In this document: piece by piece, positions 1 to 56,656 of the stretch
How the letters are laid out: the number at the start of each line of letters is the position of its first letter
How positions within the stretch are numbered: position 1 is the first letter of the stretch
Translations under genes and position numbers: made by a program
Assembly (NCBI GenBank): GCA_003213955.1
Contig: QCMG01000011.1
Location: forward strand, 1 to 56,656
DNA: 56,656 bases
DNA from: Prochlorococcus sp. AG-418-M08
GTDB taxonomy: Bacteria; Cyanobacteriota; Cyanobacteriia; PCC-6307; Cyanobiaceae
Reading direction: 5' to 3'
Notes under the pieces: model-generated
Seen by the model: only the letters and a program-made list of their open reading frames with translations
Database searches by the model: none
What the model was told of the DNA's origin: nothing

Positions 1-2384
1 TGATCTTTTTCAAAGCAAATCCTCTCATATTTTGATTGTATGGGTACACCTATGCCTATTTGATTGTCTTTATTAATTAGGGCTGGAGGGAGATATTTAA
101 TTTCAAATCTTTCATCTTCTTTTGGAGATATTCTTCCTCCTATTTCTTTAATTGCAGTAATGAAGAAATTCTTAACAAAGAAGGGTTGAATCCTTCTAGC
201 CATTGCTCTATCAATATCTTGTTTTAAACTTAGAACTTTTGTAGTATCAATATCTTGTTTAACTAATGCTCTTTCCTCTAAAAGTTCTTTTAAGTGATCT
301 GAGGAAATTGTTTCATCGATTCTTTCAAGTTTTTCTCTCACCTTTGGATCATCGTTATATCTTATAGCGTCAACTAAAAAATCTTTCAGAGATTTTCCGC
401 TAAATAATTTGCCGAGAACATCAAAAACTCGATCACCAAGGGCTTCTCTGGCGATCTCAAGTTTCTGCAAAAGCTGAATGTAAACGTCACCTTCTCTTGT
501 ATCTTTGGCTAATAAATTCCAAAGATGGCAAACTTCCTTTTGACCAATCCTATGTATTCTTCCAAATCTTTGTTCCAATCTATTGGGATTCCAAGGTAAA
601 TCATAATTAACCATCAAATGTGCTCTTTGAAGATTAACCCCTTCTCCTGCAGCATCGTTTGCTAAAAGTATCACAACATCAGGGTTGTTCATAAAGGCAT
701 TAACAACATCTCTCCTTTTATCTCTTGGAACTGAACCATGGATTTCCACAACTGATTCATCTCGACCTAATCTATTTTTTATTTTTTTTGATAGGTCAAA
801 TAACGTATCTTTAAATTCTGTAAAAATGACCAGTTTTCGTTGCGAACCTTTTGAGTCAACCATTAATGGATCATTTAAAATTCGATCCAGTTCGTTCCAT
901 TTTGCATCATTGTCAGCATGAACAACTCTTTTAGCCAAAATAGATAATTGATTTAAAGTCTCAATTTCAATTTCTAATTCGGCTAGAGTTTGGGCAGTTG
1001 TAGCATTATCCAAAAATTCATTTTCTTGTTCTTCAATATCATTTGCGTCTCCATCTTCATAAATATCTTCAATTTCTAAATCGCTTATATTTCTAATGTT
1101 CGGTTTGATTTTTAATTCTACGTTTGCGATTCTACCTTCTAAAAGCAGTTTTTCCTCTTTAAGTCTCGAAGTTAATTTATCTCTTCTTCTCTCAATTGAT
1201 TTAAATATTGCAAAAGGTGAGCTTGCTAATCTTCGTTGCAAGGTCATTAAAGCAAAACCAACATTCACTCTTCTTCTCCCACCTCCCTCTTGCTCAACAT
1301 TTCTTTCGGCTCTGTTCATTTCGTCTCTCACGTATTCCGTTACTCGTTCGTAAAGGATCTTTTCATTAGTAGTTAATTCGTATTGTGCTGTATAACTTTT
1401 TCTTTCAGGGAAGAGTTTTTTACCTTCAAATGTATAAAGATCTTCTTTTACTAGTCTTCTCATTAGATCTGTTGGGTCACTTCTATGAATAGAATCTCTT
1501 TGAATGCCTGCGAATCTATCTTCATCAAGTAATGACATGAATAATTGGAAATCATCTTCAATTCCGTTATGAGGCGTTGCTGTTAGCAGCAAAAGATTCC
1601 TTGTATGATTACCAATCCTTTTCCCAAGGTCATATCTTCTTGTGGTTCTAATTTCACCACTAAAATATTTAGCACTCATTCTATGGGATTCATCAATTAC
1701 AACTAGGTCATATTCTTGAGATTTGAGAATTCTTTCCTGAAGTTCTTCATTCCTTGATAACATATCCATCCTTGCGATAAGAAAAGATTTTTCATCAAAA
1801 GGATTCCCTAATCCAGTTGAATTAATTAAGTCTCTGGTAAGAAGATCAAATTGAAGATCAAATTTTTCCTTCAATTCGTCTTGCCATTGCTCTGTTAAAG
1901 AACCTGGCGCAACAATTAAACATCTTTCTAAATCCCCTCTAATAATTAGTTCCTTAATAAGTAAACCAGCCATTATTGTTTTCCCTGCTCCTGGGTCATC
2001 AGCCAATAGAAATCTCATTGGTTGTTGATTGAGCATATATTCGTACACGGCACTTATTTGATGAGGTAGAGGATCTATGTCACTACTGCTGATAGCAACG
2101 TATGGATCAAAAAGGTAAGCAAGTCGTATTCTTTCTGCTTCAAGAGCTAATTTAAATTTTTCACCATCTCCTTTAAAGCTCCATTTTCTTCCGCCACTTA
2201 TAAGCTCCAAATTAGATTCTTGATCTCTAAAAAGTAGTTGCTCGCTTGTATTACCTTCGCTATCTCTAACTATTACTTGACAACACTCTCCCATCATTCG
2301 TGTACTAATAATTTGTACAGTTTCTTTCCCCAATATTCCTTTAACTTGTGATTCTGGTTTTAAATTTTCAAGCTTTAAGACCAC
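1..2384 (-). CDS. SNF2/RapA-type helicase, DrmD-like (C-terminus cut by window edge)
   Basis: About 794 codons are visible and the 3' end lies outside the window. The start is GTG at 2384, because an in-frame TAA lies just upstream. Helicase motifs appear in order: Walker A DDPGAGKT (about residues 129-136), motif II DESH (about 231), TATPHNG, FTEFKDT, EIHGSVPRDKR, and the final block ending FGRIHRIGQ. This is an ATP-driven double-stranded DNA translocase of the SNF2/RapA class. The layout and N-terminal region resemble DrmD, the SNF2 helicase of class 1 DISARM anti-phage systems, but no other DISARM gene is visible, so a stand-alone helicase is equally possible. It lies downstream of the RepA-like gene on the same strand with about 110 bases between. 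The helicase class is secure; DrmD is inference. Confidence 0.85.
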   Translation of the reverse strand, partial: MVLKLENLKPESQVKGILGKETVQIISTRMMGECCQVIVRDSEGNTSEQLLFRDQESNLELISGGRKWSFKGDGEKFKLALEAERIRLAYLFDPYVAISSSDIDPLPHQISAVYEYMLNQQPMRFLLADDPGAGKTIMAGLLIKELIIRGDLERCLIVAPGSLTEQWQDELKEKFDLQFDLLTRDLINSTGLGNPFDEKSFLIARMDMLSRNEELQERILKSQEYDLVVIDESHRMSAKYFSGEIRTTRRYDLGKRIGNHTRNLLLLTATPHNGIEDDFQLFMSLLDEDRFAGIQRDSIHRSDPTDLMRRLVKEDLYTFEGKKLFPERKSYTAQYELTTNEKILYERVTEYVRDEMNRAERNVEQEGGGRRRVNVGFALMTLQRRLASSPFAIFKSIERRRDKLTSRLKEEKLLLEGRIANVELKIKPNIRNISDLEIEDIYEDGDANDIEEQENEFLDNATTAQTLAELEIEIETLNQLSILAKRVVHADNDAKWNELDRILNDPLMVDSKGSQRKLVIFTEFKDTLFDLSKKIKNRLGRDESVVEIHGSVPRDKRRDVVNAFMNNPDVVILLANDAAGEGVNLQRAHLMVNYDLPWNPNRLEQRFGRIHRIGQKEVCHLWNLLAKDTREGDVYIQLLQKLEIAREALGDRVFDVLGKLFSGKSLKDFLVDAIRYNDDPKVREKLERIDETISSDHLKELLEERALVKQDIDTTKVLSLKQDIDRAMARRIQPFFVKNFFITAIKEIGGRISPKEDERFEIKYLPPALINKDNQIGIGVPIQSKYERICFEKD

Positions 2385-2495
2385 AATTTCTAATTATGCT
2401 TTCAAATAATTTATACTATTTATGTGTGTTTAGCTTTTAAAAGTTTATGTTTCATTAATTTTGACTACTTTATCGCGCATGTATAAAAACCTTTA

Positions 2496-3548
2496 TCAAG
2501 ATTTTTTGGAACCATACAAATGGATAGGGCGGCCGTTTTCTATTTTTTGATCTTCTCTTAATATCTTCTCTTCTGTAAATAAGTGTCTCAATATTCCTCG
2601 AGTATGTTGTTCACTAAATCCTATATTCTTTGAAATATTTTTTACATCTAGATAATCGTTTTTCTGTTTTAATAATTCTAGGATTCTAGAACGACATAAA
2701 TTTTCTTCTTTTGGTGATAACTGATTTTTACCAGAGGAGTGATAATACCATTTAAAAGTTTCTTGATCACCTTGAATATTTAGTAAAGAACCTTCGTCAC
2801 AATTTCTCCCCTTTAAGCAACTAAAAAGGAAGTGATCTTCAAAATTAGGTTTAATAGATTTATGAATACTCCAAATATCACTTGCTGCAGAATAGATTGA
2901 TTGATTTCCCATGACATCATGTTTATTTACATTTATCCTTTCGCCATGCTCTGGTTTTTTTAAGTGCGAAGAAAATATTATGGGAATATTTTTTTCGCTT
3001 GCTAAATCATTTAGTTTATAAAGAGGTAATGCAAATTCAGCATCCTTATATGAATATTTACCGCCGGTTAGAAGAGTTGTAATGGAATCTAAAAAAACTA
3101 CATCACAATAATTTCCTATTAATTCACTCAACTTTTGAATATTTAATTTATCAAAACCTCCATCTTTAAATAAAAAATCAACATTATCTGACACTCCAAT
3201 TATTTTTATCTTATGAGCACAATTACTTCTTGATTCGTCAGCTTGAATAAATAAAACTCTCCCTTTTTTTGCAGAAAAAGTATTTAAGAATTTACTGCCT
3301 TCACCTATCGCAGATGCCATTGCATACATTAAAGATGTTTTACCGCTGGAGGATTCACCCGCAAGAAGTATCAGATTTTTCTTTTCAATAATTTTGTCAA
3401 TTATCCAATCTACTTTTTTGGTAATTAGTTTTAAATCTTTTGATGAAATAGGTTTTTGTACATTGTTAGATGGTGTCGATCCAATCTTAAATTTTTTATG
3501 CATTTGGTTCTCGTAATTATGATTTTGTAGCTTTTGTTTTTTTTTCAA
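2496..3548 (-). CDS. RepA-like RecA-fold (AAA_25) ATPase of an integrative element
   Basis: A 350-residue ATPase when read from a TTG codon. It has Walker A GESSSGKT (residues 64-71), Walker B VVFLDS (about 150-155), a sensor-like SSHLKKP near 195-201, and a C-terminal winged-helix-like segment (about 275-345). This matches the hexameric RepA/KaiC-like ATPases of plasmids, satellites and integrative elements, which act as replicative helicases or loaders. The TTG start is weak: an in-frame stop lies just upstream and no good ribosome site precedes it. The strong signal, GGAGG followed by ATG at 3579, is out of frame and reaches this frame only across a nine-A run at 3537-3545. It is the last gene of a three-gene operon with the excisionase-like and basic small proteins. 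ATPase assignment is firm; a replication role is inferred from context. Confidence 0.8.
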   Translation of the reverse strand: MKKKQKLQNHNYENQMHKKFKIGSTPSNNVQKPISSKDLKLITKKVDWIIDKIIEKKNLILLAGESSSGKTSLMYAMASAIGEGSKFLNTFSAKKGRVLFIQADESRSNCAHKIKIIGVSDNVDFLFKDGGFDKLNIQKLSELIGNYCDVVFLDSITTLLTGGKYSYKDAEFALPLYKLNDLASEKNIPIIFSSHLKKPEHGERINVNKHDVMGNQSIYSAASDIWSIHKSIKPNFEDHFLFSCLKGRNCDEGSLLNIQGDQETFKWYYHSSGKNQLSPKEENLCRSRILELLKQKNDYLDVKNISKNIGFSEQHTRGILRHLFTEEKILREDQKIENGRPIHLYGSKKS

Positions 3549-3590
3549 TGTCTACGTAGCCGAAGTCTTCTAATGTCATTTCGTAACCTC
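3537..3590 (-). other. Out-of-frame coupled start plus A9 slippery run ahead of the RepA-like frame
   Basis: On the minus strand a GGAGG box is followed at ideal spacing by ATG at 3579-3577, which overlaps the TGA of the upstream gene as ATGA, a typical translational-coupling junction. That frame reads about 14 codons into nine consecutive A residues (3545-3537) and ends at a stop soon after. The ATPase frame is entered from it by skipping one A (+1), or from a transcript or template with eight A residues. Polymerase slippage at such runs is a known way to make two products. A homopolymer sequencing error or strain-specific phase variation would look identical. Confidence 0.6.
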
Positions 3591-3833
3591 CTTTTTTAAT
3601 TCACTTATTATTTGTTCACCTTGCCTTATAAGACGACCTCGGTAATGAAACTCTTTAAGGATTTCAGAGACATTCCAAAGGATGCTGGAATTGATATTTG
3701 CTCCAAAAATATAATGTTTTTCTTCGATTAAAAAACCATTTTTTATATCACGATTCTTCTTGAGAAATTGAGAACTAACTCCTAAATAAGCAGTAGCTTC
3801 TCTCGTTGGTAACCAACGTAAATCATTTTCCAT
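3576..3833 (-). CDS. Small excisionase-like helix-turn-helix protein
   Basis: An 85-residue protein. Near its N-terminus, WLPTREATAYLGVSSQFLKK reads as a MerR/excisionase-type winged helix, in which an L-P-T-R-E-A opening leads into a Y-L-G-V turn. An LWNVSEILKEF stretch and a basic C-terminus follow. A strong AGGAGG lies just before the ATG. Such small HTH proteins in integrative elements act as recombination directionality factors or as regulators. It sits between the basic small protein and the RepA-like ATPase, and its stop codon overlaps the next ATG. It lies more than 3 kb from the integrase, so a role in excision is inference. Without a search it could also simply be an operon repressor. 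Confidence 0.65.
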   Translation of the reverse strand: MENDLRWLPTREATAYLGVSSQFLKKNRDIKNGFLIEEKHYIFGANINSSILWNVSEILKEFHYRGRLIRQGEQIISELKKEVTK

Positions 3834-3860
3834 TTTGAAACTCCTCCTGAGTTTAAGAAA

Positions 3861-4076
3861 TTATTTCTTAGCTTTCTTTTCTTTCTCTTTTTCAAGCTCA
3901 CTAACGGCAGCCTTAACACTCGAAGGTAACTTTTCCGCATGAGGATTAAATTTGTTAGCTTTTGGTGCGGTACCATTTGCTTTATTCCTCATTACAAATT
4001 CAGCACTAGGAATCAAAGAATCTTCACGCTTTCCTTTGGGTACTCGAAATCTACGATTATTAATTTTGACTGTCAT
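3861..4076 (-). CDS. Small basic protein of unknown function, first gene of the RepA-like operon
   Basis: A 71-residue, strongly basic protein. It has an N-terminal segment with NNRRFRVPKGKR and ends in a charged helix of alternating lysine and glutamate. No domain is recognised. The composition suggests a soluble nucleic-acid-associated protein. It starts with ATG and is followed after 27 bases by the excisionase-like gene on the same strand, so it is probably the leader gene of the three-gene operon. The inverted repeat at 4131-4146 lies in its upstream region. Coding status rests on operon context and clean spacing. Confidence 0.55.
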   Translation of the reverse strand: MTVKINNRRFRVPKGKREDSLIPSAEFVMRNKANGTAPKANKFNPHAEKLPSSVKAAVSELEKEKEKKAKK

Positions 4077-4130
4077 AGTGTCGCCTCAAGAGAGTTAGAA
4101 TATGCGACTTGTAAATCCTTAAAACTTACA

Positions 4131-4146
4131 TTCAGGTGAGCCTGAA
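4131..4146. promoter_or_regulatory. Inverted repeat TTCAGG-N4-CCTGAA upstream of the RepA-like operon
   Basis: A perfect 6-base inverted repeat with a four-base spacer lies about 55-70 bases upstream of the ATG at 4076. The position fits an operator for a dimeric repressor of the operon. No cognate regulator is identified, and no convincing -35/-10 pair was found beside it. Confidence 0.4.
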
Positions 4147-4189
4147 CCCAATGGACAGGGGCGTGCCTTAGAGTTGTTAATTTTATTAT

Positions 4190-4213
4190 ATAGATGTATT
4201 TAAATACGTCTAT
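4190..4213. repeat. 24-base near-perfect palindrome centred on ATTTAAAT
   Basis: Two 12-base arms (ATAGATGTATTT and its complement) match except for one T/G pair. The palindrome lies between the end of the secreted-protein gene at 4220 and the inverted repeat at 4131-4146. It could be a terminator stem, a protein-binding site or a recombination or replication site. It has no loop and no T-run, which argues against a simple terminator. Confidence 0.45.
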
Positions 4214-4219
4214 AAATAT

Positions 4220-5308
4220 TTATTTATTCAATTCATTCAAAGCCAAATTTTTATTATTAAACTTTTTTAAAGGTACTAAAAATTCCTTTTTATTTTTGTC
4301 TTCAAAAATCCCAAAAATATAATATCCTCCCAACCATCCAATAGTCCCTCCTGATTGATAACCAATCCTAATCAAATAAGAATCATTACATTGAGATAGT
4401 TGTTTTGCTAATTTATTGCACTTGGATAAATCTACTCTTTTAAGCACTTCATAATGAGATTTATAACGATTATGATTCTCTTTATCTTTAATATCATTTT
4501 GTTGATAAATAACATTTTCGACCAGAACTAATTCATTCATTGTTTCTTCATTTTTTACAAAACCATTTTCTAAGTTCCATTTAAAACAGTCATTTAAATT
4601 AATAGAAACAGAGTAAACATTATCTTTAGATATTTTAGATTTAATTTCATAACCCAAAGGAATAGTTTTACCAATATATACTCCTGGACTATATTCAAAT
4701 TTTGTTTTATTTTTAATCCCAAATTCTTCTGTAAATAAATCTACTTTTGGTTTCTCAAAATATCCAAATGTAGCAAAACATGTCGGAGGAATAATTCCTT
4801 TGTTTGTCTCCCAACCAATAAGATTTTTATTATCAAATTGTTCTTGATTTACTCCATTTATTGATTTAATAGTCCAATTTCCACTTTCCATTCTGTCAAA
4901 CCAGATTAGACCATGAGAAATCATGAATCCTCTCCATCCAATAGAATCACAATCTATTTCAGTATTGATAACTTTATTAACCCATTTTTTAGGGAAGATT
5001 TGATCAAAACTTTTATTCTTTATAAATTCTCTCCTTGGACCATTTTGAAGTTCATCAATTAGAACATTTTTATAAATTCCTTGAATATCTTTTTTTGCTA
5101 TAAGAGTTTGAATCTTTCTCCCAAAATCATGAGCTTCCTGTCTGTCATAGTAGTCATAATTTTGTTTCTTTTTTAATAAAGAACAATCTTTTCTCCTTGG
5201 TATTTGACTTTCAGAATTTGCTGCAAGTGGCACCGTAAAAATTATCAATAAGGCTATTATTAATTTCTTAAAAGAGAACTCTGATCGGAACTTATCTTTC
5301 TGAACCAT
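4220..5308 (-). CDS. Secreted or membrane-anchored protein of unknown function
   Basis: A 362-residue protein. After a basic N-terminus (residues 1-14) a hydrophobic segment around residues 15-31 ends in an A-A-N-S-E region, a plausible signal peptide or signal anchor. The mature part is rich in aromatic, lysine and asparagine residues, with scattered cysteines that could form disulfides. No known domain is recognised. Its ATG lies inside the 3' end of the upstream gene (17-base overlap), so the two are co-translated and probably cooperate in the cell envelope. It is cargo of the island and unlikely to be core, given its position between integrase and RepA-like operon. Confidence 0.65.
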   Translation of the reverse strand: MVQKDKFRSEFSFKKLIIALLIIFTVPLAANSESQIPRRKDCSLLKKKQNYDYYDRQEAHDFGRKIQTLIAKKDIQGIYKNVLIDELQNGPRREFIKNKSFDQIFPKKWVNKVINTEIDCDSIGWRGFMISHGLIWFDRMESGNWTIKSINGVNQEQFDNKNLIGWETNKGIIPPTCFATFGYFEKPKVDLFTEEFGIKNKTKFEYSPGVYIGKTIPLGYEIKSKISKDNVYSVSINLNDCFKWNLENGFVKNEETMNELVLVENVIYQQNDIKDKENHNRYKSHYEVLKRVDLSKCNKLAKQLSQCNDSYLIRIGYQSGGTIGWLGGYYIFGIFEDKNKKEFLVPLKKFNNKNLALNELNK

Positions 5309-5753
5309 TTACCCAGCCATTTGATCTACATTTACCAGAATTGTTGATGTCATAGCTATCGCACCAATAGCTATTTAAAGCAAATATGACATTGCTTTTA
5401 ATTTTTTTTGCCCCGCCTGAAACTGGCAAATAATGTATACCTTTTTTTGAATTTAATGTTTCTGAACAAAAGAAATCAGGACCGCACATTGCGTATGCTA
5501 TACCCTCCTCATTTAAATAAAGAATTGCTCCTGACCCAGTATTTCTCCAATAAGGTATTCCTGGAAATCCATTCTCTTTTGCTTTTTGATGGTGGCGAGC
5601 AACTCTTGTTTGATTTGATTCAAAAACATATTTCCACTCAAATTTTGGGAGATTTACAAAAAGAACCCAAAAAATTATCGGTCCATATATAGCTCCAACC
5701 CAAGCCCAAAGGCCATACCTTTTGCTATTTTTTATTTTTTGATTATTAGGCAT
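5292..5753 (-). CDS. Single-pass membrane protein of unknown function
   Basis: A 153-residue protein with a basic N-terminus and one clear transmembrane segment (about residues 13-33, GLWAWVGAIYGPIIFWVLFV). A roughly 120-residue outward domain follows, with four cysteines (CGPDFFC, then WCDS and KCRS) that may pair. The PYWRNTGSG and FALNSYWC stretches resemble secreted pilin-like or periplasmic proteins, but no family is recognised. It overlaps the next gene by 17 bases, indicating a two-gene unit. N-terminal topology suggests an anchor with the remainder in the periplasm or thylakoid lumen. A pilin-like role is only one speculative reading. Confidence 0.6.
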   Translation of the reverse strand: MPNNQKIKNSKRYGLWAWVGAIYGPIIFWVLFVNLPKFEWKYVFESNQTRVARHHQKAKENGFPGIPYWRNTGSGAILYLNEEGIAYAMCGPDFFCSETLNSKKGIHYLPVSGGAKKIKSNVIFALNSYWCDSYDINNSGKCRSNGWVNGSER

Positions 5754-5761
5754 CGCTGTAT

Positions 5762-5968
5762 TTAATTTTTTTGTTTGAATAAATTTTGAATAACGTATAC
5801 ATCTTTTGCTTCAGGATATTTTTGCTGGAAAATTTTTACAGCACTATTAGGGGACAGCGCAAAGAGATTTGTTTTTATTCTGTATTCTTCTACCAATCCA
5901 GAAACTAAAAAACTTTTCAAAACCAACCAATGTTTTCCTCTAATTTTATATTGCTTGTCAACTTTAAT
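5762..5968 (-). CDS. Short coding-like frame without a normal start; possible remnant gene
   Basis: A frame of up to 68 codons ends at TAA (5764-5762). It reads like protein: basic start, a KHWLVLKSFLVSG segment, then ALSPNSAVKIFQQKYPEAKD and VIQNLFKQKN. An in-frame TAA lies just upstream of an ATT codon at 5968, and there is no ATG or GTG. The first usable initiator is TTG at 5926, giving 54 residues. It lies just upstream of the membrane-protein gene on the same strand. Either it is a small gene with a TTG or ATT start, or the 5' end of an eroded gene is missing. The rest of the 331-base gap (5969-6084) shows only AT-rich sequence that may hold the promoter of the rightward gene. Confidence 0.4.
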   Translation of the reverse strand: MKVDKQYKIRGKHWLVLKSFLVSGLVEEYRIKTNLFALSPNSAVKIFQQKYPEAKDVYVIQNLFKQKN

Positions 5969-6084
5969 TTCTTATAGACACAAACAATTATTGTAATTTT
6001 GTTTTTATTTCTAATAAAAAATACACAAAACCAATACTAAGGATTATTTTATGTTCCAAGATAAAAAATAAAATTTATTATTCG

Positions 6085-7236
6085 ATGATGGATTTTGATT
6101 TTAATTTCAAACCCAGTGATTATTACGATGGAGATATTCAAAAGGAAATTTTAGAATCCCCAAATGATCTTGATGAGTTTGCAGAGAACGGAGTTACTAT
6201 TGCAGGAATTTATTTTGGCGACGGTCCCTATAATCCAACATTAGCCCATCTAGTTGCTCGTTTTTTTAATGGAAAATATCATTACAAATTAATAGAAGAT
6301 GATTTTGAGAATGTATATAAGTTGAAGCATTTCGAGAGTAATGAACCACTAACTTTAAAGCAGGTTATTGAAAATATTGATACGGCAATATTAACCAATT
6401 CTGATGAGACAGACTATGAAGAATTACCTTTAGGAGTAATGGAGTCCCAGTTGATGAGAAGATTTAGTTGTAATGAAGAGAAAGAAGAAATACTGAGATC
6501 TTTTGAAATTTATTCTAAGTTTTATCCTTTAGAAGAATATTATTCTGTGCAAAAAGAAATTTGGTTAAAGCATCTTATTTGTGATGATAAAGATGAGAAG
6601 AACAAAAAAATTGATGATGCTAAGAGATTATTATTTAATGATTTTATAGAAAAACAAATTAATGATTTTGAGAAAAAGCAATCATGGGCAGAGCCAGGTA
6701 TCTATAAAAAACTGGTTAAATCTAAAGATGAAGAAAATACTATTCTCACTAAAATTTCTAACGGGGAGTCTAAAACCTGCGAATTTAAAGAGTCTTTAAG
6801 TTTAGATGTTCGCCAATCTGAAAATAATAAGTCATATGTCCCAAAAAAAGAGGAAAAAATTGAATTGTCAGTGCTAAAAACTATTGCTGGATTCCTAAAC
6901 TCAGATGGAGGTGAATTGTTTATTGGTGTAAATGATGAATCAATAATTTGTGGGATTGAAAATGAATTGAAAAGATTTCATAAATCCTCAAAGGATAAAA
7001 TGCAATTACATTTAAAAAGTTTAATCAAGCAAAATATTGGTTTAGGTTCAAGTAATTACATTAATTTAGAATTGAAAAAAGTTAATGATAAAGCGATAAT
7101 CCATGTAATATGCAAGAAGTCAGATGAACCAGTTTATATTAAGGATAAAGATTTTTATATTAGAACCGGACCTGCTACAGATAAGTTAGAGGGTCGGGAA
7201 TTAGTAAACTATACAACTAGTAGATTTAAGAATTAA
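6085..7236 (+). CDS. Schlafen/AlbA_2-domain protein, candidate defence or regulatory cargo
   Basis: A 383-residue protein in two parts. Residues 1 to about 225 are acidic and match no family I recognise. From about 228 an AlbA_2 (Schlafen-like, divergent AAA) domain follows: CEFKESLSL at 232, then LKTIAGFLNSDGGELFIGVN (about 264-283), and VKV-like strands ending with YIKDKDFYIRTGPAT near 355-370. AlbA_2 domains bind nucleic acid or nucleotide and occur in transcription regulators and many anti-phage proteins. It is the only rightward gene in the island, set between the secreted-protein pair and the integrase operon, with its own promoter implied. Two ATG codons (6085, 6088) stand in tandem. 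Domain call is solid; a defence role is inference. Confidence 0.75.
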   Translation: MMDFDFNFKPSDYYDGDIQKEILESPNDLDEFAENGVTIAGIYFGDGPYNPTLAHLVARFFNGKYHYKLIEDDFENVYKLKHFESNEPLTLKQVIENIDTAILTNSDETDYEELPLGVMESQLMRRFSCNEEKEEILRSFEIYSKFYPLEEYYSVQKEIWLKHLICDDKDEKNKKIDDAKRLLFNDFIEKQINDFEKKQSWAEPGIYKKLVKSKDEENTILTKISNGESKTCEFKESLSLDVRQSENNKSYVPKKEEKIELSVLKTIAGFLNSDGGELFIGVNDESIICGIENELKRFHKSSKDKMQLHLKSLIKQNIGLGSSNYINLELKKVNDKAIIHVICKKSDEPVYIKDKDFYIRTGPATDKLEGRELVNYTTSRFKN

Positions 7237-7339
7237 TATTTAACTTTATTTCATTGCTCATAACATATTTATTAATATTTTTCTAAGTGTCTTAAATAAA
7301 GGATTAAATTAGTTTTTTAAATTGTTTTTAAAAATTATT

Positions 7340-7624
7340 TTAATCTTTAGGCCATTGATGAGGAACTAAACCACCAAGAGCCGCCCTATTTCTTGGGGTG
7401 TCTTTGAAAAATGCCGCATCACAATTACGACAGCCCCAGGTCCTATCAATTGGAAAATCTGGAATGCAGCCAATTAAATAAATATTGTCATTATTAAAGT
7501 CCTCTTCTGTTGGATAACCTAAAACAGCTTTTCTAACTTCTTTTTTTTTACATCTAGGGCAAATAGTTGGTTTCCTGTCAGTAATAAACCAATCTTCTCT
7601 CTCTGGTATTGGATTGCAGTTCAT
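7340..7624 (-). CDS. Small zinc-ribbon protein translationally linked to the integrase
   Basis: A 94-residue protein with two cysteine pairs, CPRC (about residues 22-25) and CRNC (about 66-69). These flank a conserved-looking core, VRKAVLGYPTEEDF, then LIGC and the tryptophan in RTWGC. The pattern fits a widespread family of small uncharacterised zinc-ribbon proteins that carry a G-Y-P-T-E-E-type motif and an L-x-G-C turn. The ATG follows the integrase stop codon by two bases, with a GAGG ribosome site lying in the integrase 3' end. The pair is therefore one operon, and the product may assist recombination or element regulation. No function is known to me. Confidence 0.7.
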   Translation of the reverse strand: MNCNPIPEREDWFITDRKPTICPRCKKKEVRKAVLGYPTEEDFNNDNIYLIGCIPDFPIDRTWGCRNCDAAFFKDTPRNRAALGGLVPHQWPKD

Positions 7625-7626
7625 AA

Positions 7627-8976
7627 TTAAACCTCAATTCTGTTTTCTAAATGTCTTTCAAATGCTTTCTCTAAACTAAGTTCTGTTGTGTAAGAACCAT
7701 AAAACGAATTATGAGTTTCTACAGAATGACCCATTGCAGCAGCAGCATCTTTTACTGATATTGGGATTGTGGATCCCTTATGACATTGATGCGCATACCT
7801 ATGTCTCAAGCTATAAGGAGTTATTTCAGGGTTAGTTTTTATTATTTCTTTCCAAACCTTATTTCTTTCAATTAATTGCCTTAGTGATTGCCCAACATCA
7901 CCATATTTATTTTTATCTTTTACCATTTCTATTTGATTTAGGACTGGTATCGGTAAGGTAATCTTTTTTGATTCGAATAGTTCTATAAGGTTTTGGCCGA
8001 GGTTTTTCCTCGCCAAAAGGTCCATAGGAAAAACTCTTCTATCTTCCTTTTTTGCTTTAGTGTTTATATTATTTTTGATATTACCAACATACAGTTTGCC
8101 ATCTACTGCTCTAAGAACTGCAAGTTCAGAGAGCCTTAAGCCAAAAATAGAAATTAAACCAACCGCGAGAAATAATGAAGAATCTCTTGATTCAAGATCA
8201 TCTAATAATTTAAGTAAATCATTCTCCTCGATATATGGAGTTAATTTATCTTGCTTAGTTCTATTAGATTTTCCAATTAGTTCTTTTCTATAGGCTTGAC
8301 TTGGCGGTTGCCATCTTTTTTCGTTCTGTGAATGTCTTTCGATTCCATATTTTAAAATCTCACACCAAGCATTTATATATCTTTTCCTCTCATCAGGTTC
8401 GATATCAATAAGATATTTATCCGATAATTTCTTTATAAGCTCAACTCCTGTATTTGGTGAGGGATTATTATTCATTTCTTCTAAAAATCTACTAATCCTC
8501 CTAGCCCAATCTTTTTCAGTTTTACTTGTTAAACCTCGTTTGGTTTGCATGAACTGATCAACCTTTGATGCAGCATTTAAATATGCTTTTAAATCCTTTT
8601 CATAGTTAGCATCATTTTTATTAAGAGGCCTTATTAATAAGAAATCATTCCAACTTTTATTAGGTTGTTTCGTTGCCTCTCCAATGAATTGAGCTTTCCA
8701 TCTTCTTGTGGCTTCTTTAAGAGTAAGGTTTTTTTCAACTACTAATGGTTTTATAAATTCGATAGCCTTTAGGATCTCTATCCCTGATGTTTTCTTCCAT
8801 TCGATGGGTAAGGTTTGAGAGGTTCTTTTGTTGGCAGAACCTAGCCCTTCGTTGTAAACATATAAAAGTTTTGTTCTACCGCTATTTTCGCCATTAACCC
8901 TAATTCCACGACCAAAATTAGTGCAGATATTTTTTCTTAATTCTTTTTCCCAAGAAGTGCTGTTAGCACTAGTCAT
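7627..8976 (-). CDS. Tyrosine recombinase (phage-type integrase) at tRNA-Thr
   Basis: A 449-residue integrase. A SAM-like core-binding region occupies roughly residues 120-225 and the catalytic domain about 245-445. Catalytic residues visible are Arg281 in FGLRLSEL, the second Arg391 in YSLRH, His417 in AMGH, and the nucleophile Tyr426 in NSFYGSY. The usual His of the HxxR box is Tyr388, a replacement I believe is tolerated in some cyanobacterial integrases. It cuts and rejoins DNA at attachment sites to insert or excise the element. Its ATG lies about 130 bases from the 3' end of tRNA-Thr and it reads away from it, the standard layout at an attachment tRNA. The gene is intact, so the element may be mobile. 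Confidence 0.9.
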   Translation of the reverse strand: MTSANSTSWEKELRKNICTNFGRGIRVNGENSGRTKLLYVYNEGLGSANKRTSQTLPIEWKKTSGIEILKAIEFIKPLVVEKNLTLKEATRRWKAQFIGEATKQPNKSWNDFLLIRPLNKNDANYEKDLKAYLNAASKVDQFMQTKRGLTSKTEKDWARRISRFLEEMNNNPSPNTGVELIKKLSDKYLIDIEPDERKRYINAWCEILKYGIERHSQNEKRWQPPSQAYRKELIGKSNRTKQDKLTPYIEENDLLKLLDDLESRDSSLFLAVGLISIFGLRLSELAVLRAVDGKLYVGNIKNNINTKAKKEDRRVFPMDLLARKNLGQNLIELFESKKITLPIPVLNQIEMVKDKNKYGDVGQSLRQLIERNKVWKEIIKTNPEITPYSLRHRYAHQCHKGSTIPISVKDAAAAMGHSVETHNSFYGSYTTELSLEKAFERHLENRIEV

Positions 8977-9009
8977 TTTAAAAGTGTAATTAGTGCAAAT
9001 ATTAGTGCA
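8917..9009. repeat. Cluster of ATTAGTGCA repeats around the integrase start
   Basis: The 9-mer ATTAGTGCA occurs three times in the same orientation, at 8917-8925, 8989-8997 and 9001-9009. An inverted AGTGC/GCACT pair lies at 8956-8970. All lie within 95 bases spanning the integrase start and its upstream region. Such iterons are typical of integrase arm-binding sites or of an autoregulatory operator. Confidence 0.5.
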
Positions 9010-9028
9010 GAATTGCTATATTGTCGAC

Positions 9029-9040
9029 ATATCTAGATAT
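9029..9040. repeat. Palindrome ATATCTAGATAT between integrase and tRNA-Thr
   Basis: A perfect 12-base palindrome, followed by an overlapping smaller one (AGATATATCT), lies between the iteron cluster and the tRNA-Thr 3' end. The position fits part of an attachment region or an integrase/excisionase binding site. No crossover core is assigned. Confidence 0.35.
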
Positions 9041-9104
9041 ATCTGGCTATTAGTCAATCTTAGTTTATTTCTTATAACTTCTTTTGTAGCAATGCTTTTG
9101 CTCA

Positions 9105-9176
<72 letters not shown>

Positions 9177-9186
9177 TGAAAAAAAG

Positions 9187-9268
9187 TGGGCCGGGTTGGA
9201 TTTGAACCAACGTAGGCAGAGCCAGCGGATTTACAGTCCGCCCCCTTTAACCACTCGGGCACCGACCC
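9187..9268 (-). tRNA. tRNA-Tyr (anticodon GTA)
   Basis: A class II tRNA with a long variable arm on the minus strand. The acceptor is GGGTCGG with CCGGCCC and discriminator A. The anticodon stem GCGGA/TCCGC encloses CTGTAAA, and the T arm is GTTGG/CCAAC. CCA is not encoded. It is the first gene of the two-tRNA unit with tRNA-Thr and is transcribed divergently from aroQ. Confidence 0.97.
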
Positions 9269-9370
9269 CCACTAATTGAACTTATCAGTTAATGGTCACT
9301 TTGTGTGAAAATATTTTGGTTTTTTTGATTCTTTATAGATAGCATTTAAAAGAAAAGACTTAAATTGCTG

Positions 9371-9802
9371 ATGAATATTTTATTGATAAATGGTCCTAAC
9401 CTTAATCTTTTGGGCACTAGAGAACCCGAAATATATGGAAGAAAAAGCTTGAATGATATTGAAAAAAACTTAACAAAAGTTGCCAAAGAAAAAGGAGTGA
9501 ATCTTGAATGCTTTCAAAGTAATCATGAAGGTGAAATAGTTGATAAAATCCAGGATTCAGTTAAAAGTATCCATGGAATACTTATAAATGCTGGAGCTTT
9601 TACTCATACATCAATTGCTATAAGAGATGCTTTAGTTGGGTCAAAAATTCCATTTGTAGAACTACATATCTCAAATATCTTTAGTAGAGAAGAGTTTCGT
9701 AAAGAATCTTTCCTTACAGACAAAGCCATAGGGATAATAAGTGGGTTTGGGATTACAAGTTATTTCCTTGCTCTTGAAGGAATAATTGAGTTTTTAGATT
9801 AA
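9371..9802 (+). CDS. aroQ: 3-dehydroquinate dehydratase, type II
   Basis: A 143-residue enzyme converting 3-dehydroquinate to 3-dehydroshikimate in the shikimate pathway, cytosolic and usually dodecameric. The type II signature opens the protein ([17 protein letters not shown]), with the catalytic Tyr in that loop. [16 protein letters not shown] and [15 protein letters not shown] follow, with the catalytic His in the last. ATG at 9371 is chosen over the TTG two codons upstream because family members begin directly at [10 protein letters not shown]. It is the first core gene right of the island, 14 bases ahead of miaE on the same strand. Confidence 0.95.
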
Positions 9803-9816
9803 TTAAAATTTGGCAA

Positions 9817-10425
9817 ATGATAGTTGATTTTAAAAGGCCTTCTTTCCATATTAAATATTTATCTTCACTCACCTCAAACAAGTGGATACGACTTGCCTTG
9901 TCTAATCCGATAGATATGCTTATTGACCATGCTCATTGTGAAAGAAAAGCTGCAGGAGTCGCAATACAATTAATGTTTAGATATCCATCTGAACCAGATT
10001 TAGCAGAAGTGTTGAGTCCAATAGCAAGAGAAGAGTTAGAGCATTTTGAGAAAATCCTTTACTTTTTAAAAGATCTTGGCCATTCGCTTAAAGCTTTACA
10101 TCCGCCCCCATATGGAGCTGAGTTGTCCAAGAGTATAAGAAAGGATGAACCTAATAGAATGTTAGATAGTTTTCTAATAGCAGGACTTATAGAAGCGAGA
10201 AGTCATGAAAGATTAAGTTTACTTGCATTGAACTCTGAAAAGGAATCTTTCAAGCTCCTTTATAATTCTTTACTTGAAAGTGAAGCAAGGCATTTTGGCA
10301 TTTATTGGAAATTAGCTCAGAGTAAATACTCTAAAAATGATACCTTCAAAAGATTAGAGGAATTATCTAAAATTGAGTCGAAAATCATATCTAAGACTTT
10401 CTCTATGCCGAGGGTTCATAGTTAA
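9817..10425 (+). CDS. miaE: tRNA 2-methylthio-N6-isopentenyladenosine hydroxylase
   Basis: A 202-residue ferritin-like diiron oxygenase that hydroxylates the isopentenyl group of ms2i6A at tRNA position 37. The iron-binding glutamates and histidines lie in HAHCERKAA (about residue 38), REELEHFE (about 70), EARSHERL (about 128) and ESEARHFG (about 155), four helices in the order expected. Length is normal. It follows aroQ by 14 bases and precedes cobI by 20 on the same strand, suggesting shared transcription but no metabolic link. Confidence 0.93.
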   Translation: MIVDFKRPSFHIKYLSSLTSNKWIRLALSNPIDMLIDHAHCERKAAGVAIQLMFRYPSEPDLAEVLSPIAREELEHFEKILYFLKDLGHSLKALHPPPYGAELSKSIRKDEPNRMLDSFLIAGLIEARSHERLSLLALNSEKESFKLLYNSLLESEARHFGIYWKLAQSKYSKNDTFKRLEELSKIESKIISKTFSMPRVHS

Positions 10426-10445
10426 ATAAATAGTCGAATTTACTT

Positions 10446-11198
10446 ATGAATATTAAAAAGATTTTAAAAAAATTAATTAGTTCTAAAAGTGATTTGACAA
10501 CCTTATCGATTGTTGGGGTTGGTCCTGGAGATCCTTCTCTTTTAACAATCTCTGCAATAAATGCAATTAAAAAGGCAGAAGTTATAGTTTTCCCAATTTC
10601 AAGTGATGAAAAAAAAAGTATTGCAGCGGAGATAGTTAAAGAATATATCAGATTTAAGAAAAAAATTCCTATCATCTTTCCCATGGCAAGAAAGGAATAT
10701 GATCCTGATGAGATATGGTCAAATGCCGTAAATATAATTTTGAAATTTTTGAAAAATGAAGAATCAGTTGCTTTAATTTGCCTTGGAGATACTTCCCTTT
10801 TTGCAAGCTCTTCAAATATTTTAAGAATAATAAAAAATAATCATCCAGAAATCATTACAAAAACCATACCAGGTGTATCTTCAATATCAGCAGCAGCAGC
10901 ATTAAGTAATTTTGATTTAGCTAAAAAAGGTGAGACTTTAATAATCCAAGAATGCCCCTCTTCAAAATTAGAATTATTAGATTTAATCGATCTAAACAAA
11001 AATAATAGAAATGTTTTGGTATTAATGAAAGTCGGGAATAGATGGGTTTGGGTAAAAGATGTTTTGAAGAAAGAAGAAATCTTAGATAAGTCTTTGTTGG
11101 CTATAAACGTAGGAATGAATAGTCAATTTGTAGAAAATGCATCAAAGTATAATAATGATATAGTTCCTTATTTATCAATAATATTAATACGGTTCTAA
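10446..11198 (+). CDS. cobI: Precorrin-2 C20-methyltransferase
   Basis: A 250-residue SAM-dependent tetrapyrrole methylase of the CobI/CbiL type, adding the C20 methyl group in cobalamin corrin-ring synthesis. The family opening is seen at about residues 20-32 (IVGVGPGDPSLLT), followed by CLGDTSLFASS near 110 and a PGVSSISAAAA stretch near 140, which shape the SAM and substrate sites. Marine picocyanobacteria make a B12-like cofactor (pseudocobalamin), so retention is expected. It is followed after four bases by the DUF1823 gene. Confidence 0.9.
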   Translation: MNIKKILKKLISSKSDLTTLSIVGVGPGDPSLLTISAINAIKKAEVIVFPISSDEKKSIAAEIVKEYIRFKKKIPIIFPMARKEYDPDEIWSNAVNIILKFLKNEESVALICLGDTSLFASSSNILRIIKNNHPEIITKTIPGVSSISAAAALSNFDLAKKGETLIIQECPSSKLELLDLIDLNKNNRNVLVLMKVGNRWVWVKDVLKKEEILDKSLLAINVGMNSQFVENASKYNNDIVPYLSIILIRF

Positions 11199-11202
11199 TT
11201 TA

Positions 11203-11691
11203 ATGAAAGAAAAAAATAAAGTTTTATCTTCAAAAGATTTTTCCTGGCCATTAAGTAAAAAACTCCTTTGCTCAATTCTTAATGATCAAGTTAGTGATGT
11301 ATTTGTTTGTGAATTGATTTGGGAGAGACTTTTTTATACTAAAGATAAATCAAGTGAATATTGGATAATAAGTGACTATACACCTCACTATTGGTCAGAA
11401 AAATATAATAATGCTCCACAAATAATTTCAGATAGAGGTGCATCGATTCATCTGACACGTTCTATACCTAAGGAGCATAAACAAAATTTAAAAAAAATCC
11501 TTGATTTTAAAGGTTATAAGATCAACGAACTATATCCAAGGAGAACAAGAAGAGCAACTGCAGTTAATTGGTTAATTTTTTGGGGAATAGAATCTAATGC
11601 TACTTTGAAAGTTCATGATAAGTTACCAATATTATCCTCTCCTCCTTTTAACCCAATACATGGACACAATGGAGATCCTGAAATCAAATAA
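11203..11691 (+). CDS. DUF1823 family protein (cyanobacterial, unknown function)
   Basis: A 162-residue soluble protein of a family I recognise as cyanobacterial. The core contains the family stretches YWIISDYTPHYWSEKY (about residues 56-71) and LYPRRTRRATAVNWLIFW (about 107-124), then a proline-rich tail. No catalytic motif is evident. It is tightly coupled to cobI (four-base gap), and 70 bases separate it from der. No function is proposed. Confidence 0.8.
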   Translation: MKEKNKVLSSKDFSWPLSKKLLCSILNDQVSDVFVCELIWERLFYTKDKSSEYWIISDYTPHYWSEKYNNAPQIISDRGASIHLTRSIPKEHKQNLKKILDFKGYKINELYPRRTRRATAVNWLIFWGIESNATLKVHDKLPILSSPPFNPIHGHNGDPEIK

Positions 11692-11761
11692 ATTTTCTTG
11701 TTTAGAGTAAAAGATCTTATTGAAGGTATAGTTGTATTAGATCTATTTTTTAAGGAGCATA

Positions 11762-13138
11762 TTGACTCTTCCATCAATAGCAATAATCGGAAGACCTAAT
11801 GTTGGGAAGTCTACTTTGGTTAATAGGTTATGCCAAAGTAATGATGCCATTGTATTTGATAAACCTGGAGTTACTAGAGATAGAACTTATCAAAATGCTT
11901 CTTGGGGCGGGAGGCAATTTCAAGTTGTTGATACGGGAGGTCTAGTGTTCGAAGATGATAGTGAATTTCTTCCTGAGATTCGTACTCAAGTTTTTTTAGC
12001 ATTAGAAGAGGCTTCTCTTGCTTTATTTGTGGTTGATGGAAATCAAGGAGTAACTGAAGGAGATTTATCGATAGCAAAATGGTTGAGAAATTCAGCTTGT
12101 AAAACAATTGTTGCAGTAAATAAATGTGAATCTATATCTTTAGGGATTTCTATGGCTTCTGAATTCTGGAAATTAGGATTAGGTGAACCTTTTCCTGTAT
12201 CTGCTATTCATGGCTCTGGAACGGGAGATCTTTTAGATCTTGTCATTGATGAACTTCCTGACGATTTAAATAATGAGGATAAAGAAGATAAAATAATGAT
12301 GTCTATTATTGGAAGACCAAATGTTGGCAAATCTAGTTTGCTAAATGCTATATGCGGAGAAAAAAGATCAATAGTTAGTGCAATAAGTGGTACTACAACT
12401 GATTCAATAGATACTCTAATCAAGAAAGATTCCCATCTTTGGAAAATAGTTGATACTGCTGGAATAAGAAGAAAAAAAAATGTAAAATATGGAACAGAAT
12501 TTCTTGGGATCAATAGAGCTTTTAAATCTATTGATAGAAGCGATGTTTGTGTCTTAGTTTTAGATGCTATAGACGGTGTGACTGATCAAGATCAAAAATT
12601 AGCTGGGCGAATACAAGAGCAAGGTAGAGCATGTGTAATTGTTGTGAACAAATGGGATCTTGTAGAGAAAAATAATTCCACAATCTATCAGGTAGAGAAA
12701 GAACTTAGATCAAAATTATATTTTTTGCATTGGTCCAAAATGATTTTCATATCAGCTTTGACTGGACAAAGAGTTGAAAATATTTTTGAGCATGCTTTTA
12801 ATGCTGTAACTCAGCATAGAATGAGAGTTACAACATCAGTTGTTAATGAAGTACTCAAGGAGGCTCTTGGATGGAAAAGTCCACCAAGTAAGAGAAGTGG
12901 GAAACAAGGAAGAATTTACTATGGTACTCAAGTGAAAAACCAGCCACCAACTTTTACTCTTTTTGTAAATGACCCTAAATTATTTGGAATAACTTATAGA
13001 AGATATATTGAAAGGCAAATCAGATTAAATCTTGGGTTTGAAGGCTCTCCAATAATTTTACTTTGGAGAGGGAAGCAGCAAAGAGACCTAGAAAAGGAGA
13101 CATCAAAAAAAAATATTAATATTATTCAAAAAGATTAA
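11762..13138 (+). CDS. der: Ribosome-assembly GTPase Der (EngA)
   Basis: A 458-residue GTPase with two G domains, needed for 50S subunit maturation. First domain: GRPNVGKST near residue 9, then DTGG and NKCE. Second domain: GRPNVGKSS near 184, DTAG and NKWD. A KH-like C-terminal domain (about 350-440) follows. The start is TTG at 11762, placed correctly behind AAGGAG. The stop overlaps the ATG of the EcfT gene by one base (TAATG), so the two are translationally coupled. Confidence 0.97.
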
Positions 13139-14052
13139 TGAATATTCTTACTAAATTTTCTATTGGACAATATGTTGATGGTAATAGAAGTTGGTTGAGG
13201 CTTGTCGATAGTAGATTAAAGATAATTTCATTATTAATTTTTCTAATTACTCCAATCTGGGCAGGTCCATTGTGGAGATTAAGTTTAGTTATTTGTTTGT
13301 TATGCATTACTGTTCTAAGTTTGTTACCATCAAGGATTTGGTGGCGGTCACTAGTCTTTCTTCTAGGATTGTCATTATTAGTTGGATTTCTATCTTTAAT
13401 AGCCTCTTCTGATATTCAATCTCTTGATAGCCCTGTAAGAGATCCTAATGAATTGAATTTAATTTTAGAAAGTCAGGAAAAATGGAATATTTTAGAAATT
13501 CCATCTATGAAAATCGGTTTTATAACTCTTGGCCCTTACAACTTATCAAGGAAAGCTTTTGAATTAGGAATAAAAACCTCAACTTTAATTTTCACTGTGA
13601 TTCATAGTGTGAATTTGATGCTTCTAACAACAATGCAAGAGGATTTGGTTTGGGCATTAAGTTGGTTTATGCATCCTTTGAGAAAAGTTGGACTACCCAT
13701 TGATAAATGGCTTTTTCAATTACTATTAGCATTGCGTTTTATTCCTTTAGTTCAGGAAGAATTACAAAATATACTCAAATCAGTATCAGTAAGATCAATA
13801 AATTTAAGGAGTTTAGGGTTCAAGAAATCTATTAATGTTTTACTAACGATGTTTGAACGACTATTCCTAAATATATTCTTAAGAATTGAACAAGGCGCTG
13901 ATTCATTACTTTCAAAAAAAAATATCCTTATAAAAACTTATAGATTTAAAACTTTTAAAAAAAACAATTATCTAAATTTTATTTTTAATTCATTATCGAT
14001 TTGTTTTATTTTCATAGCAATTTTTCTTAGAAAACAGTATGGTGCATTATAA
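13138..14052 (+). CDS. Energy-coupling factor transporter transmembrane protein EcfT (CbiQ family)
   Basis: A 304-residue membrane protein with several hydrophobic helices and the EcfT/CbiQ-type loop region around LRFIPLVQEELQNI and RSINLRSLG, where two Arg-rich short motifs contact the ATPases. EcfT couples ATP hydrolysis in the EcfA pair to vitamin- or metal-binding S components in the cytoplasmic membrane. No EcfA or S component lies nearby, which is usual for unlinked ECF modules. The one-base overlap with der is conserved in this group as far as I recall. The substrate is unknown. Confidence 0.85.
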   Translation: MNILTKFSIGQYVDGNRSWLRLVDSRLKIISLLIFLITPIWAGPLWRLSLVICLLCITVLSLLPSRIWWRSLVFLLGLSLLVGFLSLIASSDIQSLDSPVRDPNELNLILESQEKWNILEIPSMKIGFITLGPYNLSRKAFELGIKTSTLIFTVIHSVNLMLLTTMQEDLVWALSWFMHPLRKVGLPIDKWLFQLLLALRFIPLVQEELQNILKSVSVRSINLRSLGFKKSINVLLTMFERLFLNIFLRIEQGADSLLSKKNILIKTYRFKTFKKNNYLNFIFNSLSICFIFIAIFLRKQYGAL

Positions 14053-14070
14053 ATAACATAATATTTAAGT

Positions 14071-14337
14071 TTGAGTTCAGAGCGTTATTTAAATCATCCA
14101 ACATTTGGAATGTTATATCAAGTTTCTCCAGGAATTGATGGAAAGGATATTTATGCGACTTTATACGCACAAAAAATGTTCTTTTTAGTAGAAATTAAAC
14201 AAAGAGAAGTTTTTTTTGAAGTTATACCCTACTTAGATGCTCGAAATCAGTCCGAATTAAACTTGCAAAGATCTAGAAGAGAAGGCTCAGAAGATTTTTC
14301 AAAATGGGAACACTTATTTAGACAAACCTTTTTATAA
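14071..14337 (+). CDS. pipX: PII-interacting protein PipX
   Basis: An 88-residue protein with the PipX core: YLNHPTFGMLYQV near the start, LYATLYAQKMFFLV (about 31-44), FEVIPYLDAR (about 49-58), and a C-terminal helix with RSRREGSEDF. PipX is a Tudor-like coactivator that binds NtcA when 2-oxoglutarate is high and is sequestered by PII when nitrogen is plentiful. The start is TTG. It lies three bases before the yggS/PipY gene, the usual bicistronic arrangement in cyanobacteria. Confidence 0.95.
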   Translation: MSSERYLNHPTFGMLYQVSPGIDGKDIYATLYAQKMFFLVEIKQREVFFEVIPYLDARNQSELNLQRSRREGSEDFSKWEHLFRQTFL

Positions 14338-14340
14338 AAT

Positions 14341-14979
14341 TTGGAAATTTCAAATTACTTGCAAATAAAAAAGAAATTACCACATAATGTCAATTTACTT
14401 GCTGTAAGTAAAGGTTTTAGCATTCAAGAAATCAAAATTATTAATAATGAAGGACAAAATGATTTTGGTGAAAGTAGATTTCAAGAAGCTATTGAAAAGA
14501 AATTTTTATTAAATCAATTTAAAAATATAAAATGGCACTTCATTGGTAGAGTTCAGAGTAATAAAATACGAAAAATAGTGCAAAATTTTGAATATATCCA
14601 TTCAGTAGATTCATATGAAAAGTTATTAAAGATTTCAAATGTTTCATTTGAAGAAAATAAAAATCCATTAATAATGTTGCAAGTCAAATTAAGTGATGAT
14701 CCAACTAAGGGAGGTTTTAATCCAAAAGTATTGATAGAAAAATGGGATCAGATTCAGAAATTGAGGTGTATTAGAATCAAGGGCCTGATGACTATTAACC
14801 CAAAAGGTTTGAGCTCAAATGAAAATATTAAACTTTTTAAAAAATGCCGTAACCTTGCAGATTCACTCAAACTTCATGATTGTTCAATGGGAATGTCAGG
14901 GGACTGGGAGGAAGCGGTTGAGGCCGGTTCTACTTGGTTGAGATTAGGATCCATAATCTTTGGTAATAGATCATATTAA
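14341..14979 (+). CDS. pipY: Pyridoxal phosphate homeostasis protein (YggS/PROSC family, PipY)
   Basis: A 212-residue single-domain fold-type III PLP-binding protein. The PLP lysine sits in AVSKGF (about residue 24). DFGESRFQEA, WHFIGRVQSNK and the C-terminal MGMSGDWEEAVEAGSTWLRL phosphate-binding block follow. It buffers PLP and affects amino- and keto-acid balance; in cyanobacteria it cooperates functionally with PipX. The start is TTG, three bases after pipX, so the two are co-translated. Confidence 0.93.
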   Translation: MEISNYLQIKKKLPHNVNLLAVSKGFSIQEIKIINNEGQNDFGESRFQEAIEKKFLLNQFKNIKWHFIGRVQSNKIRKIVQNFEYIHSVDSYEKLLKISNVSFEENKNPLIMLQVKLSDDPTKGGFNPKVLIEKWDQIQKLRCIRIKGLMTINPKGLSSNENIKLFKKCRNLADSLKLHDCSMGMSGDWEEAVEAGSTWLRLGSIIFGNRSY

Positions 14980-15138
14980 TCACTAATTGATTGTAATTTT
15001 ATGAAAATCTTGTCTTTAAACTTGCGATTAAGTATAACTAACGTTATCTAAGTATAGGTAGTTTATTCATTACTAAAAGATGGATTTATTACTTAAGGTT
15101 TTTTGGCCTTAGTTATTAATTTCTAGAGGATTTAAAAG

Positions 15139-15714
15139 GTGTCACTTATTTCTCGATTAAAGGCAGTTGTCGCTGGTGATGATTATTTGGATGATGATTT
15201 CGATGAGTTGGATTATGCATCAGAAGACGAATTCAATGGGATAAGTGATTTCAAACAAAATCAAAAAAACTCGAATGCCCTTTCCAATTCAAATCCATTT
15301 GAATTTATGAATAATAATAGATCATCAAATGTGGTTGGAATGCCTGGTATATCTAATTCATCTTCTGAGGTTAGCTTGATGGAACCAAGAAGTTTTGATG
15401 AAATGCCTCAAGCCATTCAGGCATTAAGAGAGAGAAAAACTGTAATTCTTAACTTGACTATGATGGATCCTGATCAGGCACAAAGAGCTGTTGATTTTGT
15501 TGCTGGAGGTACATATGCAATAGATGGTCACCAAGAAAGAGTTGGGGAAAGCATTTTCCTTTTTGCTCCTAGTTGTGTAAATGTAACTAGTTCTTTCCCC
15601 GAAGAGGCATCTCCTTCTAATGTTTCAACCAAAAATACATCTCCATATAATCAAGAAACTAACACAACTCCAGAACCCGCTTGGGGAGAATCTAAATTAT
15701 CGGCATTTTCTTAA
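15139..15714 (+). CDS. sepF: Cell division protein SepF (Cdv2)
   Basis: A 191-residue FtsZ-associated division protein. It has an N-terminal amphipathic helix ([12 protein letters not shown]) for membrane binding and an acidic linker rich in aspartate. The SepF core (about residues 83-150) contains [21 protein letters not shown] and [15 protein letters not shown]. The tail is rich in Ser, Thr and Pro. The start is GTG at 15139, after a 159-base AT-rich gap that probably contains its promoter. It precedes proC by seven bases. Confidence 0.95.
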
Positions 15715-15721
15715 TTAATCT

Positions 15722-16528
15722 GTGAATAGTAAAATCGCAGTTATTGGTTTTGGAAATATTGCAAAAGCTATAATCACTCCTCTACTTGAAAAAAAGTTAC
15801 TAAATCCAGAGGATGTTTACTGCTTGGTAAATACAAAAAAGAGTTTGGAAAATATTAGAAAAAATTATAAATATGATATTAATATTTTTCAGGCTAACTC
15901 TAATGATTCGGAGATTATTTGGGATTGCCAATTTAAACTTCTTTCTGTAAAGCCTCAGCAACTTAAAAATATTATTGAACTAAAGCAAAATAAAGGAAAT
16001 TTACTAGTTTCAATTTTAGCTGGTGTTTCTTTAGAAAATCTTATAAAAAGATTTCCAAATCATAATTGTGTTAGAGTCGTTACTAATATTCCAATAACAA
16101 TTGGTAAAGGTTTAACTGGAATTTCTTGGGGAGATGATATTAAGGAAGATCAGAAAAAATTTATAAAAGGATTATTTGAAAATACCAGTAAAATTTATGA
16201 ATTTCCTGAATATTTACTTGATATTTTTTTAGCGTTAACATCTTCGGGCCCTGCAATAATTGCCTTAATCATTGAAGCTTTAAGTGACGGTGGTTTAAGC
16301 GGTGGATTGCAAAAACAACTTTCTGAGGAATTAGTAATGGAGATGATTTCAGGTACTATTAGTTTAATAAAAGATACTAACATAACAACAGCTGAGCTTA
16401 AGAATATGGTTACTTCGCCTGGGGGCACAACAATATCAGCACTAAGGGTTTTGGAAAATAAGAGTTTAAGATCTGCTTTAATTGAAGCAATAGTATCTGC
16501 AAGTAATCGTAGTAAGGAATTTCATTAA
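15722..16528 (+). CDS. proC: Pyrroline-5-carboxylate reductase
   Basis: A 268-residue NAD(P)H-dependent enzyme making proline from pyrroline-5-carboxylate. The N-terminal dinucleotide fold begins VIGFGNIAKA. The C-terminal catalytic region has LTSSGPAIIALIIEALSDGG and the family signature VTSPGGTTISALRVLE. The start is GTG. It follows sepF by seven bases and converges with the glycosyltransferase gene, overlapping its 3' end by four bases. Confidence 0.95.
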   Translation: MNSKIAVIGFGNIAKAIITPLLEKKLLNPEDVYCLVNTKKSLENIRKNYKYDINIFQANSNDSEIIWDCQFKLLSVKPQQLKNIIELKQNKGNLLVSILAGVSLENLIKRFPNHNCVRVVTNIPITIGKGLTGISWGDDIKEDQKKFIKGLFENTSKIYEFPEYLLDIFLALTSSGPAIIALIIEALSDGGLSGGLQKQLSEELVMEMISGTISLIKDTNITTAELKNMVTSPGGTTISALRVLENKSLRSALIEAIVSASNRSKEFH

Positions 16529-17697
16529 CTATTAAAAATTCCTATAGAATCTAAATAAAGTTTTTCTAGTGATTCAATATTTTTTTTAATTGTATATCTT
16601 TCAATTACTCTTGCACGTCCTTTTTCCCCTAGTGACTTTGTGAATGAAGGATGATCTACCAGAATTGGGAGTATGGTTTTTAATTGAGCTGCAACATTAT
16701 CAGTAGACATCACAATACCTGCTCCGTTATCTAAAACTTCACCATCAGCTCCAGCATCGGTTGCAACGCATGCTGTACCAGTAGACATAGCCTCTAAAAG
16801 TGATAAAGATAGTCCCTCTACTAAACTTGGAAGAAAAAATACCTCTGCGATTTGCATAATTGCTACTCTAGTTTCTAAATCCATTTCTGATCCCCACCAA
16901 ATTAATTTATCTTTCCCTAAGTTTGAAAAACTATTTTCTAGAGTTGGCTTCATTGGACCGTCTCCAACAATTACTAGTTTGCAATTATTGGTTTTTGTTT
17001 GACGCCAAGATTTTAAAAGTGCTTCTATATTTTTTTCGTTGGCAATCCTTCCCATGTATATAAAGATTCTTCCTTCTCCAAGTTTATTTTGAACTAAATT
17101 ATATTTTTTACTTTTTACTTTTATTGGTTGCCAAATATTTTCATCAACTCCATTTGGAATAATTATTTGTTTTTTTTTACTAACGCCTAGTTTTTCTAAA
17201 AGTGTTTTTTGAGGCTCTGAAAAAACAATTAATTTATCAAACTTAGCGAGTGAGGGAGCATAAAGTTGATAAGTTAGTTGTTGAGTACTTGCAGTTAAGT
17301 TTCTATTGTTTTTATCAAATGCAGGATGAAACGTACCTACCAGGGGGAGGTTGATTTGCTTGCAAAGTTCAGGCAATCTAAAGTCTAAAGGAGATAAAGT
17401 TAAACTTGCATGAACTATATCTGGCTTTAATCTCTTTAATGAAAGTCTTAATTCTTTTTCTGCTCTTGGGGAAGGAATTGTGTAGACTTGAGATTTTATT
17501 AAATAAGGAAGACTTACTTCAGGATCATTAGCTAAGAATAAGGGTTTAGATTGGTTTGTGCTAGAGGGATTATCAAAATGTATAAAACTAACTTTATGTC
17601 CTCTTTTTTTTAATTGTTCGGTAGTTAAATTTCCATAACTTACATTTCCACAAAATGGAGATTTTTTACCTAACCAGGCAACATGAACCACATGCAA
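16525..17697 (-). CDS. GT4-family glycosyltransferase, possibly DgdA (digalactosyldiacylglycerol synthase)
   Basis: A 390-residue retaining glycosyltransferase with GT-B fold. The N-terminal domain starts VVHVAWLGKKSPFCGNVSYG. The C-terminal donor-binding domain has YMGRIANEKN (about 214), VIVGDGP (about 243) and the E-x7-E block EGLSLSLLEAMSTGTACVAT (about 300-320). The N-terminus reminds me of the cyanobacterial DgdA galactolipid synthase that makes thylakoid DGDG, but I cannot confirm this without comparison. Sugar and acceptor cannot be read from sequence. It converges with proC and lies downstream of recO with a 78-base gap. Confidence 0.8.
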   Translation of the reverse strand: MHVVHVAWLGKKSPFCGNVSYGNLTTEQLKKRGHKVSFIHFDNPSSTNQSKPLFLANDPEVSLPYLIKSQVYTIPSPRAEKELRLSLKRLKPDIVHASLTLSPLDFRLPELCKQINLPLVGTFHPAFDKNNRNLTASTQQLTYQLYAPSLAKFDKLIVFSEPQKTLLEKLGVSKKKQIIIPNGVDENIWQPIKVKSKKYNLVQNKLGEGRIFIYMGRIANEKNIEALLKSWRQTKTNNCKLVIVGDGPMKPTLENSFSNLGKDKLIWWGSEMDLETRVAIMQIAEVFFLPSLVEGLSLSLLEAMSTGTACVATDAGADGEVLDNGAGIVMSTDNVAAQLKTILPILVDHPSFTKSLGEKGRARVIERYTIKKNIESLEKLYLDSIGIFNS

Positions 17698-17775
17698 TTA
17701 AACAACTATTTATAAAGTTAACAGTCAAAGTTACAAACAACGAAATCTTTTAATTAAGTAACATTTTAATATTTT

Positions 17776-18555
17776 TTAACTGTAAAAGTCTCTTAACATT
17801 TTTAGTGATGATAATTCTTTTTCTAATTGCGCAGCAATCCAACTTTCAACAATTGATAAAATTCTGAGCCAAACTTTTTTAGGCCCTAATAATTCTCCAT
17901 TTGATTTGATTGGTAATTCTGGAAAAAGAAGCCTTTGTAAAAGAGCTATCTCAGATGCATTAACTCTTAGTACACTCTCTTTGTTTTCTATTGTAGTAAA
18001 TCCTTCATTTGGTAAGTAGTAACATTGCCAATCCCAGTTCCCCAAGGGTGGAATAATGGGTTCACCCGTTATACAGCAAAAATTTACAGGGATATTTATT
18101 CCTCCAATTGCTAATAAGTGAATTAAAGATTGAATACTCATTGAAAGAATTTTGAAGTCTTCTTGACTTTCGTTCTTATAGTCATAAATTCGATCTAAGT
18201 GAATAAGGACACTAGATAAATAACTTATTTGCTTGTCCTCGTTACCTACTAATAAAAACGTTAATTCAGTTATTGCTTGGGCTGCTGCAAGACAGTCAAT
18301 ATTTTTACCCAATCCGTTATAGCTTTTAAGTATTTTAATCTGGCGAACAGATTTAAGACTTCTTTTTCCAAAGATATGAAAATTTAAATATGTTAAGGGA
18401 GTAGCTGCCGCAAGACTACTTTTTGGACGTCTTGCTCCTGGGGCCGCAAGCCTAATAATACCCTGGTTTTCAGTTAAAACGGTTATTAATCTCCCACTTT
18501 CCCCTAAGGGACTAGCTTTAATACAAAGACCTTCAATTTTACTTTCACCTGACAT
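17776..18555 (-). CDS. recO: DNA repair protein RecO
   Basis: A 259-residue recombination mediator that helps RecR load RecA onto SSB-coated single-stranded DNA. The N-terminal OB fold has GLCIKASPLGESGRLITVLT (about residues 9-28), then APGARRPKSSLAA and LTYLNFHIFGKRSLKSV. The helical C-terminal part contains a cysteine cluster (CCITGEP) that may be part of the zinc site. It directly abuts the deoC-family gene with no gap on the same strand, indicating one operon with deoC and hpf upstream. Confidence 0.93.
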   Translation of the reverse strand: MSGESKIEGLCIKASPLGESGRLITVLTENQGIIRLAAPGARRPKSSLAAATPLTYLNFHIFGKRSLKSVRQIKILKSYNGLGKNIDCLAAAQAITELTFLLVGNEDKQISYLSSVLIHLDRIYDYKNESQEDFKILSMSIQSLIHLLAIGGINIPVNFCCITGEPIIPPLGNWDWQCYYLPNEGFTTIENKESVLRVNASEIALLQRLLFPELPIKSNGELLGPKKVWLRILSIVESWIAAQLEKELSSLKMLRDFYS

Positions 18556-19215
18556 CTAAATAAGTCTTATTTCTTCAAAGATCTCATTGAAATTTGAAGT
18601 TCCAATACAATCTATACCTGCATCAAATAAATTAACTACTTGGGATAGTTTTTTAATTCCTCCAACAATTTTTGTAGAATTTTGATTACCTAGAAATTTT
18701 AATATTTCAACTATATCAATATTAGAAATAGGAGGTCCAAAACCATCTCCAAACTGAAAATTTATTATTCCTAACTCAAGGGATATTTCTATGGCTTTTT
18801 CAAAAAGTTCTTTATTTAATTTTGTTTTATTTATAATTATAGTTACAGGTAATTCTGAGGAATTAATACTTTCAATTTCAGCGGCAAAAGTATTTAAATT
18901 ATTTTTAGATAGTTTAAGAAAATTAGGAGTGTATTCTATTCCGTTTGCACCTGCATCCTTTGCATAACAGACAAAATCATCAATAAAATCAACTGGTAAA
19001 TCAGCAAATGGATAAGAAATGAGAGTATTTATATTTACTTTATGATTACTTAATTCATTTTTTATATGACTTAAAAAGTTAAGAGATGTAGAAACATTTC
19101 TAATATCATATTTTTGAATTAACTCGCAATTTGCAATCAGATCATCCCAAGATAAATAAGGATTTATTATAGTTGCATGTATTTTTTCATTTAATTCATA
19201 ATCAATATTAAACAT
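18556..19215 (-). CDS. DeoC-family (deoxyribose-phosphate aldolase-like) protein, catalytic residues altered
   Basis: A 219-residue TIM-barrel protein whose order of strands matches DeoC. In true aldolases a Schiff-base lysine sits in F-x-K-T-S-T-G; the matching stretch here is NFQFGDGFG, so the lysine is replaced, apparently by glutamine. The second lysine survives in TKIVGGIKK. The upstream acidic site D-V-V is IEYT here. It may therefore not be an active deoxyribose-phosphate aldolase despite the usual annotation. It lies between recO (no gap) and hpf (eight-base gap) on one strand. Confidence 0.75.
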   Translation of the reverse strand: MFNIDYELNEKIHATIINPYLSWDDLIANCELIQKYDIRNVSTSLNFLSHIKNELSNHKVNINTLISYPFADLPVDFIDDFVCYAKDAGANGIEYTPNFLKLSKNNLNTFAAEIESINSSELPVTIIINKTKLNKELFEKAIEISLELGIINFQFGDGFGPPISNIDIVEILKFLGNQNSTKIVGGIKKLSQVVNLFDAGIDCIGTSNFNEIFEEIRLI

Positions 19216-19223
19216 TTTTTATA

Positions 19224-19808
19224 TTATTTAGACTGGATCAAACCATATCCACCATGGTTTCTTTTATAAATAACTTGTAGTTCATTATTTTTTTTATTTC
19301 TAAAAACATAAAAATCATGATCAATTAAATCTAATTGTTTTCTAGCTTCTTCTAAAGAAATAGGAGCCATTTCAAAATATTTATTTTTAATATATGGTTC
19401 AGGTAGAATTGCCTCCCTTCCTTCTTTAAATAAAGTTTTATCTAAAAAGCTTGATTCAGTAATTTTAATTGGATAAGACTTTTTATTTTTATAATGATTG
19501 TTATGAATAGTCTTATTGTTTTTTTCTTTGTATTTACGTAATTTTCTACAAAGTTTATTTGAGACTAAATCAATGCTTGAGTAAAGATTTTCAGTTTTTT
19601 CTTCCGCTCTAATAACAGTGCCATTAGCAAAAATAGTAACTTCTGCAGTTTGGAATGAGACTCTTGGATTCTTTTCTATTGAAAGGTGTATATCTGCTTC
19701 TTTAACGATATCCTTATAGTGATGCGTTGCCTTTTCTATCTTTGACTCGGTATATTCTTTTAGGGCTCCAGTGAGTTCAAGATTCTTTCCATGGATTAAA
19801 ATTTTCAT
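19224..19808 (-). CDS. hpf: Ribosome hibernation promoting factor, long form (LrtA)
   Basis: A 194-residue protein in two parts. The N-terminal S30AE domain (about residues 1-100) begins MKILIHGKNLELT and binds the 30S decoding site. The C-terminal dimerisation domain (about 130-190) has MAPISLEEARKQLDLIDHDF and FYVFRNKKN, characteristic of long HPF proteins that make 100S ribosomes. In cyanobacteria the long form is LrtA, the light-repressed transcript. It is transcribed divergently from lipB across a 44-base gap. Confidence 0.95.
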   Translation of the reverse strand: MKILIHGKNLELTGALKEYTESKIEKATHHYKDIVKEADIHLSIEKNPRVSFQTAEVTIFANGTVIRAEEKTENLYSSIDLVSNKLCRKLRKYKEKNNKTIHNNHYKNKKSYPIKITESSFLDKTLFKEGREAILPEPYIKNKYFEMAPISLEEARKQLDLIDHDFYVFRNKKNNELQVIYKRNHGGYGLIQSK

Positions 19809-19852
19809 AACAAATCTAAAAATATTTACTTACTTTCTAAATCTACTTAAAT

Positions 19853-20503
19853 ATGTTTAATAGAACAGCAATAATTAAACAACCTGATAAAATTTCTTTT
19901 TTTGATGATGTTTATAAATTACAAAAAGAATATCAGGAGGCGTTAATTTTAGATGAGTCTAACCCTGATTTTATTTGGATAGGGGAGCATCAACTCTGTT
20001 ATACATTGGGTAGAGGATCTAATTACGATAATTTACTATTTTCTCTGAATGATAATAAATATGATGTTTTTAAAATAGATAGAGGTGGAGAGGTTACTTG
20101 TCATATGCCAGGACAATTAGTAACTTACTTAGTTTTGGATTTAAAAAATTTCAATAAAGATTTAAATTGGTATTTAAGGAAAATTGAACAAATAATTATA
20201 AAAATTCTTGGAAATTTTAATATAGATTGTCACTCTAGAAATGGTTTTACTGGTGTTTGGATAGGAAATAAGAAAATTGCTTCAATTGGAATTGGTTGTA
20301 AAAGATGGATTACGATAAATGGATTTTCAATTAATTTTGACTGCGAATTAGAAAATTTCAATAAAATTGTTCCTTGCGGAATAGAGAATTGTCTCATGGC
20401 AAATATGATCGATTATGACAAAAGTTTAAATATTCAAGAAGTTAAGAGAATTGTTAAAAAAATCATTCAGGAAGAATTTAATTTTAATTTTGTATCAAAA
20501 TAG
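19853..20503 (+). CDS. lipB: Octanoyl-[acyl-carrier protein]:protein N-octanoyltransferase
   Basis: A 216-residue enzyme that transfers octanoate from ACP to lipoyl domains, the first step of de novo lipoylation. Its target here would include the PdhC protein encoded nearby. Family motifs are present in order: [21 protein letters not shown] (about 74-89), [12 protein letters not shown] with the catalytic lysine, and PCGIENCLM with the catalytic cysteine. Length is normal. It is divergent from hpf and 31 bases upstream of the acyl synthetase gene. Confidence 0.95.
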
Positions 20504-20534
20504 AAATTAAAATTTAAAAATCAATTTAATTAAT

Positions 20535-22478
20535 ATGGGTGATTTAGCATATTGGCCTTCAGCTAAACCTCTTTCTAAAAAAGATAAATTTGCTAAAAAT
20601 AGAAATTTTATTAATAACCTTTATCATATAGATCAAATTTGGGAAAAATTAAAATTTAAATGTGGTGATACTTTAGCTGTTTGCGATTTAAGAGGAAAAT
20701 ATAAAGAAAAATTTTCTTATTCTGAGCTGGCTGATTTAATAACAAAAGCCTCTTTTTCTTTTAATAATTATGGTTTAGTAAAGGGAGATGTAGTTACTGT
20801 AATATCTGAAAATTCTCCAAGGTGGCTAGTCGTAGATCAAGGCTTGATGCGCTTAGGAGCTATAAATGCAGTGAGAGGTATTAATTCTCCTTCAGTAGAA
20901 TTAGAGTATATTATTGAGCATTCTAATTCAGTAGGTCTAATAGTTCAATCTAAGGAGGTTTGGCTAAAGTTAAACAATAAAGAAGAATTAAAAAAAAGAC
21001 TGAAATTTATAATCAATTTAGAAGATGAACAATTTGAAAGTTTAATAAGTTGGAGTAAATTTATAAGTTCAGTAGAAAAAGAAAATTCTAAAGATAATAA
21101 TCTTGAAAAATTTAATCCAGAAATTGATGACGTCGCTACTATTCTTTACACTTCTGGCACAACAGGAAAACCTAAAGGTGTCCCCTTGACTCATGCAAAT
21201 TTTTTACATCAAATAATCAATTTAGCCTATATCGCTGATCCAGAACCAGGCACCTCTGTATTAAGCGTGTTGCCTATCTGGCATTCTTATGAGAGGAGTG
21301 CTGAATACTTCTTTTTTTCATGTGGTTGTTCTCAATACTATACAATTCCAAAATTTCTAAAAGATGATATTACACAAGTAAAACCTGTTGTCATGGCTAC
21401 TGTACCAAGACTATGGGAGGCAATACATGATGGTTTTTTTCAGGCGTTGAAAAAAATGCCTTCCAAAAAGCAAAAACTTATTAAGTTTTTGATAAGTAAT
21501 AGTTCAGCTTTCAAAAAAAGTCTAAGAAAGATAAGAAATTTAGATATAAATCAAACAAATTTGAAATCAAAAATCCCCTTACTTGGTTCTGTTATTGGCC
21601 GATATCCTTTACATAAATTGTCTACCATTTTTTTATGGCCAAATATTCTTAGACAATTATGTGGAGAAAAACTGAAATTTCCCATTAACGGCGGAGGTGC
21701 ATTGCCAGAACATGTGGATCTTTTTTTTGAATCTTTAGGTGTAGATGTTTTGGTGGGATATGGCCTCACAGAAACCAGTCCAGTATTAACTTGTAGGAGA
21801 AGAGAATTAAATGTTAGAGGATCATCCGGTCAGCCTCTAGCATTTACTGAAATCAAAATAGTAAATGATGATAAAAAAAAGATTCTGAAGTTCAGAGAAG
21901 TCGGAAAAATTCTTGTTAAGGGACCACAAGTAATGAAAGGTTATCTTAATAATGAATTAGCTACAAAAGATGTTTTATCCAAGGATGGTTGGTTTGATAC
22001 TGGTGATTTAGGTTTCCTAATACCAAATGGTTCTCTTTTTATAACAGGAAGAGCCAAGGATACAATAGTGCTCTCGAGTGGTGAAAATATAGAACCAAAT
22101 CCGCTTGAGACCGAAATCCTTAGTTCTGAATTTATTAATCAGATTCAACTAGTAGGACAAGATAAGAAATGTTTAACTGCCCTTGTTGTTCCTAATATCG
22201 AATTGGTTAAAAACAAGTTTTTGGAAGAAGACCTTTCAAAATTAAACTTTAATAAGGATATTGGTACATTTTTTAAATCGCAAATGAATAATTTGCTTAA
22301 AAGTCGATTAGGAGCAAGATCAGAAGAACAAATATTAGATTGTTATTTTGTTGATGCCTTTACTTTAGAAAATGGTTTGTTAACACAAACTCTTAAACAA
22401 AAAAGAAAAGAAATAGAAAAAAAATATTCATTACAGATAGAAAATATGTATGAAAACAAATTTAGTAAGAAAATTTGA
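20535..22478 (+). CDS. Long-chain fatty acid--ACP/CoA ligase (Aas-type)
   Basis: A 647-residue AMP-forming synthetase. The adenylate motif ILYTSGTTGKPKGVPLTH (about residues 204-221) and the later GYGLTETSPVL, DGWFDTGDLG and GRAKDTIVLSSGENIEP mark the catalytic core. In cyanobacteria the single long-chain enzyme of this class acts as acyl-ACP synthetase (Aas) and recycles free fatty acids released from membranes, which is the likely role here. It follows lipB by 31 bases on the same strand. Confidence 0.88.
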   Translation: MGDLAYWPSAKPLSKKDKFAKNRNFINNLYHIDQIWEKLKFKCGDTLAVCDLRGKYKEKFSYSELADLITKASFSFNNYGLVKGDVVTVISENSPRWLVVDQGLMRLGAINAVRGINSPSVELEYIIEHSNSVGLIVQSKEVWLKLNNKEELKKRLKFIINLEDEQFESLISWSKFISSVEKENSKDNNLEKFNPEIDDVATILYTSGTTGKPKGVPLTHANFLHQIINLAYIADPEPGTSVLSVLPIWHSYERSAEYFFFSCGCSQYYTIPKFLKDDITQVKPVVMATVPRLWEAIHDGFFQALKKMPSKKQKLIKFLISNSSAFKKSLRKIRNLDINQTNLKSKIPLLGSVIGRYPLHKLSTIFLWPNILRQLCGEKLKFPINGGGALPEHVDLFFESLGVDVLVGYGLTETSPVLTCRRRELNVRGSSGQPLAFTEIKIVNDDKKKILKFREVGKILVKGPQVMKGYLNNELATKDVLSKDGWFDTGDLGFLIPNGSLFITGRAKDTIVLSSGENIEPNPLETEILSSEFINQIQLVGQDKKCLTALVVPNIELVKNKFLEEDLSKLNFNKDIGTFFKSQMNNLLKSRLGARSEEQILDCYFVDAFTLENGLLTQTLKQKRKEIEKKYSLQIENMYENKFSKKI

Positions 22479-22516
22479 TTTGTTCTATCTATATTGAAAA
22501 GGTAATTTAATTTTTT

Positions 22517-22960
22517 ATGGAAACAAAAAACTCAATATCTATAAAGCGCTCAATAGCTATTAAAGCTGTAGTTACACCAACTTGGAAGGAAGATGCTGAA
22601 AAAGAATTAAGTAAAGCAATTTCAAACATCGACCAGCAATTATCTCAACTTGAGCAGGAGGGGCAGCAAATAGTAAATAATATTAGATCCCAATCGGTTA
22701 ATCCTCTAGATCCAAGGGTTCAAGAACAGGTTAGTCAGGTGCAACAACAAGTTGCAGCAAAACGAAATGAAATTGAAGAACAGAAAAGAAATCTTCTTCA
22801 ACAACAGAGTCAAGTTGGCGAACTGAAAATGGACGAGATTGTTGATCAGGGGCAAGTGGATAGTTTCTGTGATGTCACTGTGGGCGACAATCTTATTGAA
22901 AAAATGCAAGTCTCGATTACTGTTAAAGATGGAGTTATACAATCTATAGATAATAATTAA
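22517..22960 (+). CDS. YlqD family coiled-coil protein
   Basis: A 147-residue protein. The first 25 residues form a short strand region. A long glutamine- and glutamate-rich coiled coil follows (about 28-105). The C-terminal block LKMDEIVDQGQVDSFCDVTV and GDNLIEKMQVSITVKDGVI is the family signature as I recall it for YlqD. No catalytic residues are seen and the function is unknown. It follows the acyl synthetase by 38 bases; the next gene, pdhC, has its own upstream region. Confidence 0.75.
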   Translation: METKNSISIKRSIAIKAVVTPTWKEDAEKELSKAISNIDQQLSQLEQEGQQIVNNIRSQSVNPLDPRVQEQVSQVQQQVAAKRNEIEEQKRNLLQQQSQVGELKMDEIVDQGQVDSFCDVTVGDNLIEKMQVSITVKDGVIQSIDNN

Positions 22961-23085
22961 AGAAAAGATTTAGTATTTTTGATAAAAATAAGTAAATCTT
23001 AATTGGCGAAAAGTTTTAGATTCTAAATCTATCTAAATTATTACTTTCTTAAGTTTTAAGAGTTCCCACTGTGAACATGATTTCG

Positions 23086-23091
23086 TATAAT
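23086..23091 (+). promoter_or_regulatory. Candidate -10 box (TATAAT) for pdhC
   Basis: A perfect TATAAT sits about 90 bases before the pdhC ATG in a 220-base gene-free gap (22961-23180). No convincing -35 is visible at the right spacing. The rest of the gap is AT-rich with an imperfect palindrome near 23007 (TTTAGATTCTAAAT) and shows no coding frame. Confidence 0.4.
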
Positions 23092-23180
23092 TAGATCAAG
23101 AGTTTAAAGGGTTCTTCATCATAAAAACTTTTGAAAGTTTGGTAAAAATCCCTTGAAACTTATGCAATAACAATTTTCTT

Positions 23181-24548
23181 ATGTCTCACGAAATATTCAT
23201 GCCTGCCTTGAGTTCTACTATGACGGAGGGCAAGATTGTGGAATGGTTGAAAAATCCGGGAGATAAGGTTGAAAGAGGCGAATCTGTCTTGGTTGTTGAA
23301 TCTGACAAGGCAGATATGGATGTTGAATCTTTTCAAGATGGATTTCTTGCAGCAGTTTTAATGCCTGCCGGAAGCACTGCGCCTGTTGGAGAAACTATTG
23401 GTCTCATTGTAGAAAATGAGGATGAGATAGCTTCTGTCCAAGAACAAAATAAAGGAAATCAACCCGAAGTATCTACTTCTGACCAACTTGAATTAGTAAG
23501 TAATAAGACTGAAGAAAAACCAGTGGCCCAAAGTGAAATTGTTAAAAAACAAGAAAAAGAAGTCGTATTTAAGAGTGAAAAGGCAGCCCCATCTTTTAAT
23601 AGCGATCAAATTAATGCTGCTACAAGTAATTTTTCTTCGAGGGTGATTGCATCTCCAAGAGCTAAAAAACTTGCCTCTCAAATGGGTGTTGATTTGGCAA
23701 AGGTTCATGGCTCCGGACCTCATGGAAGGATTCAAGCCGATGATGTTTTAAAAGCTAATGGCCAACCCGTCTCTATACCATGGGTTGGTGAAGGTGGTTC
23801 TTCTGCAAGTATCCCTAGTGCAAATTTGAGAGTTGAAAGTAAACCAGAAACTTCAGGAAATAGTTTTGGTAATCCCGGAGAAATAGTTCAATTTAATACT
23901 CTTCAAAAAGCGGTAAATAAAAATATGGAATCTAGTTTAGATGTTCCATGTTTTAGGGTGGGTTACTCCATTAACACAGATAAATTAGATAATTTCTACA
24001 AAAAAGTAAAACAGAACGGAGTGACTATGACTGCTTTGCTAGTAAAGGCAGTTGCAAAGACACTAAAGAAACATCCTCAAGTTAACTCAAGTTTTTCAGA
24101 AAATGGAATTTCTTATCCAGAAAATATAAATATTGCTGTTGCTGTCGCGATGGAAGATGGTGGACTTATAACTCCAGTTTTAAAAGAACCATGCAACACT
24201 GATTTATTTGAATTGTCCAGGGAATGGAAAGATCTCGTAAAAAGATCAAGATCAAAACAATTAGAACCTGATGAATATTCAACGGGAACCTTCACTTTAT
24301 CTAACCTTGGTATGTTTGGAGTTGATAGATTTGACGCAATTCTTCCTCCGGGCACAGGTGCTATTTTAGCCATAGCATCATCGAAACCAACCGTTGTTGC
24401 TAATAGTGATGGCTCAATATCTGTTAAAAAAATAATGCAAGTAAATCTAACAGCTGATCATAGAGTGATATATGGAGCTGATGGGGCTTCATTTTTAAAA
24501 GACTTGGCTTTCCTGATTGAAAATGAGCCAGAGGCTCTTGTCTCCTAA
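23181..24548 (+). CDS. pdhC: Dihydrolipoamide acetyltransferase, pyruvate dehydrogenase E2
   Basis: A 455-residue E2 enzyme transferring acetyl groups to CoA in the pyruvate dehydrogenase complex. One N-terminal lipoyl domain (about residues 1-78) carries the lipoylated lysine in VESDKADMDV. A flexible charged linker follows, then a peripheral subunit-binding domain with ASPRAKKLA and GSGPHGRIQADDV (about 158-190). The catalytic domain ends with LTADHRVIYGADGASFL, containing the active-site His. The lipoyl domain is the probable substrate of the upstream LipB. It precedes queA by six bases. Confidence 0.96.
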   Translation: MSHEIFMPALSSTMTEGKIVEWLKNPGDKVERGESVLVVESDKADMDVESFQDGFLAAVLMPAGSTAPVGETIGLIVENEDEIASVQEQNKGNQPEVSTSDQLELVSNKTEEKPVAQSEIVKKQEKEVVFKSEKAAPSFNSDQINAATSNFSSRVIASPRAKKLASQMGVDLAKVHGSGPHGRIQADDVLKANGQPVSIPWVGEGGSSASIPSANLRVESKPETSGNSFGNPGEIVQFNTLQKAVNKNMESSLDVPCFRVGYSINTDKLDNFYKKVKQNGVTMTALLVKAVAKTLKKHPQVNSSFSENGISYPENINIAVAVAMEDGGLITPVLKEPCNTDLFELSREWKDLVKRSRSKQLEPDEYSTGTFTLSNLGMFGVDRFDAILPPGTGAILAIASSKPTVVANSDGSISVKKIMQVNLTADHRVIYGADGASFLKDLAFLIENEPEALVS

Positions 24549-24554
24549 ATTTAA

Positions 24555-25679
24555 TTGAGTTCTCAAATTAATAGTGAAGAAAGAGATTATAAGCTTGAAG
24601 CTTATGATTATTTACTTGATCCTTCATTGATTGCTAGTAAACCTTCTGCAATTAGGCATGAATCAAGATTGATGATAGTTAGAAATAGTGTATTAGAAGA
24701 AGACTGCTTAACTAATAAATTTACCAAGAATCTTTTAGATGAATTTAGAGAGGGCGATCTTGTAGTTGTTAACAATACTAAGGTAATGAAAGCTAGGTTA
24801 AAGGTTGAATTAGAAAATAAGACATTAGTCGAATTACTAGTTTTAGAAAGATCCCATGAATGTGTTTGGTTATGTTTGGCAAAGCCAGCGAAAAAATTAA
24901 AAATAAATAGAAAATTAAAATTAAGATCTCCTTCTGAAAAAGATATTTATTTGATGGTTAATGGGGTTGATGAAGAAACTGGAGGGAGATTTATTAAATT
25001 TCCCGAAAATATAACTGATCTCAATTCGATGAATGACCTTCTTGATAAATACGGGGAAATCCCTTTACCTCCGTATATAAAAAATTCTGAAGAAGAATCT
25101 TTTCATGAGAACAGTTATCAAACTGAGTATGCAACTAATCCAGGGGCAGTTGCCGCGCCAACTGCTGGTTTACACTTAAGCAAAATTCTTATTTCCAATC
25201 TAAAAAAAAAAGGAGTAATAATCTTACCGATAACTTTGCACGTGGGTTATGGAACATTCAAACCAATTGATCAAGAAGATTTAAGTAATTTAAAACTTCA
25301 TAAAGAATGGGTAAGTGTTAATAAGGAAGTAGTGGAGGAAATTAAAAGAATAAAGAAAACGGATAGAAGAATAATTGCTATTGGGACAACTAGCGTAAGA
25401 GCTCTTGAAAGTTGTTATTCTTACGAAATTGATGACTTTATCCCCATAGCGAAGTACGTGGATTTAGTAATTAAGCCAGGTTATAAATTTAATGTAGTTG
25501 ATGGATTATTAACTAATTTTCATCTTCCTAAAAGTTCATTATTACTACTAGTAAGTGCAATGATTGGTAGAGAAAGATTATTAGATTTGTATAAAAAAGC
25601 CATAAAAGAAAAATTTAGATTTTTCTCTTATGGCGATGCGATGTATATTTCGCCAGATTCATTACTGGAGAAAAAATAG
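24555..25679 (+). CDS. queA: S-adenosylmethionine:tRNA ribosyltransferase-isomerase
   Basis: A 374-residue enzyme that moves the ribosyl part of SAM to preQ1 in tRNA, making epoxyqueuosine. Recognisable stretches are YDYLLDPSLIA, VVNNTKVMKARL (about 73-84), NPGAVAAPTAGLHL (about 194-207), LHVGYGTFKP, and NFHLPKSSLLLLVSAMIG near the C-terminus. The start is TTG at 24555, six bases after pdhC. It converges with cysK with two bases between stop codons. Confidence 0.95.
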   Translation: MSSQINSEERDYKLEAYDYLLDPSLIASKPSAIRHESRLMIVRNSVLEEDCLTNKFTKNLLDEFREGDLVVVNNTKVMKARLKVELENKTLVELLVLERSHECVWLCLAKPAKKLKINRKLKLRSPSEKDIYLMVNGVDEETGGRFIKFPENITDLNSMNDLLDKYGEIPLPPYIKNSEEESFHENSYQTEYATNPGAVAAPTAGLHLSKILISNLKKKGVIILPITLHVGYGTFKPIDQEDLSNLKLHKEWVSVNKEVVEEIKRIKKTDRRIIAIGTTSVRALESCYSYEIDDFIPIAKYVDLVIKPGYKFNVVDGLLTNFHLPKSSLLLLVSAMIGRERLLDLYKKAIKEKFRFFSYGDAMYISPDSLLEKK

Positions 25680-25681
25680 GT

Positions 25682-26668
25682 TTAGGCTTTGACTGGTTCT
25701 TGAATGATTCCGCTTGGAACTTCAGTAAACATAATTGATGATAAATATCTCTCTGCCAAATCAGGTAGAACAACTACAATTGTCTTCCCCGCATATTCAT
25801 CTTGTTCAGCTAATCTAACAGCCGCCGCTGCCGCCGCTCCACAAGATATTCCAACTAATAAACCCTCTTCTTTCGCCAATCTAAGAGCCATCTCGATTGA
25901 TTCGTCATTTGTTACCTGTTCAACCTTATCAACAATTGACAAGTCAAGGTTCTTAGGTATAAATCCTGCTCCAATTCCTTGAATTTTATGTGGTCCGGAT
26001 TTAACCTCTTCTCCATTCATTGTCTGTGTAATAACAGGACTATGTGATGGTTCTACAGCTACAGAAGTAATATTCTTACCCTTCTCTTGCTTAATGTATC
26101 TTGAAACTCCTGTAATTGTGCCGCCAGTTCCAACCCCTGCAACTAGGACATCAATATCACCATCGCAATCATCCCAGATTTCTGGTCCAGTAGTTTTGAA
26201 ATGAATTTCTGGGTTTGCTGGATTATCAAATTGACCTGGCATGAAATATTGGGAAGGATTACTTTCTGCAATTTCTTTAGCCTTAGCTATTGCTCCAGGC
26301 ATACCTTTAGATGCCTCTGTTAAAACAATTTCAGCACCTAATACTGCCATAACCCTTCTTCTTTCAATTGACATGGATTCTGGCATTGTAAGGATGAGTT
26401 TATAACCTCTTGCTGAAGCAGTAAAAGCTAGAGCAATTCCTGTATTCCCAGAAGTTGGCTCAACAATAGTTTTGTCTTTTGTAAGCTTCCCACTTTTCTC
26501 TGCATCCCAGATCATGTTTGCGCCAATCCTACATTTGACACTATAAGCAGGGTTTCTACCTTCAATTTTTGCAAGTACTGTAGCTTTCGCGTTTTTAGTA
26601 ACTGATTTTAATTTTACTAATGGAGTGTTTCCAATAGCAAAACTGTTGTCCTCATAAATTTTTGCCAT
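25682..26668 (-). CDS. cysK: Cysteine synthase (O-acetylserine sulfhydrylase)
   Basis: A 328-residue PLP enzyme of fold type II that makes cysteine from O-acetylserine and sulfide. The PLP lysine is in [14 protein letters not shown] (about residue 42). The substrate loop [13 protein letters not shown] (about 66-78) and the phosphate-binding glycines [12 protein letters not shown] (about 171-182) are intact. It is the last of a leftward run with two Cys/Met-metabolism PLP enzymes, joining cysteine and methionine synthesis. A gap of 84 bases separates it from the preceding gene. Confidence 0.96.
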
Positions 26669-26752
26669 TTATATATTGAGAAAATATATTTTAATACTAA
26701 CTATTATTTAGAAAAAGAGTATATAAGTTTCTATACGGTAAATACTAGGAAT

Positions 26753-28222
26753 TTATAAATTATTTAGTGCCTCAGAAAAGGTTTTCCACAATTGATCTTG
26801 GTCTTCTAATCCTACTGATACTCGAATAAGGTGCGAGGGTATACCAAAACTTTCAGCCCAATCCAACTCGTCATAATGAGCTAGTAAAACATAAGGACAA
26901 ACTAGAGTAAATTTTGTACCTAAACTAGGTCCTTTAGATACTTTTAGAGAATCATAAAATTTCTTAGCTTTGTTCAATCCTCCATTTAATTCAAACGATA
27001 ATAAGCAGCCGTATCCCCCATCAGAAGTAATTAAAGAATTGAAATTTGGACAATTTTCAGGATGGAAAATATTTTTAATCTCGCTATGGGTCTCTAATCT
27101 TTTTTTTAATTCTAAACATGCTTTATTTTGTTGAAAAACTCTTTGATTTACATCTTTACTAACCTTCTCTAGATAAACTATATCTCCATCGGAAAGTATT
27201 GGAAGATTAATCTCGTTTAATGTATTTCTAAACTGATCAATCCATTTGCTTTTTGGATTTAGTATTATCGATCCGGCAAGAATATCACCACTTCCTGAAA
27301 ATATTTTTGTAAGTGAAGTAAAAACTATATCTGCATGTTCTAGGGAATTTATATTTAAATTCGAACCAATCGTATCGTCAACAATTATGGGAATATTTAG
27401 CTTTTTTGCAATTCTTGAAATTTTTTTAATGTTTACACATTTGAGCATTGGATTACTTGGTAGTTCAATAATTAATGCTGATGGATTTATTCTTTTGATC
27501 TCTAATTCAATATCTGCGCAATTTTCTTCTGTAATTAACTTGGCTCCATGAAAGATTTTCCTTGGTAACTTAAGTACATCTACATATGGAAAACCAACTT
27601 GAAGTGTTGGTTTAGCTGGAAATAATTTATATATGATTTCTAATGATGTATGCAATGCAGACATTCCAGATGAAGTTAAGTGAATATCATTAGAGTTAAT
27701 TTTTGTAGATTTAGAAATTCTGTTTTTTATCTTTTGAGAACATTCATCTACGTAAGATTTTGAAGGGCAATCTTCAAGACCTATTTCTATAGCGGCAGCT
27801 CTTGAAGATAGACCAAGACCAGTATGTTGCCAAAAATATTTCGCATAAATACTTCCTTCTTTTTCAGTTATTAAATAAGCTAAATTATCTCTTTTTTCTA
27901 TTAATGAGAATTGTTCAGAAGTATTTCTATCAATGTATTTTTTTGCTTTAAAAGCTATGCTTTCATTAGGATATGGCCAGATACTTTTGTTATTGTAGTA
28001 ATTTTGCTTTTTTACTTTTTCACATAATCTTTTCACTATGGGGTTAAGCCCAAATCGTGGGTAAATGGAATTCAATAAATTCATACATTCTTGATCTTTT
28101 TCCTCGTAATTTATTACATCATTCCAAGTTGGTAATGCTACAGAAACTGCATGAATACTATCAGGAATTGCATATCCCAACTCTAAATTTTTCCATATCG
28201 GGTTTTTAAGTAAATCTCTCAA
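26753..28222 (-). CDS. Cys/Met metabolism PLP enzyme, STR2-like cystathionine gamma-synthase type
   Basis: A 489-residue protein, about 100 residues longer than standard MetB/MetC enzymes. The extra N-terminal region has LGYAIPDSIHAVSVALPTW (about 14-32), a pattern I associate with fungal STR2-type cystathionine gamma-synthases. The PLP lysine is in TSLTKIFSGSGD (about residue 315), with the expected DDTIGSN upstream. It probably condenses an activated homoserine with cysteine to make cystathionine. The start is TTG, three bases after the stop of the 387-residue paralogue on the same strand, so the two form one transcript. Confidence 0.75.
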   Translation of the reverse strand: MRDLLKNPIWKNLELGYAIPDSIHAVSVALPTWNDVINYEEKDQECMNLLNSIYPRFGLNPIVKRLCEKVKKQNYYNNKSIWPYPNESIAFKAKKYIDRNTSEQFSLIEKRDNLAYLITEKEGSIYAKYFWQHTGLGLSSRAAAIEIGLEDCPSKSYVDECSQKIKNRISKSTKINSNDIHLTSSGMSALHTSLEIIYKLFPAKPTLQVGFPYVDVLKLPRKIFHGAKLITEENCADIELEIKRINPSALIIELPSNPMLKCVNIKKISRIAKKLNIPIIVDDTIGSNLNINSLEHADIVFTSLTKIFSGSGDILAGSIILNPKSKWIDQFRNTLNEINLPILSDGDIVYLEKVSKDVNQRVFQQNKACLELKKRLETHSEIKNIFHPENCPNFNSLITSDGGYGCLLSFELNGGLNKAKKFYDSLKVSKGPSLGTKFTLVCPYVLLAHYDELDWAESFGIPSHLIRVSVGLEDQDQLWKTFSEALNNL

Positions 28223-28225
28223 TTT

Positions 28226-29389
28226 TCAGAATTTATTTAAAGCAAATAAAATGTCCGAGATTAAATCGTCTGTATCTTCACATCCAATTGATAATCTGAC
28301 AAGAGCATCATCTATTCCTAGAAGATTTTTTGTTTTGTCATCAACAGATGCATGAGTCATCGTTGCAGGGTGACAAATTAAACTTTCAACTCCTCCAAGA
28401 CTTTCTGCTAGAGAGAAATATTTGAGAGATTTGCAAAATTTAAAAGTATCCTCTTTATTTAAATTTAATTTTAAGGTGATCATCGAACCTCCAGAATTCA
28501 TTTGCGATTTTGCTAAATTAAATTGCGGGTGTTCTTGATTAAAAGGGTAACTTACTTTACTAATTATTTTATGATTCCCTAATTCTTCAGAAATAAATTC
28601 TGCACTTTGAGTTTGTTGTTCGATTCTTAAAGGAAGAGTTTTTATTCCTCTCGTAATGAGCCAACTATCAAAAGGAGATGGTTGAAGCCCTAGAGCTTTC
28701 TGAGAGAAAAGCATCTTACTACTCCATACCTCATTATTTGTCAGTACTGCTCCACCAAGAGCGTCACTATGTCCATTAATGAATTTTGTGGTGCTTACAA
28801 GTGATAGTGTTGCTCCAAGGTCCAATGGTTTTTGAATAAGTGCTGTAGAAAATGTGTTGTCTACAACTACTGGTATTTCGAGTTTATTCGCTTCATCACA
28901 AATCGCTTTAATATCAAGTACCTTCAACAGTGGATTAGTTGGACTTTCTAGCCATATCAGAGTTGGATCGAAGTTTGAAATCTTTTTGATATTATTTTTA
29001 TTAGTAAAATCTGTGTATAAAACTTCTAACCCAAATTTCTTGAAAATTTTTTCAAACATCCTCACTGTACAACCATAGAGATTTGACTCGCAGAGTATCT
29101 TGTCGCCTGATTTTAGTGTTGATGTAATTGCAGTTACGGCACTAATTCCAGAACCAAAAACTGTACAGTATTTAGAATCTTCTATTGATTTAAGTATGTT
29201 TTCTAGAATTCTAAAATTGGGGTTGCCTGATCTGGTGTAGTCGAAATTATCTTTATTTCCATGTTTGAAAGTAGAAGTAGAAAAAATTGGAGGCATAACG
29301 CATCCAGTGTCTTCAGCAAAAGTTTCTCCATGGTGAATAGATAAGGTCTTAACACCTGGCTTTTTGATATTATTTTTCTTATTTTCCAT
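28226..29389 (-). CDS. Cystathionine gamma-synthase/lyase family PLP enzyme
   Basis: A 387-residue fold-type I enzyme of the Cys/Met metabolism family. The PLP lysine is in STTKFINGHSDALGG (about residue 202). The family sites YTRSGNPN (about 50), GSGISAVTAI, LESPTNPLLKV and the late SLGGVESLICHPATMTH are all present. It handles cystathionine, but synthase, beta-lyase and gamma-lyase cannot be told apart by eye. Paired with the STR2-like gene three bases downstream, a division of labour (one synthase, one lyase) is plausible. It lies downstream of rpsD with a 77-base gap. Confidence 0.85.
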   Translation of the reverse strand: MENKKNNIKKPGVKTLSIHHGETFAEDTGCVMPPIFSTSTFKHGNKDNFDYTRSGNPNFRILENILKSIEDSKYCTVFGSGISAVTAITSTLKSGDKILCESNLYGCTVRMFEKIFKKFGLEVLYTDFTNKNNIKKISNFDPTLIWLESPTNPLLKVLDIKAICDEANKLEIPVVVDNTFSTALIQKPLDLGATLSLVSTTKFINGHSDALGGAVLTNNEVWSSKMLFSQKALGLQPSPFDSWLITRGIKTLPLRIEQQTQSAEFISEELGNHKIISKVSYPFNQEHPQFNLAKSQMNSGGSMITLKLNLNKEDTFKFCKSLKYFSLAESLGGVESLICHPATMTHASVDDKTKNLLGIDDALVRLSIGCEDTDDLISDILFALNKF

Positions 29390-29413
29390 TATTTTTAAAA
29401 ATAAGAATTAAGT

Positions 29414-29445
29414 TAAATTTCTCATTTTTGTAAACGAGAGATTTA
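29414..29445 (-). terminator. Weak stem-loop between rpsD and the cystathionine gene
   Basis: Ten-base arms (29414-29423 and 29436-29445) pair with a single mismatch around a 12-base loop, just after the rpsD stop codon. No T-run follows, so it may be a weak terminator or an RNA processing site. Confidence 0.3.
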
Positions 29446-29466
29446 ATTATCCAAAGAAAATTGGTA

Positions 29467-30075
29467 TTAAACTTTTCTTGAATAATACTCAACAACTAGT
29501 AGTTCGTTTATTTCAAGAGCAACCCATTCCCTATCACATTTCCCATTTACTTTTCCTGTTAATTTAGGTTTGTCTAAATCTATATGGGGAGGGACATTTG
29601 CTAAACCAGGGAATTCTATATTACCTTCAACAAGTTTTTTGCTTGCTTTATTTTCTTTAATTCCGATAACATCCCCTGCTCTGCATTGATATCCAGCAAT
29701 ATCAAGAACTTTACCATTAACCGTTACATGGCCGTGATTAACTAATTGTCTTGAGCCTGGGATGGTTCCACCAAAACCTAACCTGAAGCAAATGTTATCT
29801 AATCTATTTTCTAAAAGTCTAAGGAGATTGGTTCCTGTAGAGCCATCTTGAGCTCTAGCTTTTTTAACATAACGAACTAGTTGTCTCTCAGAAACTCCAT
29901 AGTTGAATCTTAGTTTCTGCTTTTCTTCTAGACGAATTGCGTATTCTGATCGCTTGCGACGGGCTTGGCCGTGCTGACCTGGAGGATTAGACTTCTTTGA
30001 AGCTTTCCTAGTGAGACCTGGTAGTTCTCCCAAGCGACGCGTAACCCTTAATCTTGGGCCGCGGTATCTTGACAT
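29467..30075 (-). CDS. rpsD: 30S ribosomal protein S4
   Basis: A 202-residue primary rRNA-binding protein of the small subunit. It starts [20 protein letters not shown] and has the helical N-terminal domain followed by the S4 RNA-binding fold, [11 protein letters not shown] and [14 protein letters not shown] (about 89-125). It lacks the zinc cysteines of some S4 forms. It is monocistronic or leads into the sulfur amino-acid genes, and is divergent from yidD. Confidence 0.98.
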
Positions 30076-30118
30076 AAGTTTAAATTAAAATTGAAATTTG
30101 TAATAAATTGGATAATTG

Positions 30119-30124
30119 ATTATA
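30119..30124 (-). promoter_or_regulatory. Candidate -10 box (TATAAT) for rpsD
   Basis: A perfect TATAAT on the minus strand lies about 45 bases before the rpsD ATG, implying a leader of about 35 bases. No clear -35 was found in the AT-rich upstream sequence. Confidence 0.4.
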
Positions 30125-30170
30125 TACAATTAAAATAATTATTACTAAATTATTATTTTACATCATTAAA

Positions 30171-30407
30171 GTGATTAAAGAAATAAATAAACTCTTTGCA
30201 TCCATTCTTCTTTGGATAATTTCCTTTTATCAAAAGTGGTTTTCTCCTTTTTTTGGACCAAGATGCAGATTTATACCAAGTTGCAGTTCTTATGGATATG
30301 AGGCTATCACAAGGCACGGCCCTTGGAGAGGTGGATGGTTGACCCTTAAAAGATTAAGCAAATGTCATCCATTAACTCCATGCGGTTGCGATCCTGTTCC
30401 TGATTAA
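30171..30407 (+). CDS. yidD: Membrane protein insertion efficiency factor YidD
   Basis: A 78-residue protein helping YidC insert membrane proteins. The family signature is complete: [16 protein letters not shown] (about 19-34), [31 protein letters not shown] and a final CGCDPVP. The start is GTG. It is divergent from rpsD and four bases ahead of the glutaredoxin-like gene. Confidence 0.96.
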
Positions 30408-30411
30408 TTTA

Positions 30412-30714
30412 ATGGAAATATTCATTTTTGTTAGGAAAGGCTGCTGCCTTTGCAATGCATTAAAAAATAAACTTATAAATATAAATTTAAAAGAAATAAA
30501 ACCTAAATTAGAATTTAATGAAATTGATATAGATAGGTTTGACTTATACAAGGATAAATATAAAAAATTTGATCATGAAGTTCCTGTTCTCGCAATTAAA
30601 GAAAGCAAGTCTAAAAAAATTATAGAGTTACCAAGGATTTCTCCAAGATTGAAAGATGATCAACTAAAAAAATGGCTAGAAAAAAATATAAATATTGCTT
30701 TGAATAATAATTAA
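30412..30714 (+). CDS. Glutaredoxin-like (DUF836) thiol protein
   Basis: A 100-residue thioredoxin-fold protein. The redox site near the N-terminus is KGCCLCNAL, a C-x-x-C spanning about residues 11-14. A cis-proline-type stretch, EVPVLAI (about 57-63), follows, and the protein ends in a helical tail. It fits the DUF836 glutaredoxin-like family. The target is unknown. It sits between yidD and murE with gaps of four and seven bases, so the three genes are probably one transcript. Confidence 0.82.
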   Translation: MEIFIFVRKGCCLCNALKNKLININLKEIKPKLEFNEIDIDRFDLYKDKYKKFDHEVPVLAIKESKSKKIIELPRISPRLKDDQLKKWLEKNINIALNNN

Positions 30715-30721
30715 TTGGAAG

Positions 30722-32257
30722 ATGAGATCTATAAAATTACATAAACTTCTATCTTTAGTAGGAATTGTCCCACCTTCTGGGTTGTTAAATCCAGAAATAA
30801 ATAATATATCTTTTAACTCTAAAGAAGTACAAAAAGGTACTTTGTTTTTAGGTAAACCTGGTTTAAATGTTGATGGAGGAAAATATTATATTGAGGCAAT
30901 TGAAAATGGTGCAGAGGCTGCCATTGTTGGACCTTCTGCAAAACATAATATTGGATCTATTGAACGAGAAAGGGTTTTGGTTATAGAGGATAATTTAAGT
31001 TATGTTTTTGGTCAAATAGTCGCTGAGTTTTGGAATAGGCCCTCAAGAAAACTAAAACTTATTGGTGTTACGGGTACAAATGGAAAAACTACAATTACTT
31101 TTTTATTGGAATATCTTTTAAAAAAATTAGGAAAAAAAACTGCATTATTTGGAACCTTATTTAATAGATGGCCAGGATTCTATGAGGTAGCTTCTCATAC
31201 AACTGATTTTGCGGACAAACTTCAAAAGAAATTAAATGCTGCTGTTGAGGCACATTCTGAATTCGCCATATTAGAAGTAAGTTCTCATTCTATTGCTCAG
31301 AACAGGATATCTGGCTGCGAATTTGAGGCGGCTATTTTTACTAATTTAACTCAAGATCATCTTGATTATCACTTAGATATGGAATCTTATTTCCAAACAA
31401 AAAGAAAATTATTTTTCCCACCTTACTTAATAGAAAAGGATGGAATTTCTGTATTAAATCATGATGACCCTTGGATATCTAAATTATCATCTGATCTTGA
31501 AAAAGGATCGACATTAGTCTCGACAAAGATTACTAGGAGTGAATTTAAAAATGATGATTTTTTTTACGTAACAGATAAAAAATTTACTGAAAGTGGCTCC
31601 ACTTGTATTTTTCATACACCTACGGAAAAAATTAAACTTTTTGTTCCACTTGTTGGTGAATTTAATTTAATGAATGCGATTCAAGCAATAACAATTTTGT
31701 ATAAACTTAATTTTTCTTTAAAAGAATTATCAAAATTAATACAATCTTTCCCTGGTGCCCCTGGGAGAATGGAGAAAATAGAAATTGATGATAATAACGT
31801 TTCAAGGTTACTTCCAACAGTAATTATTGATTATGCCCATACTCCTGATGGATTAAAAAAAGTTTTGCAATCAATTAAAAAACTTTGTGAAGGTAAACTT
31901 ATAACTGTTTTTGGCTGTGGTGGAGATCGAGATCGTAGTAAAAGGGCTTTAATGGGATCAATAGCTGAAGAGTTTTCTGATCACGTTTTTATAACTTCAG
32001 ATAATCCAAGATCAGAAGAACCGCAAAAGATAGTAAATGATATTCTAATGGGTATAGAAAAAAGAGAAAAAATTACAATTGACATTGATAGATTTAAAGC
32101 AATAAATAAATCTATTAAATTTGCAAACAAGGAAGATATTGTTTTAATTGCAGGAAAAGGACATGAAGACTATCAAATTCTCAATGATAAAGTGATTGAT
32201 TTTGATGATAGAAAAATAGCTTATAAATTATTACAAGAAAAAAGGAAATTTAAATAA
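30722..32257 (+). CDS. murE: UDP-N-acetylmuramoyl-tripeptide synthetase MurE
   Basis: A 511-residue Mur ligase adding the third residue of the peptidoglycan stem peptide. The ATP loop is GVTGTNGKTT (about residues 115-124). HTTDFAD, EVSSHSIAQNR and TNLTQDHLDYH follow, and the C-terminal DNPRSEEP motif points to meso-diaminopimelate as the substrate. Length is normal. It is coupled to the glutaredoxin-like gene (seven-base gap). 83 AT-rich bases separate it from the SDR gene. Confidence 0.96.
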   Translation: MRSIKLHKLLSLVGIVPPSGLLNPEINNISFNSKEVQKGTLFLGKPGLNVDGGKYYIEAIENGAEAAIVGPSAKHNIGSIERERVLVIEDNLSYVFGQIVAEFWNRPSRKLKLIGVTGTNGKTTITFLLEYLLKKLGKKTALFGTLFNRWPGFYEVASHTTDFADKLQKKLNAAVEAHSEFAILEVSSHSIAQNRISGCEFEAAIFTNLTQDHLDYHLDMESYFQTKRKLFFPPYLIEKDGISVLNHDDPWISKLSSDLEKGSTLVSTKITRSEFKNDDFFYVTDKKFTESGSTCIFHTPTEKIKLFVPLVGEFNLMNAIQAITILYKLNFSLKELSKLIQSFPGAPGRMEKIEIDDNNVSRLLPTVIIDYAHTPDGLKKVLQSIKKLCEGKLITVFGCGGDRDRSKRALMGSIAEEFSDHVFITSDNPRSEEPQKIVNDILMGIEKREKITIDIDRFKAINKSIKFANKEDIVLIAGKGHEDYQILNDKVIDFDDRKIAYKLLQEKRKFK

Positions 32258-32340
32258 AAAATTTACTAATCAAATAAAAAAGAACTTTACCCAAATCACA
32301 AAAAAAATTTCATAGAATCAATCAAGTAATATTTAAAAAG

Positions 32341-33045
32341 ATGAAAGGGCTAGCCTTAGTTGTAGGCGCAGGTGGAATTGGTACACAAATAGCTAAAGAT
32401 CTAAGTGTAAGTGAAAAAGATTTAGATGTTATTTTGTGTGGAAGACAAAGTTCATTTAATTCTTTTTGGGAATTAGATATAGAGGATTCTCAATCACTTT
32501 TGCAGTTGAAAAATAAAATAGCAAATCATCATTCAAAATTAAGACTAGTCATTAATGCTACGGGGAGACTTCATAGTGATTCTCTTCAACCAGAAAAAAG
32601 ATTACAACATCTTGATAAAAAAAATATGATGGAAATTTTTTCAATAAATGCCTTTTCTCCTATTTTATTAGCTAAAACTATTGAGGAATTTATACCAAAA
32701 GATTTTGATTTTAATTTTGCAAGTATAAGTGCAAGAGTTGGGAGCATTGGAGATAATCAAACTGGAGGTTGGTATTCATACAGAGCTGCAAAATCTGCCC
32801 AAAATCAGTTTTTTAAATCTTTAAGTATTGAGTGGGCAAGACGTTTCCCAAAGGCTACTATTACATTACTTCATCCAGGAACAGTAGATACTGATTTATC
32901 TAGACCTTTTCATAAATTTGTTCCTGAACATAAATTATTTAGTAAAGAAAAATCATCCCAATTTTTGATAAATATTATTAAAAATCAATCTCCAACATCT
33001 ACGGGAAAATTTATTGCATGGGACAGTTCGGAGATACCTTGGTAA
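32341..33045 (+). CDS. Short-chain dehydrogenase/reductase
   Basis: A 234-residue Rossmann-fold oxidoreductase. The cofactor loop is VVGAGGIGTQIA (about residues 7-18). NATGRLH (about 75), a catalytic serine in ASISARVGS, and the YSYRAAKSA box with Tyr and Lys (about 146-153) complete the SDR site. The LHPGTVDTDLSRPF stretch is typical of the CsgA/sniffer-like group. The substrate is unknown. It converges with the aminotransferase-like gene. Confidence 0.85.
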   Translation: MKGLALVVGAGGIGTQIAKDLSVSEKDLDVILCGRQSSFNSFWELDIEDSQSLLQLKNKIANHHSKLRLVINATGRLHSDSLQPEKRLQHLDKKNMMEIFSINAFSPILLAKTIEEFIPKDFDFNFASISARVGSIGDNQTGGWYSYRAAKSAQNQFFKSLSIEWARRFPKATITLLHPGTVDTDLSRPFHKFVPEHKLFSKEKSSQFLINIIKNQSPTSTGKFIAWDSSEIPW

Positions 33046-33073
33046 ACTAAATTTTTTTTATATCAATAGAGCT

Positions 33074-34249
33074 TTAACTCAATATTTTTTTTATTTCTTT
33101 AGAAAGTAAATCAATCTCAGCCTCTGTTGTCATTTGATGTACGCATGCTCTAAACCATTTTGGATCTTCTAAAACTCTAATCCAAATTTTTTTTTCTCCA
33201 AGTTTCCTTACTAAATTGTCCTTATCTTCAATATTTTCGATATTAAAACTAACTATCCCATTTAAGTATTTTTTTTCTAAAACTAATTGAATTTCTTTTA
33301 ATTGATTTAATTCATCCCAAAGTTTCTCACTTAATCTTTTTATGTTTTTTGTTTTTTCTTTTTCAGGGCAGTCTTTATCCAAAAGATCTAAAGAAGTCCG
33401 CAGCCCTGCAAGTAAAGGAATGCAAGAGGTAGCTACTTCAAATTTCCTTGCATCATCATGAAAAAGATTATCTGAAGGTTCATAGATGCCTTGTTCTTTT
33501 TTTAATGATTTCCAACCAATTATTGTTGGATCTGTTTCATGAATAAATCTATCTGAGACATAAATAGCTCCAAGTCCTTCTGGACCACATGCCCATTTAT
33601 GAGAAGTTATTGAATATAAATCAGAATAAAAAACTTCTTCTTCAATATTTACGTGCCCAAAGGTTTGAGCACCATCAACAAGTAGATAAGAATTTTCTCG
33701 ATTATTTTTTAATTCGATAGAAATTTGCTTTAAAGGAACTTTATATCCAAAGTTCCATAAAATATGAGAAATAATTAGGATCTTAGTCTTACTATTTAGA
33801 TTTTTTATAATCTCAAAAATTATATTTTCTTCGTTAAGAATTTTAATTTTCTGGATTGGCAAAATTTTGAATATTAATTTATTTCTTCTGCAAAATTCTC
33901 GACTTGCAGCTACTACTCCAGGATGTTCACAGTCACTTATTAATAACTCATCTCCCTCTTCTACTTTTATTCCCCAAAAAGGCAAAATCATACCTGAAGA
34001 TACGTTCTCGGTTAAAGCTACATTCTTTGAATTGACACCTAATTTTTGCGCAATTATTCTTTTTGTGGCCAATATTTCTTTGTAAATAAAAGGCCAAATA
34101 TCATTGGTAAATGGTCCTAAATCTTGGATAATTTCCCAAGTTTTAATTATTGCTTCTAGAGAAGATTTTGGTAATGGTCCTTGACCACCATAGTTGAAAT
34201 AATACTTATTTTTTAATGCTGGTATTTGATCTCTTAGATTATTTCTCAT
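33074..34249 (-). CDS. Class V aminotransferase-fold enzyme, cyst(e)ine lyase/desulfurase-like
   Basis: A 391-residue PLP enzyme of the NifS/SufS superfamily. It opens with IPALKNKYYFNYGGQGPLPK. The PLP lysine is in SITSHKWACGPEGLGA (about residue 221), with LVDGAQTFGHV upstream. The N-terminal YFNYGGQGPLP pattern resembles the cyanobacterial L-cyst(e)ine C-S lyase C-DES more than a classical cysteine desulfurase; no desulfurase cysteine loop is evident near the C-terminus. It could mobilise sulfur for iron-sulfur clusters. It lies 37 bases downstream of the ArsM-like gene on the same strand. Confidence 0.8.
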   Translation of the reverse strand: MRNNLRDQIPALKNKYYFNYGGQGPLPKSSLEAIIKTWEIIQDLGPFTNDIWPFIYKEILATKRIIAQKLGVNSKNVALTENVSSGMILPFWGIKVEEGDELLISDCEHPGVVAASREFCRRNKLIFKILPIQKIKILNEENIIFEIIKNLNSKTKILIISHILWNFGYKVPLKQISIELKNNRENSYLLVDGAQTFGHVNIEEEVFYSDLYSITSHKWACGPEGLGAIYVSDRFIHETDPTIIGWKSLKKEQGIYEPSDNLFHDDARKFEVATSCIPLLAGLRTSLDLLDKDCPEKEKTKNIKRLSEKLWDELNQLKEIQLVLEKKYLNGIVSFNIENIEDKDNLVRKLGEKKIWIRVLEDPKWFRACVHQMTTEAEIDLLSKEIKKILS

Positions 34250-34286
34250 GGAAAATTTAAATTAGATTATCAATTTTTTGAATTTT

Positions 34287-35081
34287 TTAAATATTGCCTA
34301 CCAAAGTTACTGTTCTAAATTCAATATCTTCAATAACTTTCCAAGGTTCAGCACTCCTTTCTGCAAATTCTAAATTTTTAAAACCAAGTTCTTTAAAATC
34401 ACTCATAAATTCTGGCTCATACCACGCTCCACTAATACATCCTGTCCATAATTCATGATCATTTTGTAATCTTAAAGGAACTTTTTTATTAGAGACAATA
34501 TCGCTAATTGCAATTCTTCCATTTTCGTTTAAAACTCTTTTTATATTTCTTAGAAGATTATTTCTAGATTCAGGACTTACTAAGTTTAAAACACAATTAC
34601 TTAAAATAATATCAACTGATTTGTCAGCGATTAATGGATTTAATTCTTTATCTAATTCATCGAGTTTTTCAATTGATCCTTCTAGAAATTCTGTATTATT
34701 GAAACCTATATTCTTTGTAACTTCTTTAGAGGCTGATCTAGATAAAGAAAGCATGTCAGTATTCTGATCAACTCCAATAACTTTCCCTCTTTCCCCAACA
34801 ATTTGGGCACAAATAAAAGCATTTTTGCCGCTACCACTTCCAAGATCCAAAACAACATCATTTTTTTGAACATATTTTGTTGGATCACCACATCCATAAT
34901 CCCTTTCTATAACCTCTTGAGGAATTGCTTCAAGTAAAATGGGATTAAACCCAACTGGTGTACAAAGACAACTCTCTTTTTCTAATGCGGCTGAACCATA
35001 TCTTTCTTGAATCGCTTCTTTATGATCGAAATTATTAGGTTCTTTATTTGATGTATTTGTATTACAGCAATTTTCGGACAT
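34287..35081 (-). CDS. arsM: ArsM-like arsenite S-adenosylmethyltransferase
   Basis: A 264-residue class I SAM methyltransferase. The SAM loop is VLDLGSGSGKNAFI (about residues 77-90), preceded by IERDYGCGDP. Three cysteines spaced like the arsenic-binding triad of ArsM are present: Cys64 (GCGD), Cys163 (SNCVLNLV) and Cys215 (TGCISGAW). An extra cysteine-rich N-terminus includes CLCTP. It probably methylates arsenite or takes part in arsenosugar formation, a useful detoxification under phosphate starvation. It sits between the riboswitch-controlled DUF4278 gene, with a terminator between, and the aminotransferase-fold gene. Confidence 0.75.
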   Translation of the reverse strand: MSENCCNTNTSNKEPNNFDHKEAIQERYGSAALEKESCLCTPVGFNPILLEAIPQEVIERDYGCGDPTKYVQKNDVVLDLGSGSGKNAFICAQIVGERGKVIGVDQNTDMLSLSRSASKEVTKNIGFNNTEFLEGSIEKLDELDKELNPLIADKSVDIILSNCVLNLVSPESRNNLLRNIKRVLNENGRIAISDIVSNKKVPLRLQNDHELWTGCISGAWYEPEFMSDFKELGFKNLEFAERSAEPWKVIEDIEFRTVTLVGNI

Positions 35082-35111
35082 GTATTAAAAGGTTTTTTAA
35101 TAAATATAACC

Positions 35112-35138
35112 AAAAAAAAGCCCCTGAATAAGGGGCTT
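35112..35138 (-). terminator. Rho-independent terminator after the DUF4278 gene
   Basis: A perfect eight-base stem (AAGCCCCT with AGGGGCTT, loop of five) is followed on the minus strand by a run of eight T residues. It closes the riboswitch-controlled DUF4278 transcription unit about 20 bases after its stop codon. Confidence 0.88.
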
Positions 35139-35156
35139 CTAATTTGTTAAATTAAA

Positions 35157-35330
35157 TTACTTAGTGTAATTTACACCTCTGTAATTTAATTCTGCTTTTT
35201 CGTTACTTGAAGAAGCGTCATCCATTCTATTGGTGTATACGTTTCTTCTGTAGGTAAGTTCAACAAGTTCCTTTTTAGCAACTTCTTTGTTTTGAACGTA
35301 GTTTTTACCTCTGTAAGTTAAAGTAGTCAT
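35157..35330 (-). CDS. DUF4278 peptide under a glutamine-II riboswitch
   Basis: A 57-residue protein. ATG at 35330 is chosen because the in-frame extension upstream runs through the riboswitch. Three short repeats of the DUF4278 type are visible: LTYRGKNY near residue 4, LTYRRNVY near 27, and LNYRGVNY near the end. No function is known. It is preceded by the riboswitch at 35348-35402 and a strong promoter, and closed by the terminator at 35112-35138, forming a self-contained unit. Glutamine level is therefore the likely control signal. Confidence 0.9.
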   Translation of the reverse strand: MTTLTYRGKNYVQNKEVAKKELVELTYRRNVYTNRMDDASSSNEKAELNYRGVNYTK

Positions 35331-35347
35331 GTTTCGATGTGACAAAA

Positions 35348-35402
35348 CGGCCATCCCCCGTTCCATGGTATGACTCGAACTGCGCCCTCGAGAGGGTGAA
35401 CG
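35348..35402 (-). promoter_or_regulatory. Glutamine-II riboswitch (Downstream-peptide motif)
   Basis: The minus strand reads CGTTCACCCTCTCGAGGG, then CGCAGTTCGAGTCATACC and ATGGAACGGGGGATGGCCG. P1 pairs CGTTC with GAACG, the hairpin CCCT/AGGG encloses CTCG, and a G-run follows near the gene start. This matches my memory of the Downstream-peptide RNA of marine cyanobacteria, which binds glutamine and controls a short peptide gene. GC content is far above the surrounding sequence. The DUF4278 ATG lies about 18 bases downstream. Confidence 0.85.
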
Positions 35403-35428
35403 AAAAAGTAGCAATCGCTACCAAATAA

Positions 35429-35458
35429 ATTATAAACGTATTTTTTAACCGTTGTCTA
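35429..35458 (-). promoter_or_regulatory. Strong promoter for the riboswitch/DUF4278 unit
   Basis: On the minus strand a TAGACA (-35, one mismatch to TTGACA) and a perfect TATAAT (-10, 35434-35429) are separated by 18 bases. Transcription would start near 35422, about 20 bases before the riboswitch. Confidence 0.65.
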
Positions 35459-35583
35459 GCTTTTACAAATAGAAACGAAGATTTAATGTTTATTTAATTA
35501 TTATTTAAGGTAAATTTTTTATAAATAGTCTCTAAAAAGGATTATGTTTATATTTGGTTTAATTTTCATGTAACTATTTTTTT

Positions 35584-35841
35584 ATGACAGGTTTTTTATA
35601 TTTCTTGGGAAATACTTTAAGGTGGCCAGTCTTAAAGCCAAAAGAATTTTTTTCCCTACATGCGTATTTTTCAATTATTTATTTGATAACTTTTACTTTG
35701 AGTAAATATGATGTAAGCCAATCAAATTTAGTTTTTACTTTAGGAATTATTGCCCCTCTTTTAATCGCTATTGGGCAAGGACTTCCTATAGATTGTCTTG
35801 ATATGGAATCATCTTTGTTGAAGGAATTAAAAACTAAGTAA
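35584..35841 (+). CDS. Small membrane protein of unknown function
   Basis: An 85-residue protein with two hydrophobic segments (about residues 28-39 and 49-64) after an amphipathic N-terminus containing TLRWPVLKPKEF. No family is recognised. It is the only rightward gene between the leftward riboswitch unit and the convergent nfu, with an upstream AT-rich gap (35459-35583). It resembles small hypothetical membrane proteins typical of picocyanobacteria. Confidence 0.6.
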   Translation: MTGFLYFLGNTLRWPVLKPKEFFSLHAYFSIIYLITFTLSKYDVSQSNLVFTLGIIAPLLIAIGQGLPIDCLDMESSLLKELKTK

Positions 35842-35862
35842 TTTAGTTTAGGTCGAAAATTT

Positions 35863-36108
35863 CTATAAAATCTGGACAACTTCGCTAATTTCAGGAATCA
35901 TTTCTTTTAACTTTCTTTCAATACCCATTTTTAGAGTCATAGTACTACTTGGACAACTACCACATGCCCCTTGAAGTCTGACTTTGACAATTGGACCATC
36001 TATTTCTGCAATTTCTACATTACCTCCATCAGATATTAAAAAAGGTCTGAGCTCGTCAAGAACTTTTTCTACATTTTCATTTGTCAGCGAGAGTGTTTCA
36101 GTACTCAT
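35863..36108 (-). CDS. nfu: NifU-like iron-sulfur scaffold (NFU domain)
   Basis: An 81-residue NFU-domain protein. The conserved cysteine pair C-x-x-C lies at Cys49 and Cys52 in [18 protein letters not shown]. It accepts or transfers a 4Fe-4S cluster to target proteins, in cyanobacteria notably those of photosystem I. Full single-domain length. It is divergent from mqo with a 70-base gap. Confidence 0.94.
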
Positions 36109-36178
36109 AATTTTGTATTAACTTTATAATAAGCCTAGAAAGAAATTTGATTATTTGCAAAAAAGATAATCTTCTGTT

Positions 36179-37675
36179 GTGACTTCATTTAAAAATCCCA
36201 CTGATGACAATAGCTACTTTGATGCAGTCTTAGTTGGAGCAGGGATAATGAGTAGTACTTTAGGCGTCTTAATTTCAGAAGTTTTACCCGATATAAAGAT
36301 ACTCATTATAGAAAAATTAAATTCTCCAGGAAGTGAAAGTACTGGCGCTTTTAATAATGCAGGTACAGGACATGCTGCTAATTGCGAATTAAACTATACC
36401 CCTTTAGATGAAAAAGGAAATATAAAAATAGATAAAGCGCTCTCAATAAATCGTTCTTTTGAAACATCCATGTCTTTATGGGCCTCATTGTATGAAGCAG
36501 GGAAAATTGATATTAAAAAGTTTCTAAAATTTATTCCTCATATTAGCTTTGTTTCTGGTCAGGATAATATTTATTTTTTACACAAAAGATTTAAGAAAAT
36601 GACCGAAAATCCTGAATTTATTGATATGGAATTTTCTACATCTTTTGATGAAATCTCATCATGGGCTCCTTTAATAACAAAGGATAGAAATCCATTTACT
36701 AAAATTGCTGCTACCAGGATAGGTAGAGGAACAGATATTAATTTTGAAGCTCTTTCAAAAGAGTATTTGTCATTAGTTTCTTTAAATAATAATGTTGAAA
36801 TTAGGTATAAAACAGAATTAGTAGATTTAAAGAAAATTGATAGTAAGAAATGGGAACTAGAAATTAGTTCAGAAGGTATAAAAACTTCAATTAGAACTGG
36901 TTATGTTTTTCTTGGTGCTGGTGGAAAAACAATTAATTATTTGCAAAAATCTAAAATTCCAGAAGCAAAAAGTTATGGTGGATTTCCTGTGAGTGGGAAA
37001 TGGCTTATTTGCGAGGAAAAAGATCTAACAGAAAAACATAACTCAAAAGTTTATGGCAAGGCTGATATTGGGTCGCCACCAATGTCTGTGCCTCATTTAG
37101 ATACTAGATGGATTGATAATAAAAAACTTCTTTTATATGGACCTTTTGCTGGATTTACAACAAAATTTTTAAAGCAAAGCTCATACTTTGACTTATTTAG
37201 TTCAATTAAAAAGAATAATATTTTTTCTATGTTAGACGTTGGTTTCAAGAACAACGATTTAATTAATTACCTAATATCACAATCACTAAAGAACCATAAC
37301 TCAAGAGTTGATAATTTAAAGAATATGATGCCCTCAGCTAAGCCCTCTGATTGGTATTTAAAGAATGCTGGTCAAAGAGTCCAAATAATTAAAAAAACTG
37401 AGGGCGGTGGTTCTTTGAAATTTGGAACTGAAATTGTTAATTCCTCTGATGGATCATTATCTGCTTTGTTAGGAGCATCTCCCGGAGCAAGTACTGCGGT
37501 TTCAATTATGGTTGAGGTTCTAGAAAAATCAGTCTTATTTTTAAATGACAAGCATAATCTTAAGAAAAAAATAAATGACTTAATTTATCCAGAACGATCA
37601 GCCTCTGAAAAAAACAGTACCTTTATAAAAGACATCAAAAAAAGAAATAATTCAATTTTTGGTTTCCATCCATAA
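36179..37675 (+). CDS. mqo: Malate:quinone oxidoreductase
   Basis: A 498-residue FAD enzyme that oxidises malate to oxaloacetate and passes electrons to membrane quinones. The FAD motif is [13 protein letters not shown]-like near residue 17, followed by [20 protein letters not shown] and NCELNYTP (about 57-67). Late motifs include [11 protein letters not shown] (about 247), [15 protein letters not shown] and [16 protein letters not shown] (about 442-457). The start is GTG. It precedes lepA by 55 bases. Confidence 0.94.
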
Positions 37676-37730
37676 TTCTAATTAGCTAATATTAATCAAG
37701 ATGTAATAAGAGGAGAATTTTTCTTTCTAT

Positions 37731-39539
37731 ATGACTGATATATCGGTTTCAAAAATTAGAAATTTCTGCATAATCGCACATATTGATCATGGTAAATCTA
37801 CCCTTGCCGATAGGTTGCTCCAAGATACTGGTACTGTGCAGCAAAGGGATATGCAAGAACAATTTTTGGACAGTATGGATCTTGAAAGAGAAAGAGGAAT
37901 TACTATCAAGTTACAGGCCGCTAGGATGAAATATAAAGCTGATGATTCTCAAGAATATGTTTTGAACTTAATAGATACTCCAGGGCACGTTGATTTTTCT
38001 TATGAGGTTAGTAGATCTCTTCAAGCTTGTGAAGGAGCTTTACTGGTTGTTGATGCAAGTCAAGGAGTAGAAGCTCAAACCCTAGCTAATGTTTATCTTG
38101 CCTTAGAAAATAATCTTGAAATAATTCCTGTTTTAAATAAAGTTGATTTACCAGGTGCTGATGCCGAAAAAATAAAACAAGAAATAGAGGAAATTATTGG
38201 ACTTGATACATCTAATGCAATAAATTGTTCAGCAAAAACTGGAGTTGGCATTAAGGATATTTTGGAAGCAATTGTAAGAAGAGTGCCTCCTCCTCAAGAT
38301 GAAATTAAACTACCTACAAAGGCACTCATTTTTGATTCTTATTATGATCCCTACAGAGGAGTGATTGTTTATTTCAGGGTGATATCTGGGTCTCTTAATA
38401 AGAGAGAAAAAATATTATTAATGGCAAGTAAAAAAAATTACGAACTAGATGAGATAGGAATAATGGCGCCTGATCAGCAGCAAGTTGATGAATTACATGC
38501 AGGAGAAGTTGGTTATTTAGCTGCTTCTATAAAATCAGTTGCTGATGCGAGAGTGGGAGATACGATTACTCTTTTAAATTCACCTGCAAATGATCCTTTG
38601 CCTGGTTATAAGACAGCAAATCCTATGGTTTTTTGTGGCTTATTTCCGACTGATGCTGATCAATTCCCAGATTTAAGAGTGTCATTAGAAAAATTACAAT
38701 TATCTGATGCAGCTTTAAAATATGAGCCCGAAACCAGTAGCGCAATGGGCTTCGGATTTAGGTGTGGATTTCTAGGACTTCTGCATATGGAGATTGTTCA
38801 AGAAAGATTAGAAAGAGAATATGACTTGGATCTAATCGTAACAGCACCATCAGTTATTTATAAGGTTAATTTAAATCAGCAGGAACATATCTTTATTGAT
38901 AATCCTTCTACAATTCCAGATCCACAACTTAGAGAATCAATAGAAGAGCCTTATGTGAAAATGGAAATTTATGCTCCCAATGAATTTAATGGAACATTAA
39001 TGGGTTTATGTCAGGAAAGAAGGGGGGTATTTATAGATATGAAATACATAACAACAGATCGAGTTACCTTGATTTATGAAATTCCATTAGCAGAAGTTGT
39101 TACAGATTTCTTTGATCAAATGAAAAGTAGGACCCAAGGTTATGCATCAATGGAATATCATTTGATTGGCTATAGAAAAAATGACCTTGTTAGATTAGAT
39201 GTTCTAATAAATTCAGAAAGAGCAGATCCATTAACTTCTATTGTTCATAAAGATAAGGCTTATGGAATTGGCAGGAGTTTAGTTGAGAAATTAAAAGAAC
39301 TTATTCCAAAACAACAATTTAAAATACCTATCCAAGCCTCAATCGGCAGTAGGATTATTGCAAGTGAAAGTATAAGTGCTTTACGAAAAGATGTTTTATC
39401 TAAATGTTATGGAGGAGATATTTCTAGGAAAAAGAAACTTTTAAAGAAACAAGCCAAAGGTAAAAAAAGGATGAAGGCAATGGGTAAAGTTGAAGTCCCT
39501 CAAGAAGCATTTATGGCAGTCCTAAAATTAAATCAGTAA
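37731..39539 (+). CDS. lepA: Elongation factor 4 (LepA)
   Basis: A 602-residue translational GTPase that back-translocates stalled ribosomes. The G1 loop is AHIDHGKST (about residues 15-23), with [24 protein letters not shown] and NKVDLPGAD. LepA-specific C-terminal domains follow, including [16 protein letters not shown], and the protein ends in a basic [17 protein letters not shown] stretch. Length is normal. Confidence 0.98.
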
Positions 39540-39619
39540 TTTCTTTTGATTTAAAATTTATAGCTATTTATTTTTAAAAGAATTGGGTATATTTCAGTCA
39601 TATCTGTAAAAAAAAGATT

Positions 39620-40465
39620 TTGAATATTAACTCATTTAATCGTGTCGGCGCAAATATCAGAAAAGCTGGATTTCTAATTGTACTTTTTTATCTTCTTGTT
39701 GTTTTAATAATGAAATTTTTAGAAGCTAATAATTTTTTTGGTTATTCATTTTCAATGTTAAGCAATGATATTTTTGCCCCTCCTTCGCTTAATCATTTCT
39801 GTGGCACAGATAGATTAGGAAGAGATGTTTGCTTAAGAACTTTGCAAGGCTCATCATTAGCGATAGAGGTTGTTTTCTTAGCTATTCTTTTTTCACTAAG
39901 TTTGGGATTACCATTGGGACTATTAAGTGGATATTTTGGAGGTTTTTTTGATAAATGCTTATCACTAATAATGGATACTATTTTTTCAATTCCTGTAATT
40001 TTGCTTTCAATAGTTGTTGCTTTTGTATTGGGTAAGGGTATTCTTAACGCAGCTTTAGCATTGTGCATTGTTTACTCTCCTCAATATTTTAGATTAATCA
40101 GAAATCAGACAATATTGGTTAAATCCGAAACTTACGTAGAGGCAGCTCAAGTTTCAGGAGCTAACGTTAAAACAATTATTTTTAAATATATTCTCCCAAA
40201 TGTAATAACTCCTTTGCCTATTCTGCTTACCTTAAATGCTGCTGATGCTGTTTTGGTATTAGGAAGTTTAGGATTTTTAGGTCTTGGAGTTCCTGCAGAT
40301 GTCCCTGAATGGGGCAGTGATTTAAATCTTGCTCTTGCAGCTTTACCTACAGGTATATGGTGGACGGCTTTGTTCCCAGGTTTGGCAATGTTTTTTTTAG
40401 TGTTAGGTCTTTCTTTCATAGGAGAGGAACTTGAAGAAATTTTTGATAGTCAAAATTCTGAATGA
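39620..40465 (+). CDS. ABC transporter permease, oligopeptide/DppC type
   Basis: A 281-residue inner-membrane permease. It has about six hydrophobic helices and the DppC-family loops FGTDRLGRDV (here HFCGTDRLGRDV near residue 58) and EAAQVSGANVKTIIFKYILPN (about 174-194), the EAA loop that contacts the ATPase. No DppB permease, binding protein or ATPase lies beside it, so it must pair with genes elsewhere or be an orphan. The start is TTG. It converges with trmH with two bases between. Confidence 0.88.
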   Translation: MNINSFNRVGANIRKAGFLIVLFYLLVVLIMKFLEANNFFGYSFSMLSNDIFAPPSLNHFCGTDRLGRDVCLRTLQGSSLAIEVVFLAILFSLSLGLPLGLLSGYFGGFFDKCLSLIMDTIFSIPVILLSIVVAFVLGKGILNAALALCIVYSPQYFRLIRNQTILVKSETYVEAAQVSGANVKTIIFKYILPNVITPLPILLTLNAADAVLVLGSLGFLGLGVPADVPEWGSDLNLALAALPTGIWWTALFPGLAMFFLVLGLSFIGEELEEIFDSQNSE

Positions 40466-40467
40466 AT

Positions 40468-41139
40468 TTAGTTATTTGTAATAGGATCAAATTCTCCTTG
40501 ATTATTCAACTTTGGATATTCTCTAGCTGATTTTTTATAAATAGCAGCTAATTCTGGGTAACACCACTCAAACAGTATCTTTTGATATTCATCTTTATTC
40601 AAACCTTCGCCATTTGTGGGCAGTATCCCTTTATTTTTTCTCTGGCGAATAGCTTCAAATAATAATATGGAGGCAGCAACTGAAACATTCAAGGATTGAA
40701 CCATGCCTCTCATAGGTATGAAAATTGATTGATCAACCATTGATGTGAGTTCTTTACTTAATCCCCATTTTTCAGCTCCTAAAACAAAACATGTATTTTG
40801 AGAATAATCAAAATTTCTATAATCCACTGATTCACAATTGAGAGTTGTTCCATATAATTTAAAACCCTTATTCTTTAAATTAGATATTGCAGTGATAGTG
40901 TTTTCATGATTATTTAGTTTGACCCATTTCTGACTACCTTGAGCAGTACTATTAAAAGTCTTAACATCATTCATTTTGCTAATAAAATTTGCTTCGAAAA
41001 CTCCTGCTGCATCACAGGTTCTCAATATTGCTGATAGATTATGTGGTTTATTGACATCCTCAACTAAAACAGTCAAGTCTTTCATTCTGCAATCTAAAAC
41101 ACTTTTGATTCGCTCAAATCTTCTTGGTAAAATTGGCAT
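40468..41139 (-). CDS. trmH: tRNA (guanosine-2'-O-)-methyltransferase TrmH
   Basis: A 223-residue SPOUT methyltransferase. It begins with PRRFERIKSVLDCRM, then NKPHNLSAILRTCDAAGV (the first SPOUT motif), VLGAEKWGLSKEL (motif 2) and IPMRGMVQSLNVSVAASILL (motif 3, which forms the knot). The PRRFERI start and its spacing favour TrmH (Gm18) over RlmB. It converges with the ABC permease gene. Confidence 0.9.
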   Translation of the reverse strand: MPILPRRFERIKSVLDCRMKDLTVLVEDVNKPHNLSAILRTCDAAGVFEANFISKMNDVKTFNSTAQGSQKWVKLNNHENTITAISNLKNKGFKLYGTTLNCESVDYRNFDYSQNTCFVLGAEKWGLSKELTSMVDQSIFIPMRGMVQSLNVSVAASILLFEAIRQRKNKGILPTNGEGLNKDEYQKILFEWCYPELAAIYKKSAREYPKLNNQGEFDPITNN

Positions 41140-41236
41140 TTATAATTTTTACACACTTTTTAAATTATATTCATAAAGTATTGATTACCTGTTAAATCTC
41201 TTGGTTTATAATATTTAAGTTATTTAAATTAAATCA

Positions 41237-41440
41237 ATGGCATACATAGAATGGGACTATACAGTTATTACGAGTATGGTAGAAAAACAAGGATGGAATT
41301 TACCTGAGCGAGAATCTGAAGAATGGAATAAATTCAAAGATGAATTAGGAGAAAAAATGAGAGGCGTTGGACTTGTTTTTGAAAAATATTGTAAAATTAC
41401 ACCTGATGTTGGGGAAGGAGTTCATCTTTTAGATGAATAA
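41237..41440 (+). CDS. Small conserved hypothetical protein
   Basis: A 67-residue acidic protein with a conserved-looking core: AYIEWDYTVITSM, GWNLPERESEEWNKF, and a C-terminal GEGVHLLDE. No family name is known to me. The start ATG and AT-rich upstream region are good, and a stem-loop (41455-41480) follows. It is separate from the DCC operon downstream (181-base gap). Confidence 0.7.
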   Translation: MAYIEWDYTVITSMVEKQGWNLPERESEEWNKFKDELGEKMRGVGLVFEKYCKITPDVGEGVHLLDE

Positions 41441-41454
41441 TCAAAATTTTTAAA

Positions 41455-41480
41455 CCATTGACGTATCCCTTAATCAATGG
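41455..41480 (+). terminator. Candidate stem-loop after the small hypothetical gene
   Basis: Seven-base arms CCATTGA and TCAATGG with a 12-base loop lie 15 bases after the stop codon. No T-run follows immediately, so termination is uncertain. The remaining gap to 41621 has another small stem (TGTGAA with TTCACA around 41566-41574) and a T-run near 41581, but no gene. Confidence 0.35.
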
Positions 41481-41621
41481 CTTATTAATAATTAAGATAA
41501 TACAATTTCATTAAATTAGAACTGGTAATTATTAAGGCTTTATAAAGCTTGTGCTGTGAAAAGCTTCTTCACATAAGATATTTTTTTAATCTCCCACAAA
41601 AAAGTTATTTAATTTCTATAT

Positions 41622-42026
41622 TTGAATAAAAATATGAAAAATAAATTAACTTTTTTATACGATGGTGGTTGTCCACTTTGTTTGAGGGAAACAAATTTTC
41701 TAAAAAAAAGAGATATCTTAAATCAAATTGCATTTATAGATATTAATAGTAAGGATTATGATCAAAGTCTTTTTAATGACATCTCATATTCCCAAGCTAT
41801 GTCAAACCTGCATGGGATTATGGAAAATGGTGCAATTATTAGGGGACTAGATGTACTTGCATATTCTTATGAATTAGTTGGTTTAGGTTGGGTTTATTAT
41901 CCCTTGAAGATTAAGCTCTTATCTCCATTATTGAGACTGGTTTACAGATATTGGGCAAAATATAGACTTCAAATTACAGGTAGGACCGATATTGAAAAAC
42001 TTTGTACCTCACAATGTGAACAGTAA
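41622..42026 (+). CDS. DCC-family thiol-disulfide oxidoreductase (DUF393)
   Basis: A 134-residue protein with the DCC signature YDGGCPLCLRETNFL near residues 13-27: Asp followed by C-x-x-C, here CPLC. A thioredoxin-like middle follows, then a C-terminal hydrophobic helix region around WVYYPLKIKLLSPLLRLVYR. The start is TTG at 41622 or ATG at 41634. It opens a tight operon (gaps 2, 3, -4) with TIGR03643, DUF2256 and a photolyase-related gene. The redox target is unknown. Confidence 0.85.
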   Translation: MNKNMKNKLTFLYDGGCPLCLRETNFLKKRDILNQIAFIDINSKDYDQSLFNDISYSQAMSNLHGIMENGAIIRGLDVLAYSYELVGLGWVYYPLKIKLLSPLLRLVYRYWAKYRLQITGRTDIEKLCTSQCEQ

Positions 42027-42028
42027 AT

Positions 42029-42265
42029 ATGGAAAGTATTGATATAGACAGAATAATAGAAATGTGTTGGGAAGATAGAACACCCTTTGAAGCTATCGAG
42101 TATCAATTTGGTTTAAAAGAGGAAGATGCGATAAAAATTATGCGTCAAAATCTTAAACCCAAATCCTTCAAAGTATGGAGAAAGAGAGTTTCGGGAAGAA
42201 ATACAAAACATATGGCGCTTAAAGATTCAACTAGATTTAAATCTACCCATAAAAGAAAATTATAA
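42029..42265 (+). CDS. TIGR03643 family protein
   Basis: A 78-residue protein matching the TIGR03643 pattern: RIIEMCWEDRTPFEAIEYQF (about residues 8-27), then EEDAIKIMR, SFKVWRKRV and GRNTKH. No function is known. The motif order is typical of small proteins that accompany photolyase-related genes in cyanobacteria and other bacteria. It starts two bases after the DCC gene and ends three before the DUF2256 gene. Confidence 0.88.
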   Translation: MESIDIDRIIEMCWEDRTPFEAIEYQFGLKEEDAIKIMRQNLKPKSFKVWRKRVSGRNTKHMALKDSTRFKSTHKRKL

Positions 42266-42268
42266 ATT

Positions 42269-42400
42269 TTGAAAAATCTTTCTACTAAAACTTGCCCTGT
42301 TTGCAATAGGCCGTTCGAGTGGCGTAAAAAATGGAAAAACTGTTGGGACAATGTTATCTACTGTTCAAAAAGATGTAGTAACAGAAAGTCGAAAAGATGA
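42269..42400 (+). CDS. DUF2256 small zinc-ribbon protein (43 residues)
   Basis: A 43-residue protein. The start is TTG, three bases after the TIGR03643 gene, and the stop TGA overlaps the next ATG as ATGA. Four cysteines match the DUF2256 pattern: CPVC (about residues 9-12) and YCSKRC (about 31-36), with the conserved [11 protein letters not shown] between. Likely a structural zinc-binding protein. Short genes like this are easily missed. The co-translation with the photolyase gene suggests cooperation. Confidence 0.85.
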
Positions 42401-43887
42401 AACAAGTATCAATTATTTTCCCGAATCAACTTTTTAGGGAAAGCCCAATCTTAAAAATAAATTGTGAAATTTTGATTTTGGAAGACTCATTATTTTTTGG
42501 AAATGATAAATTTCATAAATTAATTAACCATAAAAACAAGTTAGTTTTTCATAAAGCATCTATGCTGTTTTATAAAAATTATTTAGAAAAACTTGGCTTT
42601 AAAGTTTTATATATCGAAAACAAGCATAATATTTCTACAGTTGATTATTTATCAGAATTTATCAAAGATACATATCAGAAAATAAATCTCATTGACCCTC
42701 ATGATTTTTTAATAATGAAGAGGATTAATAATTTTGTTGAAAGTAATAATTTAGCTTTAAATATTTTGCCTTCACCGATGTTTATGAGCAGTGAAGAGTT
42801 AAAAAAGTTATTTGAATCAAATACAAAAAAACCTCTTATGGGGAGATTTTATGAAAATCAAAGAAAGAGCCAAAAGATATTAGTTAATTCTGATGATACA
42901 CCTGAAGGCGGAAAGTGGAGTTTCGATGAGATGAATAGAAAAAAATTACCCAAAAAAATAAGCATACCTGATACACCCAAATTACCAAAAAATAAATTTG
43001 TAATTCATGCCGAAAAGTCATTGGCCAATTTAGATATTGATTTTATTGGAGAAAGCAATAACTTTTTATATCCAACTAATTTTGATGAATCAGATGAATG
43101 GTTAAATGATTTTTTTAAACACAGATTTTTCTTGTTTGGAGATTATGAAGATGCTATTTCTCAAGAAAATTCTTTTTTATGGCATAGTTTACTTTCTCCT
43201 CTTTTAAATAGCGGCTTATTAACTCCAGATGTAGTAGTAAATAAAGCATTACTTTTCGCTAAAAATAATAATGTTCCTATTAACTCTTTAGAGGGTTTTA
43301 TTCGTCAAATTATTGGATGGAGAGAATTTATTTGCCTTGTTTATAAGAAGTATGGAACAAAGATGCGAAATAGTAATTTTTGGAATTTTGAAGATAAGCC
43401 AATCCCAGAATCTTTTTATCAAGGAAATACAGGAATTGAACCAGTAGACGTTGTCATAAAAAATATTATTAAATATGGTTATTGTCACCATATTGAGAGG
43501 TTAATGATTATTGGTAACTTCATGCTTCTATGTAGAATCCACCCCAATCAAGTTTATAAATGGTTTATGGAAATGTTTATTGATTCATATGATTGGGTTA
43601 TGGTCCCAAATGTTTACGGAATGAGTCAGTTTAGTGATGGAGGTATCTTTTCAACAAAACCATATATATCAAGCTCTAATTATGTTAGAAAAATGTCTAA
43701 TTTTAAAAGTGGCCCATGGTGTGAAATATGGGATGGCTTATTTTGGAAATTCATTAAAGATAATGAAAGCTTTTTTAGAAAGCAATATCGGCTAGCAATG
43801 TTAACGAGAAATCTTGATAAAATGTCAGAGGAAAAATTAAATAATCACTTAGGAACCGCCGAAACATTTTTAAGAGATATTCAATAA
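42397..43887 (+). CDS. Photolyase-related protein (PhrB/FeS-BCP family)
   Basis: A 496-residue protein of the photolyase-related family. It begins with a nucleotide-binding-like region ([10 protein letters not shown]) and has the FAD-binding helical part: [52 protein letters not shown] and the late [10 protein letters not shown]. In FeS-type members the MS-x-Y stretch is followed by C-x-x-C and a further cysteine before LYW. Here the stretch runs straight into [12 protein letters not shown] with only one cysteine (Cys442), so the cluster is probably lost. It may still repair (6-4) lesions or act as a blue-light sensor. Confidence 0.9.
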
Positions 43888-43991
43888 TTTAAGAATTATT
43901 CCCTATTGTTACTTTTGAAAAATTAAAAGAATATTATATTATTACGAAATATAACAGGCTAATGTTAAATTTAAAAAAATTATAACGAGCT

Positions 43992-44171
43992 ATGAATATC
44001 GGACTTCTTTTTTTGAAAAGTAATTTAACTGGTATTATCACTTTTTCTGAATTAGATTGGATAACTTCCCACCAAACTGATTTTACAAGGTTGGAGGAAT
44101 CTATAGCCATAAAGATAGGAAGAATGGTTGATGCAGGATCTATTAATATAGGTTGCCGTTTAAATTCCTGA
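43992..44171 (+). CDS. Small conserved hypothetical protein (59 residues)
   Basis: ATG at 43992 opens a 59-codon frame ending in TGA. The protein begins MNIGLLFLKSNLTGIITFSE, has a conserved-looking W-I-T-S-H-Q stretch, and ends GRMVDAGSINIGCRLNS. The tail pattern (RLEESIAIKIGRMVDAG) recalls short cyanobacterial hypotheticals. It lies in a 505-base gap between the photolyase gene and rsmB; bases 43888-43991 before it are AT-rich and contain no gene. Confidence 0.65.
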   Translation: MNIGLLFLKSNLTGIITFSELDWITSHQTDFTRLEESIAIKIGRMVDAGSINIGCRLNS

Positions 44172-44190
44172 TTAATTTTTTATTTTATTA

Positions 44191-44334
44191 ATGAATTTTA
44201 AAGACAATAAAAAATTATTTTTTCGTGAAAGAATTCATTCTTTAAATATCTTTCTTTTTTTAGGATTTAATCTGACACTCATCTCAATTTTAGGTTTTAT
44301 TTGGTTAAATTCTTCAATTGAAAAAGTAGTTTAA
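44191..44334 (+). CDS. Tiny single-pass membrane protein (47 residues)
   Basis: ATG at 44191 opens a 47-codon frame ending in TAA. A basic N-terminus (KDNKKLFFRERIHS) precedes one hydrophobic segment (about residues 19-38) and a short tail. No family is recognised. It follows the 59-residue gene by 19 bases and precedes rsmB by 58. Real coding is plausible from the regular spacing and composition. Confidence 0.5.
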   Translation: MNFKDNKKLFFRERIHSLNIFLFLGFNLTLISILGFIWLNSSIEKVV

Positions 44335-44392
44335 ATTTTTAAGTTTTTAAATTCTTTGTATATTAAAGTTATATTTAAAAATAAAATATATT

Positions 44393-45709
44393 TTGAGCAT
44401 AGGATTTTTACAAAGAAAAGCAGCTTGGGAAATTTTATTAAAAGTTAGTTATGGTGATTTTTCTGATCATGCCCTTGAAAATGTTTTAAGAAATTATCAA
44501 TTTAATCCTCTTGATATAGCTTTTATTACAGAATTATCGTTTGGATGTATTAGGTATAGAAAATTTCTTGATCTTTGGACGGATCATACATCAAAAATTA
44601 CTCATAAAAAGCAGCCTCCAAAATTAAGATGGCTTTTACATATAGGTTTATATCAACTGCTGAAAATGGATAAAATTCCATATCCTGCAGCTATTTCAAC
44701 CACTGTAGAAGTAGCTAAAAAAACAGATTTAAAGGGTTTAGCAGGAACTGTAAATGCGATATTGAGAAATGCTGCAAGAAAATTAGAAAAAGAAATTCTT
44801 CCAAAATTATCTTCTGATAGAAAAGAAAGAATTTCATATCTTGAATCTTTGCCATTATGGCTAGTGAATGATCTCTATAAATGGGTAGGCAATAGCGAGG
44901 GTGAAAATATCGTTAAGGCATTTAATAAAAAACCTTCAATTGATTTGAGAGTTAATAAACTCAAAACTGATTTAGATCAATTTTTGAAAGTACTTCATGA
45001 GAATAAAATTAACGCTGAAATTATTAAAGATTTAAATAATGGAATTACTTTAAAATCTAATCCAAGATCTATTAAAAAATTACCAGGATATAGTGATGGA
45101 CTTTGGACAGTTCAAGATAGATCTTCTCAGTGGGTAGCACCTCTTCTAAATCCCAAAGAAGGTGAAAAGATTTTAGATGCTTGTGCGGCGCCAGGAAGTA
45201 AGTCTACCCACCTAGCAGAATTATCAAATGATAGTGCTGAAATCCTAGCTGTAGATAGATCAGCAAAAAGATTGAAAATGCTTCAATCAAATTTAGAAAG
45301 GTTAAATCTAAAATCAGTAAAAACCCTCAAAGCTGATGCAACGAGTTTGATGGAATTGAATCCAAAGTTGATATCTTATTTTGATAAAATTTTGTTAGAT
45401 GCTCCCTGTTCTGGTATAGGAACACTGTCTAGGAACCCAGATTCTAGATGGTCTTTGAGTAAAGAAAAAATAAAATCCTTAACTTTATTGCAGGAAAAAC
45501 TATTAGAAAGTATTTTCCCTCTTTTGAAAAAAGATGGAACTTTAGTTTATTCAACTTGTACTATCTGTCCTGATGAAAATAATCTATTAATTGAAAGATT
45601 TATTGAAAAAAATAAAGCTTTAAAATTGATTAGCCAAAAACAAATTCTGCCTAGTTTTGACTATCCCGGTGATGGATTTTATTCTGCAATAATTTCTTAT
45701 AAATCTTAA
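44393..45709 (+). CDS. rsmB: 16S rRNA (cytosine-967-C5)-methyltransferase RsmB
   Basis: A 438-residue enzyme. An N-terminal NusB-like helical domain (about residues 1-140) begins FLQRKAAWEILLKVSYGDF. The methyltransferase domain follows, with ILDACAAPGSKSTHLAE (about 261-277), LAVDRSAKRL, DAPCSGIGTLSRNPDSRW (catalytic cysteine) and VYSTCTICPDEN (second catalytic cysteine). The start is TTG at 44393. The stop overlaps the convergent penicillin-binding protein gene by four bases. Confidence 0.95.
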   Translation: MSIGFLQRKAAWEILLKVSYGDFSDHALENVLRNYQFNPLDIAFITELSFGCIRYRKFLDLWTDHTSKITHKKQPPKLRWLLHIGLYQLLKMDKIPYPAAISTTVEVAKKTDLKGLAGTVNAILRNAARKLEKEILPKLSSDRKERISYLESLPLWLVNDLYKWVGNSEGENIVKAFNKKPSIDLRVNKLKTDLDQFLKVLHENKINAEIIKDLNNGITLKSNPRSIKKLPGYSDGLWTVQDRSSQWVAPLLNPKEGEKILDACAAPGSKSTHLAELSNDSAEILAVDRSAKRLKMLQSNLERLNLKSVKTLKADATSLMELNPKLISYFDKILLDAPCSGIGTLSRNPDSRWSLSKEKIKSLTLLQEKLLESIFPLLKKDGTLVYSTCTICPDENNLLIERFIEKNKALKLISQKQILPSFDYPGDGFYSAIISYKS

Positions 45710-47493
45710 AAATATTTATTTTTAATTGGTATTTTATAAATTTCAGCTATAAATTTCTTCCACAAATAAGCTGCATTCCCACTAGATAATTCAGATTCTT
45801 TATTATCGTCGTAACCTATCCATATACCTGTTGTAAGGTTATCAAGTGAACCAATAAACCAAAGGTCTTTATTTCCATCGGATGTTCCTGTTTTTCCATA
45901 AACTTTCTTTCCATTTATAGAGGCTGCTTTAGAAGTTCCTTCTTTTACTGATTTTTCAAGAAGTCTATTTATTTTTTTGTTTACTTTTAAATCTAATATT
46001 TTCTTGGAAATAAATTTGTTTCCCCAAATCGATTGATTATCAATTGATTCTATTTTTTCTACGATGCTAGGGATTTGAAGATTCCCATTATTATTTATTG
46101 CAGAATATGCATTAGTAATGTTTAAAAGGCTATCTCCATAGGAGCCAATAGCTAATGATGGGAATTCATCAAACTCTTGTTCATAACCAAGGCCAAATGA
46201 ATTCGCTAGATTAATAATATTTTTTAAGCCGATTTTTTTTGTTATTGATATTGGAACAATATTGGACGAACTTTTAAATGATTCAATTAGAGATACCCTA
46301 CCTCTGTAATCTTCCGAAAAATTTTTTGGGCAATAACTTTCCCAGCATCTTGGTAAGTCTTCAAATTTATCGCTTAATTTAATCCCTTCTATTAATGCAG
46401 CAGCATAAGGAATTATTTTAAAAGTAGAACCTAAAGGTCTTACAGATGAAGTCACCCTATTATATTCATTAACCGTTGGATTTTTACTGGTTACCATTGC
46501 TTTAATTAAGCCTGTATTGGATTCGATTGATAATAAAGCAAACTCAATTTCTTTAGGCCCAACATATCTTGAAATTTTTTGTGCTGTTTCTTGCCAATCT
46601 TTATTAATAGAAGATTTAATTCTTAAAAACTTATAATCATTTTTATTTTCAATTCTTTTATCTGTTTCCTTAAGAATAAAATTTATTAGCAATTTATCAT
46701 CTAAGAAATTATCAGCTGTTTGATAATTTAAATTTATTTTTTCTTTAATAGCCTTATTCTTATTAGTAAGAGAAATATATCCATCAAGATACATTGATTC
46801 AATTACTTTATTTCTATTTTTAATAGCTAGTTCTATATTTTGATAAGGTGAATAAATTGATGGGGCTGGAGCTAATCCTGCAATTAATGCAATTTCTGAT
46901 AATGTCAATTCTTCTATAAGTTTTCCAAAATAAACTTGAGAAGCCTCGTTAACCCCGTATGCTCCTGACCCTAGATAAATATTATTTAAATATAATTTTA
47001 AAATTTGATTTTTGTCATATCTAAATTCAAGTATGAGTGATATAAATATTTCTTTGATTTTTCTTTGAAAACTTAAATCATTATTTAGAAAAAGTAATCT
47101 AGCGACTTGTTGAGTAATCGTACTTCCTCCCTCTTTGACATAACCACTTCTAATATTCTGAAAAAGTGCACGTGAAATACTCTTTATATCTATTCCATTA
47201 TGTTTATAAAATCTTTTATCCTCCGAGGATATAAAAGAATGTTTAAGAAAGAATGGAATTTTATGTTTACTATTATCTATTTCAAATTTACGGCTTAATT
47301 TACTAAGGATCTTATTATCTGAGGATGAAATAACATAAGAATATTTGGTTGCTCTAGAACTTTTGTTTTTAGAAATTTCAAACTTTAAAATATCAAATAT
47401 TAGACTATGAATATAAAAAGATATTCCAGATAAAATTAATATTGGAATTATTAAAACAAAAGATTTGGATTCAATCTTTTGCACCTTATGCAA
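45706..47493 (-). CDS. Class A penicillin-binding protein (GT51 plus transpeptidase)
   Basis: A 595-residue bifunctional peptidoglycan enzyme. A TM anchor near residues 12-34 is followed by the GT51 transglycosylase with SSEDKRFYKHNGID (about 90) and GGSTITQQVARLLFL. The transpeptidase has the serine motif in GSTFK (about 353), SSSN (about 404) and KTGTSDG (about 538). It probably acts in the periplasm to polymerise and crosslink the wall. The TTG start overlaps the end of chlG by eight bases; a GTG three codons further on is an alternative. Confidence 0.93.
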   Translation of the reverse strand: MHKVQKIESKSFVLIIPILILSGISFYIHSLIFDILKFEISKNKSSRATKYSYVISSSDNKILSKLSRKFEIDNSKHKIPFFLKHSFISSEDKRFYKHNGIDIKSISRALFQNIRSGYVKEGGSTITQQVARLLFLNNDLSFQRKIKEIFISLILEFRYDKNQILKLYLNNIYLGSGAYGVNEASQVYFGKLIEELTLSEIALIAGLAPAPSIYSPYQNIELAIKNRNKVIESMYLDGYISLTNKNKAIKEKINLNYQTADNFLDDKLLINFILKETDKRIENKNDYKFLRIKSSINKDWQETAQKISRYVGPKEIEFALLSIESNTGLIKAMVTSKNPTVNEYNRVTSSVRPLGSTFKIIPYAAALIEGIKLSDKFEDLPRCWESYCPKNFSEDYRGRVSLIESFKSSSNIVPISITKKIGLKNIINLANSFGLGYEQEFDEFPSLAIGSYGDSLLNITNAYSAINNNGNLQIPSIVEKIESIDNQSIWGNKFISKKILDLKVNKKINRLLEKSVKEGTSKAASINGKKVYGKTGTSDGNKDLWFIGSLDNLTTGIWIGYDDNKESELSSGNAAYLWKKFIAEIYKIPIKNKYF

Positions 47494-48433
47494 CTAAAAA
47501 ACTATGTCCTATTGCTAAAGCAGTTACTAACATTCCAGTTATTAGGAATGGTTGTGCACTTGCTTGATATTTGACATCAAATTTTAAAGGATCTCTTAGT
47601 AACCACATATCTTGAAATGTAATTTGAGGAATTACAAGTAAAACTAAAATTACTGATGCTAAATTTTGCCCTATAAGAATTAATACTATAACCATTGCTA
47701 ATTGAAAAATATCAATGAGAGCAGCACTTATACGACTAGCGTTTTTAATTCCAAAAATTACAGGTAACGAATTTAAGCCTAATTTTGTATCTCCTTCAAC
47801 ACTTTTAAAATCATTTATAACTGCTATGCCTAGACCAGAAAGACTATAAGCAAGAGTTAGTAGTGCAGTAACAATAGTTAATTTCCCAAATAAGGCTTGT
47901 CCCGCCCACCAAGGTAATGCTATATATGATGCTCCTAAAGCATAATTTCCTAGCCAACCATTTTGCTTCAATTTTAAAGGAGGAGCAGAATAGATATAAC
48001 TTACGAAAGAGCCACCTAAAGCAAGAAGAAAGACAGATGGGAAATTATGTTTTGCGTATAAATCTAACAGAAAAGAAACTACTAATCCAGAAATAAGTAA
48101 TGCCCAAATTTGCGTTTTCACTTCCCTAATTGAAATTTTACCCGATGGTATCGGTCTATTAGGTTCATTGATGGCATCAATTTCTCTATCAAAAAAATCA
48201 TTAATAGTTTGTGTATAACCTGCCAAAAGTGGTCCGCTCATGAGCATGCAAGCTAGTGAGGCTAAAACATTACTTATTGTCCATTGAAAGTTTCCACTTG
48301 CAGCGGCTCCACAGATCACTCCCCATATCAAAGGAATCCATGTAATTGGCTTCATTAATTGTAAACGTAGCTTCCAAATACTCGATGTTTCTGAAGCACC
48401 TTTAATTCCTAATAATTGTTTTGGATCATTCAC
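47486..48433 (-). CDS. chlG: Chlorophyll synthase
   Basis: A 315-residue UbiA-type prenyltransferase that adds phytyl or geranylgeranyl to chlorophyllide in thylakoid or plasma membrane. The first Asp-rich motif is NDFFDREIDAINEPNRPIPS (about residues 98-117). The second, NDFKSVEGD, is near 208. The remainder is hydrophobic helices. Prochlorococcus makes divinyl chlorophyll, so the substrate would be divinyl chlorophyllide. It is flanked by DUF2862 (nine-base gap) and the PBP (eight-base overlap). Confidence 0.97.
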   Translation of the reverse strand: MNDPKQLLGIKGASETSSIWKLRLQLMKPITWIPLIWGVICGAAASGNFQWTISNVLASLACMLMSGPLLAGYTQTINDFFDREIDAINEPNRPIPSGKISIREVKTQIWALLISGLVVSFLLDLYAKHNFPSVFLLALGGSFVSYIYSAPPLKLKQNGWLGNYALGASYIALPWWAGQALFGKLTIVTALLTLAYSLSGLGIAVINDFKSVEGDTKLGLNSLPVIFGIKNASRISAALIDIFQLAMVIVLILIGQNLASVILVLLVIPQITFQDMWLLRDPLKFDVKYQASAQPFLITGMLVTALAIGHSFLVA

Positions 48434-48442
48434 TTTAATTAT

Positions 48443-48667
48443 TTAACCTTTCTCAATTTCTTCAGGAAAAAACCAATTTTCCTCTCCATTTTGAAATCTG
48501 ACAGTAATACCAATACTTCTACCATCAGTCATTTTATATCCGGTTGTTACAACTCTTGGATTTGATGATATTTGATCAATTAATTTTGCAGGTAATCTAT
48601 CTTTTAACTTGTTAAGGTTAATTTTGACTTTACTACCAATTTTGGGTAATAATCTTGTTTCAGCCAT
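48443..48667 (-). CDS. DUF2862 family protein (cyanobacterial)
   Basis: A 74-residue protein of a small cyanobacterial family. It contains LPKIGSKVKINLNKLKDRLP near the start, VTTGYKMTDGRSIGITV (about 40-56), and the C-terminal NWFFPEEIE. No function is known. It lies nine bases ahead of chlG on the same strand and is divergent from hisF (59-base gap), so it may share chlG's promoter. Confidence 0.85.
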   Translation of the reverse strand: MAETRLLPKIGSKVKINLNKLKDRLPAKLIDQISSNPRVVTTGYKMTDGRSIGITVRFQNGEENWFFPEEIEKG

Positions 48668-48726
48668 AAGAGGTAAAATAGAAGCTATTATGCAAGATTA
48701 ACAGCATTTGGACAATTTTTTTTAAA

Positions 48727-49506
48727 ATGGTAGCTCTTCGTTTAATTCCTTGTTTAGATGTAGCTAACGGCAGGGTAGTTAAAGGTGTAAATTTTGTAAA
48801 CCTAAGAGACTCTGGTGATCCTGTCGAATTAGCTTGTAGATACTCAGAAGCAGGAGCTGATGAGTTAGTATTTTTAGATATTAGAGCTAGTGTTGAAAAT
48901 AGAAAAACATTAATTGATCTTGTATCTAGAACGGCAAAATCTGTAAAAATCCCTTTTACTGTTGGTGGGGGAATAAATTCCATCATCACAATTAATGATC
49001 TTTTAAGAGCAGGAGCAGATAAAGTAAGTTTGAATTCTTCTGCAGTTAATGATCCAGATATAATTACTCGAAGCTCTGAAAACTTTGGATCACAATGTAT
49101 TGTGATTGCAATAGATGCAAAAAAAAAGATAAATAAATTTGATGAATGGGAGGTATATGTTAAAGGAGGTCGCGAGAATACTGGCTTAGATGTAATAAGT
49201 TGGGCAAAAAAAGTTGAGGAATTAGGAGCGGGAGAAATTTTATTAACTTCAATGGATGGTGATGGAACACAAAATGGATATGACTTATTATTGACTCAAA
49301 CGGTTGCGAATGAAGTTAATATTCCTGTGATAGCCTCTGGTGGTGCGGGATCTGTAGAAGATATTTATGATGTTTTTACTGAAGGTAAAGCCTCCGCAGC
49401 ACTTTTAGCATCTTTACTTCATGACAAAAAACTCTCTTTAGAGGAAATAAAATCTTTTCTTATTGAAAAGAAATTATTAATAAGACCTCATGAGAAAGAA
49501 TACTAA
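48727..49506 (+). CDS. hisF: Imidazole glycerol phosphate synthase subunit HisF
   Basis: A 259-residue TIM-barrel cyclase that, with HisH, makes imidazole glycerol phosphate and AICAR in histidine synthesis. The catalytic aspartates sit in [15 protein letters not shown] (residue 11) and VIAIDAKKK (about 130). FTVGGGI and [12 protein letters not shown] are the phosphate-binding loops. Length is normal. It precedes menG by 36 bases. Confidence 0.98.
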
Positions 49507-49542
49507 CTTATTTTAATTTTAAAATATTAAAAATATCTACAT

Positions 49543-50244
49543 ATGAAATATAAAAAAGTTAATGAGGTTAAAACTATTTTTAATAAAATTTCTTATAGTT
49601 ATGACTTTTTAAATAGTTTACTCAGTTTGGGTTTACATAAACATTGGAAAAATCAATTAGTTGATTTATTAAAACCAATAGATGGAGAAAATTGGGCTGA
49701 TTTATGTTGTGGCACTGGGGATTTATCATTTTTAATTTTTAATAAAGTTTGGCCTAATGGAAGTATTACTGGAATAGATAGTGCAAAAGGAATTTTAAAT
49801 ATTGCAAAAGAAAGGTCGAAATTGATTGGAAATAAATTTATCTCTTGGGAGATGCAAGATATCTTTGAAATAGATGAAAATTTGAAAATTTATGATGGAA
49901 TTTGTATGTCTTATGGTTTAAGAAATTTGGTAAATGTAGAAGAAGGACTTAGAAAAGTCTTCAATCTTTTAAGTGAAAACGGTAGAGCTGGGTTTTTGGA
50001 CTTTAATCATTCTAGAATAAATTCTCCAGCTGATATATTTCAGAAAATATATTTGAGAGTTGTTGTAGTCCCAATTTCAAGAATTTTTAAATTGAGTAAA
50101 GAATATTCTTATATTGAAAAAAGTATTCAAAATTTTCCCAAAGGTAATAAACTTATGGAAATTGCAAAGGGATTAGGGTTTAAAAAAGTTGAATATAGGA
50201 CAATTTTTTTCAATCAAATGGGAATATTAATATTAGAAAAATAA
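49543..50244 (+). CDS. menG: Demethylphylloquinone methyltransferase (UbiE/MenG family)
   Basis: A 233-residue SAM methyltransferase. The family marks VNEVKTIFNKISYSYDFLNS (about 6-25), WADLCCGTGDLSFL (about 50-63), SYGLRNLVNVEEGL and GRAGFLDFNHSR are present. In cyanobacteria this enzyme performs the last methylation of phylloquinone, the photosystem I electron carrier. It follows hisF and converges with the DUF721 gene. Confidence 0.92.
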   Translation: MKYKKVNEVKTIFNKISYSYDFLNSLLSLGLHKHWKNQLVDLLKPIDGENWADLCCGTGDLSFLIFNKVWPNGSITGIDSAKGILNIAKERSKLIGNKFISWEMQDIFEIDENLKIYDGICMSYGLRNLVNVEEGLRKVFNLLSENGRAGFLDFNHSRINSPADIFQKIYLRVVVVPISRIFKLSKEYSYIEKSIQNFPKGNKLMEIAKGLGFKKVEYRTIFFNQMGILILEK

Positions 50245-50254
50245 AAAAATTATC

Positions 50255-50737
50255 CTAACCATTTTTTCTCCAACAAAAAGTACATTTTCCCCATCTTGAA
50301 ATCTCTCCTTTTGGGGCAGGACTATTACATATTTTACAAATAACCATATTATTATCCTTTATTCTGCTTGGATGATGCTCCCAGACTGTTTTTACATTCA
50401 TTTCGTTTTTATCTAAAGTTTTAACCTCATAATTTTGTATTATTTTTATTTCCTTTATATTTATCCCAAATTTGATAATACTTTCTTTTAATCTATGTTT
50501 GTTATATATTAATGCCTGCCTCCATTGTGGATTATTCGCAGCAATGGTAAGATTTTTTTTCTCAATTTTTAAAGGTTTACATGCCCTAGATAATTCCAAA
50601 CCAATTAACTTTTCCCAGTTTTCACTTAGTTTTGATAATTTATCTAAGTCTTCCCATGATTTTTTGAAATCATTAAGACAATTTCGCATTGAAGATGGAT
50701 ATCTTTTATTCAAAATTGGTAAATATTTTTTTTTCAA
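50255..50737 (-). CDS. DUF721 (DciA-like) protein with a C-terminal zinc finger
   Basis: A 160-residue protein. The DUF721 core lies at about residues 30-105: WEKLIGLELSRACKP and LTIAANNPQWRQALIYNKH fit the conserved W-x-x-L-x-G and W-x-x-x-L positions. A C-terminal zinc finger follows, CKIC (about 133-136) and CTFC (about 152-155). DUF721/DciA proteins load the replicative helicase DnaB in many bacteria that lack DnaC. The zinc finger is an addition I do not know from classical DciA. It is divergent from birA. Confidence 0.78.
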   Translation of the reverse strand: MKKKYLPILNKRYPSSMRNCLNDFKKSWEDLDKLSKLSENWEKLIGLELSRACKPLKIEKKNLTIAANNPQWRQALIYNKHRLKESIIKFGINIKEIKIIQNYEVKTLDKNEMNVKTVWEHHPSRIKDNNMVICKICNSPAPKGEISRWGKCTFCWRKNG

Positions 50738-50812
50738 TCTTTTTAATTAAAGTAATAAGATTTAAGATAATTGAATCTTATAAAGATTATCTGTTTTTTA
50801 ATATTAATTATT

Positions 50813-51562
50813 TTGAATTTTTTAGGATCTGTAGCTAAAACAGCTTATCAATACAAAAAAATTCAAGGATTTTGTCCAGACTGGAAAATTAAATATAAAT
50901 TAAAATGTAAAAGTACCGAAAATGAATTAACAAATTACCTCCAAGATTATCCAATCAAAAGACATAAACCAATAGTAATAATTGCCGAAGAACAATTTTT
51001 AGGGACAGGGCAGAATTCAAGACCATGGTTTTCTCCTAAAGGAGGAATTTGGTTAAGTGCAGCCTATCCAATATTCTCCTCAAAATTCTCAACTGAGATA
51101 TTTAGTCTTTCATTTGCAATAAAGTTATGTGAAATGTTTAATATGGAATCAATAAAAGTGGATTTGAAATGGCCTAATGATATTTTTTTTGATTCAAAAA
51201 AATTAATTGGATTTTTACCTAGAGTTATAACAAGAGGGAAAGAAATTACTTACGTAAGGTTGGGTCTTGGTATGAATTTTTTAAATAAAACTCCAGTAGA
51301 GGGGATTGCTTTATCTGAAATACTTAATACTAGAAAAATATGCAGATATTATTGGACTGCAAAAATACTTAAAACTATTCATGAGTCAGTAGAGTGCAAC
51401 GATAAAAAAGAGTATATTATTGATAACGCAAATAAATATCTTACAAAAAAACATTTACCTAGAGGTTATGACTCAAATTATTGGTCAATAAAAGAAATTG
51501 ATAATAATGGAAATTTGAGAATTTATGATGAAACCCAAGAAAAAATATTAATGAGGTTTTAA
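50813..51562 (+). CDS. birA: Biotin--[acetyl-CoA-carboxylase] ligase
   Basis: A roughly 249-residue biotin protein ligase, without the DNA-binding domain of E. coli BirA. Motifs: KYKLKCKSTENELTNYL near the start, IIAEEQFLGTGQNSRPWFSP (biotinyl-AMP-binding loop), GGIWLSAAYP, and DLKWPNDIFFDSKKLIGFL. TTG at 50813 is chosen because the 14 codons upstream of it (to 50771) encode a hydrophobic stretch unlike this cytosolic family. It attaches biotin to AccB for fatty acid synthesis. Divergent from the DciA-like gene. Confidence 0.88.
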   Translation: MNFLGSVAKTAYQYKKIQGFCPDWKIKYKLKCKSTENELTNYLQDYPIKRHKPIVIIAEEQFLGTGQNSRPWFSPKGGIWLSAAYPIFSSKFSTEIFSLSFAIKLCEMFNMESIKVDLKWPNDIFFDSKKLIGFLPRVITRGKEITYVRLGLGMNFLNKTPVEGIALSEILNTRKICRYYWTAKILKTIHESVECNDKKEYIIDNANKYLTKKHLPRGYDSNYWSIKEIDNNGNLRIYDETQEKILMRF

Positions 51563-51564
51563 TT

Positions 51565-52251
51565 TTATTTAATTTTTAATTCAATTATTTTTCCATCTTT
51601 AAACCTTGCTATTTTTTTTGCCCTGCTTGCAACTTCATCTTCATGAGTAACTAAAACTATAGTTATACCTGATTCATGAAGTTTATCAAAAAGGTCTAAT
51701 ACATCTTCGGTTGTCTTTGAGTCTAAAGCCCCAGTTGGCTCGTCAGCCAATAAAAGTGCAGGGTTATTGATAATTGCTCTTGCAATTGCGACACGTTGTT
51801 GTTGACCTCCTGATAACTGATTAGGACGATTATTGACTCTCTCAGAAAGACCAACTTTATCTAATGCATTTTTTGCTCTTTCTTCTCTCTCCGAAGGATT
51901 TACCCCTGCATAAATCATAGGTAAGATGACATTTTCTAGTGCTGTGGCATCTGAAAGAAGGTGGAATTGTTGGAAAACGAATCCTAATTTTTGGTTTCTT
52001 AACTCAGCTAACTCATCATCAGATAAATTTTCAACTGGAGTCTCATTTAGTTTATATACTCCTTGGGATGGTCTATCTAGACAGCCAATGATGTTCATAG
52101 CAGTACTTTTACCTGACCCACTTGCGCCCATAACAGCCAAATAGTCACCTTTATAAATTTCTAAATTTACGTTATCTAACGCTTTAACTATAAGATCATC
52201 TTTGCCATATGTTTTAGATACTTTTTCTAAGGTCGCTACTTTTTTAGTCAT
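51565..52251 (-). CDS. ABC transporter ATP-binding protein, MacB/LolD (DevA) type
   Basis: A 228-residue ATPase. Walker A is GASGSGKST (about residues 41-49), the signature is LSGGQQQRVAIARAI (about 141-155), and Walker B is LLLADEPTGALD (about 161-172). The FVFQQFHLLSDATALENV stretch is typical of the MacB/LolD/DevA group, which exports lipoproteins, glycolipids or peptides via FtsX-like permeases. No permease is adjacent. It follows ndhB by 14 bases. Confidence 0.9.
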   Translation of the reverse strand: MTKKVATLEKVSKTYGKDDLIVKALDNVNLEIYKGDYLAVMGASGSGKSTAMNIIGCLDRPSQGVYKLNETPVENLSDDELAELRNQKLGFVFQQFHLLSDATALENVILPMIYAGVNPSEREERAKNALDKVGLSERVNNRPNQLSGGQQQRVAIARAIINNPALLLADEPTGALDSKTTEDVLDLFDKLHESGITIVLVTHEDEVASRAKKIARFKDGKIIELKIK

Positions 52252-52265
52252 TTAAGAATACTTTT

Positions 52266-53786
52266 TTATGGCATATTATTCGTAATTGCTAATACATCCT
52301 GTAAAAAAGGAGTTTCAGATATTGCTGAATTAGCTAATTTGAAAAGAGGGTTAGAAAGTATACCTCCAAGAGCTGTCACAGCTATACAAGCATATAAAGC
52401 AACTCTTAGGGGAGGTAATCCGATAATATTCCAGTTTATTTCAGGATAAGTTTTAACTATTTCAGAAGCTTCTTGAGGTTCTTTAACTACCATCATTTTT
52501 ATAACCGAGATGTAGTAATAAATTGAAATAACTGAAGTTACCAATCCAACCACTACTAAAAGGTATTGATGATTAGCCCATCCTGCAAAGAATAAATATA
52601 TTTTTCCAAAGAAACCTAACATAGGTGGGAGCCCACCAAGAGAAAGTAGACATAGGCTTAAACCTAAAGTGATTAAAGGATCTTTTTGATAAAGACCTGA
52701 ATAATCTGAAATTCTATCTGAACCAGTTCTCAGAGAAAAAAGTATTACACATGAGAAAGCTCCTAAATTCATGAACAAGTAAGCTGCTAAATATAAGACA
52801 GCTGCTGATAGACCATCTTGAGTCCCAGAAACTATGCCAATCATTACAAAGCCTGCTTGACCGATTGAACTGTAAGCTAACATTCTTTTCATTGAGGTTT
52901 GGGCCAATGCAACAATATTGCCTAAGGCCATACTTAAGATGGCTAAAATTGTGAATAATAATTTCCATTGTTCATCAAAAGAAGAAAAAGTAGTGCTTAA
53001 AATTCTTATTGCGAATGCAAAACCTGCTGTCTTAGAACCAACAGATAAAAAAGCAACCACTGGTGTTGGCGATCCTTCATAAACATCTGGAGTCCACTGA
53101 TGAAAAGGCACTGCAGCAATCTTAAAAGCAACAGTTGATAAGACAAAAACTAACGATAAGGATGTTATAAAAGATGGCTTATTTATTATTTCTGCCCCAA
53201 TACTTGATAAGTTTGTCGAACCACTTAGGCCATAAAGAAATGAGGAACCGTATAAATAAATTGCAGCAGCAGCTGATCCAACAAGAAGATATTTTAAAGC
53301 TGCCTCTGAACTTCTAGGGTCTCTTTTGAGATAACCAGAAAGTAAATAACTTGCTACTGACAAAGTCTCTAAAGATATAAATACACTAACAAGGTCAGTA
53401 GATCCACACAAAAGCATGGCACCTAAAGTTGCCGATAAAACAATAGCCGCGAATTCTCCGATGGGACTCCCACTTTGCTCTGTATACCTCCAACTAATAA
53501 GTAAGGATATCAGAGTTGATAATGCAATGATTGATCTAAATGCAATAGCTAGATTATCTGAATTAAAAGAGCCAAGGAATGCATTATTTACTGGGTTACC
53601 CCACTGAAAAGCAAGACTTATTAGAGAACTGCCTAATGAAATGTAACAAATTACAGGTGCCCACTTTGAGGCAGTCTTTTCGCCAGCAAGATCTACAAGA
53701 AGAGTTCCAACAATACCTAGTAAAATAAAAGCTTCTGGAATAATAGCTTGTGCATTTAAATTAATTGTAAAGATTTCGTTGGGCAC
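52266..53786 (-). CDS. ndhB: NAD(P)H-quinone oxidoreductase subunit 2
   Basis: A 506-residue membrane subunit of the NDH-1 complex, about 14 hydrophobic helices, for cyclic and respiratory electron flow and proton pumping in thylakoid membranes. The family stretches [28 protein letters not shown]-like region (about 140-167), [20 protein letters not shown] (about 226-245) and [14 protein letters not shown] (about 298) are all visible. Length is normal. It is divergent from topA with a gap of about 130-170 bases. Confidence 0.97.
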
Positions 53787-53955
53787 TTTATTAAATTGAA
53801 TGTTTGATTGTAAGGATGTAAGAGTTAATCTTAACTTAATTATAATTTGTGGGTATGATTTTTGAAATTCTTGAGCAATATTGCTTGAAGAAGTTTCAAT
53901 TAATCATAATATGCCCTAATTGATTAAAAAAACACCAATTTTATTGAAATACACC

Positions 53956-56568
53956 TTGGATCACACACTTGTTATTGTTGAAAGTCCTACAAAGGCAAAA
54001 ACTATAAGAAGGTTTTTGCCTCCTAATTATGAAGTTTTAGCTTCTATGGGACATGTAAGAGATCTTCCAAAAGGAGCATCTGAAATCCCTGCATCAGTAA
54101 AAAAAGAAAAATGGTCAAGAATAGGAGTAAATACCACAGAAGATTTTGAACCACTTTATATTGTCCCAAAGGAAAAGAAGAAGGTTGTTAAGGATTTAAA
54201 AAATGCTTTAAAAGATGCTACACAATTACTATTGGCAACTGACGAAGATAGGGAAGGAGAGAGTATTAGTTGGCACTTAATGCAAATTCTTAAACCAAAA
54301 ATTCCAACTAAACGAATGGTTTTTCATGAGATTACAAAAAAGGCAATTAATAAGGCTCTTGATGAGACCAGAGAAATTGATATGGAATTAGTTCAGGCCC
54401 AAGAAACAAGAAGAATTCTTGATAGGCTTTTTGGATATGAACTTTCTCCATTACTTTGGAAAAAAGTAGCTCCCAGACTTTCTGCAGGACGTGTTCAGTC
54501 TGTATCTGTAAGATTGCTTGTTAATAAAGAAAGAGAAAGGAGAGCATTTAAAAAAGCCACTTACTGGGGATTAAAAGCCTCTTTGCTGAAAGATAATATT
54601 TCTTTTGAAGGTAAGTTATTTAGTATAAGAGGTCAGAGAATCTCCAATGGTTCTGATTTTGATGAGCAGACAGGTAAATTAAAAAAAGGTAATAAATCTT
54701 TGATTTTGAACGAAGACAGAGCAAAAAGTTTGCTTAAATCTTTATCTAAAGAAAAGTGGAAAGTTCTCAAAATAGAAAAAAAACCTATAACTAGGAAGCC
54801 TGTCCCACCGTTTACTACTAGTACTTTGCAACAGGAAGCTAATCGAAAACTTAGACTATCTGCTAGAGAAACGATGAGATGTGCTCAAGGCTTATATGAG
54901 AGGGGTTTCATAACATATATGAGAACTGATTCGGTACATCTCTCTGAACAAGCAATTAGAGCATCCAGAGAATGTGTAAATTCTAAATATGGAAAGGAAT
55001 ATTTATCAAGTTCAGTTCGTCAATTTAATTCAAATGCAAGAAATGCTCAAGAAGCGCATGAAGCCATAAGACCTGCTGGCGAAGTTTTTAAGACTCCAAA
55101 TGATACAGACCTATCTGGAAGAGATCTCTCTCTTTATGAATTAATTTGGAAAAGAACAGTTGCAAGTCAAATGGCTGAAGCAAGATTAACAATGATTAAT
55201 GCTGAAATAGAGGTTGGTGAAGCAATATTCAAGTCAAGCGGAAAAAGTATTGATTTTGCAGGATTTTTTAGGGCTTATGTAGAGGGGAGTGATGATCCAA
55301 GTGCATCATTAGAGCAACAAGAAGTAATTCTTCCTAATTTAACCCTTGGGTCTGATCTAGAAGTGGCTAGCAATGAAGCTACTTATCATGAGACTAAATC
55401 CCCAGCTAGATATACTGAGGCTGCTTTAGTTAAAGTTTTAGAAAAAGAAGGAATAGGAAGGCCTTCTACTTATGCAAGTATTATTGGAACAATCGTTGAT
55501 AGGGGTTATGCAAATATTTCTTCAAACTCACTTTCACCAACATTTACAGCATTTGCTGTTACAGCATTACTTGAGGAGCATTTCCCTGATCTAGTTGATA
55601 CTACTTTCACAGCAAAAATGGAATCTTCATTAGATGAAATTTCTTCAGGAAATCTTGAGTGGCTTCCGTATTTAGAAACTTTTTATAAAGGTAAAAATGG
55701 TCTAGAGGTAAAAGTTCAGAAAACAGAAGGTGATATTGATGGTAAAGCATACAGACAGGTTGATTTTGAAGATTTACCTTGTGTAGTTAGAATTGGTTCA
55801 AATGGGCCGTGGCTAGAGGGAGTAAAAATAGATGAATCAGGAAATGAAATACAGGCAAAAGGTAATCTTCCAATGGATATTACTCCTGGAGATTTAGATA
55901 AAAAGAAAGTTGATCAAATACTAAGTGGCCCTTCAGATCTAGGGACTGATCCAAAAACTGGTGAGCAAGTTTTTTTAAGATTCGGACCTTATGGTCCTTA
56001 TGTTCAGTTGGGAAATAGTGAGGAGGGTAAAGCTAAGCCGAGGAGAGCATCATTACCTAAAGAGTTAAAAACTGATGACTTATCTTTATCGGAGGCTCTA
56101 AAACTCTTAAGCTTACCGAAATTACTAGGAGAGCATCCCGAAGGTGGAATAATTGAGGCTGATAGAGGAAGATTTGGTCCTTATATAAAATGGATAAAAA
56201 ATGAAAATGATTCTGAAAATAGATCTTTAAAAAAAGAAGATGATGTGTTTAAGGTTGATCTAAAGCGTGCATTAGAAATCCTAGCGATGCCAAAATTAGG
56301 TAGAGGAGGACAAGAAGTAATAAAGGATTTTGGGAAACCCAAAGAATTAAACGAAAAAGTACAAATCTTAAATGGACGATATGGAGTATACGTAAAGTGC
56401 GGCAAAATAAATGCTTCTATGCCAAAAGGTGTTGATTTGGATAAGTTCACAATTGATGATGCATTAGTTTTATTAGGAGAGAAAATGAAAGATAAAAAGA
56501 GTTATACCCCTAAAAAAAGTAAAGCAATTAGTAGAAAGGCTTCAAAGAATAAAAAAATTAAAAAATAA
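53956..56568 (+). CDS. topA: DNA topoisomerase I
   Basis: A roughly 870-residue type IA topoisomerase relaxing negative supercoils. The Toprim region has LVIVESPTKAKTIRRFL near the start and TDEDREGES (about 107-115). The catalytic Tyr is in GFITYMRTDSVHLS. Instead of classical cysteine zinc fingers, the C-terminus has repeats with F-G-P-Y-x-x-Y (RFGPYGPYVQLG, GRFGPYIKW, GRYGVYVKCG) and a basic tail. TTG at 53956, directly before DHTLVIVES, is preferred over the TTG at 53920. Confidence 0.96.
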   Translation: MDHTLVIVESPTKAKTIRRFLPPNYEVLASMGHVRDLPKGASEIPASVKKEKWSRIGVNTTEDFEPLYIVPKEKKKVVKDLKNALKDATQLLLATDEDREGESISWHLMQILKPKIPTKRMVFHEITKKAINKALDETREIDMELVQAQETRRILDRLFGYELSPLLWKKVAPRLSAGRVQSVSVRLLVNKERERRAFKKATYWGLKASLLKDNISFEGKLFSIRGQRISNGSDFDEQTGKLKKGNKSLILNEDRAKSLLKSLSKEKWKVLKIEKKPITRKPVPPFTTSTLQQEANRKLRLSARETMRCAQGLYERGFITYMRTDSVHLSEQAIRASRECVNSKYGKEYLSSSVRQFNSNARNAQEAHEAIRPAGEVFKTPNDTDLSGRDLSLYELIWKRTVASQMAEARLTMINAEIEVGEAIFKSSGKSIDFAGFFRAYVEGSDDPSASLEQQEVILPNLTLGSDLEVASNEATYHETKSPARYTEAALVKVLEKEGIGRPSTYASIIGTIVDRGYANISSNSLSPTFTAFAVTALLEEHFPDLVDTTFTAKMESSLDEISSGNLEWLPYLETFYKGKNGLEVKVQKTEGDIDGKAYRQVDFEDLPCVVRIGSNGPWLEGVKIDESGNEIQAKGNLPMDITPGDLDKKKVDQILSGPSDLGTDPKTGEQVFLRFGPYGPYVQLGNSEEGKAKPRRASLPKELKTDDLSLSEALKLLSLPKLLGEHPEGGIIEADRGRFGPYIKWIKNENDSENRSLKKEDDVFKVDLKRALEILAMPKLGRGGQEVIKDFGKPKELNEKVQILNGRYGVYVKCGKINASMPKGVDLDKFTIDDALVLLGEKMKDKKSYTPKKSKAISRKASKNKKIKK

Positions 56569-56570
56569 AT

Positions 56571-56656
56571 ATGGAGTTTAAATTAAATAAATTTTTTTTA
56601 TTGATTATTTTAATTTCATTGCAATCTTGTTCTGGAGGAAGAATTGGAAATTTTCT
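56571..56656 (+). CDS. Start of a lipoprotein gene (cut by window edge)
   Basis: ATG at 56571, two bases after topA, opens a frame that runs to the window edge (28 codons). The first residues form a basic N-terminus and hydrophobic segment ending in LQSCSGG, a type II signal peptide with a lipobox Cys at about residue 20. A lipoprotein anchored in the membrane is likely. The rest of the gene lies outside. Confidence 0.65.
   Translation, partial: MEFKLNKFFLLIILISLQSCSGGRIGNF

What the first reader, a model, noticed from the sequence alone, without database searches (positions are those of the whole stretch)
2496..9104. tRNA-Thr-anchored integrative element resembling a tycheposon
An intact tyrosine recombinase reads away from the 3' end of tRNA-Thr. 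It is followed by unknown cargo, an excisionase-like protein and a RepA-like ATPase. This matches the layout of tRNA-associated mobile elements described in Prochlorococcus. The left attachment site is not visible in the window.
Basis: partly seen in the sequence, partly recalled or inferred. Interest (0 to 1): 0.7.

Follow-up and report, generated by a model that had tools for sequence, protein, structure and literature searches.

The report
Mobile island carrying exchangeable phage-defence genes
In a wild Prochlorococcus-type cell, a mobile DNA element sits in a threonine tRNA gene with its own cut-and-paste enzyme and part of an anti-phage system; related elements keep the same kind of mobility parts but carry other defence or nutrient genes, which shows one way this streamlined ocean microbe trades genes.

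Summary
In detail: an intact 449-aa tyrosine recombinase starts 128 nt downstream of tRNA-Thr(GGT), followed by passenger genes, an excisionase-like protein and a RepA-like ATPase. The element does not end at 2496. It continues into HmaA, cut by the contig start; contig C22 of the same genome carries an HmaA tail and HmaB, so the cargo includes most of an Hma-type defence system.

Relatives supply what the window lacks. Nine two-ended elements (6.8-31.3 kb) run from a full tRNA-Thr to a copy of its last 46 nt. In three (G140, G029, G083), DNA beyond that copy matches, for about 1.5 kb at 90-93%, the DNA right after tRNA-Thr in G128 and G141, where no such recombinase was found. Polymorphisms place the crossover in the anticodon stem-loop. 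Tandem 9-mers, probably integrase arm sites, lie at near-constant distances from both ends. Similar chassis flank unrelated cargo: DISARM, BREX, Druantia-like, phosphate or phosphonate genes.

It works like, and is probably, a tycheposon; clade membership of the recombinase could not be tested. A far-end helical protein may be a small terminase (weak evidence). The window's RepA-like gene is shifted by +1 relative to three relatives. Ordinary in kind, interesting in detail.

The parts
9105..9176 (-). tRNA-Thr(GGT), host gene and attachment site, intact at the integrase end
   Evidence: ARAGORN; the same 72 nt follows tRNA-Tyr in most relatives fetched
9105..9150 (-). 46-nt 3' part of tRNA-Thr that is duplicated at the far end of related elements
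9132..9149 (-). interval of the crossover (tRNA nt 28-45, anticodon stem-loop), mapped in relatives G078, G089 and G148
9001..9009 (-). putative integrase arm site 1, TGCACTAAT
8989..8997 (-). putative integrase arm site 2, TGCACTAAT, 12-bp period
7627..8976 (-). tyrosine recombinase (integrase), 449 aa, pairwise dN/dS 0.04-0.07 among four elements
7340..7624 (-). small zinc-ribbon-like protein directly behind int (in G089 and G046 its ATG overlaps the int stop)
   Evidence: (weak, below Pfam cut-off)
6085..7236 (+). Schlafen/AlbA_2 domain protein, 383 aa, optional passenger
   Evidence: E 2.6e-17; its cluster is present in G127 and G078, not in G029, G140, G148 or L147
5292..5753 (-). unknown 153-aa protein, next to the AlbA_2 gene in G127 and G078 too
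4220..5308 (-). unknown 362-aa protein, next to the AlbA_2 gene in G127 and G078 too
3861..4076 (-). 71-aa ORF shared with G127, G078 and G029 (selection not shown: dN/dS 0.43-1.20 among the window, G127 and G078)
3576..3833 (-). excisionase-like winged-helix protein, 85 aa
   Evidence: dN/dS 0.07-0.16
2496..3548 (-). RepA/AAA_25-like replication ATPase; +1 shift in an A9 tract compared with three relatives
3..2384 (-). HmaA helicase (residues 1-794), cargo, cut by the contig start; an HmaA tail and HmaB lie on contig C22 (L013)

Best explanation
The region is the integrase end of an integrative element inserted in tRNA-Thr(GGT) by its own tyrosine recombinase. Shown in relatives: the element lies between the intact tRNA and a copy of its 3' 46 nt, and the exchange lies in the anticodon stem-loop, so the tRNA is completed by the element's 3' half. 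Inferred: the integrase binds tandem 9-mer arm sites at both ends, the excisionase-like protein turns the reaction to excision, and the RepA-like ATPase replicates the circle. Cargo sits between this left chassis and a short right chassis (helical, DNA-binding-like protein plus arm sites) and is exchanged as a block. In the window the cargo is an Hma-type anti-phage system of which HmaA and HmaB are seen. It works like a tycheposon and is probably one. Whether the copy in the window is still mobile is open.
For: Two-ended elements: 9 of 15 near-full-length relatives, own included; in the other 6 the contig ends first. Flank match: after the far 46-mer, G140, G029 and G083 align over 1494-1505 nt at 90-93% with the DNA right after tRNA-Thr in G128 and G141. 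The 46-mer (3 mismatches allowed) is present twice or more in 26 of 151 genomes, control 0. Crossover between tRNA nt 28 and 45 from A27/T27 (G078, G089) and variants from nt 46 on (G089, G148). Tandem 9-mers: integrase side in 9 of 9 two-ended elements (first repeat at +95 or +107; G046's tRNA end was taken one base late), far side at -88 in 9 of 9 and -76 in 8 of 9; background 1 tandem pair in 297,576 nt counted over both strands. Int DNA blocks 85-96% identical in 11 pairs compared; among the window, G127, G078 and G029 homology ends within 20 nt of the rep stop; far module 92-94% between G140 and G029, G078, G148. Cargo: Hma, DISARM in G127 and, by likeness to it, L147, DruE-like plus type IIG in G029, BREX in G078, phosphonate ABC in G111 and PhoR-like, PBP-type, MFS and GAPDH genes in G083. 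Pairwise dN/dS below 0.2 for int, xis, rep in four elements.
Against: In the window's own genome the far att copy is absent within 3 mismatches and no intact far-end protein was found, only a match with 3 stops on C3 and a weak one on C1. HmaC was not found. The rep gene is shifted by one base. No excised circle or transfer can be shown from assemblies. The chassis is not constant: no gene clusters with the excisionase-like one in G083 and G089, none with the RepA- or VapE-like ones in G089, G111 and G036 (for G111 the part of the element in the first two pieces fetched; G036's contig is short); the rep of G140, G148 and G147 is only 40-41% identical to the window's, and G127's far module only 70-71% to those of G140, G029 and G078. 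Of nine far flanks, G127, G148 and G111 do not match G128/G141, and G078 and G089 gave no match under the filter. The arm-site motif was derived from the ends on which it was counted. The link of C22 to C11 rests on complementary HmaA parts, with about 68 profile positions missing between them.
Confidence: 0.87

Rival explanations
1. The element is a phage satellite: its far-end helical protein is a small terminase that directs packaging into helper-phage capsids, and the Hma-type cargo protects the host and hence the element. This narrows the best explanation rather than contradicting it.
For: A 107-133 aa protein (27-96% identical to that of G029) lies 113-1159 bp inside the far att copy in 9 of 9 two-ended elements, and a 121-aa relative in the reversed element L142. 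The model (pLDDT 84.8, pTM 0.52) is all helical; small terminases of G20c/P74-26 rank 2, 3 and 8 by VIA (Z 6.4, 6.0, 5.6; 94-98 aligned; rmsd about 9); the best viral matches are an uncharacterised phage protein and a putative DNA-binding protein (E 5e-4 and 9e-4), with four 'Terminase small subunit' entries among the 50 rows shown (E 0.45-1.2). Gene order int - xis-like - rep resembles int - alpA - prim of PICMIs (PMC10803314, passages read). A VapE-like gene in G083 and a primase in L142 stand in for RepA.
Against: No significant PDB match (best E 1.4); Z values at this level are common for helical models (note). At the sequence level phrog_34910 of unknown function is the best match. No relative in IMG/VR by pattern or in GenBank phages. 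The protein is not seen as an intact gene in the window's genome.
Confidence: 0.35
2. The copy in the window is a stranded, no longer mobile remnant that is kept for its defence cargo.
For: The +1 shift in the rep gene, no far att copy in the assembly, a related genome (G015) with the int cut to a 72-aa ORF.
Against: Int and xis-like ORFs are open, with low pairwise dN/dS against relatives; arm sites and att core are present; the shift lies in a homopolymer and could be a sequencing error or be bypassed by the downstream TTG start.
Confidence: 0.2
3. An ordinary genomic island built by homologous recombination, with the integrase as an old bystander.
For: The islands are mosaic; the zinc-ribbon gene of the window differs strongly from that of G127 although the neighbouring int is nearly the same (dN 0.57 against 0.01).
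Against: Flank match from the first base, 46-nt duplicate and near-constant arm-site spacing in relatives.
Confidence: 0.04

Closest known systems
Tycheposons (Prochlorococcus; Hackl et al. 2023, recalled, not held; secondary description in PMC10872708, passages read)
   Same: Prochlorococcus-type host, insertion at a tRNA gene, own tyrosine recombinase only weakly related to library families, kilobases to tens of kb, cargo including nutrient genes.
   Different: Could not check that the recombinase falls in the tycheposon clade. The cargo in the window is an Hma-type defence system; whether defence cargo on tycheposons has been reported could not be read.
PICMI and PICI phage satellites (PMC10803314, passages read)
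   Same: int, an AlpA/Xis-like winged-helix protein and a replication gene in that order; a small gene directly behind int, in two relatives overlapping its stop as iolg does in PICMI.
   Different: Larger, cargo-rich, tRNA-Thr rather than fis site, RepA-like ATPase instead of primase in the window; packaging unproven.
Hma candidate defence system (PMC8565338, passages read)
   Same: HmaA (1110 bits, residues 3-794) and HmaB (1226 bits) in operon order across the two contigs.
   Different: HmaC not found in this assembly; HmaA and HmaB are split over two contigs.
Mycobacteriophage integration at tRNA anticodon loops with paired arm-type sites (PMC10865867, passages read)
   Same: Core in the anticodon loop region, paired arm-type sites flanking the core.
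   Different: Phage integrases of another host; relation of the recombinases not tested.

Membership tests
Tycheposon | Inserted at a tRNA gene with a duplicated tRNA 3' end | tested here: met
   Met in 9 relatives with both ends and in L142; in the window's own genome only the tRNA end is assembled
Tycheposon | Encodes a tyrosine recombinase next to the tRNA | tested here: met
   15 of 15 near-full-length integrases of at least 58% identity
Tycheposon | Recombinase belongs to the deep-branching tycheposon clade (recalled) | not testable with these tools
   No reference sequences; paper not held. Weak library hits fit a divergent family but do not show it; another tRNA-linked picocyanobacterial family is distinct from tycheposons (PMC10187409, passages)
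Tycheposon | Size 4-200 kb with cargo (PMC10872708, passages) | tested here: met
   Two-ended relatives 6.8-31.3 kb; cargo
Tycheposon | tRNA-Thr is one of the seven tycheposon tRNAs | not tested
   The passages seen of the held secondary paper name only tRNA-Met
Tycheposon | Excision, circles or transfer observed | not testable with these tools
   Assemblies only
PICMI/PICI-type satellite | int, AlpA/Xis-like and replication gene together | tested here: met
   int, xis-like fold, AAA_25/RepA-like; no primase in the window; note the rep shift
PICMI/PICI-type satellite | Packaging interference gene such as a small terminase | tested here: inconclusive
   Far-end protein with weak structural likeness to small terminases; not seen intact in the window's genome
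PICMI/PICI-type satellite | Dependence on a helper phage | not testable with these tools
   Needs infection experiments
Hma defence system | HmaA helicase | tested here: met
Hma defence system | HmaB methylase | tested here: met
Hma defence system | HmaC ATPase | tested here: inconclusive
   No match in the 29-contig assembly, which breaks inside HmaB

The most novel reading that the evidence does not exclude
The tRNA-Thr elements are a standard delivery chassis (int, xis, rep at one end; arm sites and a small-terminase-like protein at the other) that is packaged by phages and carries exchangeable anti-phage systems, so that wild Prochlorococcus, whose genomes typically hold 0 to 1 restriction-modification systems, draws large defence systems from a mobile pool at one anticodon-loop site.
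Probability: 0.3. Interest if true: 0.75.

Novelty: new member of a known kind. Interest (0 to 1): 0.5.

Why it matters
Prochlorococcus genomes were reported to typically carry 0 to 1 restriction-modification systems (PMC8262939, passages read). The elements found here put Hma, DISARM, BREX and Druantia-like systems, as well as phosphate and phosphonate genes, behind related recombinases at one tRNA gene, with ends and probable integrase sites defined closely enough for PCR, read-pair and biochemical tests. That makes the exchange of defence between cells at a single locus directly measurable in existing genomes and viromes.

Tried and rejected
Whole-genome search for a second tRNA-Thr end in the window's genome: none within 3 mismatches in 24 nt or in the 46-mer; the BLAST hits on C6 and C2 are tRNA-Ile and tRNA-Asn. 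Hunting the far end in 15 further stretches of that genome (C22, 12 other small contigs and two parts of C5): no tRNA-Thr-like end with up to 6 mismatches in 30 nt; C17 holds a phosphate/arsenate-type gene cluster like that in the G083 element and in G106; C19 and C21 hold genes that follow the site in relatives, so the left flank is fragmented. One marker (L080 gene) was not found in the genome, and a DNA marker from G010 gave scattered matches on C5. Viral collections: no relative of Int or of the far-end protein in IMG/VR by pattern or in GenBank phages. PDB by sequence profile gave nothing useful for the far-end and excisionase-like proteins, weak XerA for Int (E 0.036) and weak SRP and phage-helicase P-loop matches for the RepA-like ATPase. 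Small terminase was considered for the far-end protein and kept only as a possibility. The excisionase-like fold also resembles a PICI packaging-redirection entry (6hn7) and viral DNA-packaging motor entries (7lw0), so 'excisionase' is the likelier but not the only reading. A fixed ancestral island was rejected on the flank comparison. Literature: the listings for tycheposon and for Prochlorococcus with defence terms showed no paper on defence cargo of tycheposons; I saw listings and some passages only, in a library that lacks most subscription papers.
Full report
WHAT IS IN THE WINDOW. The window is the whole of contig C11 of a 1.66-Mb, 29-contig genome. tRNA-Thr(GGT) lies at 9105-9176(-). 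The tyrosine recombinase at 7627-8976(-) starts 128 nt past its 3' end and reads away from it. Behind it come a small zinc-ribbon-like gene, a Schlafen/AlbA_2 gene on the other strand, two unknown genes, a 71-aa ORF, an 85-aa excisionase-like gene and a RepA-like ATPase. The next gene, cut by the contig start, is HmaA of the Hma defence system (1110 bits). Contig C22 (3,571 bp) carries an HmaA tail and HmaB (1226 bits), cut at its own end; about 68 profile positions of HmaA are missing between the two contigs. HmaC was not found.

WHERE IT COMES FROM. Of 18 named loci with a relative of the recombinase, 16 are titled Prochlorococcus, one Pelagibacter (MED605) and one Synechococcaceae. That the 'AG-' names are single-cell genomes is recalled.

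ENDS OF THE ELEMENT. In a sample of 151 genomes of the genus (own included), 47 have a match to the recombinase at E 1e-10 or better; 8 near-full-length ones, own included, are at 91-100% identity. Of 15 near-full-length ones at 58% or more, all lie 116-141 nt behind a tRNA-Thr. Nine of them reach a far end: a copy of the last 46 nt of tRNA-Thr, 6.8 to 31.3 kb away; in the other 6, the window's genome among them, the contig ends first. Past the far copy, G140, G029 and G083 continue for about 1.5 kb at 90-93% identity with the DNA that follows tRNA-Thr directly in G128 and G141, where no recombinase of either family seen at this site lies in the next 20 kb; G046 matches them over 236-251 nt at 84%; G111 matches G060; G127 and G148 continue into what looks like the start of another element (matches of 137-139 and 43-50 nt); G078 and G089 gave no match under the filter. 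Over the sample the 46-mer (up to 3 mismatches) occurs at least once in 125 and at least twice in 26 of 151 genomes; the reversed control in none. Some of these second copies are whole tRNAs whose duplicate includes the end of tRNA-Tyr; in 6 of 8 such genomes fetched a 330-aa recombinase (cluster c17) follows the first tRNA.

CROSSOVER AND ARM SITES. In G078 and G089 the tRNA side has A at tRNA nt 27 and the far copy T; in G089 and G148 the two copies differ from nt 46 on. The exchange therefore lies between nt 28 and 45, the anticodon stem-loop (numbering of the 72-nt gene). A tandem 9-mer with 12-bp period lies on the integrase side of all nine (first repeat 95 nt past the tRNA in seven, G046 corrected by one base, and 107 in G089 and G111). 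On the far side a copy lies 88 nt before the 46-mer in all nine and a second at 76 in eight; G127's second copy departs from the motif. The fourth base is A at both ends in seven elements and T at both ends in two (G083, G046); the reversed element L142 shows T-type repeats on the integrase side, and on the far side by my reading of the sequence printed there. The same tandem occurs once in 297,576 nt of background counted over both strands. The motif was taken from these same ends. They are probably integrase arm sites; binding is not shown. In the window they are 9001-9009 and 8989-8997.

CHASSIS AND CARGO. Int DNA is 85-96% identical in the 11 pairs compared. Among the window, G127, G078 and G029 the homology ends within 20 nt of the rep stop; the rep of G140, G148 and G147 is a different allele (40-41% protein identity). 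The last 0.55 kb is 92-94% identical between G140 and G029, G078 and G148, but G127's is only 70-71%. Between the two modules lie unrelated genes: DISARM (G127; L147 in part, by likeness), a DruE-like helicase with a type IIG enzyme and a UvrD-type helicase (G029), BREX genes BrxB, BrxC, PglX and PglZ (G078), a shared cassette with WYL and helicase-like genes of unclear role (G140, G148), a phosphonate ABC transporter (G111; genes with the same starts in G036 and G037), PhoR-like kinase, PBP-type binding protein, MFS and GAPDH genes (G083), and an NMT1-type transport and FAD-enzyme set (G147). Rep is not constant: a VapE-like protein in G083, with a homologous gene in G046, a primase in L142, none clustering in G089, G111 and G036. 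No excisionase-like gene clusters in G083 and G089. Pairwise dN/dS in four elements is 0.04-0.07 for int, 0.07-0.16 for xis and 0.15-0.19 for rep.

FAR-END PROTEIN. All nine two-ended elements have a 107-133 aa protein 113-1159 bp inside the far copy (27-96% identical to the G029 protein). Its predicted structure is helical and resembles small terminases only weakly. In the window's genome only a match with 3 stops on C3 and a weak one on C1 were found.

MECHANISM. Shown in relatives: site-specific insertion at tRNA-Thr with exchange in the anticodon stem-loop, and different cargo blocks between similar ends. Inferred: arm binding, excision with the winged-helix protein, replication by the RepA-like ATPase, carriage in phage particles or vesicles. 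For the copy in the window: the insertion end is shown, the far end unseen, rep shifted by one base, so present mobility is open.

PLACE AMONG KNOWN SYSTEMS. The anatomy fits tycheposons as described second-hand in PMC10872708 (passages); Hackl et al. could not be read, and what I say of their clade and findings is recalled. A further tRNA-linked integrase family of picocyanobacteria, at tRNA-Phe and tRNA-Cys, is distinct from tycheposons (PMC10187409, passages), so tRNA linkage alone does not settle membership. Closeness to PICMI satellites rests on gene order (PMC10803314, passages). I file it as a probable new member of a known kind. Its special interest is the exchangeable defence cargo in a genus reported to typically hold 0 to 1 restriction-modification systems (PMC8262939, passages).

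Noticed in passing
window 3537-3545: A9 tract at the start of the RepA-like gene where G127, G078 and G029 have A8: +1 shift, error or real.
   Followed up: partly
L142 (AG-311-D23) 9806-21273: An 11.5-kb related element turned round: the integrase end lies at the partial tRNA copy and the small far-end protein at the full tRNA.
   Followed up: partly
L058-L060, L064-L067, L070, L071, L081, L082: Second tRNA-Thr copies with about 15 nt of the tRNA-Tyr 3' end attached; in 6 of 8 of these genomes a 330-aa recombinase follows the first tRNA. The element seems to carry a whole tRNA-Thr, sometimes decayed.
   Followed up: partly
window 8976-7627, residue 388: The recombinase family has Tyr where box II usually has His (YSLRH), invariant in 12 sequences (usual residue recalled).
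   Followed up: no
L054 (G147): Only one arm repeat is seen on the integrase side, apparently after a 12-bp deletion.
   Followed up: no
L122 (contig C17 of the window's genome): A phosphate/arsenate-type gene cluster, main proteins 94-98% identical to cargo of the G083 element or to genes behind tRNA-Thr in G106, with one gene at 48%.
   Followed up: partly
L110 (C3:31241-31408 of the window's genome): Match to the far-end protein with three stops, possibly a trace of an older element.
   Followed up: no
L141 (NZIO01000043.1): A contig labelled Pelagibacter MED605 carries this recombinase next to a tRNA-Thr 46-mer; possibly mis-binned cyanobacterial DNA.
   Followed up: no
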